Source: Candidatus Gastranaerophilales bacterium
Lineage (GTDB): Bacteria; Cyanobacteriota; Vampirovibrionia; Gastranaerophilales; Gastranaerophilaceae
Direction: 5' to 3'
Assembly (NCBI GenBank): GCA_947631645.1
Contig: CANRMD010000008.1
Location: forward strand, 1 to 60,602
DNA: 60,602 bases
In this document: piece after piece, positions 1 through 60,602 of the stretch
Numbering within the stretch: position 1 is the first letter of the stretch
Layout of the letters: each line of letters begins with the position of its first letter
Program-made: the position numbers and the translations under genes
The notes under the pieces: generated by a model
The model's input: only the letters and a program-made list of their open reading frames with translations
The model's database searches: none
What the model was told of the DNA's origin: nothing

Positions 1-2
1 TA

Positions 3-317
3 TTATTTATTTTTACAGATGATGTTATAGATATCGTTTAATTTTTGATTTATTTGAGAAATTTCATCAAGTGTTTCAGGGGTATATTTCTGATTTGGTT
101 TTAAAAAGAGAACATAAGGTTCAACATTAAAAAATTTACAGATTTTTTCTAATAAATCACTAGTTACAAATGACTTTCCATTTTCAATTAAACTGATTGT
201 TTGATATGCTTGAAGGTCTAAGTATTCAGCAAGTTGTTCCTGTGTTATACCTCTTGATTCTCTTAAATCTTTTAATGATTTACCAAATATATCTTTTACA
301 TTGTTTGTTCTTGCCAT
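3..317 (-). CDS. XRE-family helix-turn-helix transcriptional regulator
   Basis: The 104-residue protein has a Cro/CI-type helix-turn-helix at about residues 12-65. The recognisable core is GITQEQLAEYLDLQ, then the recognition-helix stretch TISLIENGK, then the FNVEPYVLF end that is usual for this family. The tail (about 75-104) is helical and could serve dimerisation or ligand binding. It is divergent from the unknown gene at 452, and the spacer holds two inverted repeats, one of them across its own start codon, so autoregulation and control of the neighbour are likely (inference). I see no clear Shine-Dalgarno before the ATG. The family call is secure; the target and signal are unknown. Confidence 0.9.
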   Translation of the reverse strand: MARTNNVKDIFGKSLKDLRESRGITQEQLAEYLDLQAYQTISLIENGKSFVTSDLLEKICKFFNVEPYVLFLKPNQKYTPETLDEISQINQKLNDIYNIICKNK

Positions 318-332
318 ATTAAAATGATATGG
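314..332. promoter_or_regulatory. Inverted repeat over the start of the XRE gene
   Basis: CCATAT, 7 bases, ATATGG: perfect 6-bp arms that include the start codon of the XRE regulator. It could be an autorepression site. The arms are short and the DNA is AT-rich, so chance is possible. Confidence 0.35.
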
Positions 333-356
333 TCTTTTTTAGGAAATTTCTATTAA

Positions 357-383
357 ATTTAATTTTATGATATAAAATTAAAT
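357..383. promoter_or_regulatory. Perfect 12-bp inverted repeat, candidate XRE operator
   Basis: ATTTAATTTTAT, spacer GAT, ATAAAATTAAAT. The two 12-base arms are perfectly complementary. The site lies in the 134-bp divergent spacer between the XRE regulator (start 317) and the unknown gene (start 452), where a dimeric repressor controlling both would bind. Binding by the XRE protein is inference from position. Confidence 0.55.
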
Positions 384-451
384 ATTATATATTAAGAATA
401 TAAAAAAAGTATGAAAAGGATTTAGGAGTACAAAAAGAAAAGGAGTAAAAC

Positions 452-1078
452 ATGAAAAAACTTTTAAATCTTGAAGAAAAAAATTTGGAACTGAAAATCA
501 GAAGAGAAGTTATAAAATTTGCTTCAAAAATCCCCGTGGAGTTAAGACAATTATGTAATAAATTTCAAAAAAAAGATATCAAAGCAATAAACGAATTTAA
601 ACAAAAAATAAATGATGATAATACATTAAAGGAATTTTTAAAGTATTCGGAAATAATATATAAATATAATTTTGTTGAGTCTGATTGCAAGTATAAAGAT
701 ATAATATTTAAACTGTTTAAGCCCGATAGGATTTATAAAAATAATGCAAAGATGCTATCTGATAAAACAGGGTTTTTTTCTATGGCAATTATCTATATAG
801 TAATTAATTATATAGATGATAACATTCCCGTTACAATAAATAGAGCTTTTTCGCAGGAAGAAAAAGAACTAATAAAGTTTTTGTTATTAAAGGGAAGCGA
901 AAAAGATTATATAGAAAGATATAAAAAATCAAAAAAAGAGCAGAATAGTTATAAAAAAAGCATTTGTGATAATTTAAACAGCGGCGATATAAACCGTGCG
1001 TTAAATCTTGTATTAATTGAAAAATATTTCAGGTATGAAAACAGTAAATTTCTAAATAAAATAAAGGAAATTCATTAA
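452..1078 (+). CDS. Unknown 208-aa helical protein
   Basis: I do not recognise a family. The protein is rich in Lys, Ile, Asn and Glu, looks mostly alpha-helical, and has one mildly hydrophobic stretch around residues 105-125 (SMAIIYIVINYI) that is short and polar-flanked, so a soluble protein is more likely than a membrane one. There is no signal peptide. The start is well supported by AAAAGGAG seven bases before the ATG. It faces away from the XRE regulator across a palindromic spacer and may be its regulatory target, but no function follows from that. Confidence 0.8.
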   Translation: MKKLLNLEEKNLELKIRREVIKFASKIPVELRQLCNKFQKKDIKAINEFKQKINDDNTLKEFLKYSEIIYKYNFVESDCKYKDIIFKLFKPDRIYKNNAKMLSDKTGFFSMAIIYIVINYIDDNIPVTINRAFSQEEKELIKFLLLKGSEKDYIERYKKSKKEQNSYKKSICDNLNSGDINRALNLVLIEKYFRYENSKFLNKIKEIH

Positions 1079-1084
1079 ATAATT

Positions 1085-2455
1085 TTATTTTTTTAAATTA
1101 ACAAGATATTCAACGATTTCAGGATCCCACTTTGTGCCGGCTTCTTCCTGAATAATTTCAAGTGCTTTTTCTTTAGACATGGCATTTCTGTATTTTCTTT
1201 CGGAAACCATTGCACTATAAGCATCTGCAACGGCAATAACTCTTGAGCCTAACGGGATGCTTCTGCCTTTTAAGCCTTCAGGTTCACCTTTACCGTCCCA
1301 GCGTTCTTTATGGTAATTGATATATGGTACAACTTCCGATAAGAAATTAATACTCATTAAAATACTTACGCCCACATTCGGATGGTTTTGAAGTTTTTCC
1401 CAGTCTTCTTGTGATAATTTTTCTTTTTTATTAAACAGTTCTTCGGGCAGAGTAATTTTCCCTATATTTCTTAACAGAGCCGCATAATATATTAAATCTT
1501 TTGTTTTTTCGTTTAAGCCTATTGCGGTTGAAATTTCTCTTGCCAAATCAGCTACTTCATGTGAGTAATTATTTTTAAAACTGCTTTTTGCATCGACGGC
1601 TTTTGCCAAATTCTCTACAAACCACTGCTGTTCACTGCTTAAATCTCCGATTAGTGCTGTTAATTCCGCACGGTTGTTTTGCAATTGAGAAACGGTTACA
1701 TCTTCTTGATTTATTAATTTATCAGTTTCAACAGTTAATTTTTCAAGGCTCATTGATGTAGCAAACAAACGGGCGGTTATGCTTAAAAGCTCTTTGAATT
1801 CGTCGGATAATACTTTTTCTTTATAATTTTCTACTACTATTACTCCGACTTTTTCCATATTGTTATACATAGGAACCGCAAGATAATATGTAACTTTATC
1901 TTCACTTAATAGAAGTATCGGTCTGAAATTGTTATCTTGGTGACAATCTAAAACTTCAACAATTGATTTTTTATTAAATGCATCAGAAACGTAATTATTG
2001 TCATTAAGTTTATAACCGATTTCAGCTTCATAAATATCATCTTTGAAATTTAAAGATGAGCCTACAAGTAAAAGGTCATTTTTTGTTGTATTCAACCCCA
2101 TGGCATTATCTTTAGACAAAAATACGTGGCATGCATCTATTTCAAACATTTGTTTTATTGTTTTTGCTATTGCATTATAGATTACATAATCCTCTTTACT
2201 GCTAAAACCCAATATCTTTAATGTATTATCAATCGAATATATTGAATTGAGCTCTCTTAATTGGTTTTTTATACTTTCAAGTTTATCAACATTAGTTCTG
2301 CTTATCTTTTGGACAAGTTCATCCGATATAAGATGCTCTGATATAAAATCACCCAAATTAAGTGCAAAAATTTCTTCTAAAGGGTCAGACTCAAGTGATA
2401 TTTCACTTCTTGCAAAAACCGATACATTTTTATTTTCTTTTTTCTCTTCAGACAT
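1085..2455 (-). CDS. GAF plus degenerate HD-GYP domain protein
   Basis: The 456-residue protein has an N-terminal linker, a GAF-like sensor region (about 85-235), a coiled linker and a C-terminal HD-GYP-type domain (about 285-450). HD-GYP enzymes hydrolyse cyclic di-GMP using a His-Asp pair and further metal ligands. Here the pair is Arg329-Asn330 (LLRNIGK where LLHDIGK is expected), HHE is HKE and GYP is GEP, while ERWDGKG, the HP of NHPNVG and the later VADAYSAM segment remain. The sequence therefore shows lost metal ligands, and a pseudoenzyme or c-di-GMP sensor is more likely than an active phosphodiesterase (inference). A GGDEF protein at 24210 is a possible partner. The start has AAAGGAT upstream. 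Confidence 0.88.
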   Translation of the reverse strand: MSEEKKENKNVSVFARSEISLESDPLEEIFALNLGDFISEHLISDELVQKISRTNVDKLESIKNQLRELNSIYSIDNTLKILGFSSKEDYVIYNAIAKTIKQMFEIDACHVFLSKDNAMGLNTTKNDLLLVGSSLNFKDDIYEAEIGYKLNDNNYVSDAFNKKSIVEVLDCHQDNNFRPILLLSEDKVTYYLAVPMYNNMEKVGVIVVENYKEKVLSDEFKELLSITARLFATSMSLEKLTVETDKLINQEDVTVSQLQNNRAELTALIGDLSSEQQWFVENLAKAVDAKSSFKNNYSHEVADLAREISTAIGLNEKTKDLIYYAALLRNIGKITLPEELFNKKEKLSQEDWEKLQNHPNVGVSILMSINFLSEVVPYINYHKERWDGKGEPEGLKGRSIPLGSRVIAVADAYSAMVSERKYRNAMSKEKALEIIQEEAGTKWDPEIVEYLVNLKK

Positions 2456-2583
2456 TTAATATCCTTTTATTTTTGAAGATTTCCGAATTTTAACTACTCT
2501 ACCATTATATTTCAGATTATAATTTTATGCAAAATTTATAATACCTCTATCGGCATATTATAACTTAAACTTTAGGGTTTTTT

Positions 2584-2615
2584 ACAAAATTTCATACTTT
2601 TGTATGAGATTTTGT
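2584..2615. promoter_or_regulatory. 14-bp near-perfect inverted repeat upstream of small gene
   Basis: The arms ACAAAATTTCATAC and GTATGAGATTTTGT flank the loop TTTT; 13 of 14 positions pair and the other can form G-U in RNA. It ends 40 bases before the small gene at 2656. No T-run follows, so it looks more like an operator or 5'-leader hairpin than a terminator. Confidence 0.45.
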
Positions 2616-2655
2616 TGTAAAATTTATTTGTAATTAAGTTTTAAAGGATATTAAT

Positions 2656-2925
2656 ATGATAAACGCTGTTTGTTTTCCTCAAAGATTTCAATATATAGTA
2701 AAAACAGGTGCACCAAAAAGAGATAATACCCCTTTAAATGCGGATGATTTTTTAAATATCGGTTATATGGCGGGAAGATTCGGAGTAAATCTCCAAAACC
2801 CTTATGAGGCTAATCCTGTTATAAAAAATGGTGCTGATACTTTTGTTAATATTAACTCTTGTACGGCTCCTTTGTTTGAAAATACTTTAAATCAAGCCGG
2901 CATTTTATTTGACCGTATTGCTTAA
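2656..2925 (+). CDS. Small unknown protein, 89 aa
   Basis: Starts at an ATG with AAAGGA upstream. The protein has no recognisable domain, no membrane helix and two cysteines. Its last 21 bases overlap the end of the convergent glycosyltransferase gene. A hairpin 40 bases upstream and a good ribosome binding site argue that it is real. It may be one of several lineage-specific small proteins in this window; function unknown. Confidence 0.6.
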   Translation: MINAVCFPQRFQYIVKTGAPKRDNTPLNADDFLNIGYMAGRFGVNLQNPYEANPVIKNGADTFVNINSCTAPLFENTLNQAGILFDRIA

Positions 2926-4950
2926 TACTATATAACTGTTATTTTCATATTCGGGTGTAAAGCCTTTTAAATTAAAATATTCATAAGGTACTTCACAATT
3001 TATCATTGCGGGTTTTTCTTGTTCTGTTTGTGTTATTTCATTTTGCTTGTAGTCATAATATATACATTTACTTACAAACAGGTCGGGATATTTTATTCTG
3101 TCTTCAAAATTTACTATGTATGTTGAAGAAGATGTTTCTTTGTTTGTGATTATGTAATCATATTGTTTTAAATGATATGCTTCTATATTCTCAAGCAGTA
3201 TTTTATCCATTTTAAAGCCGTTTAATCTTAAATTTTCTATATAAAAATCAGGTGTTCTTACTTGCTCTATTATTAATGCAATATTTTTCTTATTTTTTGA
3301 CTTAATATAGTTATTTATATCCTGTTCGTCAGATTTGGCTATAAGTACAAATTCATCTGACGGATTGGTTTTTTTGTGATTAATATATGAAAATAATAAA
3401 GATACAGGTTTATGATGAGAAATTCCGACTAAATAAATGAACATTAAAATGCATAAAAAATATTTGAAAAATTTTCGTTTTTGAACATAAGAATATACGC
3501 ATATCGGGGTGGAAATTATTATGAATGATAAAATATACCTCATATTATAACCTGTAAATACCATTACTCTTGAAAAAATAAGGATATTAATTATTAAACA
3601 AACTGATAATGCTCCGATTATTTTTCTTTTTGTTGATTTATTTTTAAACCCGAATTTTAGTGACTTGATTAGTGACGGTATAAAAATAAAAATACCCAAT
3701 CCCCCAAGTAAACATTGGGTTAAAGATATATTTTCATTAAAAATAAAATATCTGCTAAAATAATTTGAAGTAAAACTCTTATCGGTTAAACCGAATAGGG
3801 ATAGTATCAATGACTGAATATAGGTTATAAAGCCGTTAAAGTTTACTATATCTTTAATCCCCGAAATATCAAAGAACGCAAAAATATATTTAATTAAGTT
3901 ACTTAAATAACCTGATATTCCTCCTCTAAATTTGTTCAACTCCATTTGCTCGGGAGAACTTATCGGGTTCATAAATTGAATTATGTTTAAAATATAGTTA
4001 TATGATGCAAAAACAATAAAATTAACGATAAATAATAAACAAAAATTTAATAGATATTTTTTTAAGTTTTCCTTTTTTAAAGTTATAGAAATCATTAGAA
4101 GTACTATAAATATGGCGGGTATTGTAATTATTGCAGTGGTTTTTGTGCCGGCAGACAGAGCAAAAGCCAGTGTCGCAAAATATAATGCGGTATTATCTTC
4201 TTCTTTTATTGATTTTATATAAAGATAAATGCCTGATAAAATCAAAACTCCTATGAATAAATCAGCACAAGGATTGTACATTTCAACGGCAACAAGTGCA
4301 AACGATGATATAGTGAAAATTGTCCATAATCTTTGTCGTGCTGAAAAATTTAATTCTTTCAGCAAATTATATACAACATAAATCAGACCTACAAAACTTA
4401 TGTATGAAAATAGTCCAATGCCTGATTCACTTTTGGTAAAAAGGAGTTTCCAAGTATAAAGGAGCTCCATATTTACGGGCATGACAAGTTCTCTTGTATC
4501 AGAAGTTATAAAATGATTAATAGAACCTGATTGTATCCATTCCGTGCATCTTGTTAAATAATAAGTGAGTGCATCCCCGAAAGTTACGGGGAAAAATAAT
4601 GCTGTTATTAATTGAAGAATAAGAAATAAAACAAAACATACCCCTAAAAAAGCTAATGTTTTATCTCGTTTTATGGCTTTTATTATGTGATTACGGTCAA
4701 AATTAAACTTATAAGGTTCTTTTCCCTTTATTTTGAATAACATTATGCTCAAAACCATAAATAAAATATTAAAGAAGAAAAAAGCAGTTTTTGAAATTAG
4801 TCCGAATAAAGATAAAATTTCAAAAGATAATACGATTTGAGAAAATGCAATAAGCATATAATATAAAAAGCCGGCTGAGGGTTTTTTGCAAATTGTACTT
4901 AAAATAAAATAAGAAGAAATTAAAACTAAAAATATTGATATAACGAACAT
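2905..4950 (-). CDS. GT39-like (GT-C fold) integral membrane glycosyltransferase
   Basis: The 681-residue protein has about a dozen hydrophobic helices over residues 1-520 and a soluble C-terminal region of about 150 residues. The first large loop carries GDALTYYLTR (125-134) followed by WIQSGSINHF and a segment of the RELVMPVNMELL type, the pattern of the PMT/ArnT-like family that transfers sugars from polyprenyl-phosphate donors on the outer face of the membrane. The acidic residue near 126 is in the position of the catalytic Asp. It is the last gene of the operon with queA, starting 5 bases after the queA stop and with AGGTAGGA upstream. Acceptor and sugar are unknown. Confidence 0.75.
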   Translation of the reverse strand: MFVISIFLVLISSYFILSTICKKPSAGFLYYMLIAFSQIVLSFEILSLFGLISKTAFFFFNILFMVLSIMLFKIKGKEPYKFNFDRNHIIKAIKRDKTLAFLGVCFVLFLILQLITALFFPVTFGDALTYYLTRCTEWIQSGSINHFITSDTRELVMPVNMELLYTWKLLFTKSESGIGLFSYISFVGLIYVVYNLLKELNFSARQRLWTIFTISSFALVAVEMYNPCADLFIGVLILSGIYLYIKSIKEEDNTALYFATLAFALSAGTKTTAIITIPAIFIVLLMISITLKKENLKKYLLNFCLLFIVNFIVFASYNYILNIIQFMNPISSPEQMELNKFRGGISGYLSNLIKYIFAFFDISGIKDIVNFNGFITYIQSLILSLFGLTDKSFTSNYFSRYFIFNENISLTQCLLGGLGIFIFIPSLIKSLKFGFKNKSTKRKIIGALSVCLIINILIFSRVMVFTGYNMRYILSFIIISTPICVYSYVQKRKFFKYFLCILMFIYLVGISHHKPVSLLFSYINHKKTNPSDEFVLIAKSDEQDINNYIKSKNKKNIALIIEQVRTPDFYIENLRLNGFKMDKILLENIEAYHLKQYDYIITNKETSSSTYIVNFEDRIKYPDLFVSKCIYYDYKQNEITQTEQEKPAMINCEVPYEYFNLKGFTPEYENNSYIVLSNTVK

Positions 4951-4955
4951 AATTC

Positions 4956-5993
4956 CTACCTTATGAACATACAGTCGCCGTAGCTGTAAAATCTGTATTC
5001 ATTTTTAATTGCTTCATTGTATGCTTCAAAAATAAAATCTTTAGTCGCAAAAGCACTTACCAGCATTAAAAGAGTTGATTTAGGCAAGTGAAAATTTGTA
5101 ATAAGTTTATCAACGATTTTAAATTTATAACCGGGGTAAATGAAAAGTTCGCTTGAATCTTTAACGGGAATGATTTTACCGTATTTATTCATAACTGTTT
5201 CAAGTGTTCTAACGCTTGTAGTTCCTACGGCAACAATGTTTTTCCCGTTTTCTTTTGCCTCATTAATCATTTTTGAAGCTTCTTCATCTATTTCAAAAGT
5301 TTCAGAGTCCATTTTATGGTCAAGAATATTTTGGCATTTAACGGGTTTAAAAGTGCCTAAACCAACATTTAAAGTAATAAAGCAGTGTTTTGTACCTTGT
5401 TTATCAAGTTTATCAAGTATTTCTTTTGTAAAATGAAGCCCCGCAGTCGGTGCTGCAACCGCCCCCTCTTTTTTTGCATAAACGGTTTGATACCGTTCAA
5501 AATCAAGACTTTTATATTCTTCATTTGTCATTTTTCTTTCAATATAAGGAGGCAGCGGAATATTTCCTACTTTATCAAGTATTTCATAAAAGTTCCCGTT
5601 ATATAACAACTTTACATGCCACTTATCATCATCTTTTTTGAGCACTTCAACACAAAGTTCATCGCTAACTTTAAGTATTGTTCCCTCTTTTACTCTTTTT
5701 GACGGTTTTATAAGAGCAATCCATATATCTTTTTGTATTTCTCTTACTAAAAAAATTTCGATTAGTGCACCAGTATCTTTTTTGGCATATAATCTGGCGG
5801 GTATTACTTTTGTATTATTTAAGACCAATAAATCGTTATCTGTTAAATAATCTGTAATATCGCAAAAATGCTTGTGTTCAAGAGTTTTATCAACTCTGTT
5901 TAAGACAAGCATTTTAGACATATCTCTCTTTTGCACAGGCACCTGTGCAATTAATCTTTCAGGTAATTCGTAATCAAATTCTTCTAAAAGCAT
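4956..5993 (-). CDS. queA: S-adenosylmethionine:tRNA ribosyltransferase-isomerase QueA
   Basis: QueA moves the ribosyl part of SAM onto 7-aminomethyl-7-deazaguanine in tRNA, making epoxyqueuosine at the wobble position. The 345-residue length is normal. Family landmarks are the start FDYELPERLIAQVP, the segment VLNNTKVIPARLYAKK, GAVAAPTAGLHFT, GLGTFKPV and the end NFHLPKSTLLMLVSAF. Its ATG overlaps the yidC stop by one base (TAATG), so translation is probably coupled to yidC. It sits inside an envelope operon rather than with other queuosine genes. Confidence 0.97.
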   Translation of the reverse strand: MLLEEFDYELPERLIAQVPVQKRDMSKMLVLNRVDKTLEHKHFCDITDYLTDNDLLVLNNTKVIPARLYAKKDTGALIEIFLVREIQKDIWIALIKPSKRVKEGTILKVSDELCVEVLKKDDDKWHVKLLYNGNFYEILDKVGNIPLPPYIERKMTNEEYKSLDFERYQTVYAKKEGAVAAPTAGLHFTKEILDKLDKQGTKHCFITLNVGLGTFKPVKCQNILDHKMDSETFEIDEEASKMINEAKENGKNIVAVGTTSVRTLETVMNKYGKIIPVKDSSELFIYPGYKFKIVDKLITNFHLPKSTLLMLVSAFATKDFIFEAYNEAIKNEYRFYSYGDCMFIR

Positions 5994-7033
5994 TATTTGG
6001 CTGCTTCTATTGATTTTGTAGAATCTTCTTTTTCAAGTTGTTTGTTGATGACAATTGTTTGTATGATTTGAATTATATTACTTACAACAAGATATAATAA
6101 AACACCTGCAGGTATTGGAGCTATAACGAACATAAAGATAATCATTAAAGGCATAATTGTGCCCATCATCTTTTGCATTTGAGCTTGCATAGGGTCTTGT
6201 TGTACGTTTTTATTTTGTGCCATCATTATTTTTTGTGTTGCAAACATAGATATTGCAAACAATACAATTAAAATAAATACATCAACATGGAACTGACCTT
6301 GAGGGGCGTTAGTCGGCATTGTTGCTGCCATTATTTCGCCTCTGCGTTCAAAATTAACCGTTTCTACTTCTCTGGTTTTTATGTTTTGTATATCTATTTC
6401 GGCATTGGTAATTTTATCAAGCTGACTGTATTTAAGATTGAAATCATCTAAGTTGATTTTTAAATCTATTTCTTGACCGGGAGTTATATCTCCTTGAACT
6501 TTGATGGCGTTTTTAGAATTAATTTTTACATTATCAAGTTCATCATCGCCGAGGAAAACTTTAACTTTTTTATAAACAACAAATTTATCACCGGGGGTAA
6601 CACTCAAAACTTTATCATAAGAAGTACCCGCACTGCCTCTTAAAGTTTTATCAAGCCTGTCTATAAATAAAAAATGAGAATTACCGGCTTCCTGAATAAA
6701 CTGCGGGCTTATAAGGGCTGCATATAATAAAATGAATATAGGCATTTGAATTAATAAAGGCAGGCATCCTGACATCGGATTAAATTTATGCTCTTTGTAA
6801 AATTCCATCATTTTCTTTTGCATTGTTTGAGGGTCATTTTTATATCTGTCCTGAATTTGTTTCATTTTAGGCTGAAGAATTTGCATTGCCCTCATCGAAC
6901 GTTGCTGTGATACGCCTAAAGGCCATAAACATACTCTTACTATGATAGTCAATGCAATTATTGCCAATCCGTAACTGCCTGTTATGTTATTTAATAATTT
7001 TAGTAAATCTACCGTTAATGCTGTGAAATCCAC
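5993..7033 (-). CDS. yidC: Membrane protein insertase YidC/Oxa1/Alb3, cyanobacterial-type insertion
   Basis: YidC inserts and folds inner-membrane proteins alone or with Sec. The first core helix (YGLAIIALTIIVRVCLWPLG) carries the groove Arg33; the cytoplasmic helical hairpin (44-85) and the PLLIQMPIFILLYAAL helix follow. Residues about 130-245 form an extra beta-rich, extracytoplasmic domain between core helices 2 and 3, then three more helices. There is no N-terminal helix plus large periplasmic domain as in enteric YidC. Cyanobacterial YidC carries an extra domain at this same position (family knowledge). The start is GTG with GGGAGA upstream, 18 bases after the preceding glycosyltransferase. 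Confidence 0.95.
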   Translation of the reverse strand: MDFTALTVDLLKLLNNITGSYGLAIIALTIIVRVCLWPLGVSQQRSMRAMQILQPKMKQIQDRYKNDPQTMQKKMMEFYKEHKFNPMSGCLPLLIQMPIFILLYAALISPQFIQEAGNSHFLFIDRLDKTLRGSAGTSYDKVLSVTPGDKFVVYKKVKVFLGDDELDNVKINSKNAIKVQGDITPGQEIDLKINLDDFNLKYSQLDKITNAEIDIQNIKTREVETVNFERRGEIMAATMPTNAPQGQFHVDVFILIVLFAISMFATQKIMMAQNKNVQQDPMQAQMQKMMGTIMPLMIIFMFVIAPIPAGVLLYLVVSNIIQIIQTIVINKQLEKEDSTKSIEAAK

Positions 7034-7051
7034 TTTATAATTTCTCCCTTC

Positions 7052-8410
7052 TTAAACGTTAATTAAGTTTTCAGCTTGTTTTTCCTCTTTTTTTGAACCT
7101 TTTTCAGTTTCTAAAGAGTTTAATTTTGTTATACCATGTCGGGTTTTGCCCCAATCCATATTGTTTTTCATAAATATTATTTTAAATATGATAAAAATGG
7201 CTAAAGGAAACCACAAAACTACTATATATATTGATGTAAGTATTGACTGTTTTAAATTTTCAATCGGTTTAAGTTTTACGTATTTTCTAAGGCTGTAAAA
7301 TAAAGCAATAATAAAGAATCCGCACATTAAAGTGGATAGAGCCATAGAAGACAATATCCAATTTGTGTCATCTTTAAAGTATCTGAAAGATTGAATTGTA
7401 ACTTCTGAAACCATCCAAACGGGTAAAATAAATTCCGTAATATAAGCAGTCATATCAAGACTTACTCTCAATGACATATCTTTAGACGTTAATACATCAG
7501 AAAAGTGTTCCAGGTATCTTCTTATGCTTCCTTCAATCCAGCGTCTTCTTTGCTTTAAAAGAGGTATATAAGATGGAACTCCCTCTTCAAAGACACATAC
7601 TTCAGGGCAAAATCTGACGTCCCAGCCCTTAATTTGCAATCTTGTGGATAAATCAAGGTCATCAGTAATTGTATAAATATTCCAGCCGTTAACATTTTCA
7701 AGTGCTTGGCGTTTAATAAGTTCTCCGTTTCCTCTAAGTTCAACGGCTCCTTTTACGCTGTCTCTTCCTACTTGGAAGTGTGTATCAACAGCCATTTCAT
7801 TATCTTGGCATCTTGTTAAGAAATTTTGTTCTCTGTTTATTATTACTTTTCTCGCCTGAACTGCACCGACTTGAGGCGGTTCTAAAGCGGGAATCAGTTC
7901 TCGTAAAAAGTTCGGATTAACTCTTGCATCGGCATCAAATACTAATATTGCTTCACCTTTTGCTATTTTTAAAGCATCATTTAAAACTGCTGATTTGCCG
8001 GGGAAAGCATCTTTTGTTCTGGAAAAATATTTTAAATTTGCATGATTTTTACTTATTTTTTCAAGTTCTTTTAAAGTATTATCCGTGCTTCTGTCATCAA
8101 TTACTATTATTTCATATCGGGGATAATCAATTTTTGATATATTTTCTATAGTATTAGCAATAACATCGGCTTCATTGTGAGCCGGTATTAATATACTTAC
8201 GTAAGGTAAAAAAGAATAATTTTTTTCAACTGGGTGTTTTTTTTGAGTTCTGACTTTGTGTTTAAACGCAATCTGCATATATGCGGTATACAAAGACATA
8301 AATATTAAAATTGTCATAAATGCACATGGCGTGTTCATGTGATTTTGAAAGAAATATAGAAGAATCAGCAATGATGTTATTATTGCTAAAAGTGTAATTC
8401 TCTCTTTCAT
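7052..8410 (-). CDS. Processive-type GT2, resembles beta-monoglucosyldiacylglycerol synthase (MgdA)
   Basis: The 452-residue membrane GT2 has two N-terminal helices, a GT-A domain (70-300) and C-terminal helices. Catalytic motifs are VIDD (103-106), DADA (159-162), TDD (249-251) and QRRRW (287-291), as in cellulose, chitin and hyaluronan synthases. The stretches GAVQARK, ELRGNGE, ITDDLDLSTRL and RRRWIEGSIRRYL match from memory the cyanobacterial enzyme that glucosylates diacylglycerol, the first step of galactolipid synthesis. A poly-N-acetylglucosamine synthase-like role is the alternative. It is the first gene of the operon with yidC, queA and a GT39-like enzyme. The GT2 call is secure, the substrate is not. 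Confidence 0.85.
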   Translation of the reverse strand: MKERITLLAIITSLLILLYFFQNHMNTPCAFMTILIFMSLYTAYMQIAFKHKVRTQKKHPVEKNYSFLPYVSILIPAHNEADVIANTIENISKIDYPRYEIIVIDDRSTDNTLKELEKISKNHANLKYFSRTKDAFPGKSAVLNDALKIAKGEAILVFDADARVNPNFLRELIPALEPPQVGAVQARKVIINREQNFLTRCQDNEMAVDTHFQVGRDSVKGAVELRGNGELIKRQALENVNGWNIYTITDDLDLSTRLQIKGWDVRFCPEVCVFEEGVPSYIPLLKQRRRWIEGSIRRYLEHFSDVLTSKDMSLRVSLDMTAYITEFILPVWMVSEVTIQSFRYFKDDTNWILSSMALSTLMCGFFIIALFYSLRKYVKLKPIENLKQSILTSIYIVVLWFPLAIFIIFKIIFMKNNMDWGKTRHGITKLNSLETEKGSKKEEKQAENLINV

Positions 8411-8469
8411 TTCCCCAATCCGTATTTACTATCTTAGTACATTTTACCAAAAACAAAATTGAAAAAACA

Positions 8470-8478
8470 TGTTATAAT
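8470..8478 (+). promoter_or_regulatory. Extended -10 promoter, leaderless start
   Basis: TGTTATAAT is a consensus extended -10 box (TGnTATAAT). It ends 6 bases before the ATG at 8485, so transcription would begin at or next to the start codon. No -35 box and no Shine-Dalgarno are seen. Confidence 0.6.
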
Positions 8479-8484
8479 CATTAA

Positions 8485-9339
8485 ATGCTTAACATATTAA
8501 AAAAATCAGGTGAAATATTAAAAAATAACTTAATAACCGTGCAACCGTTATTGTTGTTTTTATTAATTTTTATGACGGCTTTATCGTATTTATTTAATAA
8601 AAATATGTATTTTATTCCCAAAATTATATTAGGAATTTCTTTAATTTTAATGGTAATAGCTTTTAGTGCCGGCTGGTTTTTTGTTATAAAAGAAACCGTA
8701 ATGTCATATAACGGTGATGAAGATAAAGAAGAAACAGCATTAAAATCAATTCAAAACTTTAAAAAATTTTTTATAGGAGTAGGCGGCGGTTTTTTGAAAA
8801 CTTCTGGGGCGTGTATTCTTTTATTCATTTTTTATTCTGCCGTAATCTTCAGTGCTGCGAAATTTTGCTTGTCGGTTTTCGGAATGCCCAATGTTGTATA
8901 TGAATTTCAAAAGATGCTCCATGCTTCTTCTCAAGCTGAAATATTTAATATTTTAAATACGATAACCGATAAAGATAAACTTATATTTTCGGCTTGGGTT
9001 CTAATTTTAAATATAGTTTCTTCTATCTTGAATTACTTTATTGTTTTATATTTTGCCGTATTGGAATTTGCACGGGTAAATATTTTTAAAACATTTTGGC
9101 TCGCTTTAAAATTTGGGTTTAAAAATATTTTAGGTTCCGTTTTTATATTGTTCTTTATTTTTAGTTTATATGTTTTATTAAATATACTGTCTTTATTATG
9201 CGGAACGGGTGTTTTCGGTTTATTTGTATTAATAATACTGTTTTGTTTGTATTTATATTATTATGTAATTTTGGTATTCTGTTTTTATAATGAAAAAACA
9301 AAAAATAATAGCAATAACGGGACCGAGCTCATCGGGTAA
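8485..9339 (+). CDS. Polytopic membrane protein of unknown function
   Basis: The 284-residue protein shows about six hydrophobic segments (near 19-37, 42-68, 101-128, 165-196, 210-238 and 242-268), with a charged loop around 73-90. I recognise no catalytic motif. The overall look is of the small family of helical membrane proteins with a long amphipathic loop and no known substrate. It lacks a ribosome binding site and appears to be translated from a leaderless transcript. Its 3' end overlaps miaA by 50 bases in another frame, so the two genes are co-transcribed and probably coupled. Confidence 0.8.
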   Translation: MLNILKKSGEILKNNLITVQPLLLFLLIFMTALSYLFNKNMYFIPKIILGISLILMVIAFSAGWFFVIKETVMSYNGDEDKEETALKSIQNFKKFFIGVGGGFLKTSGACILLFIFYSAVIFSAAKFCLSVFGMPNVVYEFQKMLHASSQAEIFNILNTITDKDKLIFSAWVLILNIVSSILNYFIVLYFAVLEFARVNIFKTFWLALKFGFKNILGSVFILFFIFSLYVLLNILSLLCGTGVFGLFVLIILFCLYLYYYVILVFCFYNEKTKNNSNNGTELIG

Positions 9340-10219
9340 AACAAAACTTGCTGTTGAGATTGCAAAAGAACTCAACGGGGAAGTTATTTCCGTTGATTCA
9401 AGGCAGATATATAAAGAACTTGATATAGGCAGTGCAAAACCTTCTTTAGAAGAAAGACAAGGTATAAAACATCATCTTATAGATATAATTGATGTAACAC
9501 AAGAGTATACGGTTGCAAATTTTTCGGATGACGCAAATAGTATTGTAAAAGACATTTTATCAAGAGATAAAGTCCCTATCCTTGCCGGCGGAACGGGATT
9601 GTATTTTAGGGTTTTACTTCAAGATTTTGATTTACCCAGAGTTGCTCCGAATAAAGAACTGCGGAACCAATTAGAGTCTAAAAGCACACTTGAATTATAT
9701 AATCAACTTTTAGAACTTGACAGCGAGATTGCAAAGAAAATTCATTTTAATAACAAAGTTAAAATAATAAGAGCTCTGGAGGTTTGTTTATCTTTAGGAA
9801 TCCCTATGAGCAGTGCTCAAAAAAAGAAAGAATCATCTTATCAAACATTGTGGTACGGTTTAAATAGTGAAAACAGAAGTTTCCTTTATGAACGAATTAA
9901 TATGCGGGTTGATAAAATGATGAGTGACGGGCTTTTAAATGAAGCAGATATGCTGTTTAAAAAATACGGTGAAAATAAAATTCTGCTCTCAACCATCGGT
10001 TATCAAGAGTTATATCCGTTTTTGAAAGATGAAAAAGACCTTGACAGCTGTGTTGAATTGTTAAAACAGAATACAAGAAGATATTCAAAACGTCAAATCA
10101 GCTGGTTTAAAGCTAATAAAGAAATAAAATGGTTTGATATCCAAAATGAAAGTATTGAATTAATAAAAAATAAAGTATTAAATGATTATAAAAATTGTAA
10201 CGAAAATTTAACAAAATAA
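9290..10219 (+). CDS. miaA: tRNA dimethylallyltransferase MiaA
   Basis: MiaA adds a dimethylallyl group from DMAPP to N6 of A37 in tRNAs reading codons that begin with U. The P-loop is ITGPSSSGKT (9-18); DSRQIYKELDIGSAKPS, HHLIDIIDVTQEYTVANF, LAGGTGLY and the later TIGYQELYPFL with TRRYSKRQISWF are family signatures. Length 309 is normal. The start lies 50 bases inside the upstream membrane protein gene; the P-loop is so close to the N-terminus that a later start is not possible. The 50-base overlap is unusually long. Confidence 0.97.
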   Translation: MKKQKIIAITGPSSSGKTKLAVEIAKELNGEVISVDSRQIYKELDIGSAKPSLEERQGIKHHLIDIIDVTQEYTVANFSDDANSIVKDILSRDKVPILAGGTGLYFRVLLQDFDLPRVAPNKELRNQLESKSTLELYNQLLELDSEIAKKIHFNNKVKIIRALEVCLSLGIPMSSAQKKKESSYQTLWYGLNSENRSFLYERINMRVDKMMSDGLLNEADMLFKKYGENKILLSTIGYQELYPFLKDEKDLDSCVELLKQNTRRYSKRQISWFKANKEIKWFDIQNESIELIKNKVLNDYKNCNENLTK

Positions 10220-10270
10220 CAAAAAATAAATTTACGGATATTAAAATAATATAAGAAAAAGGGTAAAAAA

Positions 10271-10573
10271 ATGAAAGTAAGTCCAATAAATCAAAGTAAT
10301 AATACGGTAAAGCGAACAAGACGTCCAAGTGCTGCAACTCGTGGTGCTGCTACAATTGCAGGTTTTTTGGGAACATCAACTGCTGCTTCTTGGTTAATCA
10401 AACCAAATGCAATGTCTGAAGTTGTTAAAGAATGCGGCGGAATGAAAAATTATGTAAAACAATATTTAATTGGTATTGCAGCTTTATCATTATTGGGCGG
10501 AACAACTGCTGCAGTTTTTTCAAAAGTCGGTGATAAATTTATCCATAAAAAATCACCTAAAGCTGTAAATTAA
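10271..10573 (+). CDS. Small basic membrane protein, 100 aa
   Basis: The protein begins with a polar, basic N-terminus (residues 1-25), followed by two hydrophobic Ala/Gly-rich segments (about 27-45 and 65-85) and a basic tail. It resembles in style the Ala/Gly-rich small proteins at 14260 and 14958, though I cannot show homology. Start ATG has AAGGG upstream; a strong terminator follows the stop, which supports a real gene. Function unknown. Confidence 0.7.
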   Translation: MKVSPINQSNNTVKRTRRPSAATRGAATIAGFLGTSTAASWLIKPNAMSEVVKECGGMKNYVKQYLIGIAALSLLGGTTAAVFSKVGDKFIHKKSPKAVN

Positions 10574-10591
10574 ATTCTTCTTTCATATAAT

Positions 10592-10620
10592 AAAACCCGC
10601 CGTTTGGCGGGTTTTTTTTA
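10592..10620 (+). terminator. Rho-independent terminator
   Basis: Stem ACCCGCC / GGCGGGT with loop GTTT, preceded by A-run and followed by a run of eight T. It closes the operon of membrane protein, miaA and the small protein; the flanking A-run could let it also work for the convergent gene at 10639. Confidence 0.93.
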
Positions 10621-10638
10621 TTTTTTTACTTATATGTT

Positions 10639-11490
10639 TTAATCAGAAAAATTATTTGTTATTTTATAAATATATTCAATAATCTGTGTAAAATAATCAA
10701 GAGAAGAAGCACCGTTAATTATAATATCTGAGTTATCTTTTTTGGGAAGAATATATTTTTTGGAAGCTTCTCTAACGTAAGCAAGCTGTTTTCTTGCATT
10801 TTCTTCATTTTGGTTTCTTGAGGTTTGGGCTCTATATATAAACCATTTTTCCTGAATATTCGGATCAATATCAACATATAATTTAACATCAAATAAATCG
10901 GCAACTTTACCGTACATTGTTGCCATGCCTTCAACAACTATAATCTTTTTAGCTTTTTTTTCAATGGCTTTAGGAATAACAATTCCTGTTCCGTTAACAA
11001 GATATTGAGGTATTCTGACATCAATTCCTCGGGATAACATTTCTAAATCAATAAATAATTGAGTCATATCAAAATTATCCGGTGAATCAACGTCGTAACC
11101 GGATGCTAGCAGTTTATCAAAAGAGCCATACTCTTTAATAAGGCTTGAAATATCTTTAAAATAATTATCCGCACTTAAAATTTCAATAGGCATGTTTAAT
11201 CTGTCGGTAACTTGTTTAATTGTGTTACAGATAGTGGTTTTACCGCTTGCAGATTCTCCTGAAATTCCTATAAGAAAATGTTTTTCCGGATTGTTTATTA
11301 ATCTTTTCGTAAACTTTTTAATAAAATCGGGATGAACACTTTTAAATATCGGATTATCATTTTTGCTGTCATAGTTTAATATTTGATTGAATTTTGCATG
11401 CAAATAAACAGCTAAAAATTCTCTGCCTGACTTTGTTTTAAAATCGGGTTTTTCAATAATATCATTTTCTTTTTCTAACAGGAAATTCAT
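10639..11490 (-). CDS. Uridine kinase / phosphoribulokinase-family P-loop kinase
   Basis: The Walker A motif is GISGESASGKTT (75-86). After it come SADNYFKD and YDVDSPDNFDM, which match the substrate and lid region of uridine kinases, and IIVVEGMATMY, the Walker B-like strand. That supports phosphorylation of a nucleoside or sugar, with uridine or cytidine the most likely substrate. About 70 residues precede the P-loop, more than in standard uridine kinase (which starts near residue 5), so this is an extended version whose substrate could differ. It is convergent with the small protein gene at 10271. Confidence 0.82.
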   Translation of the reverse strand: MNFLLEKENDIIEKPDFKTKSGREFLAVYLHAKFNQILNYDSKNDNPIFKSVHPDFIKKFTKRLINNPEKHFLIGISGESASGKTTICNTIKQVTDRLNMPIEILSADNYFKDISSLIKEYGSFDKLLASGYDVDSPDNFDMTQLFIDLEMLSRGIDVRIPQYLVNGTGIVIPKAIEKKAKKIIVVEGMATMYGKVADLFDVKLYVDIDPNIQEKWFIYRAQTSRNQNEENARKQLAYVREASKKYILPKKDNSDIIINGASSLDYFTQIIEYIYKITNNFSD

Positions 11491-11689
11491 ACCGTTTGTA
11501 AGGCTCCAAAAAAATTATTTTTGTTACTTGGTAAAGAAACTTTAATTTGATTTGGCTAATACAACATGGCTATTGTACATTAAACTTTTTTCTAAGCAAA
11601 TATTTCATTATAAAGCGGAATGAAAAACTTTACATTATCCCTCAAAATATAGATGGGTGGTTATTTCTATTTTTTTTAGGAGTTTAAAT

Positions 11690-11941
11690 ATGAAAAAGAT
11701 TTTTAAAACGGTATTAATATTATGTGTTTTTATTTTGGCTTCGACATCGGCATTCGCAAATTGTTACACGGGTTTTGCTTGCTCTATTAAAGATCTGAAC
11801 AATAATAGCCAACAAACTAAAGAGTATATTGATAATATTAATCACTATTTTAATAAAACAGTTAATGAAAACCTGTATTTCGGGAAATTGAGTTCAAATA
11901 TTAATTATAACGATATGTTTATATTTAACACAATTGTTTAA
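11690..11941 (+). CDS. Small secreted protein, 83 aa
   Basis: I start at the ATG at 11690 because TAGGAG lies eight bases before it and because this gives a classic signal peptide: basic MKKIFK, a hydrophobic core (VLILCVFILAS) and a cleavage site after AFA near residue 24. An in-frame GTG at 11657 would add 11 residues without a better site. The mature part is about 60 residues with two cysteines and no known domain. The end overlaps the convergent phosphohexomutase gene by 17 bases. Confidence 0.65.
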   Translation: MKKIFKTVLILCVFILASTSAFANCYTGFACSIKDLNNNSQQTKEYIDNINHYFNKTVNENLYFGKLSSNINYNDMFIFNTIV

Positions 11942-13301
11942 TTAATTTTTCAAAATAAGCCATTTTTTCCTCCTTGTCAGATTCAAAATAAATTCTTAAA
12001 AGCGGTTCTGTGCCGCTTTTTCTTATTAAAAGCCGGCTTCCTTCGTTTAAATATATTTTTAATCCGTCAAGAGTGTTTGTTTTAATGACTTTATATTGTC
12101 CTATATTTTTAAATGTTTTAAATTTATTTATTATTGTGTCTTGTTCTTCTTTAGAGTCAAGTTTTATATCTATTCTGTTATTTAAAAATTTTCTGTCAAA
12201 TTGAGATAAAAATTCTTTGTGCAGTTCACTAAGAGTTTTATTATTGTAAGCAATCATCTCCATAATTAACAGGTTGGCAAGAATACCGTCTTTCTCGGGA
12301 ATATGTCCCTTTATACTCAGTCCTCCCGATTCTTCTCCCGCAATAATTATGTTTTCTTTTCTCATTACACTTCCTAAGTGCTTAAAACCTACCGGGGTTT
12401 CGATTACTTCAATATTGTTTTTTTCTGCAATAATATCAAGCATAGAGCTTGCACCGACCGTTTTTGCAAGTTTACCTTTATAGTTTTTGTTTGTGCATAA
12501 GTGAGTTAAAAGCATTGCAATAATATCATTTGCACTGATAAAACATCCTGTTTCATCAAAAACTCCGAATCTGTCACCGTCGCCGTCATTGCTGTAGCCG
12601 GTTAGATTTGTTTCTTTACAAAGAGCTTTCAATTCGGGCAGATATTTTTCTTTAGGGTCGGGCATGCTGTTGCCGAATGTTATATCTCTTTCAAGGTTTA
12701 TTGAATTATTTTCTATTCCTTTTTTATCTAAAATTTGTTTAAATAATTTTGCAGCGGCTCCATGATGCCCGTCATAGTTTATTTTTATTCCTGAATTTTT
12801 GATTTTTTCAAAATCTATTATGCTTTCAAGATGCTTAATATAATCATCTTCAAAAGAAACTTCTTTTAGTGTGCCTGTTTTTTTTGAGGTGAAAACATTA
12901 CCTAAATTATCGGTAATTTCTTTTACCATATAATCTTCGGCAGGACCTCCATAAGGGGGAATAAATTTAATCCCCAAATACTCGGGCGGGTTATGTGATG
13001 CCGTTATCATTATTGCATTAGCATCTTTTATTAAAGCATTATAAGCTATAACGGGTGTTGCGATTATTTTATTGCTTATTTGTACATTAAAACCTTTTTC
13101 GGAAAAACTTTTTGCCATGTAAAAAGCATATTCATCAGCTTTGTTTCTTGGGTCATATCCTATAATTAACGGTTTATTAAATTGTGTTTTATTGTAAATA
13201 TACAAACTTATTGCATTAGTAACTTTATCGACATTTTCTTTTGTAAAGTCTTTACCATCCACAGCTCTCCATCCGTCTGTGCCAAACTTTATTTCCGCCA
13301 T
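11925..13301 (-). CDS. Phosphoglucomutase / phosphomannomutase family enzyme
   Basis: Alpha-D-phosphohexomutases interconvert hexose 1- and 6-phosphates and supply sugar nucleotides for glycogen, LPS and cell-wall glycans. The four family motifs are all present: the phosphoserine loop TASHNPP (Ser102), the metal loop DGDGDRFG, the sugar-binding loop GEESGG and the phosphate-binding loop RKSGTEPLLRIYFE near the C-terminus. Length 458 is normal. Glucose versus mannose versus glucosamine specificity cannot be read reliably; the GEESGG loop favours glucose/mannose over GlmM. AAGGGA precedes the ATG. It could feed the glycosyltransferases in this window. Confidence 0.93.
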   Translation of the reverse strand: MAEIKFGTDGWRAVDGKDFTKENVDKVTNAISLYIYNKTQFNKPLIIGYDPRNKADEYAFYMAKSFSEKGFNVQISNKIIATPVIAYNALIKDANAIMITASHNPPEYLGIKFIPPYGGPAEDYMVKEITDNLGNVFTSKKTGTLKEVSFEDDYIKHLESIIDFEKIKNSGIKINYDGHHGAAAKLFKQILDKKGIENNSINLERDITFGNSMPDPKEKYLPELKALCKETNLTGYSNDGDGDRFGVFDETGCFISANDIIAMLLTHLCTNKNYKGKLAKTVGASSMLDIIAEKNNIEVIETPVGFKHLGSVMRKENIIIAGEESGGLSIKGHIPEKDGILANLLIMEMIAYNNKTLSELHKEFLSQFDRKFLNNRIDIKLDSKEEQDTIINKFKTFKNIGQYKVIKTNTLDGLKIYLNEGSRLLIRKSGTEPLLRIYFESDKEEKMAYFEKLIKQLC

Positions 13302-13366
13302 TAATAATCCCTTTTTTTATTTTTTTTATGTAAAATTATTTTATATAAGAATTAAAGGTTTAGCAA

Positions 13367-14206
13367 ATGGATAATATATATTATTTAGGTCCGGATGGTT
13401 CAAATTCTCATAATGCCATGCTTAAATTTATGGATTTAAACATTACGGAGATAAAAAATAAAATTCCGCAAAAGAGTATTAAATCAACACTTGAAGCACT
13501 TGAAAAAGATGAAAACTCTGTTGCGGTTCTTCCTATCGAAAATTCTATTGAAGGCATTGTAAGAGAAACTATTGATAATATTTTGAAATTAAAAGATAAA
13601 GATATAAAGATACAAGGTGAACTTACAATTCCGATAAAACATATACTTTTATCAACAGGAACAGATAGAACAAAAATTAAAAAAATAATTTCACATCCGC
13701 AGGCTCTTTCGCAGTGCAGTGAATTTTTATACAAAAATTATAGGCATGCCGAATTAAAAGAAGTTTCCTCTACAAGTTATGCGGCTGAAAAAGTATCTAA
13801 AGAAAATGATGATACATTAGCTGCCATTGCAAATGAAGCATGTGCTCAACTTTTTAATTTAAATGTTCTTGCAAATGATATAAATGATGAAAAAGATAAT
13901 AAAACCAGATTTTATATTCTTTCAAGGCATTCTCTTATTACAAAAGCTAACGGTAAAACCGCTATAATACTCTCTACAAAAAATAAACCGGGTGCATTAT
14001 GCGATGTTTTAAAAATATTTGCTCAATATGACATAAATCTAACCTATATTGATTCAAGACCATCTAAAAAATGTCTTGGCGAGTACATGTTTTTTATGGA
14101 ACTTGATTGCCTTGAAAATGATATAAAAGTAAAAAATGCTCTTGATAAATTAAATGAATATGTGAATTTTATTAGGGTTTTGGGTTCTTTTTTCATTTAT
14201 AATTAA
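13367..14206 (+). CDS. pheA: Prephenate dehydratase with ACT domain (PheA)
   Basis: The enzyme converts prephenate to phenylpyruvate in phenylalanine synthesis. The catalytic domain (about 1-185) starts YYLGPDGSNSH, where the family usually has GPxGTFSH, and includes AVLPIENSIEG and the active-site TRF (near 179-181, NKTRFYIL). The ACT domain (about 195-279) has KPGALCDVL and DSRPSKK, close to the GALV and ESRP Phe-binding motifs, so feedback inhibition by Phe is likely. There is no chorismate mutase part, so this is the monofunctional form. AAAGGT precedes the ATG and a terminator follows. Confidence 0.95.
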   Translation: MDNIYYLGPDGSNSHNAMLKFMDLNITEIKNKIPQKSIKSTLEALEKDENSVAVLPIENSIEGIVRETIDNILKLKDKDIKIQGELTIPIKHILLSTGTDRTKIKKIISHPQALSQCSEFLYKNYRHAELKEVSSTSYAAEKVSKENDDTLAAIANEACAQLFNLNVLANDINDEKDNKTRFYILSRHSLITKANGKTAIILSTKNKPGALCDVLKIFAQYDINLTYIDSRPSKKCLGEYMFFMELDCLENDIKVKNALDKLNEYVNFIRVLGSFFIYN

Positions 14207-14240
14207 AAAAGAGGAAACCATTTGGTTTCCTCTTTTTTAT
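14205..14240. terminator. Bidirectional terminator between pheA and the 14260 gene
   Basis: AAAAAAGAGGAAACC, short loop, GGTTTCCTCTTTTTT. The symmetric A- and T-runs allow it to end both pheA (plus) and the convergent small protein gene (minus). Confidence 0.9.
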
Positions 14241-14259
14241 TATTTATTATTTATTATAA

Positions 14260-14742
14260 TTAGTTAAATTTTTCTGGATTTACATGTTTTTCAAAGAAGT
14301 TCGCAACCGAATCTTTAGCATTTACAAATTTGCCTTTGATATCAAGAGCTTTAACTTTATCTCCAATTTTACCTTTAGCGGCAGTTAATTTACCTTTAAC
14401 ATCAAGACCTTTTATTTTATTACCGATTTTGTCTAATCCGGCTTTAACTTTTTGATAAGTACCTGATTTAACAATTCTGTCTTTTATTTGTAAGTTTTCA
14501 ACTTTACCTTTAATAGCAGTTGCAACTTTACCGACTTTTGTATTAATAAAATCGCCTGCTTTTTGAAGGTAAGGATTAACTTTGTTTAATATAGGGTTTT
14601 TACCTTGAGCAAAAACACCTCTTTTTGCTCCGATAGCTAAACCCGTTGCAACAACTCCTGCTGTCAATACTGCAGCTGCTGCTGTTTTTGCTGCTTTTTT
14701 TACAGGGCTGTAAGTATGAGCTTGTACTGATTCTATTGCCAT
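14260..14742 (-). CDS. Small Ala/Gly-rich membrane protein with amphipathic repeats, 160 aa
   Basis: After a polar start the protein has one Ala/Gly-rich hydrophobic segment (about 17-40, ending GLAIGAKRGVF), then a basic amphipathic C-terminal half with imperfect Lys-rich repeats of the form IKGLDVKGKLTAAKGKIGDK / VKALDIKGKFVNAKDS. The hydrophobic segment and the next QKAGDFI match the protein at 14958 (GLAAGAKFKLF and NKAGNFI), so the two are paralogues. AGGAGA precedes the ATG. Membrane association through the small-residue helix is likely; function unknown. Confidence 0.75.
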   Translation of the reverse strand: MAIESVQAHTYSPVKKAAKTAAAAVLTAGVVATGLAIGAKRGVFAQGKNPILNKVNPYLQKAGDFINTKVGKVATAIKGKVENLQIKDRIVKSGTYQKVKAGLDKIGNKIKGLDVKGKLTAAKGKIGDKVKALDIKGKFVNAKDSVANFFEKHVNPEKFN

Positions 14743-14820
14743 TATTATTTCTCCTAATTGATTTTTTCTTTCTGTTTGTATAAAGTCCGTAAAGAAAAAA
14801 ATTGTTATTTGATTTAAAAA

Positions 14821-14840
14821 TTGTAAACTAAATGTTACAA
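14821..14840. promoter_or_regulatory. Inverted repeat upstream of the 14260 gene
   Basis: TTGTAA, 8 bases, TTACAA: perfect 6-bp arms about 80 bases upstream of the small protein start on the minus strand. TGTTACA also occurs near 14890 and 15440. It could be an operator; AT-rich context makes this tentative. Confidence 0.3.
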
Positions 14841-14900
14841 TATTATTTTATTATGAATTATATATATTATTCAAGTCTTTAATTTATTAATGTTACAAAA

Positions 14901-14930
14901 CAAAAAAGAACTCAATTAAGAGTTCTTTTT
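14901..14930 (-). terminator. Rho-independent terminator after the 14958 gene
   Basis: AAAAGAACTC (14904-14913), loop of 6, GAGTTCTTTT (14920-14929), with flanking A and T runs. It lies about 30 bases beyond the stop of the minus-strand gene and separates the two paralogous small genes into separate transcripts. Confidence 0.88.
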
Positions 14931-14957
14931 TATAGGAGGAATTATTTATAAACCTTT

Positions 14958-15356
14958 TTATGCTTTCGGTGCTTCTTCAACAACTTTTTTACCGAGTTTT
15001 GGAAGATGTTCTTTAACCCATTTAAAGCCTGTTGTTGCTTTATCTGTAATAAAAGTCTTTGCTTTTATTGCATTATCTAAAATAAAGTTGCCTGCCTTGT
15101 TTAAACCACCCGCAATTTTTTCTTGAGGGATTTTATCAAATAATTTGAATTTAGCACCTGCTGCTAAACCAGCTGCAACAGCTGCTGCTCCGATAACAAC
15201 GCCTGCCGCAATTTTTAAACCTTTATGACTTTTTTTCTGTCCGCTTATTTTGGTTGCTGCTGCCGGTTGTTCTGTGCTGATATAAGTTTGTGGTCTTTTA
15301 ACCATTTCTTGAAATGCTGTTGATGTGCCTGCAAAACTTACTGATCCTACGTTCAT
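14958..15356 (-). CDS. Small Ala/Gly-rich membrane protein, 132 aa, paralogue of 14260
   Basis: The N-terminus carries VSFAGTS, then a basic patch (SGQKKSHKG), a very Ala/Gly-rich hydrophobic helix (about 48-70, with repeated small-xxx-small spacing as in glycine-zipper helices) and an amphipathic C-terminal half. The GLAAGAKFKLF and NKAGNFI segments match the 14260 product. AAAGGAGG seven bases before the ATG is the strongest ribosome binding site in this part of the window, suggesting high expression. Function unknown; helix packing or oligomerisation in the membrane is a reasonable guess. Confidence 0.78.
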   Translation of the reverse strand: MNVGSVSFAGTSTAFQEMVKRPQTYISTEQPAAATKISGQKKSHKGLKIAAGVVIGAAAVAAGLAAGAKFKLFDKIPQEKIAGGLNKAGNFILDNAIKAKTFITDKATTGFKWVKEHLPKLGKKVVEEAPKA

Positions 15357-15597
15357 AATTACCTCCTTTTATACTTTGGTACATTCATAAAACATCTAAA
15401 TATTTAAAATTGTTTAAATTAAATTCAAACTTAACAAAATGTTACACACCTTGCTAAGTTTTGTTTTATAATAACCTGAGACCACTTATATTATAACATA
15501 TTTTTTGATTATTTAAAACTTTTGTTTTAATTGGAATATTTTTTGTATAACTGCTATCTAATATATTAGAGGGAATTTAAAGAGAGAGAGATTTATA

Positions 15598-18177
15598 ATG
15601 TCGGCAGTCAGTTTAATTAATTTACCTATAGATGAAAAAGCATACAGTTATGCAAAAATATATTCCGCTTTTATAAATGATGAATATCAAAGGAAAAGAG
15701 CTTATGCTTCAATAGTTGCTTTATACGCATTTTTGAATATTTTAGAAAAAACTTCTTTGAATATTCAAAAATCTATGACTTTATTTAGAAATCCAATTTT
15801 GAATGAACAATATGAAATATCAGATTTATATGTTAATAATTGGCATCTCGATGTCAGGGTTGTGACTGATGCAGATGCGGTATTGGTTCCAAAAGTACAT
15901 TTTGAAAGTGATATTGTCCCTGATTTTTACATAGTTGTTAAGGTTGATTCTCAATTAAAAAATGCCGAACTTGTCGGTATCGCAGATATGTCAAGTGATA
16001 TTAACGAAACTTTTGATTATAACTATTATAAAATTCCTTTTACCTCTCTTATAACTTATGACGAATTTTTGGAAAAAGTAAAACATGAAAAAACGGAAGA
16101 TTATAATAAAGAAGTTCAGGAATTATTTGAAGAATATTTTCTGTCGTTAATGGATGGCGGAATTGATTTATCCGTAAAAAATCAGGTTTTAAAACATCTT
16201 TTTAAATCTTCTGATGCAAGAACGGAGTTTTGCTGTTTCACCGGTTTTGAAATGGTTAGCTGTAATATTAGCAAGTATCCTGATGTACTTGATGATAAAA
16301 CGTTGGAAATTATCGGAGCTCAAAATCTTGAAGACAGCAAATATCAAGGTAAAGAACAAACGATATATATAGGAAATGAAGAATTACCGGAAGATACTTC
16401 TGTTTCTTCAGTTGATAACTCTTCTTCAAATTCTGCGGTTTCCGATATTTTAGATGAGCTTTTTAATGATGAAGAAAAAGAAGAAATAGTTTCTTCTCAG
16501 GACAATGAGTTTGTTGAAATAAAAGATGATATTGCGGATAAAAACGAAAATCTGTCTGCCGAAGAAATACAAACACCTGAAGAAAATCATACTGACACAA
16601 ACGATTTATCAGGCAATATTTTGGCGGATGACGGTGAGGAAGAAAGTATAAATTCTGATAATAATGATGATTTTGAAATTATAGAAGATGATTTAACTGA
16701 AAATAACAAAAAAGAAGATTTGCAGCTTATTGATGAAAGTACAGAAGAAGAATTAAATGAGATTGAAAATATTGAAAATATTGAAAATCTGGAAGAAATA
16801 AATGAAGATAATTCTGATTTTGTAGTAATTAATGAAGAAGATGATGATTCATCATCTGAGATTGACTTATCTCAAGATATTTCATCTCCGCAAGAAGAAG
16901 TTCAAAAAGTAATTGTTGATTATGATGAATACGGTGAACCTATATATTCATATATAACGAATATAAACCAAGAAGATGCCGGAACTGTTTTATCTGAAGT
17001 TGAACCTATTGAAGATGAGGAAGTTCAATATAAAAATGAAGATAATCAATATCAAGATGATGAGTATTCTGCTCCTGAAGAAGAAAAATCAATTGTTTCT
17101 GATGATGGTGAAAATGAATACTCCGAAAATGATGAAGACCATAATACGGAAGAAATGCTTGAAAAAAATAATGAAAGTTTTGATAATAATACGGAAACAG
17201 TTTCCCCAAGTGCGGTAAATCTTTATGAACAGGAGATTATTCCCGAAACGGAAGTTCAAAAAGAAGAAGATAGTAACACTGAAGTAAATGTAGAAGAAAA
17301 TAATATAGAATATGAAGAAGAGGAAGATGAACAATCGCAAATGAAAGATGAAGAATATCAAAATGAAGAGTATACGACAGATGTAGATGGTGAATATGAG
17401 GGAGATGAATATGAAAAATACGAAGATTCTCACTCAAAATCATCTTTAAATCCTTTATTAATTATAATATCAGTTATAGTTGCCGTAGGATTGCTGGGAG
17501 GCGGTGTATTTTTAGCAATAAAAGGTTTAAAAAATAATGATAAAACGGCTTCTGTTCCGGTTGAAAATACTGTTCAAACGGAAAATCCTTCTGAACAGAC
17601 AAATGATATGTTTGAACAACCTATAGAAAATAACCCAATAGACAGTTCGGAAAATAATAATCAACCTGAAAATATTCAAGAAACTCAATCGCAAGCATCT
17701 CAAGAAGGTAATATGGAGCAGACTCCTATGCCTATGCAAGGTACAATTCCTGTTCCTCCGACGGTGAGACCTTCAAGCAACGGTGATATAAATAAGGCAA
17801 TAGTAAATGCGTTTATGCCTCAAGGCGGCGTTTCTTTAAGAGGATTAAATTGGTTCTGTACAGCAGAATTATTTACAGATCCAAGCTTTAAAAAATATTT
17901 ACAAGATTTAGATAATAAATTAAAGCAAAATATTAAAAATAACATAATGGGTGTTGTTCAATCTCCGCCGATTGACTCTGTTGGGGCTAAGTTTGCGGTT
18001 GATAATAACGGAAATCTTCAAAAAGTTATTATTTCTGATTCGAGCGGTTCGGAAGAAATTGATAACATTGTGTTACAAAGTATTAAAGAAAGTTTTGAAG
18101 GTGAAAAAAGCCAAATTCTCAACGATAGCAATTTAAAATCTGATATGTATTACCTAAAAGTAGTAATAAAATTATAA
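15598..18177 (+). CDS. DUF1822-like, single-pass membrane protein with TonB-C-like outer domain
   Basis: Order of the 859 residues: a globular N-terminal region (1-220) that looks like the cyanobacterial DUF1822 family (LPIDEKAYSYAKIYSAF, later ISDLYV and VPDFYIVVKV); a very acidic, low-complexity linker (about 260-612, runs of Glu/Asp and a short ENI repeat); one membrane helix (614-642) with a Lys after it; a Pro/Gln/Ser-rich spacer; and a C-terminal domain (about 745-859) with the TonB/TolA-C pattern. The topology, a cytosolic domain, one helix and an outer domain, is that of anti-sigma factors. It is followed 48 bases later by a sigma factor gene. An anti-sigma or scaffold role is inference. 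Confidence 0.75.
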   Translation: MSAVSLINLPIDEKAYSYAKIYSAFINDEYQRKRAYASIVALYAFLNILEKTSLNIQKSMTLFRNPILNEQYEISDLYVNNWHLDVRVVTDADAVLVPKVHFESDIVPDFYIVVKVDSQLKNAELVGIADMSSDINETFDYNYYKIPFTSLITYDEFLEKVKHEKTEDYNKEVQELFEEYFLSLMDGGIDLSVKNQVLKHLFKSSDARTEFCCFTGFEMVSCNISKYPDVLDDKTLEIIGAQNLEDSKYQGKEQTIYIGNEELPEDTSVSSVDNSSSNSAVSDILDELFNDEEKEEIVSSQDNEFVEIKDDIADKNENLSAEEIQTPEENHTDTNDLSGNILADDGEEESINSDNNDDFEIIEDDLTENNKKEDLQLIDESTEEELNEIENIENIENLEEINEDNSDFVVINEEDDDSSSEIDLSQDISSPQEEVQKVIVDYDEYGEPIYSYITNINQEDAGTVLSEVEPIEDEEVQYKNEDNQYQDDEYSAPEEEKSIVSDDGENEYSENDEDHNTEEMLEKNNESFDNNTETVSPSAVNLYEQEIIPETEVQKEEDSNTEVNVEENNIEYEEEEDEQSQMKDEEYQNEEYTTDVDGEYEGDEYEKYEDSHSKSSLNPLLIIISVIVAVGLLGGGVFLAIKGLKNNDKTASVPVENTVQTENPSEQTNDMFEQPIENNPIDSSENNNQPENIQETQSQASQEGNMEQTPMPMQGTIPVPPTVRPSSNGDINKAIVNAFMPQGGVSLRGLNWFCTAELFTDPSFKKYLQDLDNKLKQNIKNNIMGVVQSPPIDSVGAKFAVDNNGNLQKVIISDSSGSEEIDNIVLQSIKESFEGEKSQILNDSNLKSDMYYLKVVIKL

Positions 18178-18225
18178 TTTATGTTATTATATATTATGGG
18201 TATGCGAGATTAGAGAAAAAAACGT

Positions 18226-18828
18226 TTGCTTTTACTTGATGAACAAAAATCGTTAATAGAAAAAATTGTCAGGGCTAATAAAAACTTTCGCGGCAACGAG
18301 GACCTGTTGGAAGATTTTTGTGCCGAGGCACTTCAAAAGTGCTATATGGTATTTAATTCTACCTCTAATGTTCAAAAAATTGAAAGTTATGTTACTAAAG
18401 TAGTACATACTTCAATATTAAGTGTATTAAAAAACTCAGGTAGAGTAAGAAGAACAAACGAAGGTTATGTTGCTACAAAAGAGATTAAAGTACCCGAATT
18501 TGCTTCTATCCCGAAATCGCAACCAATTCATACAGGTTCTCAATCTTTAGGAAACGAATTTATTTTAGATTTCCCCGACCCTAAGGATAGTGTGGAAGAA
18601 ATTATTATTACTAAAGATTGTATCCAGCGTATTGCTGATGCGGTTTGTATTATTCATAAAGAAGTTCCTTCCCGTTTATTTTTGGATATTTTTTATTTGA
18701 GGTATGTTAAAGGACACAAACAAGCTGAGATTGCTAAATTATTGAATTTGTCCCAAAGCGAAGTTAGTAAACGGTTAATGCAGCTTTCTAAGCTTATAAG
18801 TAATTTTTTTGACAACAGTAAGAAATAG
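18226..18828 (+). CDS. Sigma-70 family factor, ECF-like
   Basis: The 200-residue protein has a region 2-like N-terminal part (about 5-70) and a clear region 4 helix-turn-helix (about 155-195: YLRYVKGHKQAEIAKLLNLS followed by QSEVSKRLMQL) for -35 recognition. The linker of about 80 residues between them is long for an ECF factor and lacks an obvious region 3. The start is TTG at 18226: an in-frame stop at 18211 rules out anything earlier, and the next Met (about 41) would remove part of region 2. It lies between the DUF1822-like protein and the STAND ATPase, all in one operon, and may be regulated by either. Confidence 0.87.
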   Translation: MLLLDEQKSLIEKIVRANKNFRGNEDLLEDFCAEALQKCYMVFNSTSNVQKIESYVTKVVHTSILSVLKNSGRVRRTNEGYVATKEIKVPEFASIPKSQPIHTGSQSLGNEFILDFPDPKDSVEEIIITKDCIQRIADAVCIIHKEVPSRLFLDIFYLRYVKGHKQAEIAKLLNLSQSEVSKRLMQLSKLISNFFDNSKK

Positions 18829-18836
18829 GTCCAAAT

Positions 18837-21800
18837 ATGATATGTCGCAAATGTGGAGCTGAAATACCTGATAATGCATTAAGATGTGAACACTGCGGGA
18901 TAAAAGTAAATATGTTTTGTCCTGAGTGTAATACTCTTAATACTTTTGGTGCTCAAACCTGTAAACATTGCGGTTTTGAACTTATTAAAATTTGTCCTCA
19001 GTGCTCATCTAAAAATTTATTTTCTGCTTCCGAGTGCAGAAAGTGTCATTATGATTTTAATAAAAATATGCAAATTTCTCATGATGCACCCATTAATGAT
19101 GATTTATCAATCGTAAGACCTTTTTCCAGTGAAGAACCTGCATTCGCAGCTTTTCAGGCGTTTGAAAAAAATATTGAACTTGATAATGAAAGTTCATCTC
19201 AACCAACAGAAGAAGAAAAAAATAAATTTTTTAAAGTTGAAGTTAAACCTGTTGAAGAAGAAATATATGAATACAGATACAGAAATAATACTTCGGAAGA
19301 TATTGATAAAATTATTTCAGATGCGATTAATGTTGCTCCGATAGAAGAAGTTGTTGATTATTCAGTTAAGGAAAGTTTGGAGCAAAATTATAATGATGAG
19401 TTTGAAAACAGCGATGAAGAACAAAAAGAAAGTGAAGATATTCCTTTAACGGCGGAAATTAAAGTTGAGGCGGTTCAAAAAATTGTAAATATAATAAAAA
19501 CTTCTCTGACAAAACATATTATTGCGGTTAACGGACCTGACGGAAGCGGAAAGTCAGCTGTATTAAAGCAAACTAACGATAATCTTTCAAAACAAGGGTT
19601 TATTTGTCTTTACGGAAGTTGTACTCCTCTTTTACAGATAACAAGCTTCGGTTTCTTTCAGGATGCTTTGCTCAGAATTATGGGTTTCCCGCCTTATACT
19701 AATAATATTGAAGCTTTTAGTAAAGAATTTAAAAAAAGTGATTTTGCTAAAAATTTTAACTTCCTTAACGGTAATGAATTAAATGCTTTTTTGAATATAT
19801 TTTACCCGTCTCAAAAAGATGATTTTGAAAATATTCTTGATAATAAAACAAAGATGTTTTCAATTTTAGAAAAAGTAATTAAATCATTTTTGGTTAATAA
19901 TAATCTTGTTATATCCGTTGATAACTTTGAATTGCTTGACGGAGCTTCGTATGATTTTATTTCATACATGCTTAATAAAGGCTATTTTAATAACAGATTA
20001 AAAATGATTATCAGTTACAAAGAAAATAAATCTATTCAAAGTTATTTTGACCTAACAAGTGCAAATGAAAACATTTTTGAAACTATTGTAATCAAAAAAT
20101 TTAACAATAATGAATTGATAAAGGCTGTTAGCAGTTCTGTCGGAATTAGGATTGACGAGGTATTAAATCAGGAATATTTAGACCGATTAATTCAAAAAGT
20201 TAACGGAAATGCCATAAGATTAGAACAAGAGATTGCTTTATTGACAGATACCGGATATATTAGCAAAAAAGGTAAAGATATATTTTTAAATGAAGATAAA
20301 AAACCTGAAATTGACCCGATATCTTTTGAAGAGCTTATAAAACTTCGATTAAATGCCTTAAAACCCGCACAAAAAAACGTTCTGTTTATGGCAGCTGTAA
20401 TGGGTTTCAGGTTTTCTGCGTCAATTCTTTGTATTGCGGTTAATAATCAAATCAATAAGACAGAACAAATACTTACCGAGCTTTTAAAGGGTATGTATAT
20501 TGTTCAGGTTGATAATTATACATGTGAATTTAAGAGCCTGACTTTATGGAAATTAATTTATCAGGAAGCAAAAGCTGATTTATTGTATAAAGAAAATGCG
20601 GAACATTTATTCAGTGCTTTCAGACCGCTTATATTATCAAGTAATGTACAAAAGTTAATTTCTTGTGCGGATGCAATATCTAAAAATGAAGCATTTACAA
20701 TATGGCAAGAAACTTCTGAAATTGCTGCTAAATTAGGGGATACAAATTTATATGTTATATCGAAAAAGCAGTGTTTAAAACTCCTTGATGAATTTGATAT
20801 TAACAATTCCGATAATATAAAAGCATTAATGTATGAAGAAATCGGTAAACTTCTTTGTGAAAAATCTCCGCAAGAGGCAATATCATACTTGTCTAATGTT
20901 TTAGATGCCGATATAAAAGCGGGAAATATTCTGAAAATAATAGATATTTCGGGATATTTTGTAAAAAGCTGCTATTTGACGGGGAATTATTTTGGAGCGG
21001 CTGAAGCTGTTGATGCAGTTGTTAATGCTCTTGAAACAAATAAAACAGATGCCTCAAATCTTGATATTGCCCTCATTAAAACAAGAAAACTTAAAGCGTT
21101 ATTAAACATCGGCAACAGCGAACAAATTATTAACCTTATTAATGATGATATTATTATTGAACTTGATAAAGCTTTAAATTTAAAACAATCGGATAATAAT
21201 TATCGAAATTTAATAATGAACGCCTGGATGAATTCAAAACTTACTTTAGCTAAAGCTTATTGTATTCAAGGCAATAACCATGCTGAAAATATTATTGATG
21301 AAATGAATGAATTTATAAAAAAATATGATTTTAATCAGCAATATTATGATGCTCATATTAAAATTATTGATGCTTTATCAAAAACTATGTCGGGTGATAT
21401 TCTCAAATCAGGTGAAATTCTTACCGAAATTTCTAATTTATATGCAAGAAAAGTAATGGATATAGATGCACTTGCGAATTGGAATCTTGTAAATATAATA
21501 AACAGAGTTCTTTTAGGTCAAAATAAAGATTTAAAAGTTGACTTATTTGAATTTGCGGCATTTGCTAATAATATTAACGAATACTTTATGAAAAATATAA
21601 TTAAATTAATTTTAGGTTATATATTGAAAAAAGAAGGAAATACAACAAAAGCTCTTGAGATATTTAATGACCAGATAACATATTTTGCAAAAGAAAAAGT
21701 TGCCATAGGTGCACTTTTGGCATGGGCTCTGATTGTTAAAATTTCAATGGAGATGGGTGATGATGATAAGGCTCTTAATACTGCTTCTAAATCTTTAGAA

Positions 21801-22172
21801 ATTGCTCAAAGTTCAAAAATAAACAATAATTTCTTTATTATATATTTCCAAATATTTCTTGCTCAAATATATATCCGCAAAAATGATTTTGCGGCAGCAA
21901 AAATGTATTTGGAAAAATCTATTATGATTGCTAAACAATTTAATTTAAGATACCAACTTATAGAACTTTATGTTGAGTATGCTAAATATACAGAAGAATT
22001 AATGAAATTTAAACATATTTATTCTTCAGAAAATCTAAATATTACGTTAGATATGTATAATAAAGCAGTAAACTTGGCAAAAGAATTGCATTTGGGGAAT
22101 ATGGTTGAATATACTTCACGTGAACGTTCGGGTTTTAAAACCTTTTGTCAGCTGAATGCAATTGAATTATAG
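18837..22172 (+). CDS. Zinc-ribbon, STAND-type ATPase with TPR-like tail, 1111 aa
   Basis: Three zinc ribbons open the protein (Cys 3,6,17,20; 28,31,42,45; 53,56,67,70). An acidic linker follows, then an AAA/STAND ATPase with Walker A GPDGSGKS near residue 231 and a Walker B-like strand LVISVDNFELL near 356-366, and a C-terminal helical-repeat region (about 590-1111) with TPR-like spacing. This is the plan of large signalling ATPases such as MalT-type regulators and cyclase-linked AAA-TPR proteins, but with zinc ribbons in place of an effector domain. It begins 8 bases after the sigma factor stop. An ATP-controlled hub for sigma activity is a guess from context. Confidence 0.82.
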   Translation: MICRKCGAEIPDNALRCEHCGIKVNMFCPECNTLNTFGAQTCKHCGFELIKICPQCSSKNLFSASECRKCHYDFNKNMQISHDAPINDDLSIVRPFSSEEPAFAAFQAFEKNIELDNESSSQPTEEEKNKFFKVEVKPVEEEIYEYRYRNNTSEDIDKIISDAINVAPIEEVVDYSVKESLEQNYNDEFENSDEEQKESEDIPLTAEIKVEAVQKIVNIIKTSLTKHIIAVNGPDGSGKSAVLKQTNDNLSKQGFICLYGSCTPLLQITSFGFFQDALLRIMGFPPYTNNIEAFSKEFKKSDFAKNFNFLNGNELNAFLNIFYPSQKDDFENILDNKTKMFSILEKVIKSFLVNNNLVISVDNFELLDGASYDFISYMLNKGYFNNRLKMIISYKENKSIQSYFDLTSANENIFETIVIKKFNNNELIKAVSSSVGIRIDEVLNQEYLDRLIQKVNGNAIRLEQEIALLTDTGYISKKGKDIFLNEDKKPEIDPISFEELIKLRLNALKPAQKNVLFMAAVMGFRFSASILCIAVNNQINKTEQILTELLKGMYIVQVDNYTCEFKSLTLWKLIYQEAKADLLYKENAEHLFSAFRPLILSSNVQKLISCADAISKNEAFTIWQETSEIAAKLGDTNLYVISKKQCLKLLDEFDINNSDNIKALMYEEIGKLLCEKSPQEAISYLSNVLDADIKAGNILKIIDISGYFVKSCYLTGNYFGAAEAVDAVVNALETNKTDASNLDIALIKTRKLKALLNIGNSEQIINLINDDIIIELDKALNLKQSDNNYRNLIMNAWMNSKLTLAKAYCIQGNNHAENIIDEMNEFIKKYDFNQQYYDAHIKIIDALSKTMSGDILKSGEILTEISNLYARKVMDIDALANWNLVNIINRVLLGQNKDLKVDLFEFAAFANNINEYFMKNIIKLILGYILKKEGNTTKALEIFNDQITYFAKEKVAIGALLAWALIVKISMEMGDDDKALNTASKSLEIAQSSKINNNFFIIYFQIFLAQIYIRKNDFAAAKMYLEKSIMIAKQFNLRYQLIELYVEYAKYTEELMKFKHIYSSENLNITLDMYNKAVNLAKELHLGNMVEYTSRERSGFKTFCQLNAIEL

Positions 22173-24161
22173 TTATTGATATATATTTTTATACATATGA
22201 TAACTTCTGAATACTTTTTTAACATAGTGTTTTGTTTCATCAAAAGGAATATCTTCGATAAATTCATCATAATCAGAAGTATTATATGTTTTAATCCATT
22301 TATTAACGGAGCCTTCACCTCCGTTATAAGCTGCAATAACGTAAAGGTCATTATTAAAACGGTCTTTTAAATATTTAATATAATTACAACCTAAATATAA
22401 ATTCATTCTCGGGTCATCTAAATCAGTTAAATCGTTGGAATTTAAAGATAATTTTGACACCATATAATTTGCCGTTCCCGGCATTAACTGCATTAAACCG
22501 GTTGCATTCGTTTTACTTTTTGCTTTTTCATTAAAATAGCTTTCTTCTCTTATTAATGCAATGATTAAATATGGGTCAATGTTGAGTTTATTACCTGCTA
22601 CATTTATTTCATTAACATAATATCTGGGGTATGCCAGTTGATATGCCGTACTAACTATCGGGGGTTTTATGTCCATTGCATTTATTGCATCTCGGGCTAA
22701 AACAACGGAGTGGGTTTTCTTTCCCTTTTTTAATTCAAACCAGCTTTCTACTATTTCATTATTAAAATCGGCATCAAGCCATATTTGGGTATCACCCAGT
22801 TCAAACACAGTGTTTATCAATTTTAAATCTTTTATATCAATTTGTGAAACTGATATCGGGAACTGTATTGCTTCTTTTAAAATAGGAATTTTATTAATAT
22901 CCGAAGTTACAAAAAAATCATTTTTTTTGTCTATAATTGATTGAGCTCTTAATCCGTAATAATCATCAGGAAATCTTACCGCCAATTTATTAAAATAATT
23001 ATGTGCTTCTTGGTTTTTATTTAATTTAAGTTCTGTTTTTGCAAGCCAAAACGCCATCTTAGGAGTGGATTTGACTTTTTTATAAGTTTTTAAATGTTTA
23101 ATTGCTATTTCTTCGGCACCTTTATAATCTTTTTTCTTATATTTTAGCCAAAATACATTCCAAAGAGCCTCGGGGGCAAATTTGCCGTTCGGATATTTTT
23201 GTACAATTTCTTCATATAGCATGTTTGCTTTTTCTTTCGATGAAATAGATGCTATTGTATACAAAATATAATCTTCACCGTTTAAGTTGTTATCTTTTAC
23301 TATTTTTAAAGTATTCTGCCAGTTTTTTAATTTTGTTCCACGCATATAAGAGGTATAAATATCATATATTTTGTGAAGATTTTCTTCATCTGTTATTTTT
23401 GAATATGTTTTTAGTCCGCTTTCAATCAGTTTTTTTGCTATAACCTTGTTTCCGGCATAATGATTTGATAATACAAGATAATCCCAGCAAGACGGAACGG
23501 GAATTGTTGAAAAATATTTGAGAGCTTCTTTATATCTGTTATTTTCATAGTATGCTATTGCGATATTTTTTTTATCTTCGTCAGATAAATCAATCCCTAA
23601 AGAAGATAATTCTTGAGCTGATGCTAAAATAAAATCATTATTAAGGGCTTCTCCTGATAAAGCTGTTTTTAAATAATTTCTGAAATATTCTCCGGCCTTT
23701 TCTTTATCGGTATTTTTTTCTATCAATCCTAAAAAAAATACTTCTTCTGTTCCGTCATTATCTGTTTTATTTTTTAATTCTTCAAATTGAATTCTCGCTA
23801 AGTCATATTGTTTTGAATAATAATAACTTTTTGCTAAGTTGAGTTTTGCATTTAATTCAAATATTGAATGCGGAAGTTTCTCTAAAAACAGTTTATATTT
23901 AATAGCTGCTGTCTTGTAATCTCCTACTTGTTGAGCACTTTTTGCCTGTTTAAATAATGCCATGGGATAAAGAGGGCTTATCCATTTTATTTTCCCGAAA
24001 TTATAGTATGCATTAGCATAATCACCCTCATTATATTGTTTTACTCCCTGTTTAAAATAATCAGGTGAATTTTGTGTTATCTTATCGTTATATATTAAAA
24101 CTGTTAATACACAAGGTATAATAACTAATAAAAAACCTAATAAATATTTTAAATGTTTCAT
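22173..24161 (-). CDS. Soluble lytic murein transglycosylase with TPR-like repeats
   Basis: Lytic transglycosylases cleave the MurNAc-GlcNAc bond of peptidoglycan. The 662-residue protein has an N-terminal membrane anchor or uncleaved signal (about 5-23), a long superhelical repeat domain (35-420) and a C-terminal SLT domain (about 520-655) with catalytic Glu540 in IREESYF, then GLMQLMPGTA and AAYNGGEG. The architecture matches Slt70. It is the last gene of the gyrB operon and ends one base from the convergent STAND ATPase gene. The start shows only a weak ribosome binding site. Confidence 0.94.
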   Translation of the reverse strand: MKHLKYLLGFLLVIIPCVLTVLIYNDKITQNSPDYFKQGVKQYNEGDYANAYYNFGKIKWISPLYPMALFKQAKSAQQVGDYKTAAIKYKLFLEKLPHSIFELNAKLNLAKSYYYSKQYDLARIQFEELKNKTDNDGTEEVFFLGLIEKNTDKEKAGEYFRNYLKTALSGEALNNDFILASAQELSSLGIDLSDEDKKNIAIAYYENNRYKEALKYFSTIPVPSCWDYLVLSNHYAGNKVIAKKLIESGLKTYSKITDEENLHKIYDIYTSYMRGTKLKNWQNTLKIVKDNNLNGEDYILYTIASISSKEKANMLYEEIVQKYPNGKFAPEALWNVFWLKYKKKDYKGAEEIAIKHLKTYKKVKSTPKMAFWLAKTELKLNKNQEAHNYFNKLAVRFPDDYYGLRAQSIIDKKNDFFVTSDINKIPILKEAIQFPISVSQIDIKDLKLINTVFELGDTQIWLDADFNNEIVESWFELKKGKKTHSVVLARDAINAMDIKPPIVSTAYQLAYPRYYVNEINVAGNKLNIDPYLIIALIREESYFNEKAKSKTNATGLMQLMPGTANYMVSKLSLNSNDLTDLDDPRMNLYLGCNYIKYLKDRFNNDLYVIAAYNGGEGSVNKWIKTYNTSDYDEFIEDIPFDETKHYVKKVFRSYHMYKNIYQ

Positions 24162-24209
24162 AAGCTATTCTTTAAATCCATCTATAATAATAGAATATCA
24201 AATAAAAAA

Positions 24210-25649
24210 TCAGAAAACAATTACTCTGTTTCTCCCCGTAGTTTTAGCTTCATATAAAGCTTTATCTGCTTTTTGTATAAAGGAGTTTGCATTTAGTTCA
24301 AAATTATATTCGCATACTCCGATGCTTGCGGTGATTTTAATATAATTAACTCCGTTAACCCCTGCTTCTTTAATATTAATTTTTGATTCTTCAATAACTT
24401 TTCTTAGTCTTTGAGCTACAGCCGTAGCTTCCGCTACTTTTGTTTGAGGTAAAATTATAAAAAATTCTTCCCCTCCGTATCGGCAAGCAATATCATATTC
24501 TCTAAGTTCATTTCTTATGATATCGGATATCTGTTTTAAAACACAGTCGCCTGCAGCATGACCGTATGTATCATTTACTTTTTTGAAATAATCTATATCC
24601 ATCATCAAACCGCATAAGGGAGTATCGTTTCTTGTTGCGTTAGCTACTTCTTGTTTTATTCTTATTTCAAATTGGCGTCTGTTATTTAAACCTGTTAAAG
24701 CATCTAATGTAGCATATTGCAATACTTCCGCATATACGTTAGCCCTTTGTATTGTTAATCCGGATTGTCTTGTTAATTGCACAAGATAGTCTATATCTTT
24801 TTGTAAAAGCTTTTCTATATTACTGTAAGCTGCTATTGCTCCGAGTATTGTATCTTCGCTAATAAGCGGGAAAACTCCTATCTTGGAATTGTCTGAAAGG
24901 ATATATTCTGTTTTTAAATTAATTTTCTTTAAAAGTTTATATACACTTTCATCCTTACAAGCACTTGGCCATACTAATTTGTATTCATCATCTTTGTATA
25001 TAAATATATATATTAGATGAGAAGAGATAAATCTGTCTATCATTTCACCAATCATTGGAATTATATATGAGAGTTCGTATTGGCTTTCTATTATTTTAGC
25101 TATATCTTTCATAGCTTTGTAAAAATTCAAACTGACTTCCATTTGGTCATTTAATATATAATTTATTACCGCTCCCGAGATTAGTTTTGACGTTATATTT
25201 AATAAAGAAAAGAAGTCTTTTGTATAGGTTGTTTTTTCCGAATCTGTTTTTAATAATCCGAAAACTTCATTATTTGCTACAAGCGGAAATATTATTGTAT
25301 TATTATCCGATTTTAATTCTGTTATTTGATATTGTTCTTCTTCTTTTAAATCGCAATCAAATTCATTTTCATTAAAATAAAATTTACTTCCGTTAAAAAC
25401 GGACAAACTTGAATATATGTAATTAATTTCTTTTTCGCTGTTTTTATCATCATAAAGTTTTAAATCATCACCAAAAGACTTTAATAGCATTGAATTATTA
25501 TCCCAAATAATAATTTCGGTTTTATTAATATTTAAGTAGGTTTTTAATAGTTTATTAATCGCATTAATGCTGTTTACCGGTGATATTTTTTTTGAAACAA
25601 CATTTGACAATTTACATAAATATTCTAAATTTTCCTGATTGTTTAACAT
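24210..25649 (-). CDS. GAF-type sensor with GGDEF diguanylate cyclase domain
   Basis: The N-terminal 310 residues look like two GAF-like sensor modules; the C-terminal 160 residues are a GGDEF domain with DALTGLNNRR, MDIDYFKKVNDTYGH and the active-site GGEEF (392-396). REYD, five residues before it, fits the RxxD inhibitory I-site, so product feedback is likely. All residues needed for c-di-GMP synthesis appear intact. The gene starts 2 bases after the TPR protein stop, so it is co-expressed with gyrB and the TPR gene. The degenerate HD-GYP protein at 1085 could be a c-di-GMP receptor in the same network (inference). Confidence 0.95.
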   Translation of the reverse strand: MLNNQENLEYLCKLSNVVSKKISPVNSINAINKLLKTYLNINKTEIIIWDNNSMLLKSFGDDLKLYDDKNSEKEINYIYSSLSVFNGSKFYFNENEFDCDLKEEEQYQITELKSDNNTIIFPLVANNEVFGLLKTDSEKTTYTKDFFSLLNITSKLISGAVINYILNDQMEVSLNFYKAMKDIAKIIESQYELSYIIPMIGEMIDRFISSHLIYIFIYKDDEYKLVWPSACKDESVYKLLKKINLKTEYILSDNSKIGVFPLISEDTILGAIAAYSNIEKLLQKDIDYLVQLTRQSGLTIQRANVYAEVLQYATLDALTGLNNRRQFEIRIKQEVANATRNDTPLCGLMMDIDYFKKVNDTYGHAAGDCVLKQISDIIRNELREYDIACRYGGEEFFIILPQTKVAEATAVAQRLRKVIEESKINIKEAGVNGVNYIKITASIGVCEYNFELNANSFIQKADKALYEAKTTGRNRVIVF

Positions 25650-25651
25650 TT

Positions 25652-26707
25652 TTACGGCTCTTCAATTTCTTTAAAGTTACATTTTAAAAGATCATTCATA
25701 TTATAGTCTTTTTGTTTTTCAAGAGAAACTTTTCCGTTTGAGTATTGAATATCCCCTTCTTTAACTGAGGTTAAACCTTCTCTTTCTTTTAAGTATTCAT
25801 AACCGCCCTCGTGCAGAATTCTTCTTTTAATTTCGGCGGTTATTCCGAAAACATATTTATCTTTTTTATTATTTCCGTATAAATCTAATAACAGCGAGGT
25901 TCTTTCCAATTCATCAAGAGCCTCTTTGTTTAAATTCATACTTCTCAGTAAAAGTGCAAAGTTATAATGAGCTTCAAAATTTTCGGGTTTTATATTTATT
26001 GCTTTGCAATAGGCATTGCGGGCTTGCATATAATCACCGAGCATATGATTGGTCAAAGCCAGATTATAAGTGTTATCATAGTCATCTTTTAAATATTTTT
26101 CAGCTTTTTTATATGAATCACGAGCTTTCTTTAAATATTTTATAGCGGTTTGCGGTTTGTTGTTCATATAAACAGACTTGCCTCTGTATGCTAAACCCAT
26201 ATTATAATAAGCTAATCCCTTATTTACTTTTGTTGTTTCACTGTTATTGAACACATAAGGTATATTTATCGTGAACGGATTGGCATTTACTATTCTGCCG
26301 TATTCTTGAATAGCTTTATCGTAATCCGCCATTCTCTCGGAGAGTATTATACCTAAATCCATTCTGCAAGCTAAATAATTAGGACTGTATTTTAGAGCAT
26401 GTTCATAGGCATTTACCGCTTCATAATAGTTTTCAAAGCTTACGTAAATATTACCTAAATTACAGCTTGCTCTTGAATGTCCGGGGTATTTTTTTAAGGC
26501 ATATTTATAATAATCAATTGCTTTTTGGTAGTTTCTTTCTCGATATGCTTTATCGCCTTTATTTACGTAATAAAACCCCTTGCATTTATTGTATTGAACG
26601 ATATACCAATCTTTATAAAAGTATATAGATGCAATAAATGCACAAAAAAGAAGAAATATAAATACTTTTGTAATTCTTAATTTTAGAATTTTTATTATTA
26701 AATTCAA
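25652..26707 (-). CDS. Membrane-anchored TPR protein
   Basis: The protein has an N-terminal membrane helix (about 13-30) and at least five TPR units (about 50-290; for example NYQKAIDYYKYALKKYPGH and NYYEAVNAYEHALKYSPN), then a Lys/Glu-rich tail. TPRs bind partner proteins; no catalytic domain is present. The start codon is TTG at 26707 with GAGG about ten bases upstream, 14 bases after the gyrB stop. The tail sits next to the GGDEF gene, so it may be a membrane scaffold linked to c-di-GMP signalling or cell-wall turnover, which is inference from the neighbours. Confidence 0.87.
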   Translation of the reverse strand: MNLIIKILKLRITKVFIFLLFCAFIASIYFYKDWYIVQYNKCKGFYYVNKGDKAYRERNYQKAIDYYKYALKKYPGHSRASCNLGNIYVSFENYYEAVNAYEHALKYSPNYLACRMDLGIILSERMADYDKAIQEYGRIVNANPFTINIPYVFNNSETTKVNKGLAYYNMGLAYRGKSVYMNNKPQTAIKYLKKARDSYKKAEKYLKDDYDNTYNLALTNHMLGDYMQARNAYCKAINIKPENFEAHYNFALLLRSMNLNKEALDELERTSLLLDLYGNNKKDKYVFGITAEIKRRILHEGGYEYLKEREGLTSVKEGDIQYSNGKVSLEKQKDYNMNDLLKCNFKEIEEP

Positions 26708-26721
26708 GATATTGCCTCATA

Positions 26722-29169
<2,448 letters not shown>

Positions 29170-29243
29170 TTATCCCCAACTCTACTTCTCTATTATATTT
29201 TACTACAAAATTACTCTCAATGCCAATTTATTACTAATCTTTA

Positions 29244-29252
29244 TGCTAAAAT
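29244..29252 (+). promoter_or_regulatory. Extended -10 promoter of the GNAT gene
   Basis: TGCTAAAAT (TGnTAnAAT) ends 9 bases before the ATG at 29262. The transcript would have a leader of only about 2-3 bases and no ribosome binding site. Confidence 0.5.
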
Positions 29253-29261
29253 ATCTTTACT

Positions 29262-29762
29262 ATGAATTACATAAATGTTAAAACTGATGAACAAATAGAA
29301 AATTTTACAAAGCTAGCTTCTGAGATTTGGCATGAATACTGGCCTTGTCTGCTTTCAAATGAGCAAATTGATTATATGGTTGAAAAATTTCAATCTTATG
29401 AAGCCGTTAAAAATCAGCTTCAAAATGAGCATTATATTTATAATATTCTTGAAGAAAACGGTAATTTTACAGGCTATTTTGGTGTATGCATTAAAGAGAA
29501 TTATCTGTTTTTGTCAAAGCTTTATATAAAAAAAGATTTTAGGCACAAAGGCTATGGGAAAATAGCTTTTGATAAGATAAAACTGATTGCAAAAGAACAG
29601 AATAAAACATCAATACAACTTACCGTTAATAAACATAATACAAATACTATTAAGGCCTATGATAAATGGGGCTTTAAAACCATTGATGCCGTTGTAACCG
29701 ATATTGGTAAAGGTTTTGTAATGGATGATTATATTATGGAGTATGTATTAAAAGAAGATTAA
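29262..29762 (+). CDS. GNAT-family N-acetyltransferase
   Basis: The 166-residue protein fits a single GNAT fold: FTKLASEIWHEYWPCLLS at the N-terminus, a central beta strand pair (NFTGYFGVCIKENYLFLSKLYI), the acetyl-CoA pyrophosphate loop RHKGYGKIAF (about 95-104) and the C-terminal NTNTIKAYDKWGFK. The acceptor is unknown; small-molecule or peptide amines are usual for this group. It has no Shine-Dalgarno and an extended -10 box just upstream. Its last 15 bases overlap the convergent ZIP transporter gene. Confidence 0.9.
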   Translation: MNYINVKTDEQIENFTKLASEIWHEYWPCLLSNEQIDYMVEKFQSYEAVKNQLQNEHYIYNILEENGNFTGYFGVCIKENYLFLSKLYIKKDFRHKGYGKIAFDKIKLIAKEQNKTSIQLTVNKHNTNTIKAYDKWGFKTIDAVVTDIGKGFVMDDYIMEYVLKED

Positions 29763-30533
29763 GCTTAATCCCATAATCAGCATTCCTGAAACAATACCGA
29801 TAATCACGTGGTGGTTTTCCCCGTATTCTCTTGCTAAAGGTAATAAGGTATCAAAAGATAAGTAGACCATAATACCTGCAACCGCAGCAGTCATTATTCC
29901 TACCGTAGGTGCGGGAAGAAGCGTTTTTAATAAAACAACGCCAATTAACCCGCCTATTGGTTCTGATATCCCTGATACAAATGAATATAATATAGCTAAA
30001 CGTTTTTTCCCTGTTGCATGGAATATAGGAAGTGCAATTGCGATACCTTCAGGTATATTATGAATTGCAATTGCTATTGCGACGGGTATACCAAGTCTTA
30101 AATCTTGGCTTGATACCAAAAAAGTTGCCATACCCTCAGGGAAGTTATGCAAAGTTACTGCGATTGCCGTAATCAAACCTGCTCTTCTGATTCTGTGTTT
30201 TTGTTCACAGTGTTTGTTTGTGCTTAAAAAATCTGATTCAATATGGTCAGGAATAAAATAGTCTATTAAAACGGCAATTATTATACCGGCTAAAAAACCT
30301 CCGAATGCCATAGCCTTAGAGGGAAGCATTCCAAAGTATGCGTTTAGCATATTTGGAGCTTCATTCATTAATTCCGATAAACTTACGTAAACCATTACCC
30401 CGGCAGAAAAACCAAGCCCTACAGACAGTGCTTTTAAGTTGTTTCTCTTTACAAAAAAAGTTATAAAACCGCCTAACAGGGTCGACATCCCCGCGAATAA
30501 GGTTAAAATTAACGGTAATATATAATTGCTCAT
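29748..30533 (-). CDS. ZIP-family divalent metal transporter (ZupT-like)
   Basis: The 261-residue protein has about eight membrane helices. The metal-site motifs of ZIP transporters are plain: HNFPEGMATF and HNIPEGIAIAL. A His-containing loop (STNKHCEQKHRIRR) lies before the first motif. Uptake of zinc and other divalent metals across the inner membrane is expected. The gene stands alone between convergent and divergent neighbours. I see no Zur box that I could defend. Confidence 0.93.
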   Translation of the reverse strand: MSNYILPLILTLFAGMSTLLGGFITFFVKRNNLKALSVGLGFSAGVMVYVSLSELMNEAPNMLNAYFGMLPSKAMAFGGFLAGIIIAVLIDYFIPDHIESDFLSTNKHCEQKHRIRRAGLITAIAVTLHNFPEGMATFLVSSQDLRLGIPVAIAIAIHNIPEGIAIALPIFHATGKKRLAILYSFVSGISEPIGGLIGVVLLKTLLPAPTVGIMTAAVAGIMVYLSFDTLLPLAREYGENHHVIIGIVSGMLIMGLSLIFF

Positions 30534-30583
30534 AGGTATATCCTAGCACAAAAATATTTTTATATACTTTTTTCAAAAACCTT

Positions 30584-30592
30584 TGTTATAAT
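30584..30592 (+). promoter_or_regulatory. Extended -10 promoter, leaderless start
   Basis: TGTTATAAT, identical to the box at 8470, and again exactly 6 bases from the ATG (30599). No Shine-Dalgarno is present. This fits a leaderless mRNA for the PilC/GspF-like gene. Confidence 0.6.
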
Positions 30593-30598
30593 GCTGTT

Positions 30599-31777
30599 AT
30601 GTCTGACTTTTTTTATAGAGCTAAAGATTTAAATAATAAAATTGTTAACGGATATCTTTCTGCCGTAAGTGTTTCTGATGCTGTTTCTCAATTGGAATAT
30701 AAAGGTTATATTGTCCTTGAAGTAAGAGAAGAAGCAAATAATTTTAATGAAAAATTTATTCCTGTTGATAATAATGTTTATTTAAGTATAAATGAGAAAA
30801 AAGAATTTTTTAATTCTTTTTATATGATGTATAAATCGGGATTATCCATAATTGAAATATTTAACTCGATATTATCATCAAGTAGAAATTTAAGAATAAA
30901 AACACTTTGTGCTAATATCCTCGGCAGTTTAAATAGGGGTGAACTATTAAAAGATGCGATGCAAATGTATTCAAAGCCACTTGGATTGGCGTATATAAGT
31001 TTAATTGCGGCAGGTGAAGAATCGGGTAAACTTGATGAGGTTTTATCCGGAATTATTACCAATTTAAATAAAGAAGATGAAATAAAAAGCAAAGTTATTT
31101 CTTCCTTGACATACCCTGCTGTTATTTTTTTACTTGCAATCGGGGTCGGTTTGATATTTAAATTTTTTGTGTTTGAGATGTTTGCAAAAATCGGCGACGA
31201 TATTAATGTAAAAGTTATTGCACTTAGTGCAATATTTAAGATAGCTGTCGTATATATAATTATATTTGCGGCGGCATTTATCGTATGGAAAAATAAAAAA
31301 GTTTTAATGAGAATAAAAGAGTTCTTTTCAAAATTTATTTTTATTTCTAATATTATAAAGAATTATTATTTTGCTAATTTCTTTTTGGTAATGGGGCTGG
31401 CTTATGAATCAGGAGTGGCGGCGGATGAAGCTGTTCACCTTGCAAATTCGGTTATAAACATTGGCAGTATAAGCCGTAAAATAAGAAAATCGGAAAAAAT
31501 GGTGCAGCAAGGTTGTTTGGTTGCAACAGCTCTTTCTGCTGCAAATGTATTTTCGGCGAATGTAATTTCTCAAATATCGGCAGGAGAAAAAGCAGGTGAG
31601 CTTGAAAAGGTTTTTAAATCAAGTGCTCTTTATTATGAAAACAGTTTAAACCTCGCTTTACAAGCTGCATTAAAAATGCTTGAACCTTTTATGATATTAA
31701 TTGTGGGTATATTGGTAGCATATATTGCGATTAAAGGATATAATGGCTATTATTCTGCGATATATTCATTGATGTAA
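30599..31777 (+). CDS. Type IV pilus / type II secretion inner-membrane platform protein (PilC/GspF)
   Basis: PilC/GspF is the inner-membrane platform on which the assembly ATPase acts. The 392 residues contain two T2SF domains, about 65-190 and 265-388, each with the cytosolic helical bundle, Gly-Glu signatures (AAGEESGKLDEVLSG and SAGEKAGELEKVFK) and hydrophobic helices. The N-terminal 50 residues (FFYRAKDLNNKIVNGYLSA) match the usual start. No pilB, pilT or pilin gene is nearby, so the rest of the system is elsewhere or the protein is repurposed. The end overlaps the convergent GT9 gene by 47 bases. Confidence 0.92.
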   Translation: MSDFFYRAKDLNNKIVNGYLSAVSVSDAVSQLEYKGYIVLEVREEANNFNEKFIPVDNNVYLSINEKKEFFNSFYMMYKSGLSIIEIFNSILSSSRNLRIKTLCANILGSLNRGELLKDAMQMYSKPLGLAYISLIAAGEESGKLDEVLSGIITNLNKEDEIKSKVISSLTYPAVIFLLAIGVGLIFKFFVFEMFAKIGDDINVKVIALSAIFKIAVVYIIIFAAAFIVWKNKKVLMRIKEFFSKFIFISNIIKNYYFANFFLVMGLAYESGVAADEAVHLANSVINIGSISRKIRKSEKMVQQGCLVATALSAANVFSANVISQISAGEKAGELEKVFKSSALYYENSLNLALQAALKMLEPFMILIVGILVAYIAIKGYNGYYSAIYSLM

Positions 31778-32798
31778 TATTGTCAATAGCGTTTTTTACT
31801 TCATCAACAGTTATATTATTAAGACAAGCTTTATTGTTAGGACAGTTGCCCTTTAAATGACAAGGCATACAAGGCAGATTTGATTTTAAAAGTATATTAT
31901 TATCTCCGAGTGCTTTCCATTTTTCAAACGGCATTGGACCGTATAAACCTATGACTTTGGTTCCTATTGATGAAGCCATATGCAAATTGCCTGTATCGTT
32001 CCCTATAATAAAATCAACTCTTGAAAGAACATACAAACTGTCTTTTATATTTACTTTAGAACACAAATTTATCGGTTTTATCTTTAATTCGTTAGTATAA
32101 GGAATACTGTTATATTTTTCTTTATCACTCGGGGCTCCGATAAAGATTACTTGCATATCTTTTTTATTTGATAGATATTCAATAATCTGTGCAAAATTTT
32201 TTATATTCCACTCTTTGTTTTCATTTGAAGCAACTACATTAACTACGGCTCTTGGAATTTCTTCGGTTAAATGATATTCCTTAAAAAGTTCTTCTACTTT
32301 TTGTTTAGAAGTTTCATCAATCCAATTTTCAAGATAAGTATCTTTTACTTCAAGCCCATCTGCTTTTAAAACATCTAAAAAACATAATGACTCATGTTTT
32401 ACTTTGTCGTATTTGACTTTTTTTGTTAATAAAAAGCCTCTATGTTCGCAGTCAAATCCTATTCTTTCTTTAATTCCGCTAAAATAACATAACAGAGCAC
32501 TTGATAAAGAACGTTTTAAAACATATGCTTTATCATATTTTTGTTTTTTGAGTTCAAAGACATAAGTCCAAAAAGATTTTTTTCTTCCCTCTCCTTTTTC
32601 ATATTTATGTTTTCTTGTGGTATCAAAATAAATAAAGTTGTTTACATACGGGCAATTTTCAATTACTTCACCTGAATTTGGAGCTACAAGCATATCAACT
32701 TGAGCATCAGGGTAGTTATAACGAAGATTTCTTAGAAAAGGAATTGTTAAAATCATATCGCCTATAAAACGATATCTTACAACAAGAATTTTCATCAT
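31731..32798 (-). CDS. GT9 glycosyltransferase, ADP-heptose:LPS heptosyltransferase-like
   Basis: The protein has a GT-B fold. N-terminal KILVVRYRFIGDMILTIPFL and C-terminal GNDTGNLHMASSIGTKVIGLYGP are family 9 signatures, and the last part has the Cys-rich CMPCHLKGNCPNNKACLNNI common in this group. It likely adds heptose or a related sugar to the LPS inner core. I place the start at the ATG at 32798, which overlaps the lpxK stop as ATGA; a GTG at 32807 would add three residues and an ATG at 32795 would remove one. Position right after lpxK supports a lipid A-core role. Confidence 0.88.
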   Translation of the reverse strand: MMKILVVRYRFIGDMILTIPFLRNLRYNYPDAQVDMLVAPNSGEVIENCPYVNNFIYFDTTRKHKYEKGEGRKKSFWTYVFELKKQKYDKAYVLKRSLSSALLCYFSGIKERIGFDCEHRGFLLTKKVKYDKVKHESLCFLDVLKADGLEVKDTYLENWIDETSKQKVEELFKEYHLTEEIPRAVVNVVASNENKEWNIKNFAQIIEYLSNKKDMQVIFIGAPSDKEKYNSIPYTNELKIKPINLCSKVNIKDSLYVLSRVDFIIGNDTGNLHMASSIGTKVIGLYGPMPFEKWKALGDNNILLKSNLPCMPCHLKGNCPNNKACLNNITVDEVKNAIDNITSMNISQNNSHYIL

Positions 32799-33859
32799 AT
32801 TCCGCACACATCTTTCATATCCATAAAGGCTTTTAGTTTAAGTGCGTAAAATTTGACGGGAAGTTCAATATCATCAATAATGTCAATTAATTTTACCGCA
32901 TCTTTTTCTGTTGTTACAATGCAGTCAATGTTTTCTTCCTGTGCATAGTGAATAATTTTTGAAATATCATCTGGTTCATATGTGTGATGATCTTCAAACT
33001 CCAAAACCGCAACAAGTTTATAGTCATTTTTTAAAAATTCATAGAAACCTTCACTTTGACCTATTGCGGAAAATGCCATTATTCTGGTTTCTTTTGGTAA
33101 TTCTTCTCCGGAAATAATATTGTATGCATAATCAGGTATAATTTTACAAAGATAAGTCGGTTTCTTAAATCGTTTTTTAATGTAATCACAATATTTTAAG
33201 GCACCTTTTGAATCATAATTTTTATTTACAACAACTATTTTATCGGCACGTTTTAAATTTGAAAGATCTTCTCTTAAAGGACCTGCGGGTAAAACATAAC
33301 CGTTGCCGAATTTGTTTTTTGCATCAACAAGTACAATGTCCAAATCTCTGTTCATCTTGCGGTGTTGAAAACCGTCATCCATAATTATTACATCGGGATT
33401 ATACTTTTCTTTTACGAATTTTTCGGCTTTAACTCTGCTTGCACAAGTAACTACATAAGCACCTTTGACGTTATCAGCAAGCCAAACAGGCTCATCTCCC
33501 GCCATAGATGCTTTAAATTGTGCACCTGAACCGTCCGAAATTAAATTCGGCTTATTATTTTTTAATTTTGCTCCGTATCCGCGGGATAATATTGCTGTTT
33601 TTTTATTTAAACTCAAAAAATATTTAGCAACCTCTGAAGTTACCGGAGTTTTTCCTACCCCTCCCGTTGTAATGTTTCCGATTGATATTACATAGCTTTT
33701 AGAGGTGTAATTAGGTAATATTTTTTTATCGTATAGTTTATTTCGTATGGCAGTAATTATTGTGTAAAAGAAACTTACAATTCTTAAAAGATTTATTATA
33801 ATCTTTTCTTGTATTGTAAGGTCTTTTTTATAGTGAAGTTTTGATATAAATAGTTTCAT
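32795..33859 (-). CDS. lpxK: Tetraacyldisaccharide 4'-kinase LpxK
   Basis: LpxK adds the 4'-phosphate to the lipid A precursor at the inner membrane. Signatures are the atypical P-loop GNITTGGVGKTP (61-72), LSRGYGAK, DEPVWLA, IIMDDGFQHRKMNRDLDIVLVD (given in part) and PAGPLREDL, plus the late DHHTYEPDDI. The 354-residue length is normal and an N-terminal membrane-associated helix (20-38) is present. It shows that the cell makes phosphorylated lipid A. It follows mlaD by 7 bases and overlaps the GT9 gene. Confidence 0.95.
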   Translation of the reverse strand: MKLFISKLHYKKDLTIQEKIIINLLRIVSFFYTIITAIRNKLYDKKILPNYTSKSYVISIGNITTGGVGKTPVTSEVAKYFLSLNKKTAILSRGYGAKLKNNKPNLISDGSGAQFKASMAGDEPVWLADNVKGAYVVTCASRVKAEKFVKEKYNPDVIIMDDGFQHRKMNRDLDIVLVDAKNKFGNGYVLPAGPLREDLSNLKRADKIVVVNKNYDSKGALKYCDYIKKRFKKPTYLCKIIPDYAYNIISGEELPKETRIMAFSAIGQSEGFYEFLKNDYKLVAVLEFEDHHTYEPDDISKIIHYAQEENIDCIVTTEKDAVKLIDIIDDIELPVKFYALKLKAFMDMKDVCGI

Positions 33860-33866
33860 ATTAAAC

Positions 33867-35225
33867 CTAGAACAATAGTCTGAAAATTAAAAATCTTTTA
33901 TTTAATTTTTCTGAGAATTTTCTCAAATTTTCAGATGTTACATTTATATCATCCATCGTTTGTTTAAGTTTTTCCTCATCCTCTGTTGCATAATTAACTG
34001 TATCTAATGTAATAGTTAACTTGTCGAGGGCTGTATTTAACTTAACAACAGATTCTTTTAAATACTGTTTTAATCTTGCATCTTTAGACATATCATTAAT
34101 ATAGCTTGAAAGTTCTGCAATATTTTTTGCCGTAATATCAATATTTTTAAGAGTTGATTTTGTAGTGGGATCTTCCATAAGTCCTGAAATATTATCTGAT
34201 AATCTTTCAAATGATTTTGTTGCGTTTGCAACAGTTTGGGCAAAATCGGGATCACCTGTGATTTTGTTTATATTATCGGTAAAGGTAATTAATTTATCTG
34301 ATAATTGATTTGCACTTTCTGAAAGCATTTCAAGTTCGACTTTTGAAACTTCTATTAACTCTTGAGCTTTTTCCATTGTAATGTTTGCATTTTCCGTTAA
34401 TGCTGAAACATTATATGCGGAAACTTGTAAATCTTTTATTACATCATCAGATAAAAGCATCGCTATTCTTTCGTTGGTTTCAATTAAAGATTCGGCACTT
34501 CTTACTTGTAAATCAAGAAAATCAGCTATTCTCATAGGTTCTATTATTGTATAAGGAGAATCTGTGTTCGGATAAGGAATATCGACTTTATCTTTAGGTA
34601 CAAGTCTTAACTTTTTAACCGTATCGTCTTTAACAATTTGTCCTTCAATATTTTCAGGTGTAATAAGCCCCGGAAGAGTTACTATATATTTAATTTTATA
34701 TGCATTTTTTGTTTTAATGTTTTCTTTAATAATTATCGGGAGCATATTTGTTTCAACTATTTCGATTTTTTTAACTTCACCGATATCATAATATTTATCA
34801 TCAAGCTTCATTTCAACTTTATCATCGGCATGAAGTATCAAAGACTTACCGCTTTCGGGCACATATAAAACTCTTTCTCTTGGCGGAGTAATTTCAAGGA
34901 ACTGTTCTCCTATTATACCTGATTGCTGTATTGATATTTCCGATGCTTTAGGAATAACAATATCGGGTTCTGTTATAACAAATTTAATATCTACATGGCT
35001 TTGATTACCGTCTATTTTAGGTTTAATTTCTTCAACCTGACCTATTCTGACCCCCATCATCTGAACGCCGCTGCCTGAACGCATTCCGTTAACGTCTTTA
35101 AAACTTACTGTTATTCTTTCAGCATTGGATATTGCTTTACCCTTTACCCACATTACGGTAAACAATAATATAATTATTGCTGATATTGCTAATATTCCAA
35201 CTTTAAATGATGATGAGAATTTCAT
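33867..35225 (-). CDS. mlaD: MlaD/MCE-domain lipid transport protein
   Basis: MCE proteins form rings that pass phospholipids between the inner and outer membranes. There is one N-terminal membrane helix (about 8-27) and one MCE domain (about 35-115: ITVSFKDVNGMRSGSGVQMMG, then IGQVEEIKP, and later GIIGEQFLEITPP). A second beta region (about 120-230) and a long helical tail (about 235-430) follow, longer than E. coli MlaD (183 residues) and closer to PqiB/Mce-type or plant TGD2-like proteins. It lies in the operon mlaE-mlaF-mlaD-lpxK. Confidence 0.9.
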   Translation of the reverse strand: MKFSSSFKVGILAISAIIILLFTVMWVKGKAISNAERITVSFKDVNGMRSGSGVQMMGVRIGQVEEIKPKIDGNQSHVDIKFVITEPDIVIPKASEISIQQSGIIGEQFLEITPPRERVLYVPESGKSLILHADDKVEMKLDDKYYDIGEVKKIEIVETNMLPIIIKENIKTKNAYKIKYIVTLPGLITPENIEGQIVKDDTVKKLRLVPKDKVDIPYPNTDSPYTIIEPMRIADFLDLQVRSAESLIETNERIAMLLSDDVIKDLQVSAYNVSALTENANITMEKAQELIEVSKVELEMLSESANQLSDKLITFTDNINKITGDPDFAQTVANATKSFERLSDNISGLMEDPTTKSTLKNIDITAKNIAELSSYINDMSKDARLKQYLKESVVKLNTALDKLTITLDTVNYATEDEEKLKQTMDDINVTSENLRKFSEKLNKRFLIFRLLF

Positions 35226-35264
35226 ATTTTTCCTTTTGTTTTATTAATATTTTACACTAAAAAC

Positions 35265-35993
35265 TTAAAAATCAGAAGCGGCAATTTTCATGGGTCCTTC
35301 TATGGAAGCTGATACAAATTGTTTTGTATAAGGGTTATCTTGTTTTAGTAAGTCATCAGGTGTACCTCTAAATACTATATGACCTCCGTATAACATAATT
35401 AATTTATCCGAACATCTTTTAATGGTTGACATTTGGTGAGTTACAACTATAGCAGTGGCTTTTGTCTCATCCCGTAATCTTAAAATATAATCTTCAATAA
35501 CGGTTGAAGCAATAGGATCGAGCCCTGCCGTGGGTTCATCATAGAGAATAAACTTGGGTTTTGTTATTATGGCACGTGCTAAGCTGACTCTTTTTTGCAT
35601 TCCGCCTGATAATTCGTGAGGAAATTTATCTTCAATCCCCGGAAGTCCTACCGTATTTAAACTTTTTGCAACAAGGTCTTTTAATTCTTGTTTTGAATAA
35701 AGATTTCTGAACTCTTTTCTTTCTTGCAAAGCGAATGAAATATTATCAAAAACATTCAAAGAGTCAAACAAAGCCGAATATTGAAATACCATAGCAACAT
35801 CGCCTTCATCAATATTAATATTGCCTGAATCGGCTTGTAAAAGTCCGCATAAAATTTTTAAAATAGTACTTTTACCGGAACCTGAAAAACCGACAATAGA
35901 AAGTATTTCACCTTTTTCTACTTTAAATGAAATATTATCTAAAACTTTTTTTCCGTCAAATTCTTTTGTTAAATTTTCAACATTTATAGACAT
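35265..35993 (-). CDS. mlaF: MlaF-type ABC transporter ATPase
   Basis: This ATPase drives the MCE lipid transporter. The 242 residues hold Walker A GFSGSGKST (35-43), Q-loop MVFQYSALFDSLNVFDN (the SLxVxDN form is typical of MlaF), signature ELSGGMQKRVSLARA, Walker B FILYDEPTAGLDP and the switch His of VTHQM. It matches MlaF and plant TGD3. Spacing to mlaE (15 bases) and mlaD (39 bases) indicates one operon. Confidence 0.95.
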   Translation of the reverse strand: MSINVENLTKEFDGKKVLDNISFKVEKGEILSIVGFSGSGKSTILKILCGLLQADSGNINIDEGDVAMVFQYSALFDSLNVFDNISFALQERKEFRNLYSKQELKDLVAKSLNTVGLPGIEDKFPHELSGGMQKRVSLARAIITKPKFILYDEPTAGLDPIASTVIEDYILRLRDETKATAIVVTHQMSTIKRCSDKLIMLYGGHIVFRGTPDDLLKQDNPYTKQFVSASIEGPMKIAASDF

Positions 35994-36008
35994 ACTATCC
36001 TTCTTCTT

Positions 36009-36821
36009 TTAAAAATAAAATGCGGCGGCGAAAATGGCATCAGCAATAACTATTGCGACGAATGACCACACAACCGCTTTTGTTGTAGCGATACCTACTC
36101 CTTTAGCTCCGCCTTTTGCTTCATATCCGCAGCTTGAACTTATTAAGCTGATACATCCGCCAAAACAAGCTGCTTTTAACAGCATTATATTAATATCTCT
36201 TATATATAGTCCTTGCCATACGGATGAAATGTAACACAGCCATGTAACATCTTTTGCTGCAATCATAGAGGTTAAACCTCCTGCTAATATACCGAACGCA
36301 GATGCTATTATTACAACAAACGGCATCATTATTACTCCGGCAAGCACCCGAGGTAAAAATAAATACTTAAAAGGTGATACTTTAAGCACTTTCATTGCAT
36401 CAATCTGGTCCGTTACTTTCATAGTGGCAAGTTCACTTGCTTGAGATGAGCCAATCATTGAAATTATGGCAAAACCTGACATTATGACTCCGATTTCTCT
36501 CACCATTGTCAGGGCAACTAAAAGTCCTATATAATCTTTCCCGCCCTGTTTTACCATCTCCGGAGCCACTTGCATCGCTAATATTATTGAAGTCATTGCT
36601 ACTATCGATAGTGTTATCGGTAATGAATCAACGGCAAACCTTGATGATTGTTCAATTAATTGTTTAAAATTTATTTGAAATGAAAACAAATATTTTAAAA
36701 CTTGTACTAATTGATAAGCAATGTTGCCAAATGTTTCTAAGAATTCTTGTACATGTTTAAAAAACATAAGAAACAATTGGTAAGTTATGGTTTGTTTTAA
36801 ATACAATCTTATATTTGCCAT
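36009..36821 (-). CDS. mlaE: MlaE-type lipid ABC permease
   Basis: The permease partners MlaF. It has about five membrane helices and the family segments MVREIGVIMSGFAIISMIGS (given in part), SQASELATMKVTDQIDAM, PFKYLFLPRVLAGVIMMP and GGAKGVGIATTKAVVWS. The extra N-terminal amphipathic part (residues 1-55) is as in other MlaE/TGD1 proteins. It heads the operon. The ATG has no clear ribosome binding site but a -10-like TGTAAAAT ends 6 bases upstream, so a leaderless transcript is possible. Confidence 0.94.
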   Translation of the reverse strand: MANIRLYLKQTITYQLFLMFFKHVQEFLETFGNIAYQLVQVLKYLFSFQINFKQLIEQSSRFAVDSLPITLSIVAMTSIILAMQVAPEMVKQGGKDYIGLLVALTMVREIGVIMSGFAIISMIGSSQASELATMKVTDQIDAMKVLKVSPFKYLFLPRVLAGVIMMPFVVIIASAFGILAGGLTSMIAAKDVTWLCYISSVWQGLYIRDINIMLLKAACFGGCISLISSSCGYEAKGGAKGVGIATTKAVVWSFVAIVIADAIFAAAFYF

Positions 36822-36827
36822 AATTGT

Positions 36828-36835
36828 ATTTTACA
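36828..36835 (-). promoter_or_regulatory. Candidate -10 box for the mlaE operon
   Basis: On the minus strand TGTAAAAT ends 6 bases before the mlaE ATG (36821), the same spacing as at 8470 and 30584, but the spacer base between TG and TAAAAT is missing. Support is weaker than at those sites. Confidence 0.35.
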
Positions 36836-36865
36836 ATAAATTGAAAAAATTAACTACAAAAGAAG

Positions 36866-37387
36866 TTATTGTTGTTTTGTTTCTTGTTCTTCTTTAATTT
36901 CTTTTTCGTATGCGGCTTTAAGAGCCCTTGCTCCGATATAAATACCTGTTCCTATTGCGATAACTGCACCCGGTGTACCGATGAAAGCCAAAACTAAACC
37001 TGCCGCCAATGCTGAAGCAATAACTCCAACCTGAAAAGATGTATCAGCTTTATCTTTTAAAATTGCATCTTGTCTTGCTTGTTCGCTCATATCCGGTTTA
37101 ATTGATTTTACAAGCTGGTCTTGGGTAAAATTATTTTTTGCTGCAAAAGTGGGAGCTTGTGTTGTTACTCTGCTTTCAAATAATTTAGGTGCAATAGCTT
37201 CAAGTTTTGAAATTTTACTTTTTACTTCAAAAATATCTTTTGTTAATTGTTTATCCATAACAACACGGTCGCTGCTTCGTCTGTCAAATCCCGAACGGCG
37301 TTCTATTGCTACAGGTATATTTTGTTTTCTTCTGTCTTCACTACTTCTGTATTGAGGATAAAGACTTGCTATTTTATTTATATCCAT
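36866..37387 (-). CDS. Unknown small membrane protein with RRSGxDRR motif
   Basis: The 173 residues begin with a region rich in Arg: SSEDRRKQN and ERRSGFDRRSSDR (about 16-42). A helical middle follows, then two hydrophobic Ala/Gly-rich segments (about 116-155) and an acidic tail. The RRSGxDRR style motif is seen near the N-terminus of various signalling proteins; I know no function for it. It lies 44 bases upstream of mlaE on the same strand and could be co-transcribed. No strong ribosome binding site is seen. Confidence 0.7.
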   Translation of the reverse strand: MDINKIASLYPQYRSSEDRRKQNIPVAIERRSGFDRRSSDRVVMDKQLTKDIFEVKSKISKLEAIAPKLFESRVTTQAPTFAAKNNFTQDQLVKSIKPDMSEQARQDAILKDKADTSFQVGVIASALAAGLVLAFIGTPGAVIAIGTGIYIGARALKAAYEKEIKEEQETKQQ

Positions 37388-37515
37388 GACTTTTGCCTAC
37401 AATATTTTAAGTTAAAACATGTTTATTTTTGCTATTCAATTTTTTATTGTAAAATTTTCTATAAAATTTTTCAATATTTTGGCAATAAATTATTTTTATA
37501 AAATTTAAATAAAAT

Positions 37516-40335
37516 ATGAAAATTTATAATAATAGACCGATAAATATACAAAATATAAATAAAAATATTAAAAACAGTCAAGTTTTTAGCGGGAACAATT
37601 ATGTCCAAAATCAAGTAACTCAGTTCCCCTCTGTATATTCACAAAGTGTTTCACAAATAAATTCCAATTTGCCTATAGGGTATACCAAAATAGCACAAAT
37701 TGCGGTTCCCGGGTTAGAGCAAAAAGCTGATATATACAGACTCGCAAACGGTCAAAAAGTTGTTATTTGTCCAAAAAAAGGTCCTACTTTTGTTAAAACA
37801 ACATATAATGTAGGTTCGTTAAATGAAAATGAAAATATAAGAGGCATAAGCCATTATATAGAACATAATTTGTTTAACGGAAGTAAAGGGCTTGCACCGA
37901 AAGAATATGATGCAAAAGTTTCACAAATGGGCGGAAGTACTAATGCTTCTACGTTCCTTGCTTCCACTGATTATTATTTACAGTTGCAGCTTTTAAATGA
38001 TAATTCTTTGGAAGAAGCAATTAGATTGAATGCTGCACAGACTCAGTATCCGACTTTTCCATACGAACAGCTTGAAAAGGAAAAAGAGCCTGTTAAATCA
38101 GAAATTGATGTATATAAAGACCGACCCGATTGTGCCGCTCAAAATATTGTTCTTAAAAATTTATTCGGTATAAAAAGTCCTTCTTATGATTTAACATTAG
38201 GTACTAAAGATAATATTAATTCACTTACGAAAGAAACAGTTCAGGATTATTTTGATACTTGGTATACCCCTGATAACGCAATCACGGTTATAACAGGTGA
38301 TGTTAATCCTGATGAAACAATTAATTTGGTTTCAAAATATTTTAATAAACAAAATAATTATTCTAAAGTTAATCAAAGATATTATTATCCTATAGAGTAT
38401 CTGCAGCAAACAAAAAGAGTTGATGTAGTTATGCCTAATTCCTCAAATTCCAATATAACTATGGGGTTTGCAGTGCCTGAGAATACAACTGAGTATGATA
38501 ATGTTAAATTAGAAACATTATTAGCACTTTTAACGGCTGACGGTTCAAGGCTTTCTAAGGCTTTGGATAAATACGGAGTTAAAATCTACAGTGAAATGTT
38601 TGATATACAAAATAAACCCAATGCCGCTAAGGCTGTTATATTAAATATTAGTTCTCCAGAAGATAAACTTGAAGAAGTTCTCGGTATAATTTATCGGGAA
38701 ATATCATATATAGCTAATTATCCGCCATCTTTTGAAGAATTGAATAATGTTAAAAATAAGAAAAATTATGAATTAAACTCGGTTTCAGACAGTTCCGGAG
38801 TTTTGAATTCTGTATTAACAGATGCCTTTAAATACAATAATTCGGATTACTTTAATCAAAAAACAGGCATGATAAATGCAGTTAATCCGTTTGAGATTTC
38901 TGATACGGCAAGAAGATTTTTAGATTTGAATAAAACTTCAATTTGTGTTTCACACTCAAAAAATTTAACTGCAATAAATTCAGGTGCACAAAATGTGTCT
39001 TTCGGTAGAAAAGTTGATGTGGCTTTTTCTTTGTTACAAGATGCTCAAAAAGTTAAAGAGTTTATTCTGCCAAATAACATGTTAACAAAGTTTGTTCCGT
39101 GTTCATCAAATGTGAAATCATCGTTTATAATGCATTTTCAAACAGATGAATTAAATGATGTATCTTATCCCGCATTTAAAATATTATCAGAACTTTTAAA
39201 CCGTGGAAGTGCATATAAATCTAACGATATTATGACATCAATTAAAAATTCAAAAAATATGGATATAAAATTTGACGCTAATGAAAACGGCTTAGCTGTT
39301 GAAACAAGTTTTTATCCTGCAAATACAAATGATGCCCTTGCCCTTGTTAAAGAAGTAATTAATTGCCCTAATTTTACTCAACAAGAGTTTGAACGGGCTA
39401 AAAATAATATAAGGAATATGATTCAATCTGAACCTAAGAGCCAATATGATAAATTAATGTATGATATATTCCCCGATTTAAAAGTATTTGCGACAAAAGA
39501 AGACAGGTTAAATGCACTTGAAAGTCTTACTCTTGCAGATATTCAAAATTTATATGCAAGAACTATGCAGACTTGTCAGGTTCAAACAACAATTTCGGCT
39601 CCCGTTGAAGAAAATCCTATGTTTTATGATATTTATAATTCTGATTTGTCAATCGGACTTCCTTTATATAGGCCTGTTACAAAAATAAAATCTCCATCAT
39701 TTAATGTTTATAGACCGATAGAAAATTCCAGAATTTTAAAAGAGGTTGAAAATAACGCACAAGCAAATATTACTCAAGCTTATACGTATAAAGATTCTCA
39801 AAATATTGATGATATTGCAAAAATTAAGCTGTTAGATACTATTTTGGGCTCGGGCGGAATGTCCTCAAGATTATTTTTAGACTTGAGAGAAAAGGAGAAA
39901 TTGGCATATTCCGTTGCCTCTTCTCAATTTACAATAAAAGATACCGGTGTAATTGCTTTAAATATTGCAACAACAACTCAAAGCCCCGACCCGAAAGAGG
40001 GTTCGCCTGAAAATGTTACAAAGGCAATTCAGGGGTTTGAAAGAAATGTTAATGCTTTAAAAACTTCTTATGTTTCGCAAGAAGAGTTGGATAACGCCAA
40101 AACAATACTAAAAACCGTAATTTTAAATGAACTTGAAACAGCTTCGGCTAAAAACAGTGCTTTTCATTCGGTTGAAATTTCACCGTATGATAACTTCTAT
40201 TTTGAAGAACTGGTGAAAGCCATAGATAAAGTTAGTGTCGAAGATATAAAATCGGCAGCAAATTATGTATTTAAAAACCCGCCGATAACATCTGTTTTGG
40301 CAAGTCAATCAACATTTGATGCTTTAAACATGTAA
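37516..40335 (+). CDS. M16-family zinc metallopeptidase, two-domain
   Basis: The 939-residue protein holds two M16 halves on one chain. The first (about 60-480) has the inverted zinc motif HYIEH (His113, Glu116, His117) and the third ligand Glu196 in PVKSEIDVY, so it should be active. The second (about 520-935) lacks the motif and ends with the RLFLDLREKEKLAYSV segment, as in PqqL/pitrilysin-like pairs that form the closed chamber. The N-terminus has no signal peptide; it contains VFSGN instead. No Shine-Dalgarno precedes the ATG. A terminator shared with ftsZ follows. Substrates are unknown, short peptides being usual. Confidence 0.93.
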   Translation: MKIYNNRPINIQNINKNIKNSQVFSGNNYVQNQVTQFPSVYSQSVSQINSNLPIGYTKIAQIAVPGLEQKADIYRLANGQKVVICPKKGPTFVKTTYNVGSLNENENIRGISHYIEHNLFNGSKGLAPKEYDAKVSQMGGSTNASTFLASTDYYLQLQLLNDNSLEEAIRLNAAQTQYPTFPYEQLEKEKEPVKSEIDVYKDRPDCAAQNIVLKNLFGIKSPSYDLTLGTKDNINSLTKETVQDYFDTWYTPDNAITVITGDVNPDETINLVSKYFNKQNNYSKVNQRYYYPIEYLQQTKRVDVVMPNSSNSNITMGFAVPENTTEYDNVKLETLLALLTADGSRLSKALDKYGVKIYSEMFDIQNKPNAAKAVILNISSPEDKLEEVLGIIYREISYIANYPPSFEELNNVKNKKNYELNSVSDSSGVLNSVLTDAFKYNNSDYFNQKTGMINAVNPFEISDTARRFLDLNKTSICVSHSKNLTAINSGAQNVSFGRKVDVAFSLLQDAQKVKEFILPNNMLTKFVPCSSNVKSSFIMHFQTDELNDVSYPAFKILSELLNRGSAYKSNDIMTSIKNSKNMDIKFDANENGLAVETSFYPANTNDALALVKEVINCPNFTQQEFERAKNNIRNMIQSEPKSQYDKLMYDIFPDLKVFATKEDRLNALESLTLADIQNLYARTMQTCQVQTTISAPVEENPMFYDIYNSDLSIGLPLYRPVTKIKSPSFNVYRPIENSRILKEVENNAQANITQAYTYKDSQNIDDIAKIKLLDTILGSGGMSSRLFLDLREKEKLAYSVASSQFTIKDTGVIALNIATTTQSPDPKEGSPENVTKAIQGFERNVNALKTSYVSQEELDNAKTILKTVILNELETASAKNSAFHSVEISPYDNFYFEELVKAIDKVSVEDIKSAANYVFKNPPITSVLASQSTFDALNM

Positions 40336-40370
40336 AAAAAAGGAGGTTTTTAAAACCTCCTTTTTTTATT
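40335..40370. terminator. Bidirectional terminator between M16 peptidase and ftsZ
   Basis: AAAAAAAAGGAGGTTTT then AAAACCTCCTTTTTTT: an almost perfect palindrome with A- and T-runs on both sides, placed between two convergent genes whose ends are 39 bases apart. Confidence 0.93.
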
Positions 40371-40374
40371 TTAT

Positions 40375-41550
40375 TTATTTCTTTAAAAATTCCGGAATAT
40401 CCAAAATATTATTAGCGAACTCTGCAGCTGCCTTTGAAACTTTTGGAGAAGGATTTGTATTTAACCCTGAACTGTTACCGCTGAATAAATCTAAAGCACC
40501 TAAAGTTTTTTCTTCTTCTTTTTGTGCAAAGTTATCAACTTGATTTTTCTTTAATTCAAAGCCTGTAGCAATAACAGTGATTTGAATTTCGCCTTGGATA
40601 CGGTCATCAATAACTGCACCAAAGTGAACTGTTGCATCTTCTGATATTGCATCATGAATAACTTTAGTTGCATCCGTTACTTCAAACAATGTCATATCAG
40701 GTCCGCCTGTGACGTTAATAATAAGACCTGAAGCACCGTTAATGGAAGTTTCTAACAGAGGTGAATTAATAGCAGATTTAGCAGCTTCTAAAGCTCTGCC
40801 TTCACCTTGACCTCTACCTATACCCATAAGAGCGGAACCTGATGATTCCATTACGCTTCTTACATCCGCAAAGTCTACATTTATTAATCCGGGAACGGTA
40901 ATGATATCTGATATGCCTTGAACACCTCTTAAAAGAACTTCATCAACAACTTGGAAAGCTTCTCTCATTGTTGCTCTTCTGTCAACAACTTCAAGTAACT
41001 TATCGTTAGGAATAACGATTAAAGCGTCAACGGTTTCTTTTAATTTTTCAATTCCCTGAATAGCCTGATTCATTCTTTTCTTGCCTTCAAAACTAAACGG
41101 TTTTGTAACAACACCGATAGTTAAAGCCCCAAGTTCTTTTGCAATTCTTGCTACAACAGGAGCTGCCCCCGTACCTGTTCCTCCGCCCATTCCGGCTGTA
41201 ACAAATACCATATCAGCTTTACCAATTGCATTAACGATTTCATCTCTTGTTTCTTCGGCAGATTTTTCGCCCTTTTCAGGGTTTCCGCCGGCACCTAAAC
41301 CGTTTGTTAATTTGCTGCCTATTCTTATTTTATTTTCGGCCAATGACATTTCAAGTACTTGAACATCAGTATTCATTGCCCAAAATTCAACGCCTGCAAG
41401 CCCTGCTTTTATCATTCTGTTTACGGCATTTCCACCGCCGCCGCCGACTCCTATTACTTTTATATCTGCAGGAGTTGCACCTGAATAATTAGTAGTGTTA
41501 TTATTACTGTTTTCTTTCTTGCCAAAAATGTCCGGAACAAAATTTTCCAC
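40375..41550 (-). CDS. ftsZ: Cell division GTPase FtsZ
   Basis: FtsZ polymerises into the division ring. The GTPase domain has [15 protein letters not shown], the tubulin signature GGGTGTG (122-128), the T7 loop NVDFADV and KPFSFEGK. The C-terminal peptide is DIPEFLKK, a good match to the conserved tail that binds FtsA/SepF/ZipA. The N-terminal extension of about 28 residues is polar. The start is GTG with GAGGG upstream. No ftsA, ftsQ or mur genes are adjacent, so it stands apart from a dcw cluster. Confidence 0.98.
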
Positions 41551-41724
41551 TTATTCGCCCTCTTTGTTTTTCTATCACTTATAATCTCGGCCATTCCCAT
41601 TTATTTGCATGAGTCAGCTTCTTATTATCTTCTTACATAGTATTGTAAATAATTTAATTAGTAAAGAAAAAAACCTAAAAATATTATAGAATTTTAATAT
41701 AAGTTTATTTTTGTTAACTTTTTT

Positions 41725-42249
41725 TTATAAATCTTTATTTGCTTTGCTTATTATATTTGCCGCTTGTGTTAAATTTTTTGCGATATCTTGGTATATTATG
41801 CTTGTTTCTCCGTATGGAATTGCTGTATTTAATAATTCATCTACGTTTTGGTTTATATTATTAAGGCTGTTTACTGTATTTTTTATGGTTTTAGTTTTTC
41901 TTTTTAAGAAAAAATAGTTAATTACGGGAGCTTTTTGCACGAATTTTCTAAGCTTGCTTTTTATTATTTCCGTTTTTGAGCTTATGAAAAAATTCCCGTC
42001 GCTTTTAACAATTTGATTTTCTTCCGCTTCATCAGGGAGGTAATCGCTGTCGAATGTATTTAGCCTTTTACTTTTTCTTTTCTTTTTAGCTTTGGAGGTT
42101 TTTGTTGTTTTTTCGGGAGTGTATTCGGATGCAAAAACATTTGTGGCAAAAGGATAATTTTCATTATCTATTGCCATATTTATAGTATTGCCCGTGTTTT
42201 TAGGGTAAAAATTTACGGGATTATTATAGCTGTTTGTAGATATTTCCAT
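41725..42249 (-). CDS. Unknown 174-aa basic protein
   Basis: No family is recognised. The N-terminal 45 residues are polar and Asn-rich, a strongly basic patch follows (KTSKAKKKRKSKRLN, about 50-64), and the C-terminal half looks helical. There is no membrane helix or signal peptide. GGGAAGA precedes the ATG. It starts 49 bases downstream of the last gene of the glycosyltransferase operon on the same strand, so read-through is possible. The basic patch could bind nucleic acid or polyanions, but this is only a guess. Confidence 0.65.
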   Translation of the reverse strand: MEISTNSYNNPVNFYPKNTGNTINMAIDNENYPFATNVFASEYTPEKTTKTSKAKKKRKSKRLNTFDSDYLPDEAEENQIVKSDGNFFISSKTEIIKSKLRKFVQKAPVINYFFLKRKTKTIKNTVNSLNNINQNVDELLNTAIPYGETSIIYQDIAKNLTQAANIISKANKDL

Positions 42250-42298
42250 ACAATCTTCCCTATTATATTATATTAGGGTTAGATTTTTTTGACGCCGT

Positions 42299-43810
42299 TT
42301 AAATATATGATTCTAATTCGGGATATTTTTCGATTAAAAGTTTCTTTTCTTCGTCGGTTATATTTGTTTGTTGAATTGATTTAACCATATTTTCTCTGTA
42401 TTGGTCTTTAAATTCATCTTTTATCATACCGTAATAGTATAAAAGATTATGAATTTTATAAGTAAGAAAATCAAACCGCAGTATATTATATGTATTAGTT
42501 TCTTTCATCAGATTTTCAACAATATTAAATATTTCTATGTGGTCAATTAATCTTGCGTTATTATCGGTTAGAACGCTGCCTTCTCTGTTAAATCTGTATA
42601 CATAAAGTTTTTCTCTGATAAAGAACATACGTTCGGCTGTCAAAAGTGTACCGAAAATAACTTTATGGTCTTCAAAGTCCAAACCTTCCGCAAAGTCTAT
42701 ATTATACTTATCAAATAGTTCTTTTGTATACAATTTATTCCATACGCACATAGGGTATGAAAATGGTGATAAATCACGCCAGTTAAAAATTTTGTCATCG
42801 GGAATATTTTCAAAGTTTGCATCTACAAAATAAGGAAAAGGTGCATTAACGGCATTTTTTTCATCGTATCCGTCAGGCATGCACATTGCTATATCAAGGT
42901 TTTTCTCTTTAACTAAATTATACAGCCGTTCAAACATATTAGGTTTTACCCAATCATCGGGATCAACAAAACCTATACACTCCCCTGTTGCAATTCTTAA
43001 TCCGTCATTGCGGGCTGCTCCTGTTCCTTTATTTTCCTTATGTATGACTTTTATCCTGTTATCTTTTTTCTTATATTCTTCTAAAATATCGTAGCTGTCA
43101 TCTGTGGAACCGTCATTTATGCAGATTATTTCTATATCTTTTAAGGTTTGGTTTATTAAACTGTCTAAGGATTGTCTCAAATATTTCCCTACATTATAAA
43201 CAGGGAGAATAACGGATACTTTCGGTTTTTGTATATCGTTTGTTTCTTCGTGTGTTATCGGTTCTTCAATCGGGGTTTCCTTTTCGGGTCTTTTTTTAAG
43301 ATGTAATTTTTTCTCTATTTTTTTATGCAGATTTATAAGTTTTTTATAAGGTTTTAATTCATTTTCAAAAAATCTTTTTTGTTCCGCTATATATATACTC
43401 ATAGCTTCTTCTTGCACTTTAAATTTATCTTCTTGGGCTTTGAGCATTTCTTCATAGCCTTTTTTTATTTCGGCAATTTTTATTTCAAGATTATTTATAT
43501 GCCACTGTTCCGTTTCTTTTTGACGTTTTATGATTTCTTCTTCATACCAATTTTTTTGAGAGGCTAGTTGTTCTTCATAATATTTTTTTAAATTCTCAAT
43601 ATCTTGGGAGTTTTTTACATTGTAATATGCTTCAAGCGAAGCTTTTGCTTCTTGAACTTTATTGTCATTTTCTATCCTTATTTTTTCTTTTTCAAATTCA
43701 TATTTGGAATTTAAAAGCGAAAGTTCACTTTCAAAAGCACGTCTTTGTGTTTCTAAATCTTGTTTATATTGTTTTTCCAGTTTTATTATATCTTCGTTAT
43801 TATCTGCCAT
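42299..43810 (-). CDS. GT2 glycosyltransferase with N-terminal coiled coil
   Basis: Residues about 5-170 form a long charged coiled coil (EKQYKQDLETQRRAFESEL and so on). Residues about 198-330 are a GT-A GT2 domain with VSVILPVYNV, INDGSTDDS and the metal-binding FVDPDDW, followed by a helical C-terminal region with CVWNKLYTKELF. The domain order is the reverse of the other coiled-coil enzymes in the operon. There is no membrane helix, so it acts in the cytosol, probably building a surface polysaccharide or glycolipid. It is the last of seven genes, 2 bases after the previous stop. Confidence 0.9.
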   Translation of the reverse strand: MADNNEDIIKLEKQYKQDLETQRRAFESELSLLNSKYEFEKEKIRIENDNKVQEAKASLEAYYNVKNSQDIENLKKYYEEQLASQKNWYEEEIIKRQKETEQWHINNLEIKIAEIKKGYEEMLKAQEDKFKVQEEAMSIYIAEQKRFFENELKPYKKLINLHKKIEKKLHLKKRPEKETPIEEPITHEETNDIQKPKVSVILPVYNVGKYLRQSLDSLINQTLKDIEIICINDGSTDDSYDILEEYKKKDNRIKVIHKENKGTGAARNDGLRIATGECIGFVDPDDWVKPNMFERLYNLVKEKNLDIAMCMPDGYDEKNAVNAPFPYFVDANFENIPDDKIFNWRDLSPFSYPMCVWNKLYTKELFDKYNIDFAEGLDFEDHKVIFGTLLTAERMFFIREKLYVYRFNREGSVLTDNNARLIDHIEIFNIVENLMKETNTYNILRFDFLTYKIHNLLYYYGMIKDEFKDQYRENMVKSIQQTNITDEEKKLLIEKYPELESYI

Positions 43811-43812
43811 AT

Positions 43813-45291
43813 TTAGTTTTTCTTTATAATTTTCTTAAATTTATTTTTAATCTGTTCTGATTTTTTATAGAATTTTAATAATATTTTAACTAATAAAAAA
43901 TGATTTTCATAATAATTTTTTTGATCAATTAAAGCTTGCATATAATGTTGTTTTTGATTTTCCAGTTTCCATTCATAATCAGCCGTAAGTTTTTCTCTAA
44001 CTTGTTTAACGGATTCTGCTTGCCAAGATTTTAATTCATATTCTTGTTTTGTTAGTTTTTGTTGAAATTCATCATAAAGAGCTTTTAATTCTTCTGTTTT
44101 TTTTGATTCTAAAAATATAAATTGTTCATCTGCTCTTCTTTTAGCTTCTTTTTCCGTATGTTCTTCGCAGTAATTTTGCCACCAATCAACAATTTTATCT
44201 TTTTCGTCTTTTTGTTCTTTTTTATATTGTTCAAGATATTCTTTTATTGCAAGTATATCAAGATTGCATTTGTGTTCTGCTTCTTTTATTCTTTTATTTG
44301 AAGTTTTATATTTTTCAATTAAGAAATTCCAAAAGCCGAAATACGAACGTTCTTTTATATTGCAAAATTCATCCCAGCAGTAACTTTTTGCAAGAATTTC
44401 TTCATCTTCCTTTGTAAGTTCAATTTTTTGGAAAAATTCTTTCATTTTGCCATAGTAGTCTTCATAGTATTTATCTTCCAAAAGAGTATATCTGTGAAAA
44501 ATATCATCTATAATCCAGCTTACGATTTCGGGTTTTTTTATGGGGAAAAACTCTGCATTTTGAAGTATTTTATAAGTGAGTTCTACCATGGGAATACGGT
44601 CATATACTTTTTTATCAGAGTTTTGCATTGTGGAGTAGCTTCTGTTTTGACGGTAATAATAAGGTGCTTCCCACAGTATGTTTATTCTTTGAGCTTTTAT
44701 ATAAGTTTCAAAGAAAAAAGGTAAATCTTCATATATATATCCTGATTGAAGTTTAGCCCCTGTTTGCTGCAAAAATTCACGTTTGTATATTTTATTCCAA
44801 AGAACTACATTTATGTTTAAAATTTCATCAATAGTATCGTTAGGGTGAAAAACGGTATCTTTAAATTTTTCAAGCGGTTTTAAACTGTAATAATCATTTG
44901 TATAAAACCTTAATTCTTTATCATCGTACAATTGTGCTTGACACATAGTAATATCTGTATCATCCGACTTTGCTTTATTATACATTTTTTCAAAAAAATC
45001 GAGTTCAACCCAGTCATCAGAATCAACAAAGCCTATGTATTCACCCGAGGCAATTTCTATACCTAAATTTCTTGCATATGATTGTCCTGACGGTTTCCCT
45101 GTATTTAATATAATTATTCGTTTATCTTTTTGTGCGTAATTTTCTACTATTTCTTTTGATGAATCCGTTGACGCATCGTTAATACAAATTATTTCCGTAT
45201 CACTGAGTGTTTGATACATTAAACTTGAAAGACACTTTGATATATAATTTTCTACGTTTTGAAACGGTACAATTATTGATACTTTAGTCAT
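43813..45291 (-). CDS. GT2 glycosyltransferase with C-terminal coiled coil
   Basis: The GT-A domain (1-110) has VSIIVPFQNV, INDASTDSS and FVDSDDW; the GT-associated region continues to about 310 with VLWNKIYKREFL and YYRQNRSYS; the tail (about 320-470) is charged coiled coil, and the last 25 residues are basic. I start at the ATG at 45291, which overlaps the upstream stop as ATGACTAA; the longer reading to 45336 runs into the previous gene and adds a sequence unlike any GT2 start. It is closely related in its GT part to the 47691 gene. Confidence 0.9.
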   Translation of the reverse strand: MTKVSIIVPFQNVENYISKCLSSLMYQTLSDTEIICINDASTDSSKEIVENYAQKDKRIIILNTGKPSGQSYARNLGIEIASGEYIGFVDSDDWVELDFFEKMYNKAKSDDTDITMCQAQLYDDKELRFYTNDYYSLKPLEKFKDTVFHPNDTIDEILNINVVLWNKIYKREFLQQTGAKLQSGYIYEDLPFFFETYIKAQRINILWEAPYYYRQNRSYSTMQNSDKKVYDRIPMVELTYKILQNAEFFPIKKPEIVSWIIDDIFHRYTLLEDKYYEDYYGKMKEFFQKIELTKEDEEILAKSYCWDEFCNIKERSYFGFWNFLIEKYKTSNKRIKEAEHKCNLDILAIKEYLEQYKKEQKDEKDKIVDWWQNYCEEHTEKEAKRRADEQFIFLESKKTEELKALYDEFQQKLTKQEYELKSWQAESVKQVREKLTADYEWKLENQKQHYMQALIDQKNYYENHFLLVKILLKFYKKSEQIKNKFKKIIKKN

Positions 45292-46492
45292 CTTCGTTGA
45301 ATTTCTCCAGTTGTGAAAATTTAAATTTAAAATCAAATTTTATTTTTTTCAATATACGTACATAAATTCTATCATCAGAATAATAAATATCAAAAAATTT
45401 AGGGCGTTTTTTTATTCTTAATATATTTGTCTTGTATTTTAAATAATAAACACCTTCTTCATGGTATAAAATTTCCATAAGCTTGTACATTGATTTAAGT
45501 TTAAATTTTTGGAATTCATAAAAGAAAGTATTTCCTGTTTTTAGGTTTTTGAATAAAAAGTAATTATATCTAAACTTGCCTCTGACCATAGAGGGAGGAA
45601 ATAAATTTTCATCAATTAATGAGCTTTCGCGTTTTAATTTTTTTGCAAAAGCGGCTTTATATTTTGGGTTTAAGTGTTCAAATCTGTAGATAAAATCTTC
45701 AACTTTTTTTCTGAAAAAAATGTATTTAATATCGTCGAAATCTTCTAAATCTTTTATTTTGCCGAGCATAATTTCCGCTACATCAATAACGTTAAGGAAT
45801 TTTTTGCCCGCTTTTTGAATTATGGAATTTTTTCTGTTAATTCTGTAATAATACAAAAAATCTCTTACAATGGAAACTCTTTGAGTTTTAAAGAAAATAG
45901 TAAAGAAAAATGGTCCGTCTTCAAAAATAAGTCCGTCGGGGAATTGAGCCTTGCATTCTTCAATAAGGCTTCTTCGATAGAGTTTATTCCAAGCCATAAC
46001 GCATACATCCATTATAAAAGACTTTGTATCCTTATATGAAAATGCACGGTTGTCAAATGTATTATTGAAAAAACCTAATGTATAATACGGGTTTGAATCA
46101 TCAATATCCTGTTTCGTTTCATCATACTGATGAACGGCACATATAGATATATCACTGTTATATTCGGTTATATTGTTATACAGCTTTTCAAGCATTGTAT
46201 AATCAATCCAGTCATCAGAATCAATAAAGCTGAAAAACTCTCCTTTTGCGACTTTCATACCGGCATTGCGGGCAGAAGATAAGCCTCCGTTCTTTTTATC
46301 TACTATTATTATTCTTGAGTCTTTTTGTTTATATTCTTCAAGTATTTTTCTTGATGAGTCTGTTGCTCCGTCATTTACGCATATAATTTCTATATCTGAA
46401 AATGTTTGGTTTAGTATACTGTCCAAACATTTAGGTAAATATTCCTCTACATTATATACGGGTACTATTACTGAGATTTTAGGGTCTTTCAT
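45284..46492 (-). CDS. GT2 glycosyltransferase, paralogue of 46496
   Basis: The 402-residue protein has the GT-A domain with ISVIVPVYNVEEYL, VNDGATDSS, GGLSSARNAG and FIDSDDW, then the conserved FIMDVCVMAWNKLYR, LIFEDGPFFF and FLYYYRINRK. No coiled coil is attached. The C-terminal 60 residues (IKKRPKF, DDRIYVRILKKIKF) match the same part of the next gene upstream, and the two are most identical over the first 240 residues, so they arose by tandem duplication. The catalytic set is intact. Donor and acceptor are unknown. Confidence 0.92.
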   Translation of the reverse strand: MKDPKISVIVPVYNVEEYLPKCLDSILNQTFSDIEIICVNDGATDSSRKILEEYKQKDSRIIIVDKKNGGLSSARNAGMKVAKGEFFSFIDSDDWIDYTMLEKLYNNITEYNSDISICAVHQYDETKQDIDDSNPYYTLGFFNNTFDNRAFSYKDTKSFIMDVCVMAWNKLYRRSLIEECKAQFPDGLIFEDGPFFFTIFFKTQRVSIVRDFLYYYRINRKNSIIQKAGKKFLNVIDVAEIMLGKIKDLEDFDDIKYIFFRKKVEDFIYRFEHLNPKYKAAFAKKLKRESSLIDENLFPPSMVRGKFRYNYFLFKNLKTGNTFFYEFQKFKLKSMYKLMEILYHEEGVYYLKYKTNILRIKKRPKFFDIYYSDDRIYVRILKKIKFDFKFKFSQLEKFNEDD

Positions 46493-46495
46493 TTT

Positions 46496-47689
46496 CTACT
46501 TTTTTTCCAGCTTCGAATATTCAAATTTAAAATTAAACTTAATTTTCATAAATAATACTACATAAATTCTATCATTTTCATACCAAACATCATACAAGTT
46601 TGCACGTTTTTTTATTCTGAATTTTAAGCTCCAAAATTTAAAATAATATATATTTTCTTCCGTATACAAAACTTGCATTACTTTATACATAAATCTTATA
46701 ACGAATTTACGCCAATAAAAACTGAGAATGCTTGTTTTATGTTTTATTGCACATATACTTTTATAGGTTATGGGGTATTTTTCATTGATTAGAGCAAAAT
46801 CAAAAATATTTTCATCTAAAAGAAGTGAGTCTTTTTTAAATTTTTTGGAAAATTTGTTTTTTAATTTTAATCCGATAAGTTCATATCTGTAAATAATATC
46901 ATCGGCTTTTCGTCTGAAAAATTCATTTTTAACATCTTCAAATATTGGTGTTTGTTTAAGACTTTTTAGCATAAGGTTTACAACATCAATAATATCCAGA
47001 AATTGTATACCGCCTTTTTGAATAATAGAGCCTGTTCTGTTTATTCTGTAATAGTAGAGAAAATCTCTTATGATGGAAACTCTTTGAGTTTTAAAGAAAA
47101 TAGAAAAGAAAAAAGGCCCGTCTTCCCAGATTAATCCATCAGGAAATCTTGCATTGCATTCATCAATCAGACTTTTTCTGTATAGCTTATTCCAAGCCAT
47201 AACGCATACATCCATTATAAATGGTTTAGTATCAAGATAAGAAAAGGCTCTATTGTCAAAGGTTTCATCAAAATATCCCAAATTAAAATATTTATCATTA
47301 TCTTTTGTTTCTTTTGTCGTTTCATCATATTGATGAACCGCACAGATTGAAATATCTGAATTTAAGTCTGTTATGTTTTTATACAGTTTTTCAAGCATTG
47401 TAATATCAACCCAATCATCTGAGTCAATAAAACTGATAAATTTGCCCGAAGCTTCTTTTAATCCTACATTTCGGGCAGATGATAATCCCCCGTTTTCTTT
47501 ATCTATAATTTTTATTCTTTGGTCTTTTTGTTTATATTCTTCAAGAATTGCTCTTGATGAGTCTGTTGACCCGTCGTTTACGCATATTATTTCTATATCT
47601 TTAAATGTTTGATTTATTATTGAGTCTATGCATTGTTTTAAATAATTTTCAACATTATAAACAGGAACTATAACGGAGATTTCGCTCAT
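46496..47689 (-). CDS. GT2 glycosyltransferase, paralogue of 45284
   Basis: The 397-residue protein carries ISVIVPVYNVENYL, VNDGSTDSS, GGLSSARNVG and FIDSDDW, so it should be an active GT-A enzyme. Segments such as MDVCVMAWNKLYRKSL and FFKTQRVSIIRDFLYYYRIN are nearly the same as in the downstream paralogue. It ends with the basic IKKRANLYDVWYENDRIYV block. The distance to neighbours is 3 bases or less. The pair may add the same sugar at two positions or act on different acceptors. Confidence 0.92.
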   Translation of the reverse strand: MSEISVIVPVYNVENYLKQCIDSIINQTFKDIEIICVNDGSTDSSRAILEEYKQKDQRIKIIDKENGGLSSARNVGLKEASGKFISFIDSDDWVDITMLEKLYKNITDLNSDISICAVHQYDETTKETKDNDKYFNLGYFDETFDNRAFSYLDTKPFIMDVCVMAWNKLYRKSLIDECNARFPDGLIWEDGPFFFSIFFKTQRVSIIRDFLYYYRINRTGSIIQKGGIQFLDIIDVVNLMLKSLKQTPIFEDVKNEFFRRKADDIIYRYELIGLKLKNKFSKKFKKDSLLLDENIFDFALINEKYPITYKSICAIKHKTSILSFYWRKFVIRFMYKVMQVLYTEENIYYFKFWSLKFRIKKRANLYDVWYENDRIYVVLFMKIKFNFKFEYSKLEKK

Positions 47690-47690
47690 T

Positions 47691-49322
47691 TTATTTCTCC
47701 GATTTTTTTTGATGTTTTTCTATGAATTTTTTTAGGGGCGATTTCATCTCTTCTCTAAGTTTATCTTGCATTTCAATCATTTTTTTGTTAAAAATTTCTA
47801 TTTCTTCTTGATGCTTTTGTTCTTGAAGTTTAAATCTTTCTTCATATTCTTCTTTAAGTTTATTTATTTCTGAAATTGTGTTTTGTTTTTCGGTATCTAT
47901 TTTTAATTTAAGTGAATTTATATCTTTTTTATAAATATTGTCGTTTTGTAAAATTATATTTTTTATATCTTCTGTTTTATTATTGAGAAATTGTTTGTAT
48001 TCTTCTTTTGATTTTATTATTTCTTCTTTATTTTTTTCATTATCAATATTGATTTTGTTGGATAGGTTTGTTATTTGTTCCGTTACTTTAAATTGTTCTT
48101 TATTAAGTTCAATAAAATTATCTTTTTGAACGTAAGATAAATCTTTTATATCATTGTACAAGTGTTCTGATATTTCTTTTATATTATTATTTAAAGAACA
48201 ATTTGTCTTATTAACTAAATCTTCGGTATAATCGTAGTTCTTTTGTAAATCTTCATAAATTGCATTAAAACGCTTATCTGTTTCTTCATTATGGATTATT
48301 TTGGATAATAAACGGTTTTCTACTTCGTGTATATTCAAATATTCATTAAATACTTTTTTACTAAATTCTTCAAAAGAATTGTTCATTACAAGAATATAAC
48401 CCTGAAAATGATATACTGTCTTCCAATAATCATTATTAATATCCGAAATTTCAAGATTTTTAAATACTTTTTTCATCAGAAAGAAAAATTCCCGATGCAG
48501 ATTTTCTTTCATAAGTGAATATCTGTGAAATAAATCGTTTATAATCCAACCTTGAATTTGCATATTTAAATCATTTAAAAAAGGAAAAGATTTAATTTTT
48601 TCGTAAGTTAAAGAAACCATAGGTGGTCTATCTAATATTTTATTGTTAAACTGTTGCATTGTGGAGTTTTTACGATTTATTCTGTAGCAGTATAAATTTT
48701 TCCATACAATATTGATTCTTTTGGCTTTTAAGTATGTTCCGAAGAAAAACGGTAAATCTTCATAAATAAATCCTTCCGGAAACATTTCTCCGGTTGATAA
48801 TAAAAATTCTTTTTTATAAATTTTATTCCAAAGTGCAACATTTATATCAAGAATATTTGTTTTGGTGTCTTCTGCAGAAAATACTCCGTCTTTAAAACTG
48901 CCTAAAGGTGCTAAAGAGTAATAATCAGAAGTTATATATTTATTGTTTAAATCGTCATACTCTCTTGCCTGGCACATAGTAATATCTGTGTTGTTTTCTT
49001 TTGCACTGTTATATAAAAGTTCAAACATATCAGGTTCAATAAAATCATCAGAGTCAACAAAACCTATATACTCGCCTTGTGCGGTTTCTATGCCTCTATT
49101 ACGTGCAAAGCCTTGTCCTTTTTGTGTATCAATATCAATAATTTTTATTCTGCCATCATTATTTGCATAATTTTGAACGATTTCTCTTGATTTATCTTTT
49201 GATGCATCGTTTATTAGTATTATTTCAATATCATTTAATGTTTGATTTATTACACTTTTCAAACATTCTTCCATATAATTTTCTACATTATTAAAAGGTA
49301 TGATTATTGATATTTTTGGCAT
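47691..49322 (-). CDS. GT2 glycosyltransferase with C-terminal coiled coil and IYxxLxKNY module
   Basis: Residues 1-110 are GT-A with ISIIIPFNNVENYM, INDASKDKS and FVDSDDF; the GT-associated region runs to about 330 with NVALWNKIYKKEFL and CYRINRKNST. After that come AIYEDLQKNYDYTEDL (about 353-368), a relative of the repeat in the GT8 gene, and a long charged coiled coil to residue 543. There is no membrane helix. It starts 1 base after the upstream stop. The shared module suggests that its product binds the same partner as the next two genes' products. Confidence 0.9.
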   Translation of the reverse strand: MPKISIIIPFNNVENYMEECLKSVINQTLNDIEIILINDASKDKSREIVQNYANNDGRIKIIDIDTQKGQGFARNRGIETAQGEYIGFVDSDDFIEPDMFELLYNSAKENNTDITMCQAREYDDLNNKYITSDYYSLAPLGSFKDGVFSAEDTKTNILDINVALWNKIYKKEFLLSTGEMFPEGFIYEDLPFFFGTYLKAKRINIVWKNLYCYRINRKNSTMQQFNNKILDRPPMVSLTYEKIKSFPFLNDLNMQIQGWIINDLFHRYSLMKENLHREFFFLMKKVFKNLEISDINNDYWKTVYHFQGYILVMNNSFEEFSKKVFNEYLNIHEVENRLLSKIIHNEETDKRFNAIYEDLQKNYDYTEDLVNKTNCSLNNNIKEISEHLYNDIKDLSYVQKDNFIELNKEQFKVTEQITNLSNKINIDNEKNKEEIIKSKEEYKQFLNNKTEDIKNIILQNDNIYKKDINSLKLKIDTEKQNTISEINKLKEEYEERFKLQEQKHQEEIEIFNKKMIEMQDKLREEMKSPLKKFIEKHQKKSEK

Positions 49323-49323
49323 T

Positions 49324-50451
49324 CTATTTATCCTGAATTCTTATAAGTTTTTCATTTAACTCTTTATACATTTTTGTTAACTCTTCATAAAATAATGATG
49401 AAGTTTTGTTTATTTGTGAATACATTTTTTCCATATTGTCAGAAATAGTTTTTTCTATACTGATATTATCAACAGCATTTTTAAAACAATTTAAATCTGA
49501 TGGGTTTAAGGCTTTCAATTTTAAATCAGTTTCGTCAAACTTCATATCCATAAGTCTTTTTAGATTTACGTATCTTGTTATTATCTCTTTTTCAAGCTCG
49601 TTTATTTTGTTTGCTGCTGTTTGTATCGATGTCGTTTGATTATTATTTATTTCGTTAATTTTATCCGATATAAGATGTTCCGTGTATTCATAATTTTTTG
49701 TTATTTCTTCATATATTTTGTTTATTTCCGTTCCTTTTTTATTTATTTCGGAACCTATAAATTCATATATTTTTGAAATGTCTTCATATATTTTTTTTGT
49801 TTTATTTTCAATATCCTGATAAAGATTTTTTATATTTTCATCTATAATTTGTTTATATTCATAATCTTTTTGATAGAATAATTTTTCTAACTGATTGAAT
49901 CTTTGTAATATTTCATAATTTGAATTATTTATAGTTTCTATGTTTGATTTTGAAAAATTATTATATTGATTTTGAAAAGCTTCTTTGCAAGTATTTATTT
50001 CTTTTAAAGACTCTTCGAGTGCAAATTTTACTTTATCTTCAATTAATTGAGAAATTTCTATATCATTTTCAAGAAAAGAGCGTCTGTATAAGTGATTGGA
50101 TTTTATTTGAGTTTGAGCTTTCGAGTTTGTATATAAATATAAATTTTTAATATAATCAGGATTTAAAACTTCAGGATTGTCGATTACACAAACAAATTCC
50201 CCTGAGGCAGTTCCAAGACCTATCTTTTTTGCCGTTTCAATGTCGTTATTTATCGGCAAGCTTATTAATTTTATACGTTCATCTTTTAAAGCATTTTCTT
50301 TAACGACTTCTTCCGAGTTATCGGAAGCACCGTTATTAATACATATTATTTCGATATCAGAAAATGTTTGATTTATTGCACTTGTTACGCATTCCGGCAA
50401 ATTCTCTTTGTTGTTATATATTATTATTAAAGATATTTTTGGATTATTCAT
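49324..50451 (-). CDS. Degenerate GT2 domain fused to coiled coil
   Basis: The N-terminal 105 residues align with GT2 (ISLIIIYNNKENLPECV and SAINQTFSDIEIICIN), but the nucleotide-binding acidic motif is INNGASDNS instead of INDGSTDDS and the metal-binding DxD is VIDNPEVLNPD instead of FVDSDDW. The rest of the GT-associated domain is nearly gone, and a short RRSFLENDIEIS block leads straight into a coiled coil (about 130-375) with IYEEITKNYEYTEHL. The open reading frame is intact, so it is kept as a gene and not called a pseudogene. A non-catalytic scaffold or regulator is likely (inference). Confidence 0.82.
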   Translation of the reverse strand: MNNPKISLIIIYNNKENLPECVTSAINQTFSDIEIICINNGASDNSEEVVKENALKDERIKLISLPINNDIETAKKIGLGTASGEFVCVIDNPEVLNPDYIKNLYLYTNSKAQTQIKSNHLYRRSFLENDIEISQLIEDKVKFALEESLKEINTCKEAFQNQYNNFSKSNIETINNSNYEILQRFNQLEKLFYQKDYEYKQIIDENIKNLYQDIENKTKKIYEDISKIYEFIGSEINKKGTEINKIYEEITKNYEYTEHLISDKINEINNNQTTSIQTAANKINELEKEIITRYVNLKRLMDMKFDETDLKLKALNPSDLNCFKNAVDNISIEKTISDNMEKMYSQINKTSSLFYEELTKMYKELNEKLIRIQDK

Positions 50452-50454
50452 AAT

Positions 50455-52740
50455 TTATCTCTTTAGTTTCTTCATTAATTTTATAAATATGTTCTGTTTA
50501 CTTTCTTTAATTGTGTTCTCTATTAATTTTATTTGGTTTTCCATATTTATAAGTTTTTTTTCGTATTTTATTCTTTGGTAATTAATTTTTTCATCATATT
50601 CTGTTTTGAGCTTATTTATTTCTTCATTGTGATTAAATTCAATTAACTGTATTTTTTCATTAAATTCTGTTTGCAATGTATTTATTACATTTTGTTCAAT
50701 TTTGTCTTCAAGTTTGGTTTTTATTTTGTTAATTTCATAATTGGCATTTTCATCTGCTTTATAAAGGTCATTTAATTTATAGTTTATGTTTGCTTCTAAA
50801 ATATTCCCCGTGCTTTTTATTTCGTTGAATAAGTCTGAATTTTGATTATTTATGTATGCGTATGCTTCAGAAAATTTTAGTACGGTTTCTTTTCTTAAAT
50901 TATCAGTACTTTCTTTTAATTTCCATTCCGTAATGTCATTTGTAGTTTTAATCTCTTTCAAAAAATTGTTTTCAAGAGTATCTGCAGTTTCTTTAAGTTT
51001 TTGCGAAAAGTTGCTTTCTATATTATCTGAAGTTTCTTTTATGCTCTGATTTAAATTATTATATACTTCATCAATTTTTTGCTCTTGTTCGGCTTTTAAG
51101 TTTTGAGCAAGTTCATTGGTATAATTATAGTTTTTTGTAATTTCTTCATATATTTTAGAGATTTTTTCATCGGTATTTTGAATTGTGATATTATTTTGTT
51201 TTGTGATTTCTTCTTTGGTGAAATCGTAGTTTTTACCTATTTCATCATAGATGGCATTGATTTTTCTGTCAGATTCCTGATTATTTTCAGTAATAATATT
51301 ATTAAGCTTGTTGTCTGTTTCGAGGTTAAGAGAATAGACTTCTGTTTTTAAGTTTTGAGCAAGTTCATTGGTATAATTATAGTTTTTTGTAATTTCTTCA
51401 TATATTTTAGAGATTTTTTCATCGGTATTTTGAATTGTGATATTATTTTGTTTTGTGATTTCTTCTTTGGTGAAATCGTAGTTTTTACCTATTTCATCAT
51501 AGATGGCATTGATTTTTCTGTCAGATTCCTGATTATTTTCAGTAATAATATTATTAAGCTTGTTGTCTGTTTCGAGGTTAAGAGAATAGACTTCTGTTTT
51601 TAAGTTTTGAGCAAGTTCATTGGTATAATTATAGTTTTTTGTAATTTCTTCATATATTTTAGAAATTTTTTCATCGGTATTTTGAGTTGTGATATTATTT
51701 TGTTTTGTGATTTCTTCTTTAGTGAAATCGTAGTTTTTGCCTATTTCATCATAGATGGCATTGATTTTTCTGTCAGTATCGGCATTAATGTTTTTTATAT
51801 TATCTTTTGTATACTGATAATAATCATTAATAACCTTATAAGCTTTTTGTATGTCTTCATCGGTAGAATTAACTAGTATATTAGTAACACTTCCGCCAAT
51901 GCCGTTTTTAAGATATTTCCCGCTTGATATTTGTTTATATTGAGCAATCTTGTTCTTCCACGCACTAAAGGATAAATAGTAATAATATAAATCATAAACA
52001 CTGTGTTCAAACGGGATAAGCCATGGTTTAAATCTGCCTGCAAGATGTATTATATTAATTTGGGATAGCTTGGTATTATCTACTTTTTCATATTGAAAAT
52101 ATTGAAAATTCCAAGTATTATCAAGTTCTTTAATCTTTCCTGATAATACAACGTTGAATATATCTTGATCTTGCCAAAGAATTTTATCTTTATTATTTAG
52201 AGCATAATCAAAAAGAAGATTTTCAATGTTATTTTTACGCCAAAAATCAAGATTAATAAGCATTAAACCGGCATTAAAATATTTTTTTATATTTAATCTT
52301 AAAGCTTCTTTTTTTGACTCGGCATCAGGAACCATTGCCGCTGCATATTTTGAAATATCAATGTTATAAAGCTCTTTTAAAGAAGTTCTTACTATAATAT
52401 CACAATCAAGATAGAGTACTTTATCAAGTTTATTGAGGTATGTAGCAAGTTTAAATCTGTAATAAGTCGGTATTGTAACGTGATATTCTTTATTGTTTTC
52501 TTGCAATAAAGGACAATTTTTAAAATCATTATTATTAACTTTAATGTATTCAATATTAAAATTTTTAACATTTCTTAATAATTCTAATTTGTTTTTATCT
52601 TCTTTAGTAAGACCGCCATCAAGAATATAAAAGTTAACGTTATCATCAATATCGGCATTTTTAAGTATAGAAGCTATTGAAACCGCGGTTTGTTCTGTAT
52701 ATTTATTGTCTAAACTATAACAAATATTGTATTCAAACAT
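50455..52740 (-). CDS. GT8 glycosyltransferase with long repeat-containing coiled coil
   Basis: Residues 1-275 form a GT8 domain: YNICYSLDNKYTEQTAVSI, the metal-binding LDCD (111-114), FNAGLMLINLDFW, LWQDQDIFNVV and the HLAGRFKPW that binds the phosphate, as in LPS glucosyl/galactosyltransferases. Residues about 322-548 are tandem 84-residue repeats, each with two IYxEIxKNYxxT modules (IYDEIGKNYDFT and IYEEITKNYNYT), followed by more coiled coil to 761. It is the first gene of the seven-gene operon, with GGGATAAT upstream. Length polymorphism through the repeat is likely. Confidence 0.93.
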   Translation of the reverse strand: MFEYNICYSLDNKYTEQTAVSIASILKNADIDDNVNFYILDGGLTKEDKNKLELLRNVKNFNIEYIKVNNNDFKNCPLLQENNKEYHVTIPTYYRFKLATYLNKLDKVLYLDCDIIVRTSLKELYNIDISKYAAAMVPDAESKKEALRLNIKKYFNAGLMLINLDFWRKNNIENLLFDYALNNKDKILWQDQDIFNVVLSGKIKELDNTWNFQYFQYEKVDNTKLSQINIIHLAGRFKPWLIPFEHSVYDLYYYYLSFSAWKNKIAQYKQISSGKYLKNGIGGSVTNILVNSTDEDIQKAYKVINDYYQYTKDNIKNINADTDRKINAIYDEIGKNYDFTKEEITKQNNITTQNTDEKISKIYEEITKNYNYTNELAQNLKTEVYSLNLETDNKLNNIITENNQESDRKINAIYDEIGKNYDFTKEEITKQNNITIQNTDEKISKIYEEITKNYNYTNELAQNLKTEVYSLNLETDNKLNNIITENNQESDRKINAIYDEIGKNYDFTKEEITKQNNITIQNTDEKISKIYEEITKNYNYTNELAQNLKAEQEQKIDEVYNNLNQSIKETSDNIESNFSQKLKETADTLENNFLKEIKTTNDITEWKLKESTDNLRKETVLKFSEAYAYINNQNSDLFNEIKSTGNILEANINYKLNDLYKADENANYEINKIKTKLEDKIEQNVINTLQTEFNEKIQLIEFNHNEEINKLKTEYDEKINYQRIKYEKKLINMENQIKLIENTIKESKQNIFIKLMKKLKR
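51097..51776. repeat. Tandem 252-bp repeat within the GT8 gene, 2.7 copies
   Basis: Copy A is 51097-51348, copy B 51349-51600, partial copy C 51601-51776. A and B read as identical over all 252 bases; C differs from them at four positions in its 176 bases. The unit is a whole number of codons (84), so copy changes keep the reading frame. Identity at silent positions points to very recent duplication or gene conversion. Confidence 0.97.
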
Positions 52741-52867
52741 TCAAATTATCCCAATTATCCCATTTGATTGTACAATAATTAAAGAAAAAAAAATATATTT
52801 CTTATAAAATAATTAAAGTATTTTAAAAAAATGCCGAACATGAAGTTGTAAAAAAGAGATAGTAATA

Positions 52868-53182
52868 ATGGAAATACTCGAGGATATTGATTTAAAAAAA
52901 GTAGGACTTGAATTAATGTTCTTGACGCCCGAAAAATGTACAAGAGAGGGTGGAATTTCCGCTGTTGAACTTTCAAAATCACTTGATATGCCTCTTGATA
53001 CCGTTAAAAAGAAACTAAAAATATTGCTTGAAAAAGAAATAATAAGAGTTTACGGTATTAATCCAAAACTTTGGAAATTTGATGAATATAAATTCCAAAA
53101 AATGGATGAAGAAGATGATGTATACAGGCTTCTTTGTAATTTTGACGATGTGGATTTTGACAGATATTTTTCCTATAATTAG
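52868..53182 (+). CDS. Small winged-helix-like protein, 104 aa
   Basis: Residues about 8-75 fit a winged helix-turn-helix: GGISAVELSKSLDMPLDTV and KKKLKILLEKEIIRVYG are the HTH and wing strand, as in small MarR/ArsR-like or replication-type regulators. The tail is acidic (DEEDDVYRLLCNFDDVDFDRY). There is no sensor domain. It is divergent from the glycosyltransferase operon (spacer 127 bases, which includes the palindrome ATTGTACAAT at 52767), so it may regulate that operon, which is inference from position. Confidence 0.75.
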   Translation: MEILEDIDLKKVGLELMFLTPEKCTREGGISAVELSKSLDMPLDTVKKKLKILLEKEIIRVYGINPKLWKFDEYKFQKMDEEDDVYRLLCNFDDVDFDRYFSYN

Positions 53183-53240
53183 GATTTTATAAGAAATATT
53201 TTGAATATGTAATTCTATATTTTTTTGATAAAAATAAATA

Positions 53241-53400
53241 AAAAATAAAATCTTCAACCGGATACTACGTTTCTAATTTTCAGGCTGCGACTCAAGCTGC
53301 GGAACTCCTCCCTGCGGTCGTCAAACAGTCCTCGCTTTGATGTTGTCTTGCTTGAAAATTTACGAAACTTCGTATATGGTTTCAGATTTCATTTTTTTTA
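53241..53400. repeat. Imperfect palindrome 1, GC-rich centre
   Basis: The arms, about 45 bases each (left 53241-53286, right 53350-53400), match when reverse-complemented in blocks: AAAAAAT, AAATCT, AACC, ATAC, GTTTC, AATTTTCA, GC. The centre (53287-53349) is much richer in G and C than the window and contains, on the minus strand, CTGTTTGACGACCGC. Confidence 0.65.
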
Positions 53401-53413
53401 TTTATTTAAAAAA

Positions 53414-53587
53414 GAGCTAATAATATAAAAATTAAAGTCCCTTGCGTAGTATAGTACAACTTCTTTGCGAAGAAACAGCAAAGACCCGTCTGTTTGAGCT
53501 GACATTGTCAGCGAGTTACGGGGCTTATGCTGAGCTTAGAAGTTATCTATACGAAGCATCAGGACGCAATTTTTATATTATTGGCTC
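53414..53587. repeat. Palindrome 2 with 20-bp near-perfect ends
   Basis: The outer 20 bases at 53414-53433 and 53568-53587 are complementary with one mismatch. Further in, TGCnnnGTATAGnnnAACTTCT pairs with its counterpart, TTCTTTGCGAAGAA (53461) and GCTGACATTGTCAGC (53498-53512) form inner hairpins and CCCGT/ACGGG closes the latter. The whole could fold as one structured RNA. Confidence 0.7.
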
Positions 53588-53631
53588 TATATTTTATTAA
53601 AAAATTTATTCAAAATATTTCTTATGGAAAA

Positions 53632-53661
53632 TTGATTATAAAATTTTGTTTTTGATAAAAT
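53632..53661 (+). promoter_or_regulatory. panD promoter
   Basis: TTGATT (53632-53637), 18 bases, then TAAAAT (53656-53661) preceded by TGA, an extended -10 box TGnTAnAAT. The box ends 9 bases before the panD ATG, so the leader is at most a few bases. Confidence 0.6.
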
Positions 53662-53670
53662 AAAGTTACT

Positions 53671-54018
53671 ATGTTATTAGAATTTTTATACGCAAAAATC
53701 CATAGAGCTACTGTTACCGATGCAAATCTTAATTATGTCGGTTCGATTACCATAGATGAAAATATTATGGAAAAAGCTAATATGTCTGTCGGACAAAAAG
53801 TTGATATATTAAATATAAATAACGGCGAAAGATTTCAAACATATATTATTGCAGGTAAGCGAGGGAATAAAGATTTTTGTTTAAATGGTGCTGCTGCAAG
53901 AAAAGCTCAAATCGGTGATAAAATTATTATTTGTTCTTACGCACAAATGACTTTGGATGAAGCTAAAACCTTTAAACCTGCTATTGTTCAATTAAATGAT
54001 AATAATGAAATAGTTTAA
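53671..54018 (+). CDS. panD: Aspartate 1-decarboxylase PanD
   Basis: PanD makes beta-alanine from aspartate for pantothenate and CoA. The proenzyme cleaves itself between Gly24 and Ser25 (YVGSIT) to give the pyruvoyl cofactor, and this motif is at exactly that position here. Other signatures are [35 protein letters not shown] and SYAQM. Length 115 is normal. No panB or panC is adjacent. The gene has an extended -10 promoter very close to its ATG and no Shine-Dalgarno. The end overlaps the convergent gene by 4 bases. Confidence 0.97.
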
Positions 54019-54479
54019 TTTTTATCTAAAAATCTTTGTACTTTTGTATTCATAGATTCTTCTTTGATTTTCCAATTTCCGTTATTATCTTTTCCTATAA
54101 TAAAATGTGCGGGAATTTTATAATCACTCGTTGAGGGCATTCGCAATGCGGCAACTTTATAATCTTTTCCAAAACGTGTTATCTTCACATTAAAGTAGTG
54201 ATTTTTGTATTTCCTTAGCTTCATTAACTTTGTTGATTTTTTTGCTTCGCTTTTATAACGTTCAATCGGAATATTAACAGACTCTTTTGTACCGTCAGGT
54301 TTTTCTACAACCCTGATTATCTTTGCGTTATCGCTGTAGTATTTAAAATAATCACTGCTGTAACTGTTTGCAGCGTCTATATATTCATTAAAAAAGCATT
54401 GCACGTCTTGTATCTCGTCTGCAAAACATTGCAAATTAATACATATTCCTAAAATCAGCAGAACAAAAAATTTTCTCAT
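54015..54479 (-). CDS. Secreted NTF2-like protein
   Basis: A signal peptide is clear: [20 protein letters not shown] then DE. I start at the ATG at 54479 because GGGAGA sits just upstream; the TTG at 54491 would add four residues and is unlikely. The mature part (about 135 residues) has the pattern of the NTF2-like fold used by small exported proteins ([17 protein letters not shown], later HFNVKI-type strands, [10 protein letters not shown] at the end). Exported to the periplasm or outside. Ligand unknown. Confidence 0.78.
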
Positions 54480-54489
54480 AATTTCTCCC

Positions 54490-54532
54490 AAAAAAATATC
54501 AGTAATCTAACAAACTGGTTAAATTACTGACA
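54490..54532 (-). terminator. Rho-independent terminator of the rpoB-rpoC1-rpoC2 operon
   Basis: On the minus strand, TCAGTAAT / ATTACTGA form the stem around a loop of about 14 bases, followed by a run of T. It lies between the rpoC2 stop (54553) and the next gene start (54479). Confidence 0.75.
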
Positions 54533-54552
54533 TTTTTTATGAAACTATGAAG

Positions 54553-57500
54553 TTATTCAATCGTATAGTCGGTTAGTTCGGGAGTACCAAACATTCCTTC
54601 GATTTCTTCAAGTATAGCAGATGGTTTTCTTGCTTTGTTCTTTTCAGCTGCACGTTTTTGAGCTTCTCTGTCTTTTTCCTCGGAAGCATTTGTTAAGTGA
54701 TAGAAACCTGTACCTGCGGGGATTAAACGACCTATAATAACGTTTTCTTTTAAACCTCTTAATAAGTCACGTTTACCTTCTACCGCAGCTTCCGTTAAAA
54801 TTCTTGTGGTTTCTTGGAACGATGCTGCAGATATAAAACTTTCTGTATTTAAGCTTGCTTTTGTTATACCTAAAAGTACGGCTTCATAAGTTGCTTCAAC
54901 TCCGCCATTTGCTTTTACTTTTTCATTTTCCTGTTGAACTTCTTTATATTCTAAGAATTCACCCGGAAGAAGTTTAGTATCGCCGGATTCAAGAATTTTT
55001 ACTTTCTTTGTCATCTGTCTTACGATAACTTCAACGTGTTTATCTGCAATTTCAACACCTTGTGAACGATATACTCTTTGTACTTCGTCAACTAAGTATT
55101 GCTGAGCAGCTTCAACACCGTTTAATCTGATAACATCATGCGGGTTTAACGGACCGCCTGTAAGAGGTTGACCGACTTTTATATCTTGTCCGTTTGCAAC
55201 TATAATATTTGAATCAATAGAGTATTTAACTTCCTGACGTCCGTTTTCGCCGTTTAAGAATAATCGCGGAACATCATCTTCTATCTCAATTTCTGCTTTA
55301 CCTGCGTATTCTGCAACGACAGCGGAATCTTTAGGTTTTCTTGCTTCAAGAAGTTCTTCAACACGAGGTAAACCTTGAACGATATCACCTGTTTTTTGTC
55401 TTTCAAATACCAATGTTGCAATCATATCACCTCTGTTTACAAGTGAACCGTTTGCAACCTGAAGCATTGTTCCGGGGCTGATTAAATAAGGACGACCTGA
55501 CCGTAAGGTAATTGAATTTTTATCGGTTGCTACTACTAATCCTGAAAGTTCTGATACTTCACCGCTTTCTGAAATAACAGCATCCATTTTTACCAAATCA
55601 CCTTTTTTAACTGTCGGTTTTGATTTTAAGTTTACTTTTATTTCACTGCTGTCAGAAACTAAAAGTAATCTTCTTACATCCTGATTATTTTCTTTAATAC
55701 TTGCAACAGCATCACTTATAGCAAGAACTTGAGTTTTTGCAACAGGTGTTTTCGGTTCAATTACTTGACCGTCTGTTACTAATAATTCAGTCTGCATAGA
55801 AGCTGAAGTTTTTGATTGACCTTCTATTTCTCTTCTAACAATTAAGTTTTCAAGTACAACAATCTTTAAGTTATTGTCATTGTCAAGTTCTACTAAACCT
55901 TTTAAGTGGCTTAGATAACCGTCCATTTGAAGCACTAGACTTGTTCTTGTAAGTACTCCGCCATCTAAGTTTCTGACTCTTGAACCGTCTTTGTATTGTA
56001 ATTGGGTAACAGGTACAAGATCAATAGCTTCGTCTGTTGAGTTAAATTTAATAGATACATCTTTTGTATCAATATTAAATCTTTGAACAGGTCTTACTAA
56101 GATTTGTATAGGCTGATTTGATATAGATTTTTCATCTAAAGCTACAACACCTAAATCTTCTTCTAAATCATCAATTTCCAAGTTGTCTTTTTCGTTATCT
56201 AATATAGTAACTATGGAATCAACTTTAGCTTTAATTTTCGGTGCGATTTCGGTACCTTTTTTAACAACTTCGCCTTCATCAACTTTTAGTTCACCGATTC
56301 CGCTTAAATTGTAGATTTCGCCTGGGCGGATTACAACTTCATGAATCATATCGTTAAATTCTTTTATTTCAACAATACCGTCGATGTGTGCATACAAGTC
56401 TTTTACAACTTCAGTTCCCGCTGTTACAAATGTACCTGATTCAACCATTTTTAATGCGGAATCTTTATTTACCTGATGAATTTCATCGGGAATGAATATT
56501 ACTTCACCGGGTTTTGTAATAATTTGATTTTCATCAACTTCAATACCGTTATATCTGATTTCACCTGAAGAAGGAACTGTATATTCTTCGTCCATAAGTT
56601 CAGCAATAATCATGCCGCTTTCAACAACAGTATCAATAGGAGCTTTAACAATATATTTTTCTCCCGTTTTGTTAACGGTCCAAATTTGTTCTTTTTTAGT
56701 TTGTTCAAATTTTGCATTTGAAGCTGTTATTGATGCGATTACAATAGTAAGCTCTTTACCTTGAACAATTTTCTTAATTTTTTTGCCGTCAAATTTAACG
56801 TCTTCAACAACTAAGTTATCACCAAGTCTTACTTCACCGCCGTGTTCGGAAATAATATGAATTTCGGCAAGTTTATCACCTTTTTTAACGGCTTTTCCGT
56901 CTTGAACTAATATTGTAGAACCGCCCGGTAAGTTATAAACATCACCGCCAAGTACCCAAACAATACCGTTTTTACTTGCAGTTCTTGAGATGTTGCCTTG
57001 TCTGTCTTTCTTTTCATCTGCAACGAAATCTTCAAAAACTATTTCACCTGATAAATCAGATGTAATATCTTTTGTAGCTTTTTCTGTTAAACGGCTTCCG
57101 TCACCGCCTGAAACCGGTTCATAAACGGCAATTTTATCGCCTTTTTTAACTTCTTGACCTTCTTGTACGTAAAGAATTGCACCTGACGGAATATGATATT
57201 TCTTTGTTTTAGAACCCGATTTGATTTCCATATCTGATTCTTGAACTGTAATAGCAACATTATCACCGTGACGTGTTCTTAAGTCTCTTGTAAAGATTTT
57301 GGTTACGATTTTACCGTCAACATCAGAGATAATTTCTTTCATAGCTCCGGCACCTTTAAATACACCGCCTGTGTGGAAAGTTCTCATTGTAAGCTGTGTT
57401 CCCGGTTCACCGATTGATTGAGCTGCTATAATACCGATTGCTTCACCGACATCAACTAATTTTTGTGTTGTCATTGCCCAGCCGTAGCATTTTTGGCATA

Positions 57501-58404
57501 TACCGTATTCAAGTTCACATGTTAGAGGTGAGCGTACTTTTAATTGATGTAAGTCTAACGGTTTAATTTTTCTTATGTCATCTCTGTTAATTGTTGTGTT
57601 TGCGGGAATTACAACATTTCCGTCTTTATCTTTAATATCTTCTGCTATTGTTCTTCCGAGTAATCTTTCTGTTAACGGTGCAACGATTTTTTCTCCGTCT
57701 GAAATATCGGTCATCATAATACCGCGTTTTGTTCCGCAATCGTGGTCGCGGATAATAACGTCCTGAGCAACGTCAACAAGTCTTCTTGTTAAGTATCCCG
57801 AGTCTGCTGTTTTTAACGCTGTATCAACCAGCCCTTTTCTTGCACCGTATGAAGAAATGATGTATTCGGTAACTGAAAGACCTTCTTTAAAGTTTGATTT
57901 AATCGGTAAGTCGATAATTTGACCTTGTGCATCAGCCATCAAACCTCTCATTCCGACTAACTGTGATACCTGAGAAACGTTACCTCTTGCACCTGAGAAT
58001 GCCATCATATATACCGGGTTTAATCTGTCAAAGTTTTCAACTACTCTTGCAGTTAATTTTGATGTTGTTTCAGACCAAGTGTCTATAACTTTTGTGTATC
58101 TTTCAACTTCGGTTATATCACCTTTTAAATATCTGTGAGTTGATTTTTCAATCTCTTTTTCAGCTTCATTTAAAAGTTCTTTTTTATCTGCAGGTACTGA
58201 TAAATCTGCAATAGATATTGTGGTACCTGATCTTGTTGCATAATGATATCCTAAATTTTTAAGATTATCAGCTAATGTTGCTGTCTTAGCACCGCCAAAT
58301 TCAAGATATACTTGTGCTAACAATTTATTAATCGATTTTTTATTCACCTGTTCATTGATGAAGTCAAATGATTTTTTTGTATTTTTATGTAGTAATGTAT
58401 CCAT
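54553..58404 (-). CDS. rpoC2: RNA polymerase subunit beta'' (RpoC2) with large trigger-loop insertion
   Basis: RpoC2 is the C-terminal part of beta-prime. The first 330 residues hold the bridge helix and trigger-loop start (VYMMAFSGARGNVSQVSQLV, SYGARKGLVDTALKTADSGY (given in part), DCGTKRGI and CQKCYGWA of the second zinc site, GEPGTQLTMRTFHTGG). A region of about 650 residues follows (about 350-1005, many repeated beta-rich hybrid motifs), which is the SI3 insertion, then VQGLPRVEELLEARKPK and the end. I start at the ATG at 58404 because AAGGTG lies upstream; a GTG at 58416 is possible. It is separated from rpoC1 by a true stop and 23 bases. Confidence 0.97.
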   Translation of the reverse strand: MDTLLHKNTKKSFDFINEQVNKKSINKLLAQVYLEFGGAKTATLADNLKNLGYHYATRSGTTISIADLSVPADKKELLNEAEKEIEKSTHRYLKGDITEVERYTKVIDTWSETTSKLTARVVENFDRLNPVYMMAFSGARGNVSQVSQLVGMRGLMADAQGQIIDLPIKSNFKEGLSVTEYIISSYGARKGLVDTALKTADSGYLTRRLVDVAQDVIIRDHDCGTKRGIMMTDISDGEKIVAPLTERLLGRTIAEDIKDKDGNVVIPANTTINRDDIRKIKPLDLHQLKVRSPLTCELEYGICQKCYGWAMTTQKLVDVGEAIGIIAAQSIGEPGTQLTMRTFHTGGVFKGAGAMKEIISDVDGKIVTKIFTRDLRTRHGDNVAITVQESDMEIKSGSKTKKYHIPSGAILYVQEGQEVKKGDKIAVYEPVSGGDGSRLTEKATKDITSDLSGEIVFEDFVADEKKDRQGNISRTASKNGIVWVLGGDVYNLPGGSTILVQDGKAVKKGDKLAEIHIISEHGGEVRLGDNLVVEDVKFDGKKIKKIVQGKELTIVIASITASNAKFEQTKKEQIWTVNKTGEKYIVKAPIDTVVESGMIIAELMDEEYTVPSSGEIRYNGIEVDENQIITKPGEVIFIPDEIHQVNKDSALKMVESGTFVTAGTEVVKDLYAHIDGIVEIKEFNDMIHEVVIRPGEIYNLSGIGELKVDEGEVVKKGTEIAPKIKAKVDSIVTILDNEKDNLEIDDLEEDLGVVALDEKSISNQPIQILVRPVQRFNIDTKDVSIKFNSTDEAIDLVPVTQLQYKDGSRVRNLDGGVLTRTSLVLQMDGYLSHLKGLVELDNDNNLKIVVLENLIVRREIEGQSKTSASMQTELLVTDGQVIEPKTPVAKTQVLAISDAVASIKENNQDVRRLLLVSDSSEIKVNLKSKPTVKKGDLVKMDAVISESGEVSELSGLVVATDKNSITLRSGRPYLISPGTMLQVANGSLVNRGDMIATLVFERQKTGDIVQGLPRVEELLEARKPKDSAVVAEYAGKAEIEIEDDVPRLFLNGENGRQEVKYSIDSNIIVANGQDIKVGQPLTGGPLNPHDVIRLNGVEAAQQYLVDEVQRVYRSQGVEIADKHVEVIVRQMTKKVKILESGDTKLLPGEFLEYKEVQQENEKVKANGGVEATYEAVLLGITKASLNTESFISAASFQETTRILTEAAVEGKRDLLRGLKENVIIGRLIPAGTGFYHLTNASEEKDREAQKRAAEKNKARKPSAILEEIEGMFGTPELTDYTIE

Positions 58405-58427
58405 GTTATTTTTCACCTTTACTTAAA

Positions 58428-60146
58428 TTATGATGCAAAGATTGCATTTCTTACCGTTTCATTGAAGATAATTCTTCCGACTGTAGTTTCAAGTCTTTCT
58501 CCGTGTTCATCACGAACTACAATTCTGTCGTGCAACTTAATAACACCTGTTTCGTGAGCTGCAATAGCATCTTCAAAACTGTAGAAATATTTAAGCTGTT
58601 TATCTTCGTCACTATTATCCATCAAAGTCAAATAATACATACCTAAAACCATATCTTGAGAAGCTGCAATAATAGGTTTACCTGTAGCGGGTGCTAAAAT
58701 GTTATTTGTTGCCAACATTAACATTCTTGCTTCAGATTGAGCTTCTATTGATAACGGTACGTGTACAGCCATCTGGTCACCGTCGAAGTCGGCGTTGAAT
58801 GCCGTACATACTAACGGGTGTAATTGGATAGCACGTCCTTCAACCAAAACGGGTTCAAATGCTTGAATACCCAATCTGTGTAAGGTTGGAGCACGGTTCA
58901 ATAATACGGGGTGTCCGTCAATTACTTCTTCTAAGATATCCCATACAACGGCTTCAGAACGTTCTATTTTCTTTTTAGCTGATTTTATATTTTGTACAAA
59001 ACCTCTTTCGATTAATTTGTTAACAACAAAAGGTTTGAACAATTCTATTGCCATTTCTTTAGGCAAACCGCATTGATTTAATTTTAATTTAGGACCTACA
59101 ACGATAACCGAACGGCCTGAATAGTCAACACGTTTACCTAATAAGTTTTGTCTGAAACGACCTTGTTTACCTTCAATAATGTTGCTTAATGATTTTAAAG
59201 GTCTGTTGCTTGGGCCTACAACCGTTCTTCCTCTTCTACCGTTATCTATCAATGAGTCAACGGCTTCTTGGAGCATACGTTTTTCGTTTCTTACGATGAT
59301 TTCCGGTGCACCCATTTCCAGTAATCTTAATAAACGGTTGTTTCTGTTGATTACACGTCTGTATAAATCATTTAAATCAGAAGTTGCAAATCTTCCGCCG
59401 TCTAATTGAACCATAGGTCTTAAATCAGGCGGAGTTACAGGTAATACATCCATTATCAACCAAGTAGGTTCTGTATTGCTTTCAAGAAGTGATTCAACTA
59501 ATCTTAATCTTTTAATTAATTTAGCTTTTCTTTGTACACTTCCTGATAATCCTGCAAGCTCACCTCTTATTGATTCAGCCATTTCCTGAAGTGATATTTC
59601 GCCCAAAAGTTCCTTTATTGCTTCAGCTCCGATACCTACTTTTAATTGTGAATCTTCATGCTCAAGCATGTAATCTTCATATTCTTCTTCATTTAAAAGT
59701 TGATATTTTTTAAATTCACTGTCGGCAGGGTCTATAACAACATAATTGTTAAAATAAATAACCTGTTCAAGGTCTTTTAAAGTCATATCTAAAAGTAAGC
59801 CAAGGTAGCTTGGTATCCCTTTTAAGAACCAAATATGGCTTACGGGTGCTGCAAGTTTTATGTGTCCCATTCTGTGACGTCTTACTTTTGAATCCGTAAC
59901 CTCAACACCGCATCTTTCGCATATGATACCTTTATGTCTTACTCTTTTATATTTACCGCAATAGCATTCCCAGTCCTTTGTAGGTCCGAAAATTCTTTCG
60001 CAGAATAACCCGTCTCTTTCGGGTTTTAATGTACGATAGTTAATGGTTTCAGGTTTTGTTACTTCACCGTATGACCATTTAAGTACGCGTTCGGGGGAAG
60101 CTATACTTATTCGTATATAATCAAAATAATCTATACTCGTAGACAA
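58428..60146 (-). CDS. rpoC1: RNA polymerase subunit gamma (RpoC1)
   Basis: RpoC1 is the N-terminal part of beta-prime. It has the first zinc site ([20 protein letters not shown]), the clamp coiled coils, the DNA-binding [20 protein letters not shown] (given in part), [18 protein letters not shown] and the catalytic Mg motif [16 protein letters not shown]. It ends shortly after [22 protein letters not shown], where cyanobacterial RpoC1 also ends. Length 572. The start is TTG with a strong AAGGAG seven bases upstream and no nearby alternative. It follows rpoB by 21 bases. Confidence 0.98.
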
Positions 60147-60167
60147 TTTTTTATCTCCTTTAATCTT

Positions 60168-60602
<435 letters not shown>

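Follow-up and report, generated by a model that had tools for sequence, protein, structure and literature searches.

A glycosyltransferase operon of Candidatus Gastranaerophilales with long helical segments on five of its seven products

Seven co-directional open reading frames (ORFs), encoding a GT8, a GT2 remnant and five GT2 glycosyltransferases, fill positions 42299-52740, minus strand, of a 60,602-nucleotide stretch of a Candidatus Gastranaerophilales genome, the whole of which is here called the window. Five of the products (GT8, the remnant, GT2_5, GT2_2 and GT2_1) have proline-poor helical segments of 165-480 residues. Our favoured reading, a tentative one that falls a little short of being probable, is that the products form a peripheral-membrane set, partly assembled through these coils, which lengthens a single conserved glycan of the cell surface; the oligosaccharide part of a lipooligosaccharide (LOS) is the most likely candidate. 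The six probably active enzymes, GT8 and the five GT2s, would be kept close together by the helical coils.

In our view the field has largely yet to settle whether bacteria build their glycans with enzymes that act one by one or in ordered assemblies. In this operon the sequence itself shows putative tethers, a dead subunit and an end module carried by either of two enzymes, and these features vary naturally among some 34 related genomes, so that the question becomes open to experiment. The operon is also a way into the surface glycans of the Gastranaerophilales, a group of gut bacteria related to cyanobacteria and represented here by assembled genomes alone. A literature search, with subscription journals mostly outside its coverage, returned no paper that we recognised as dealing with this operon.

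Gene content, order and distribution

The genes are listed in the order of transcription, GT8 first and GT2_1 last, followed by their neighbours.

50455..52740, minus strand: gene 1, GT8, LgtC-like with a helical repeat tail of ~480 residues; 761 aa, Pfam Glyco_transf_8 (E = 2.9e-47)
49324..50451, minus strand: gene 2, GT2 remnant, a putative pseudo-glycosyltransferase with coil; 375 aa, partial Glycos_transf_2
47691..49322, minus strand: gene 3, GT2_5, GT2 with C-terminal coil; 543 aa, Glycos_transf_2 (E = 2.9e-37)
46496..47689, minus strand: gene 4, GT2_4, GT2 without coil; 397 aa, Glycos_transf_2 (E = 1e-42)
45284..46492, minus strand: gene 5, GT2_3, GT2 without coil; 402 aa, Glycos_transf_2 (Pfam)
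43813..45336, minus strand: gene 6, GT2_2, GT2 with C-terminal coil; 507 aa, Glycos_transf_2 (Pfam)
42299..43810, minus strand: gene 7, GT2_1, N-terminal coil followed by GT2; 503 aa, Glycos_transf_2 (Pfam)
52868..53182, plus strand: divergent 104-aa winged-helix gene, candidate regulator (weak HTH_24 match below cut-off), adjoining GT8 in 18 loci
41725..42249, minus strand: 174-aa protein of unknown function between operon and ftsZ, following GT2_1 in 23 loci; no Pfam or NCBIfam match at E = 0.001
40375..41550, minus strand: ftsZ; Tubulin (E = 6.9e-52) and FtsZ_C

The five GT2s match Glycos_transf_2 with e-values of 1e-42 to 5.9e-36, and the remnant matches positions 4-102 of the 168 in the profile (E = 2.5e-21). 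In a tree the closest paralogue pairs are GT2_2/GT2_5 and GT2_3/GT2_4. GT8 keeps its DxD motif in 21 of 21 homologues. The 27 homologues of GT2_4 are 396-411 residues long, and the alignment of GT2_1 homologues has a mean column identity of 76%; no GT2_1 relatives were found in viral_contigs. Outside the operon the same genome has 11 further GT2 matches, in open frames of 246-457 aa. ORFs, Pfam matches and spacing all confirm the tight same-strand packing of a GT8, a degenerate GT2 and five GT2s put forward in a preliminary description of this DNA: gaps are 1-3 nt except between GT2_3 and GT2_2, which overlap. That overlap is 53 nt if GT2_2 begins at the listed TTG, but in 17 of 31 GT2_3-GT2_2 pairs from relatives' loci GT2_2 starts at a conserved MTK and the overlap is 8 nt, so that the true start is probably 45291.

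The seven-gene order recurs in the genus, with 12 complete loci, usually adjoining ftsZ, and GT2_1 is found in 34 of 41 genomes (22 of the 26 better ones). The preliminary description had staked its reading beforehand on co-occurrence in related genomes, and this is what was found: among 42 de-duplicated loci GT2_2 adjoins GT2_1 in 32, GT2_3 adjoins GT2_2 in 31, GT2_4 adjoins GT2_3 in 26 and the remnant adjoins GT2_5 in 22. The unit here is the locus, of which one genome may give two, and many are cut by contig ends; loci with a GT2 or remnant protein identical to that of an earlier locus, or with no operon gene, were dropped. The operon seems dispensable, since a search of the genus genomes did not find it in G008, G032 or G178. 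In G021 its genes are spread over three contigs, and in G010 the GT8 lies elsewhere and is nearly coil-less.

Helical segments and their lengths

The segments and the repeats within them are as follows.

50506..51948, minus strand: GT8 coil, residues 265-745, with six copies of the shared xIYxEIxKNYxYT repeat motif
51094..51776, minus strand: tandem array within GT8, 2.7 copies of a 252-bp (84-aa) unit with 99% matches (TRF)
49327..50049, minus strand: remnant coil, residues 135-375, with one copy of the shared repeat
47694..48335, minus strand: GT2_5 coil, residues 330-543, ending in EEMKSPLKKFIEK
43283..43810, minus strand: GT2_1 N-terminal coil and basic end (ENELKPYKKLINLHKKIEKK)

The longest proline-free stretches are of 518 residues in GT8, 281 in GT2_5, 238 in GT2_2, 218 in the remnant and 153 in GT2_1, ranking 1, 3, 4, 5 and 7 (tied with 8), respectively, among the 41 window ORFs of at least 150 aa. 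Helical periodicity of hydrophobic residues was assessed over a range of periods against 2000 shuffles, with a floor of p = 0.0005. The coils of GT8, the remnant and GT2_5 each reach this floor, the GT8 value being flattered because its tandem copies, which are not independent, were tested as one sequence. GT2_1 (residues 1-165) gives p = 0.002, the GT2_2 coil is not significant (p = 0.07) and two control GT domains give p = 0.73 and 0.52. Periods of the four significant coils, at 3.62-3.70 (GT8 3.66, remnant 3.62), are hendecad-like (11/3) rather than the classical 3.5. This procedure replaced a cruder one at period 3.5 in 35-residue windows, the period thus being in effect picked after a first look; the cruder test picked out coil-like segments in GT8 and the remnant and a further one, of 36 residues, in GT2_3, but none in GT2_5, GT2_2 or GT2_1. 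Given this mixed outcome the label 'coiled coil' is sound but not proven, and weakest for GT2_2. The long coils earlier ascribed to five products therefore stand as proline-poor segments in all five, but as significant periodicity in only four.

A repeat of ~40 residues is common to GT8, the remnant and GT2_5. Its motif is confined to the ORFs of these three and to two contig-end fragments lying immediately upstream of a remnant gene, the 11 other labelled ORF classes having none; in strict form it is present in 13 of 20 GT2_5 ORFs, the copy in the window's GT2_5 being without it. The GT8 coil weakly matches designed helix bundles, apolipoprotein and haemagglutinin in the PDB, but these matches look compositional and were set aside. 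A 1683-aa coil protein matching the GT8 profile was likewise dropped, having no GT domain on inspection by eye.

Coil-gene lengths have coefficients of variation of 0.31 for GT8 and 0.27 for GT2_5 (15 operons), against 0.028 for GT2_2 and 0.022 for GT2_1; one locus, L084, was excluded from these spreads and from the GT2_2 and GT2_1 tail sets below. For ten of the 30 GT8 matches, the contig ends no more than about 110 bases from the end of the match. Pairing of coils by matched length was considered and rejected: GT8 and GT2_5 lengths are uncorrelated across the 15 operons (rho -0.14, p 0.62), which counts against end-to-end pairing of those two, and the rho of 0.88 between GT8 and remnant lengths is not used as evidence since the species are related and remnant length is nearly constant.

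Length variation on this scale, and a 252-bp unit in copies matching at 99%, are what would be seen if the coils were functionless slippage products of an AT-rich genome. That is extremely improbable. Omega (dN/dS), calculated for pairs in which both genes are complete, lies at 0.00-0.13 in nine pairs of GT2_2 coils and at 0.05-0.24 in eight pairs of GT2_1 coils, and, where the repeat register is uncertain, 0.04-0.28 for GT8 (6 pairs) and 0.17-0.65 for GT2_5 (9 pairs); motif and end modules are also retained across species.

The degenerate GT2

GT2 enzymes carry DDxS-type and DxD aspartate motifs at the donor site. Both patterns are missing from all 29 remnant homologues examined, yet omega is below 1 in all nine remnant pairs. 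The remnant is apparently no longer an enzyme, and may instead serve as a non-catalytic subunit within a coil set with GT8 and GT2_5.

Ends of the coils

Two terminal segments can be delimited in addition to the basic end of GT2_1.

50455..50583, minus strand: GT8 end module (QRIKYE...KNIFIKLMKKLKR), residues 720-761
43816..43923, minus strand: GT2_2 basic tail (YYENxFLLVKILLKFYKK...KKIIKKN)

In four operons the gene order is swapped, and there the GT8 is without a basic tail. Taken as a profile, GT8 ends match those of GT2_5 in these swapped operons with a probability of 99.5 and 53% identity. Exactly one of GT8 and GT2_5 carries the strict QRIKYE module in 15 of 15 operons: GT8 in 11, GT2_5 in the four that are swapped. 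This rule of one module per operon is true of the strict pattern only, since in standard operons, too, the GT2_5 ends show a relationship to the GT8 end (profile probability 97.0; L038 and L050 excluded). The last 24 residues of GT2_2 have a net charge of +7 to +10 in 33 of 33 sequences, and the GT2_1 coil end resembles this tail (profile probability 92.7, using the 31 of 33 GT2_1 ends that have the search pattern).

Short basic segments closing several coils may dock on the membrane. The preliminary description had the enzymes cytosolic and free of membrane helices; the second part agrees with what we see, but because of these segments 'cytosolic' may be too simple. Hydrophobic moments are low in p for the ends of GT2_2 (p = 0.024 for the copy in the window), GT2_1 and the remnant (p = 0.017); those of the GT8 and GT2_5 tails do not stand out from shuffled sequence (p = 0.26 and 0.11), and neither GT2_3 nor GT2_4 gives a low p. 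As the remnant end, which is uncharged, does as well in this test as the basic ends, the test alone cannot identify membrane helices.

How the enzymes may be held together

We infer two coil sets. One would comprise GT8, the dead remnant and GT2_5, joined by their common repeat, and the other the fixed-length pair of GT2_2, with its C-terminal coil, and GT2_1, with its N-terminal one. The QRIKYE module of GT8 or GT2_5, together with the basic YYE...KK ends found on GT2_2 and GT2_1, would dock the enzymes either on the inner membrane or on some partner that they have in common, and the arms of GT8 and GT2_5 would reach more or less far according to their repeat number. We favour this arrangement because the gene set is co-linear, repeat and end modules are shared, the GT2_2 and GT2_1 ends are alike and their genes near-constant in length, and the remnant has lost its donor-site motifs while keeping omega below 1. 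Several observations count against it: the uncorrelated GT8 and GT2_5 lengths, the tail moments of those two proteins, the missing basic GT8 tail in swapped operons, the dispersed genes of G021 and displaced GT8 of G010, the GT2_2 periodicity, and the negative period-3.5 result for three of five coils. Nor can every enzyme be tethered by coils, as GT2_3 and GT2_4 have none. The shared repeats and conserved dead enzyme fit the scaffolded multi-enzyme assembly proposed earlier, but its 'fixed order' finds no support here.

A more elaborate version, somewhat unlikely in our estimation, is a machine based on interchangeable coiled coils: the two sets would join the enzymes on the membrane with the dead GT2 as structural hub, while repeat expansion and end-module exchange would re-tune which enzyme bears the anchor. 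Alternatively, each coil might serve only to bring copies of one enzyme together as a stalked homodimer or homotrimer, with no binding between different enzymes, the repeats being alike through duplication and recombination within the operon. Tails can indeed be shared by inheritance, since GT2_2/GT2_5 and GT2_3/GT2_4 are closest paralogues, and both the alternation of the strict end module between GT8 and GT2_5 and the independent lengths of these two would follow. We nevertheless think it unlikely: GT8 has the same repeat and end module while belonging to a different family from the GT2s, the dead subunit is retained with omega below 1, and gene order is strongly conserved.

The glycan

That the proposed peripheral-membrane set acts on an LOS-type glycan is suggested by GT8, whose closest solved relative is LgtC (1g9r, E = 6e-37), together with the presence of LPS genes. 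By gene presence alone, LpxK is found in 39 and GT9 in 41 of the 41 genus genomes, and a Wzy_C-family protein, possibly a ligase, in 38. Against this, the operon lies outside any LPS gene cluster, flanked by the HTH gene and ftsZ with the window's LpxK and GT9 genes about 8-10 kb away, and it seems dispensable. Nor does the Wzy_C protein track it. Co-loss as a link to a ligase was rejected: of the three genomes among the 41 in which Wzy_C was not found (G002, G008 and G014) only G008 is without the operon, and G032, also without the operon, keeps Wzy_C.

As the preliminary description had remarked, no flippase or polymerase gene is recognised beside the operon. This would suit protein glycosylation of the kind carried out by the GT clusters of serine-rich adhesins, as would the closest solved relative of GT2_1, GalT1 (5hea, E = 6e-41). 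We hold that very unlikely, given the proximity of GT8 to LgtC of LOS synthesis; by eye, neither an adhesin nor an accessory secretion gene could be made out beside the operon in the window, a weak point in a setting where most neighbours in relatives are unlabelled.

A chain-length ruler, in which the variable coils of GT8 and GT2_5 space catalytic sites and hence set polymer length, is quite unlikely. Both proteins do have a catalytic head and a mostly basic end with a coil of variable length between them, and WbdD is described with a matching order of parts (PMC11231755). However, by Pfam none of the seven products has a terminator domain (methyltransferase, kinase or other), and the GT8 and GT2_5 lengths vary independently. 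PF14524 (Wzt_C) has no match in the window's own genome, which may still have a Wzt lacking that domain; a search of 38 genomes, 23 of them from this genus, gave one match, in G014, a member of the genus that carries the operon.

Comparison with known systems

The nearest precedent is the coiled-coil O-antigen proteins of WbdD/WbbB type (E. coli O9a, Klebsiella O3/O5/O7/O12). These have a catalytic head, an extended coiled coil of functional length and a membrane-facing end, and assemble several enzyme modules (PMC11231755). The same order of head, coil and membrane-facing end appears to be echoed in the operon proteins, and an extended coil is common to both, with periodicity in four of the five coil genes here (two of five in the period-3.5 test). 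The operon differs in spreading its coils over five separate genes, one catalytically dead by motif, in having only GT2 and GT8 catalytic domains (Pfam) with no chain-terminating domain at the far coil end, and in a genome without the Wzt_C match that would recall export by an ABC transporter with Wzt.

Known LOS glycosyltransferase sets have, to our knowledge, no shared coils and no dead subunit. The operon resembles LgtC, the Neisseria LOS GT8, and LOS/LPS core sets in its related GT8 domain and non-membrane-spanning enzymes. The C-terminal tail of LgtC is predicted to be a basic, membrane-facing amphipathic helix (PMC9952996); it is about 25 residues long, against the ~480-residue repeat coil of the operon GT8.

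GalT1 (5hea) and the GT2 of 5tze, which we take to be TarS, are alike to GT2_1 in GT2 sequence, the best-matching stretch lying in its GT2 part (profile from 198 on) and not in its coil. GalT1 acts on serine-rich adhesins, and the gene setting of both enzymes differs from that of the operon.

Operon and genome setting

The genome measures 1.87 Mb, and the window is its contig C8, with a G+C content of 24-36% in 2-kb steps. Its close relatives are mostly Candidatus Gastranaerophilales MAGs, Ca. Avigastranaerophilus included, and point to the guts of rabbit, ruminant and other animals. ORF calling and Pfam gave the following, in order of transcription; ORFs were called mechanically, with approximate start sites, and the numbering GT2_1 to GT2_5 is our own.

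42299-52740, minus strand: GT8, GT2 remnant, GT2_5, GT2_4, GT2_3, GT2_2, GT2_1

The interval is filled by these seven ORFs, as the preliminary description had it: one GT8, a degenerate GT2 and five GT2 genes on the same strand. The tight packing it claimed (three bases or less, or small overlaps) is likewise borne out, gaps being 1-3 nt with a single overlap, GT2_3/GT2_2. Two other genes, near the other end of the window, are apparently unrelated to the operon: one for a PMT_2-like membrane protein (2905-4950) and one for a Glyco_tranf_2_3-type GT2 judged by eye to span the membrane (7052-8410). The window also encodes a DUF1822 protein (15598-18177), one stretch of which is very acidic, and a zinc-ribbon/AAA/TPR protein (18837-22172), between which lies an ORF that is sigma-like by eye.

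Conservation across the genus

Co-occurrence of the genes in relatives had been named beforehand as a test. The same neighbours do recur among 42 de-duplicated loci, whose source genomes are not independent samples: GT2_2-GT2_1 in 32, GT2_3-GT2_2 in 31, GT2_4-GT2_3 in 26 and remnant-GT2_5 in 22. The flanks recur too, with a divergent winged-helix (HTH) gene beside GT8 in 18, GT2_1 beside a 174-aa gene in 23 and the latter beside FtsZ in 26. All seven genes are intact in 12 loci (the window, L031, L032, L037, L039, L040, L041, L042, L043, L044, L045 and L056), four of which (L039, L041, L044 and L045) exchange the order of remnant and GT2_5. Of the 41 genus genomes, 34 have a GT2_1 with an N-terminal coil; among the 26 with completeness of 90% or more and contamination of 5% or less, 22 do.

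Exceptions are of several kinds. G008 has an empty site, the HTH gene adjoining the 174-aa gene across 171 bp with the operon absent (L115); G032 has other genes after its 174-aa gene (L114), and searches there for GT2_1 and the coil GT8 found neither. The operon is distant from ftsZ in G024 (L043, L117), GT8 lies elsewhere in G010 (L046, L116), GT2_2 is missing at the G140 locus (L107) and L079 is without GT2_4. G021 carries the operon on three contigs (L038, L108, L109), which looks like a split operon; there the HTH gene is still beside GT8-remnant-GT2_5, and another gene follows GT2_5. In several species extra ORFs separate GT2_1 from the 174-aa gene (L051, 6587-11194; L060, 6573-9335; L061, 10145-12415; L065, 3767-8430), and the site seems open to insertions. 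In another genus, an HTH-gene homologue adjoins a different GT2 cluster (L100, 2456-4158), and the HTH gene may thus be a regulator of glycan loci.

Catalytic motifs and the remnant

By pattern, DDxS-type and DxD motifs are kept in all checked homologues of GT2_1 (34), GT2_4 (27) and GT2_5 (23). The DxD pattern missed two GT2_2 and two GT2_3 sequences, which have YVDSDD or YIDSDD, also DxD; the DDxS-type pattern missed GT2_2 of L064 and L065. The remnant has neither pattern in any of 29 homologues, a looser D.D string occurring within the first 130 residues in 14. Since its dN/dS values over nine species pairs are 0.06-0.41 for the GT part and 0.10-0.63 for the coil, the remnant appears not to be decaying freely.

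Probable coiled coils

Among the 41 ORFs in the window that reach 150 aa, GT8 has the longest proline-free stretch (518 residues), and the remaining four coil genes take ranks 3, 4, 5 and 7. Five products had been proposed to carry coils. Hydrophobic periodicity against shuffles supports four of them: GT8, remnant and GT2_5 (each p=0.0005, the test floor, the GT8 value being flattered by non-independent tandem copies) and GT2_1 (p=0.002). The GT2_2 coil is not significant (p=0.07), and two control GT domains showed no periodicity above shuffles. With measured periods of 3.62-3.70, the coils look hendecad-type, not heptad; an earlier test at period 3.5 had picked out just GT8, the remnant and a short segment of GT2_3.

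The GT8 coil contains a tandem array (252-bp unit, 2.7 copies, 99% matches). Lengths spread widely in GT8 (340-1315 aa, 21 complete) and GT2_5 (477-1154 aa, 23 complete), the relatives' genomes being drafts broken within GT8 repeats, and are near-constant in GT2_1, GT2_2, GT2_3 and GT2_4 (CV 0.022, 0.028, 0.009 and 0.009). Coil dN/dS is 0.00-0.13 in GT2_2 (9 pairs), 0.05-0.24 in GT2_1 (8 pairs) and, with uncertain repeat register, 0.04-0.28 in GT8 (6 pairs) and 0.17-0.65 in GT2_5 (9 pairs).

A roughly 40-residue repeat, its core I..VYxEITKNYxYT, is shared by 18 of 19 GT8, 14 of 21 remnant-class (including one ORF of low score that is no remnant) and 13 of 20 GT2_5-class ORFs. None of the other 11 labelled classes has it; among 148 unlabelled ORFs it turned up twice, each time in a fragment at a contig end directly upstream of the remnant. 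Each of the 15 operons in which GT8 and GT2_5 are both complete has the strict QRIKYE end pattern, QR[IV][KH]YE, on exactly one of the two: GT8 in 11, GT2_5 in the four operons of swapped order. Their GT2_5 end matches the GT8 end at profile probability 99.5 and 53% identity. Standard-operon GT2_5 ends match it at 97.0 and hence carry the module in a looser, related form. We read the swap as evidence that tails are separable from catalytic domains. The GT2_2 and GT2_1 coil ends match at 92.7.

Origin of the genes

GT8 matches extending past profile position 320, among those listed from 383 family genomes (best two candidates per genome scored), come from this genus and from G186 of another, whose match coincides in place and score with that in G181. 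The latter genome has a four-gene version at L084 (GT8-coil, GT2-coil, GT2_3-like, coil-GT2_1), its GT8 repeat being, by eye, of the operon's kind; it also holds a coiled-coil-like open frame of 1683 aa (L125, 4197-9245).

In an unrooted maximum-likelihood tree of 73 domains, a starred split (98/97) separates GT2_2 and GT2_5 from GT2_1, GT2_3, GT2_4 and outside sequences, and GT2_3 and GT2_4 come together in a starred clade. From these groupings GT2_2/GT2_5 and GT2_3/GT2_4 look like duplicate pairs. At L084, GT2_1 is sister to that of the genus, and the GT2_2-like gene is unplaced. The GT2_3-like gene there falls with GT2_3 and not beneath the split between GT2_3 and GT2_4 (96/84); the four-gene version may accordingly be a reduction, not the ancestral state. 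Branches are long, the remnant's above all, and its position is unsure.

Predicted product and membrane docking

The nearest solved proteins are LgtC for the GT8 profile and GalT1 for GT2_1. LpxK (39 of 41 genus genomes) and a GT9 gene (41 of 41) are also present in the operon-less G008, G032 and G178, so the operon would extend rather than found LPS. On these grounds we place the product, with moderate confidence, as a lipooligosaccharide extension. The last 24 residues of GT2_2 carry a net charge of +7 to +10 in 33 of 33 homologues; from basic ends and the LgtC precedent we infer that coil ends may dock at the membrane. The helical moment of the GT8 and GT2_5 tails is no better than shuffled.

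A 442-aa Wzy_C-family protein, found in 38 of the 41 genus genomes, lies on contig C29 of the same genome (L124, 2867-5754), two genes downstream of a sugar kinase that we read from sequence as RfaE-like. It is a candidate O-antigen ligase or IctB-like protein.

Comparison with known systems

The preliminary description knew of no system with this layout, and no paper on the operon was recognised in the open-access literature searched. In WbdD a coiled coil and an end that associates with the membrane are combined with catalytic sites, and WbbB unites polymerase and terminator in a single protein (PMC11231755). The operon may work in a similar spirit. Unlike them, however, it has no terminator domain by Pfam and its genome no Wzt_C match, its coils are distributed over five genes and it holds a conserved dead GT2. 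Within coil-organised glycan assembly we treat it as a new variant, outside the WbdD/WbbB family.
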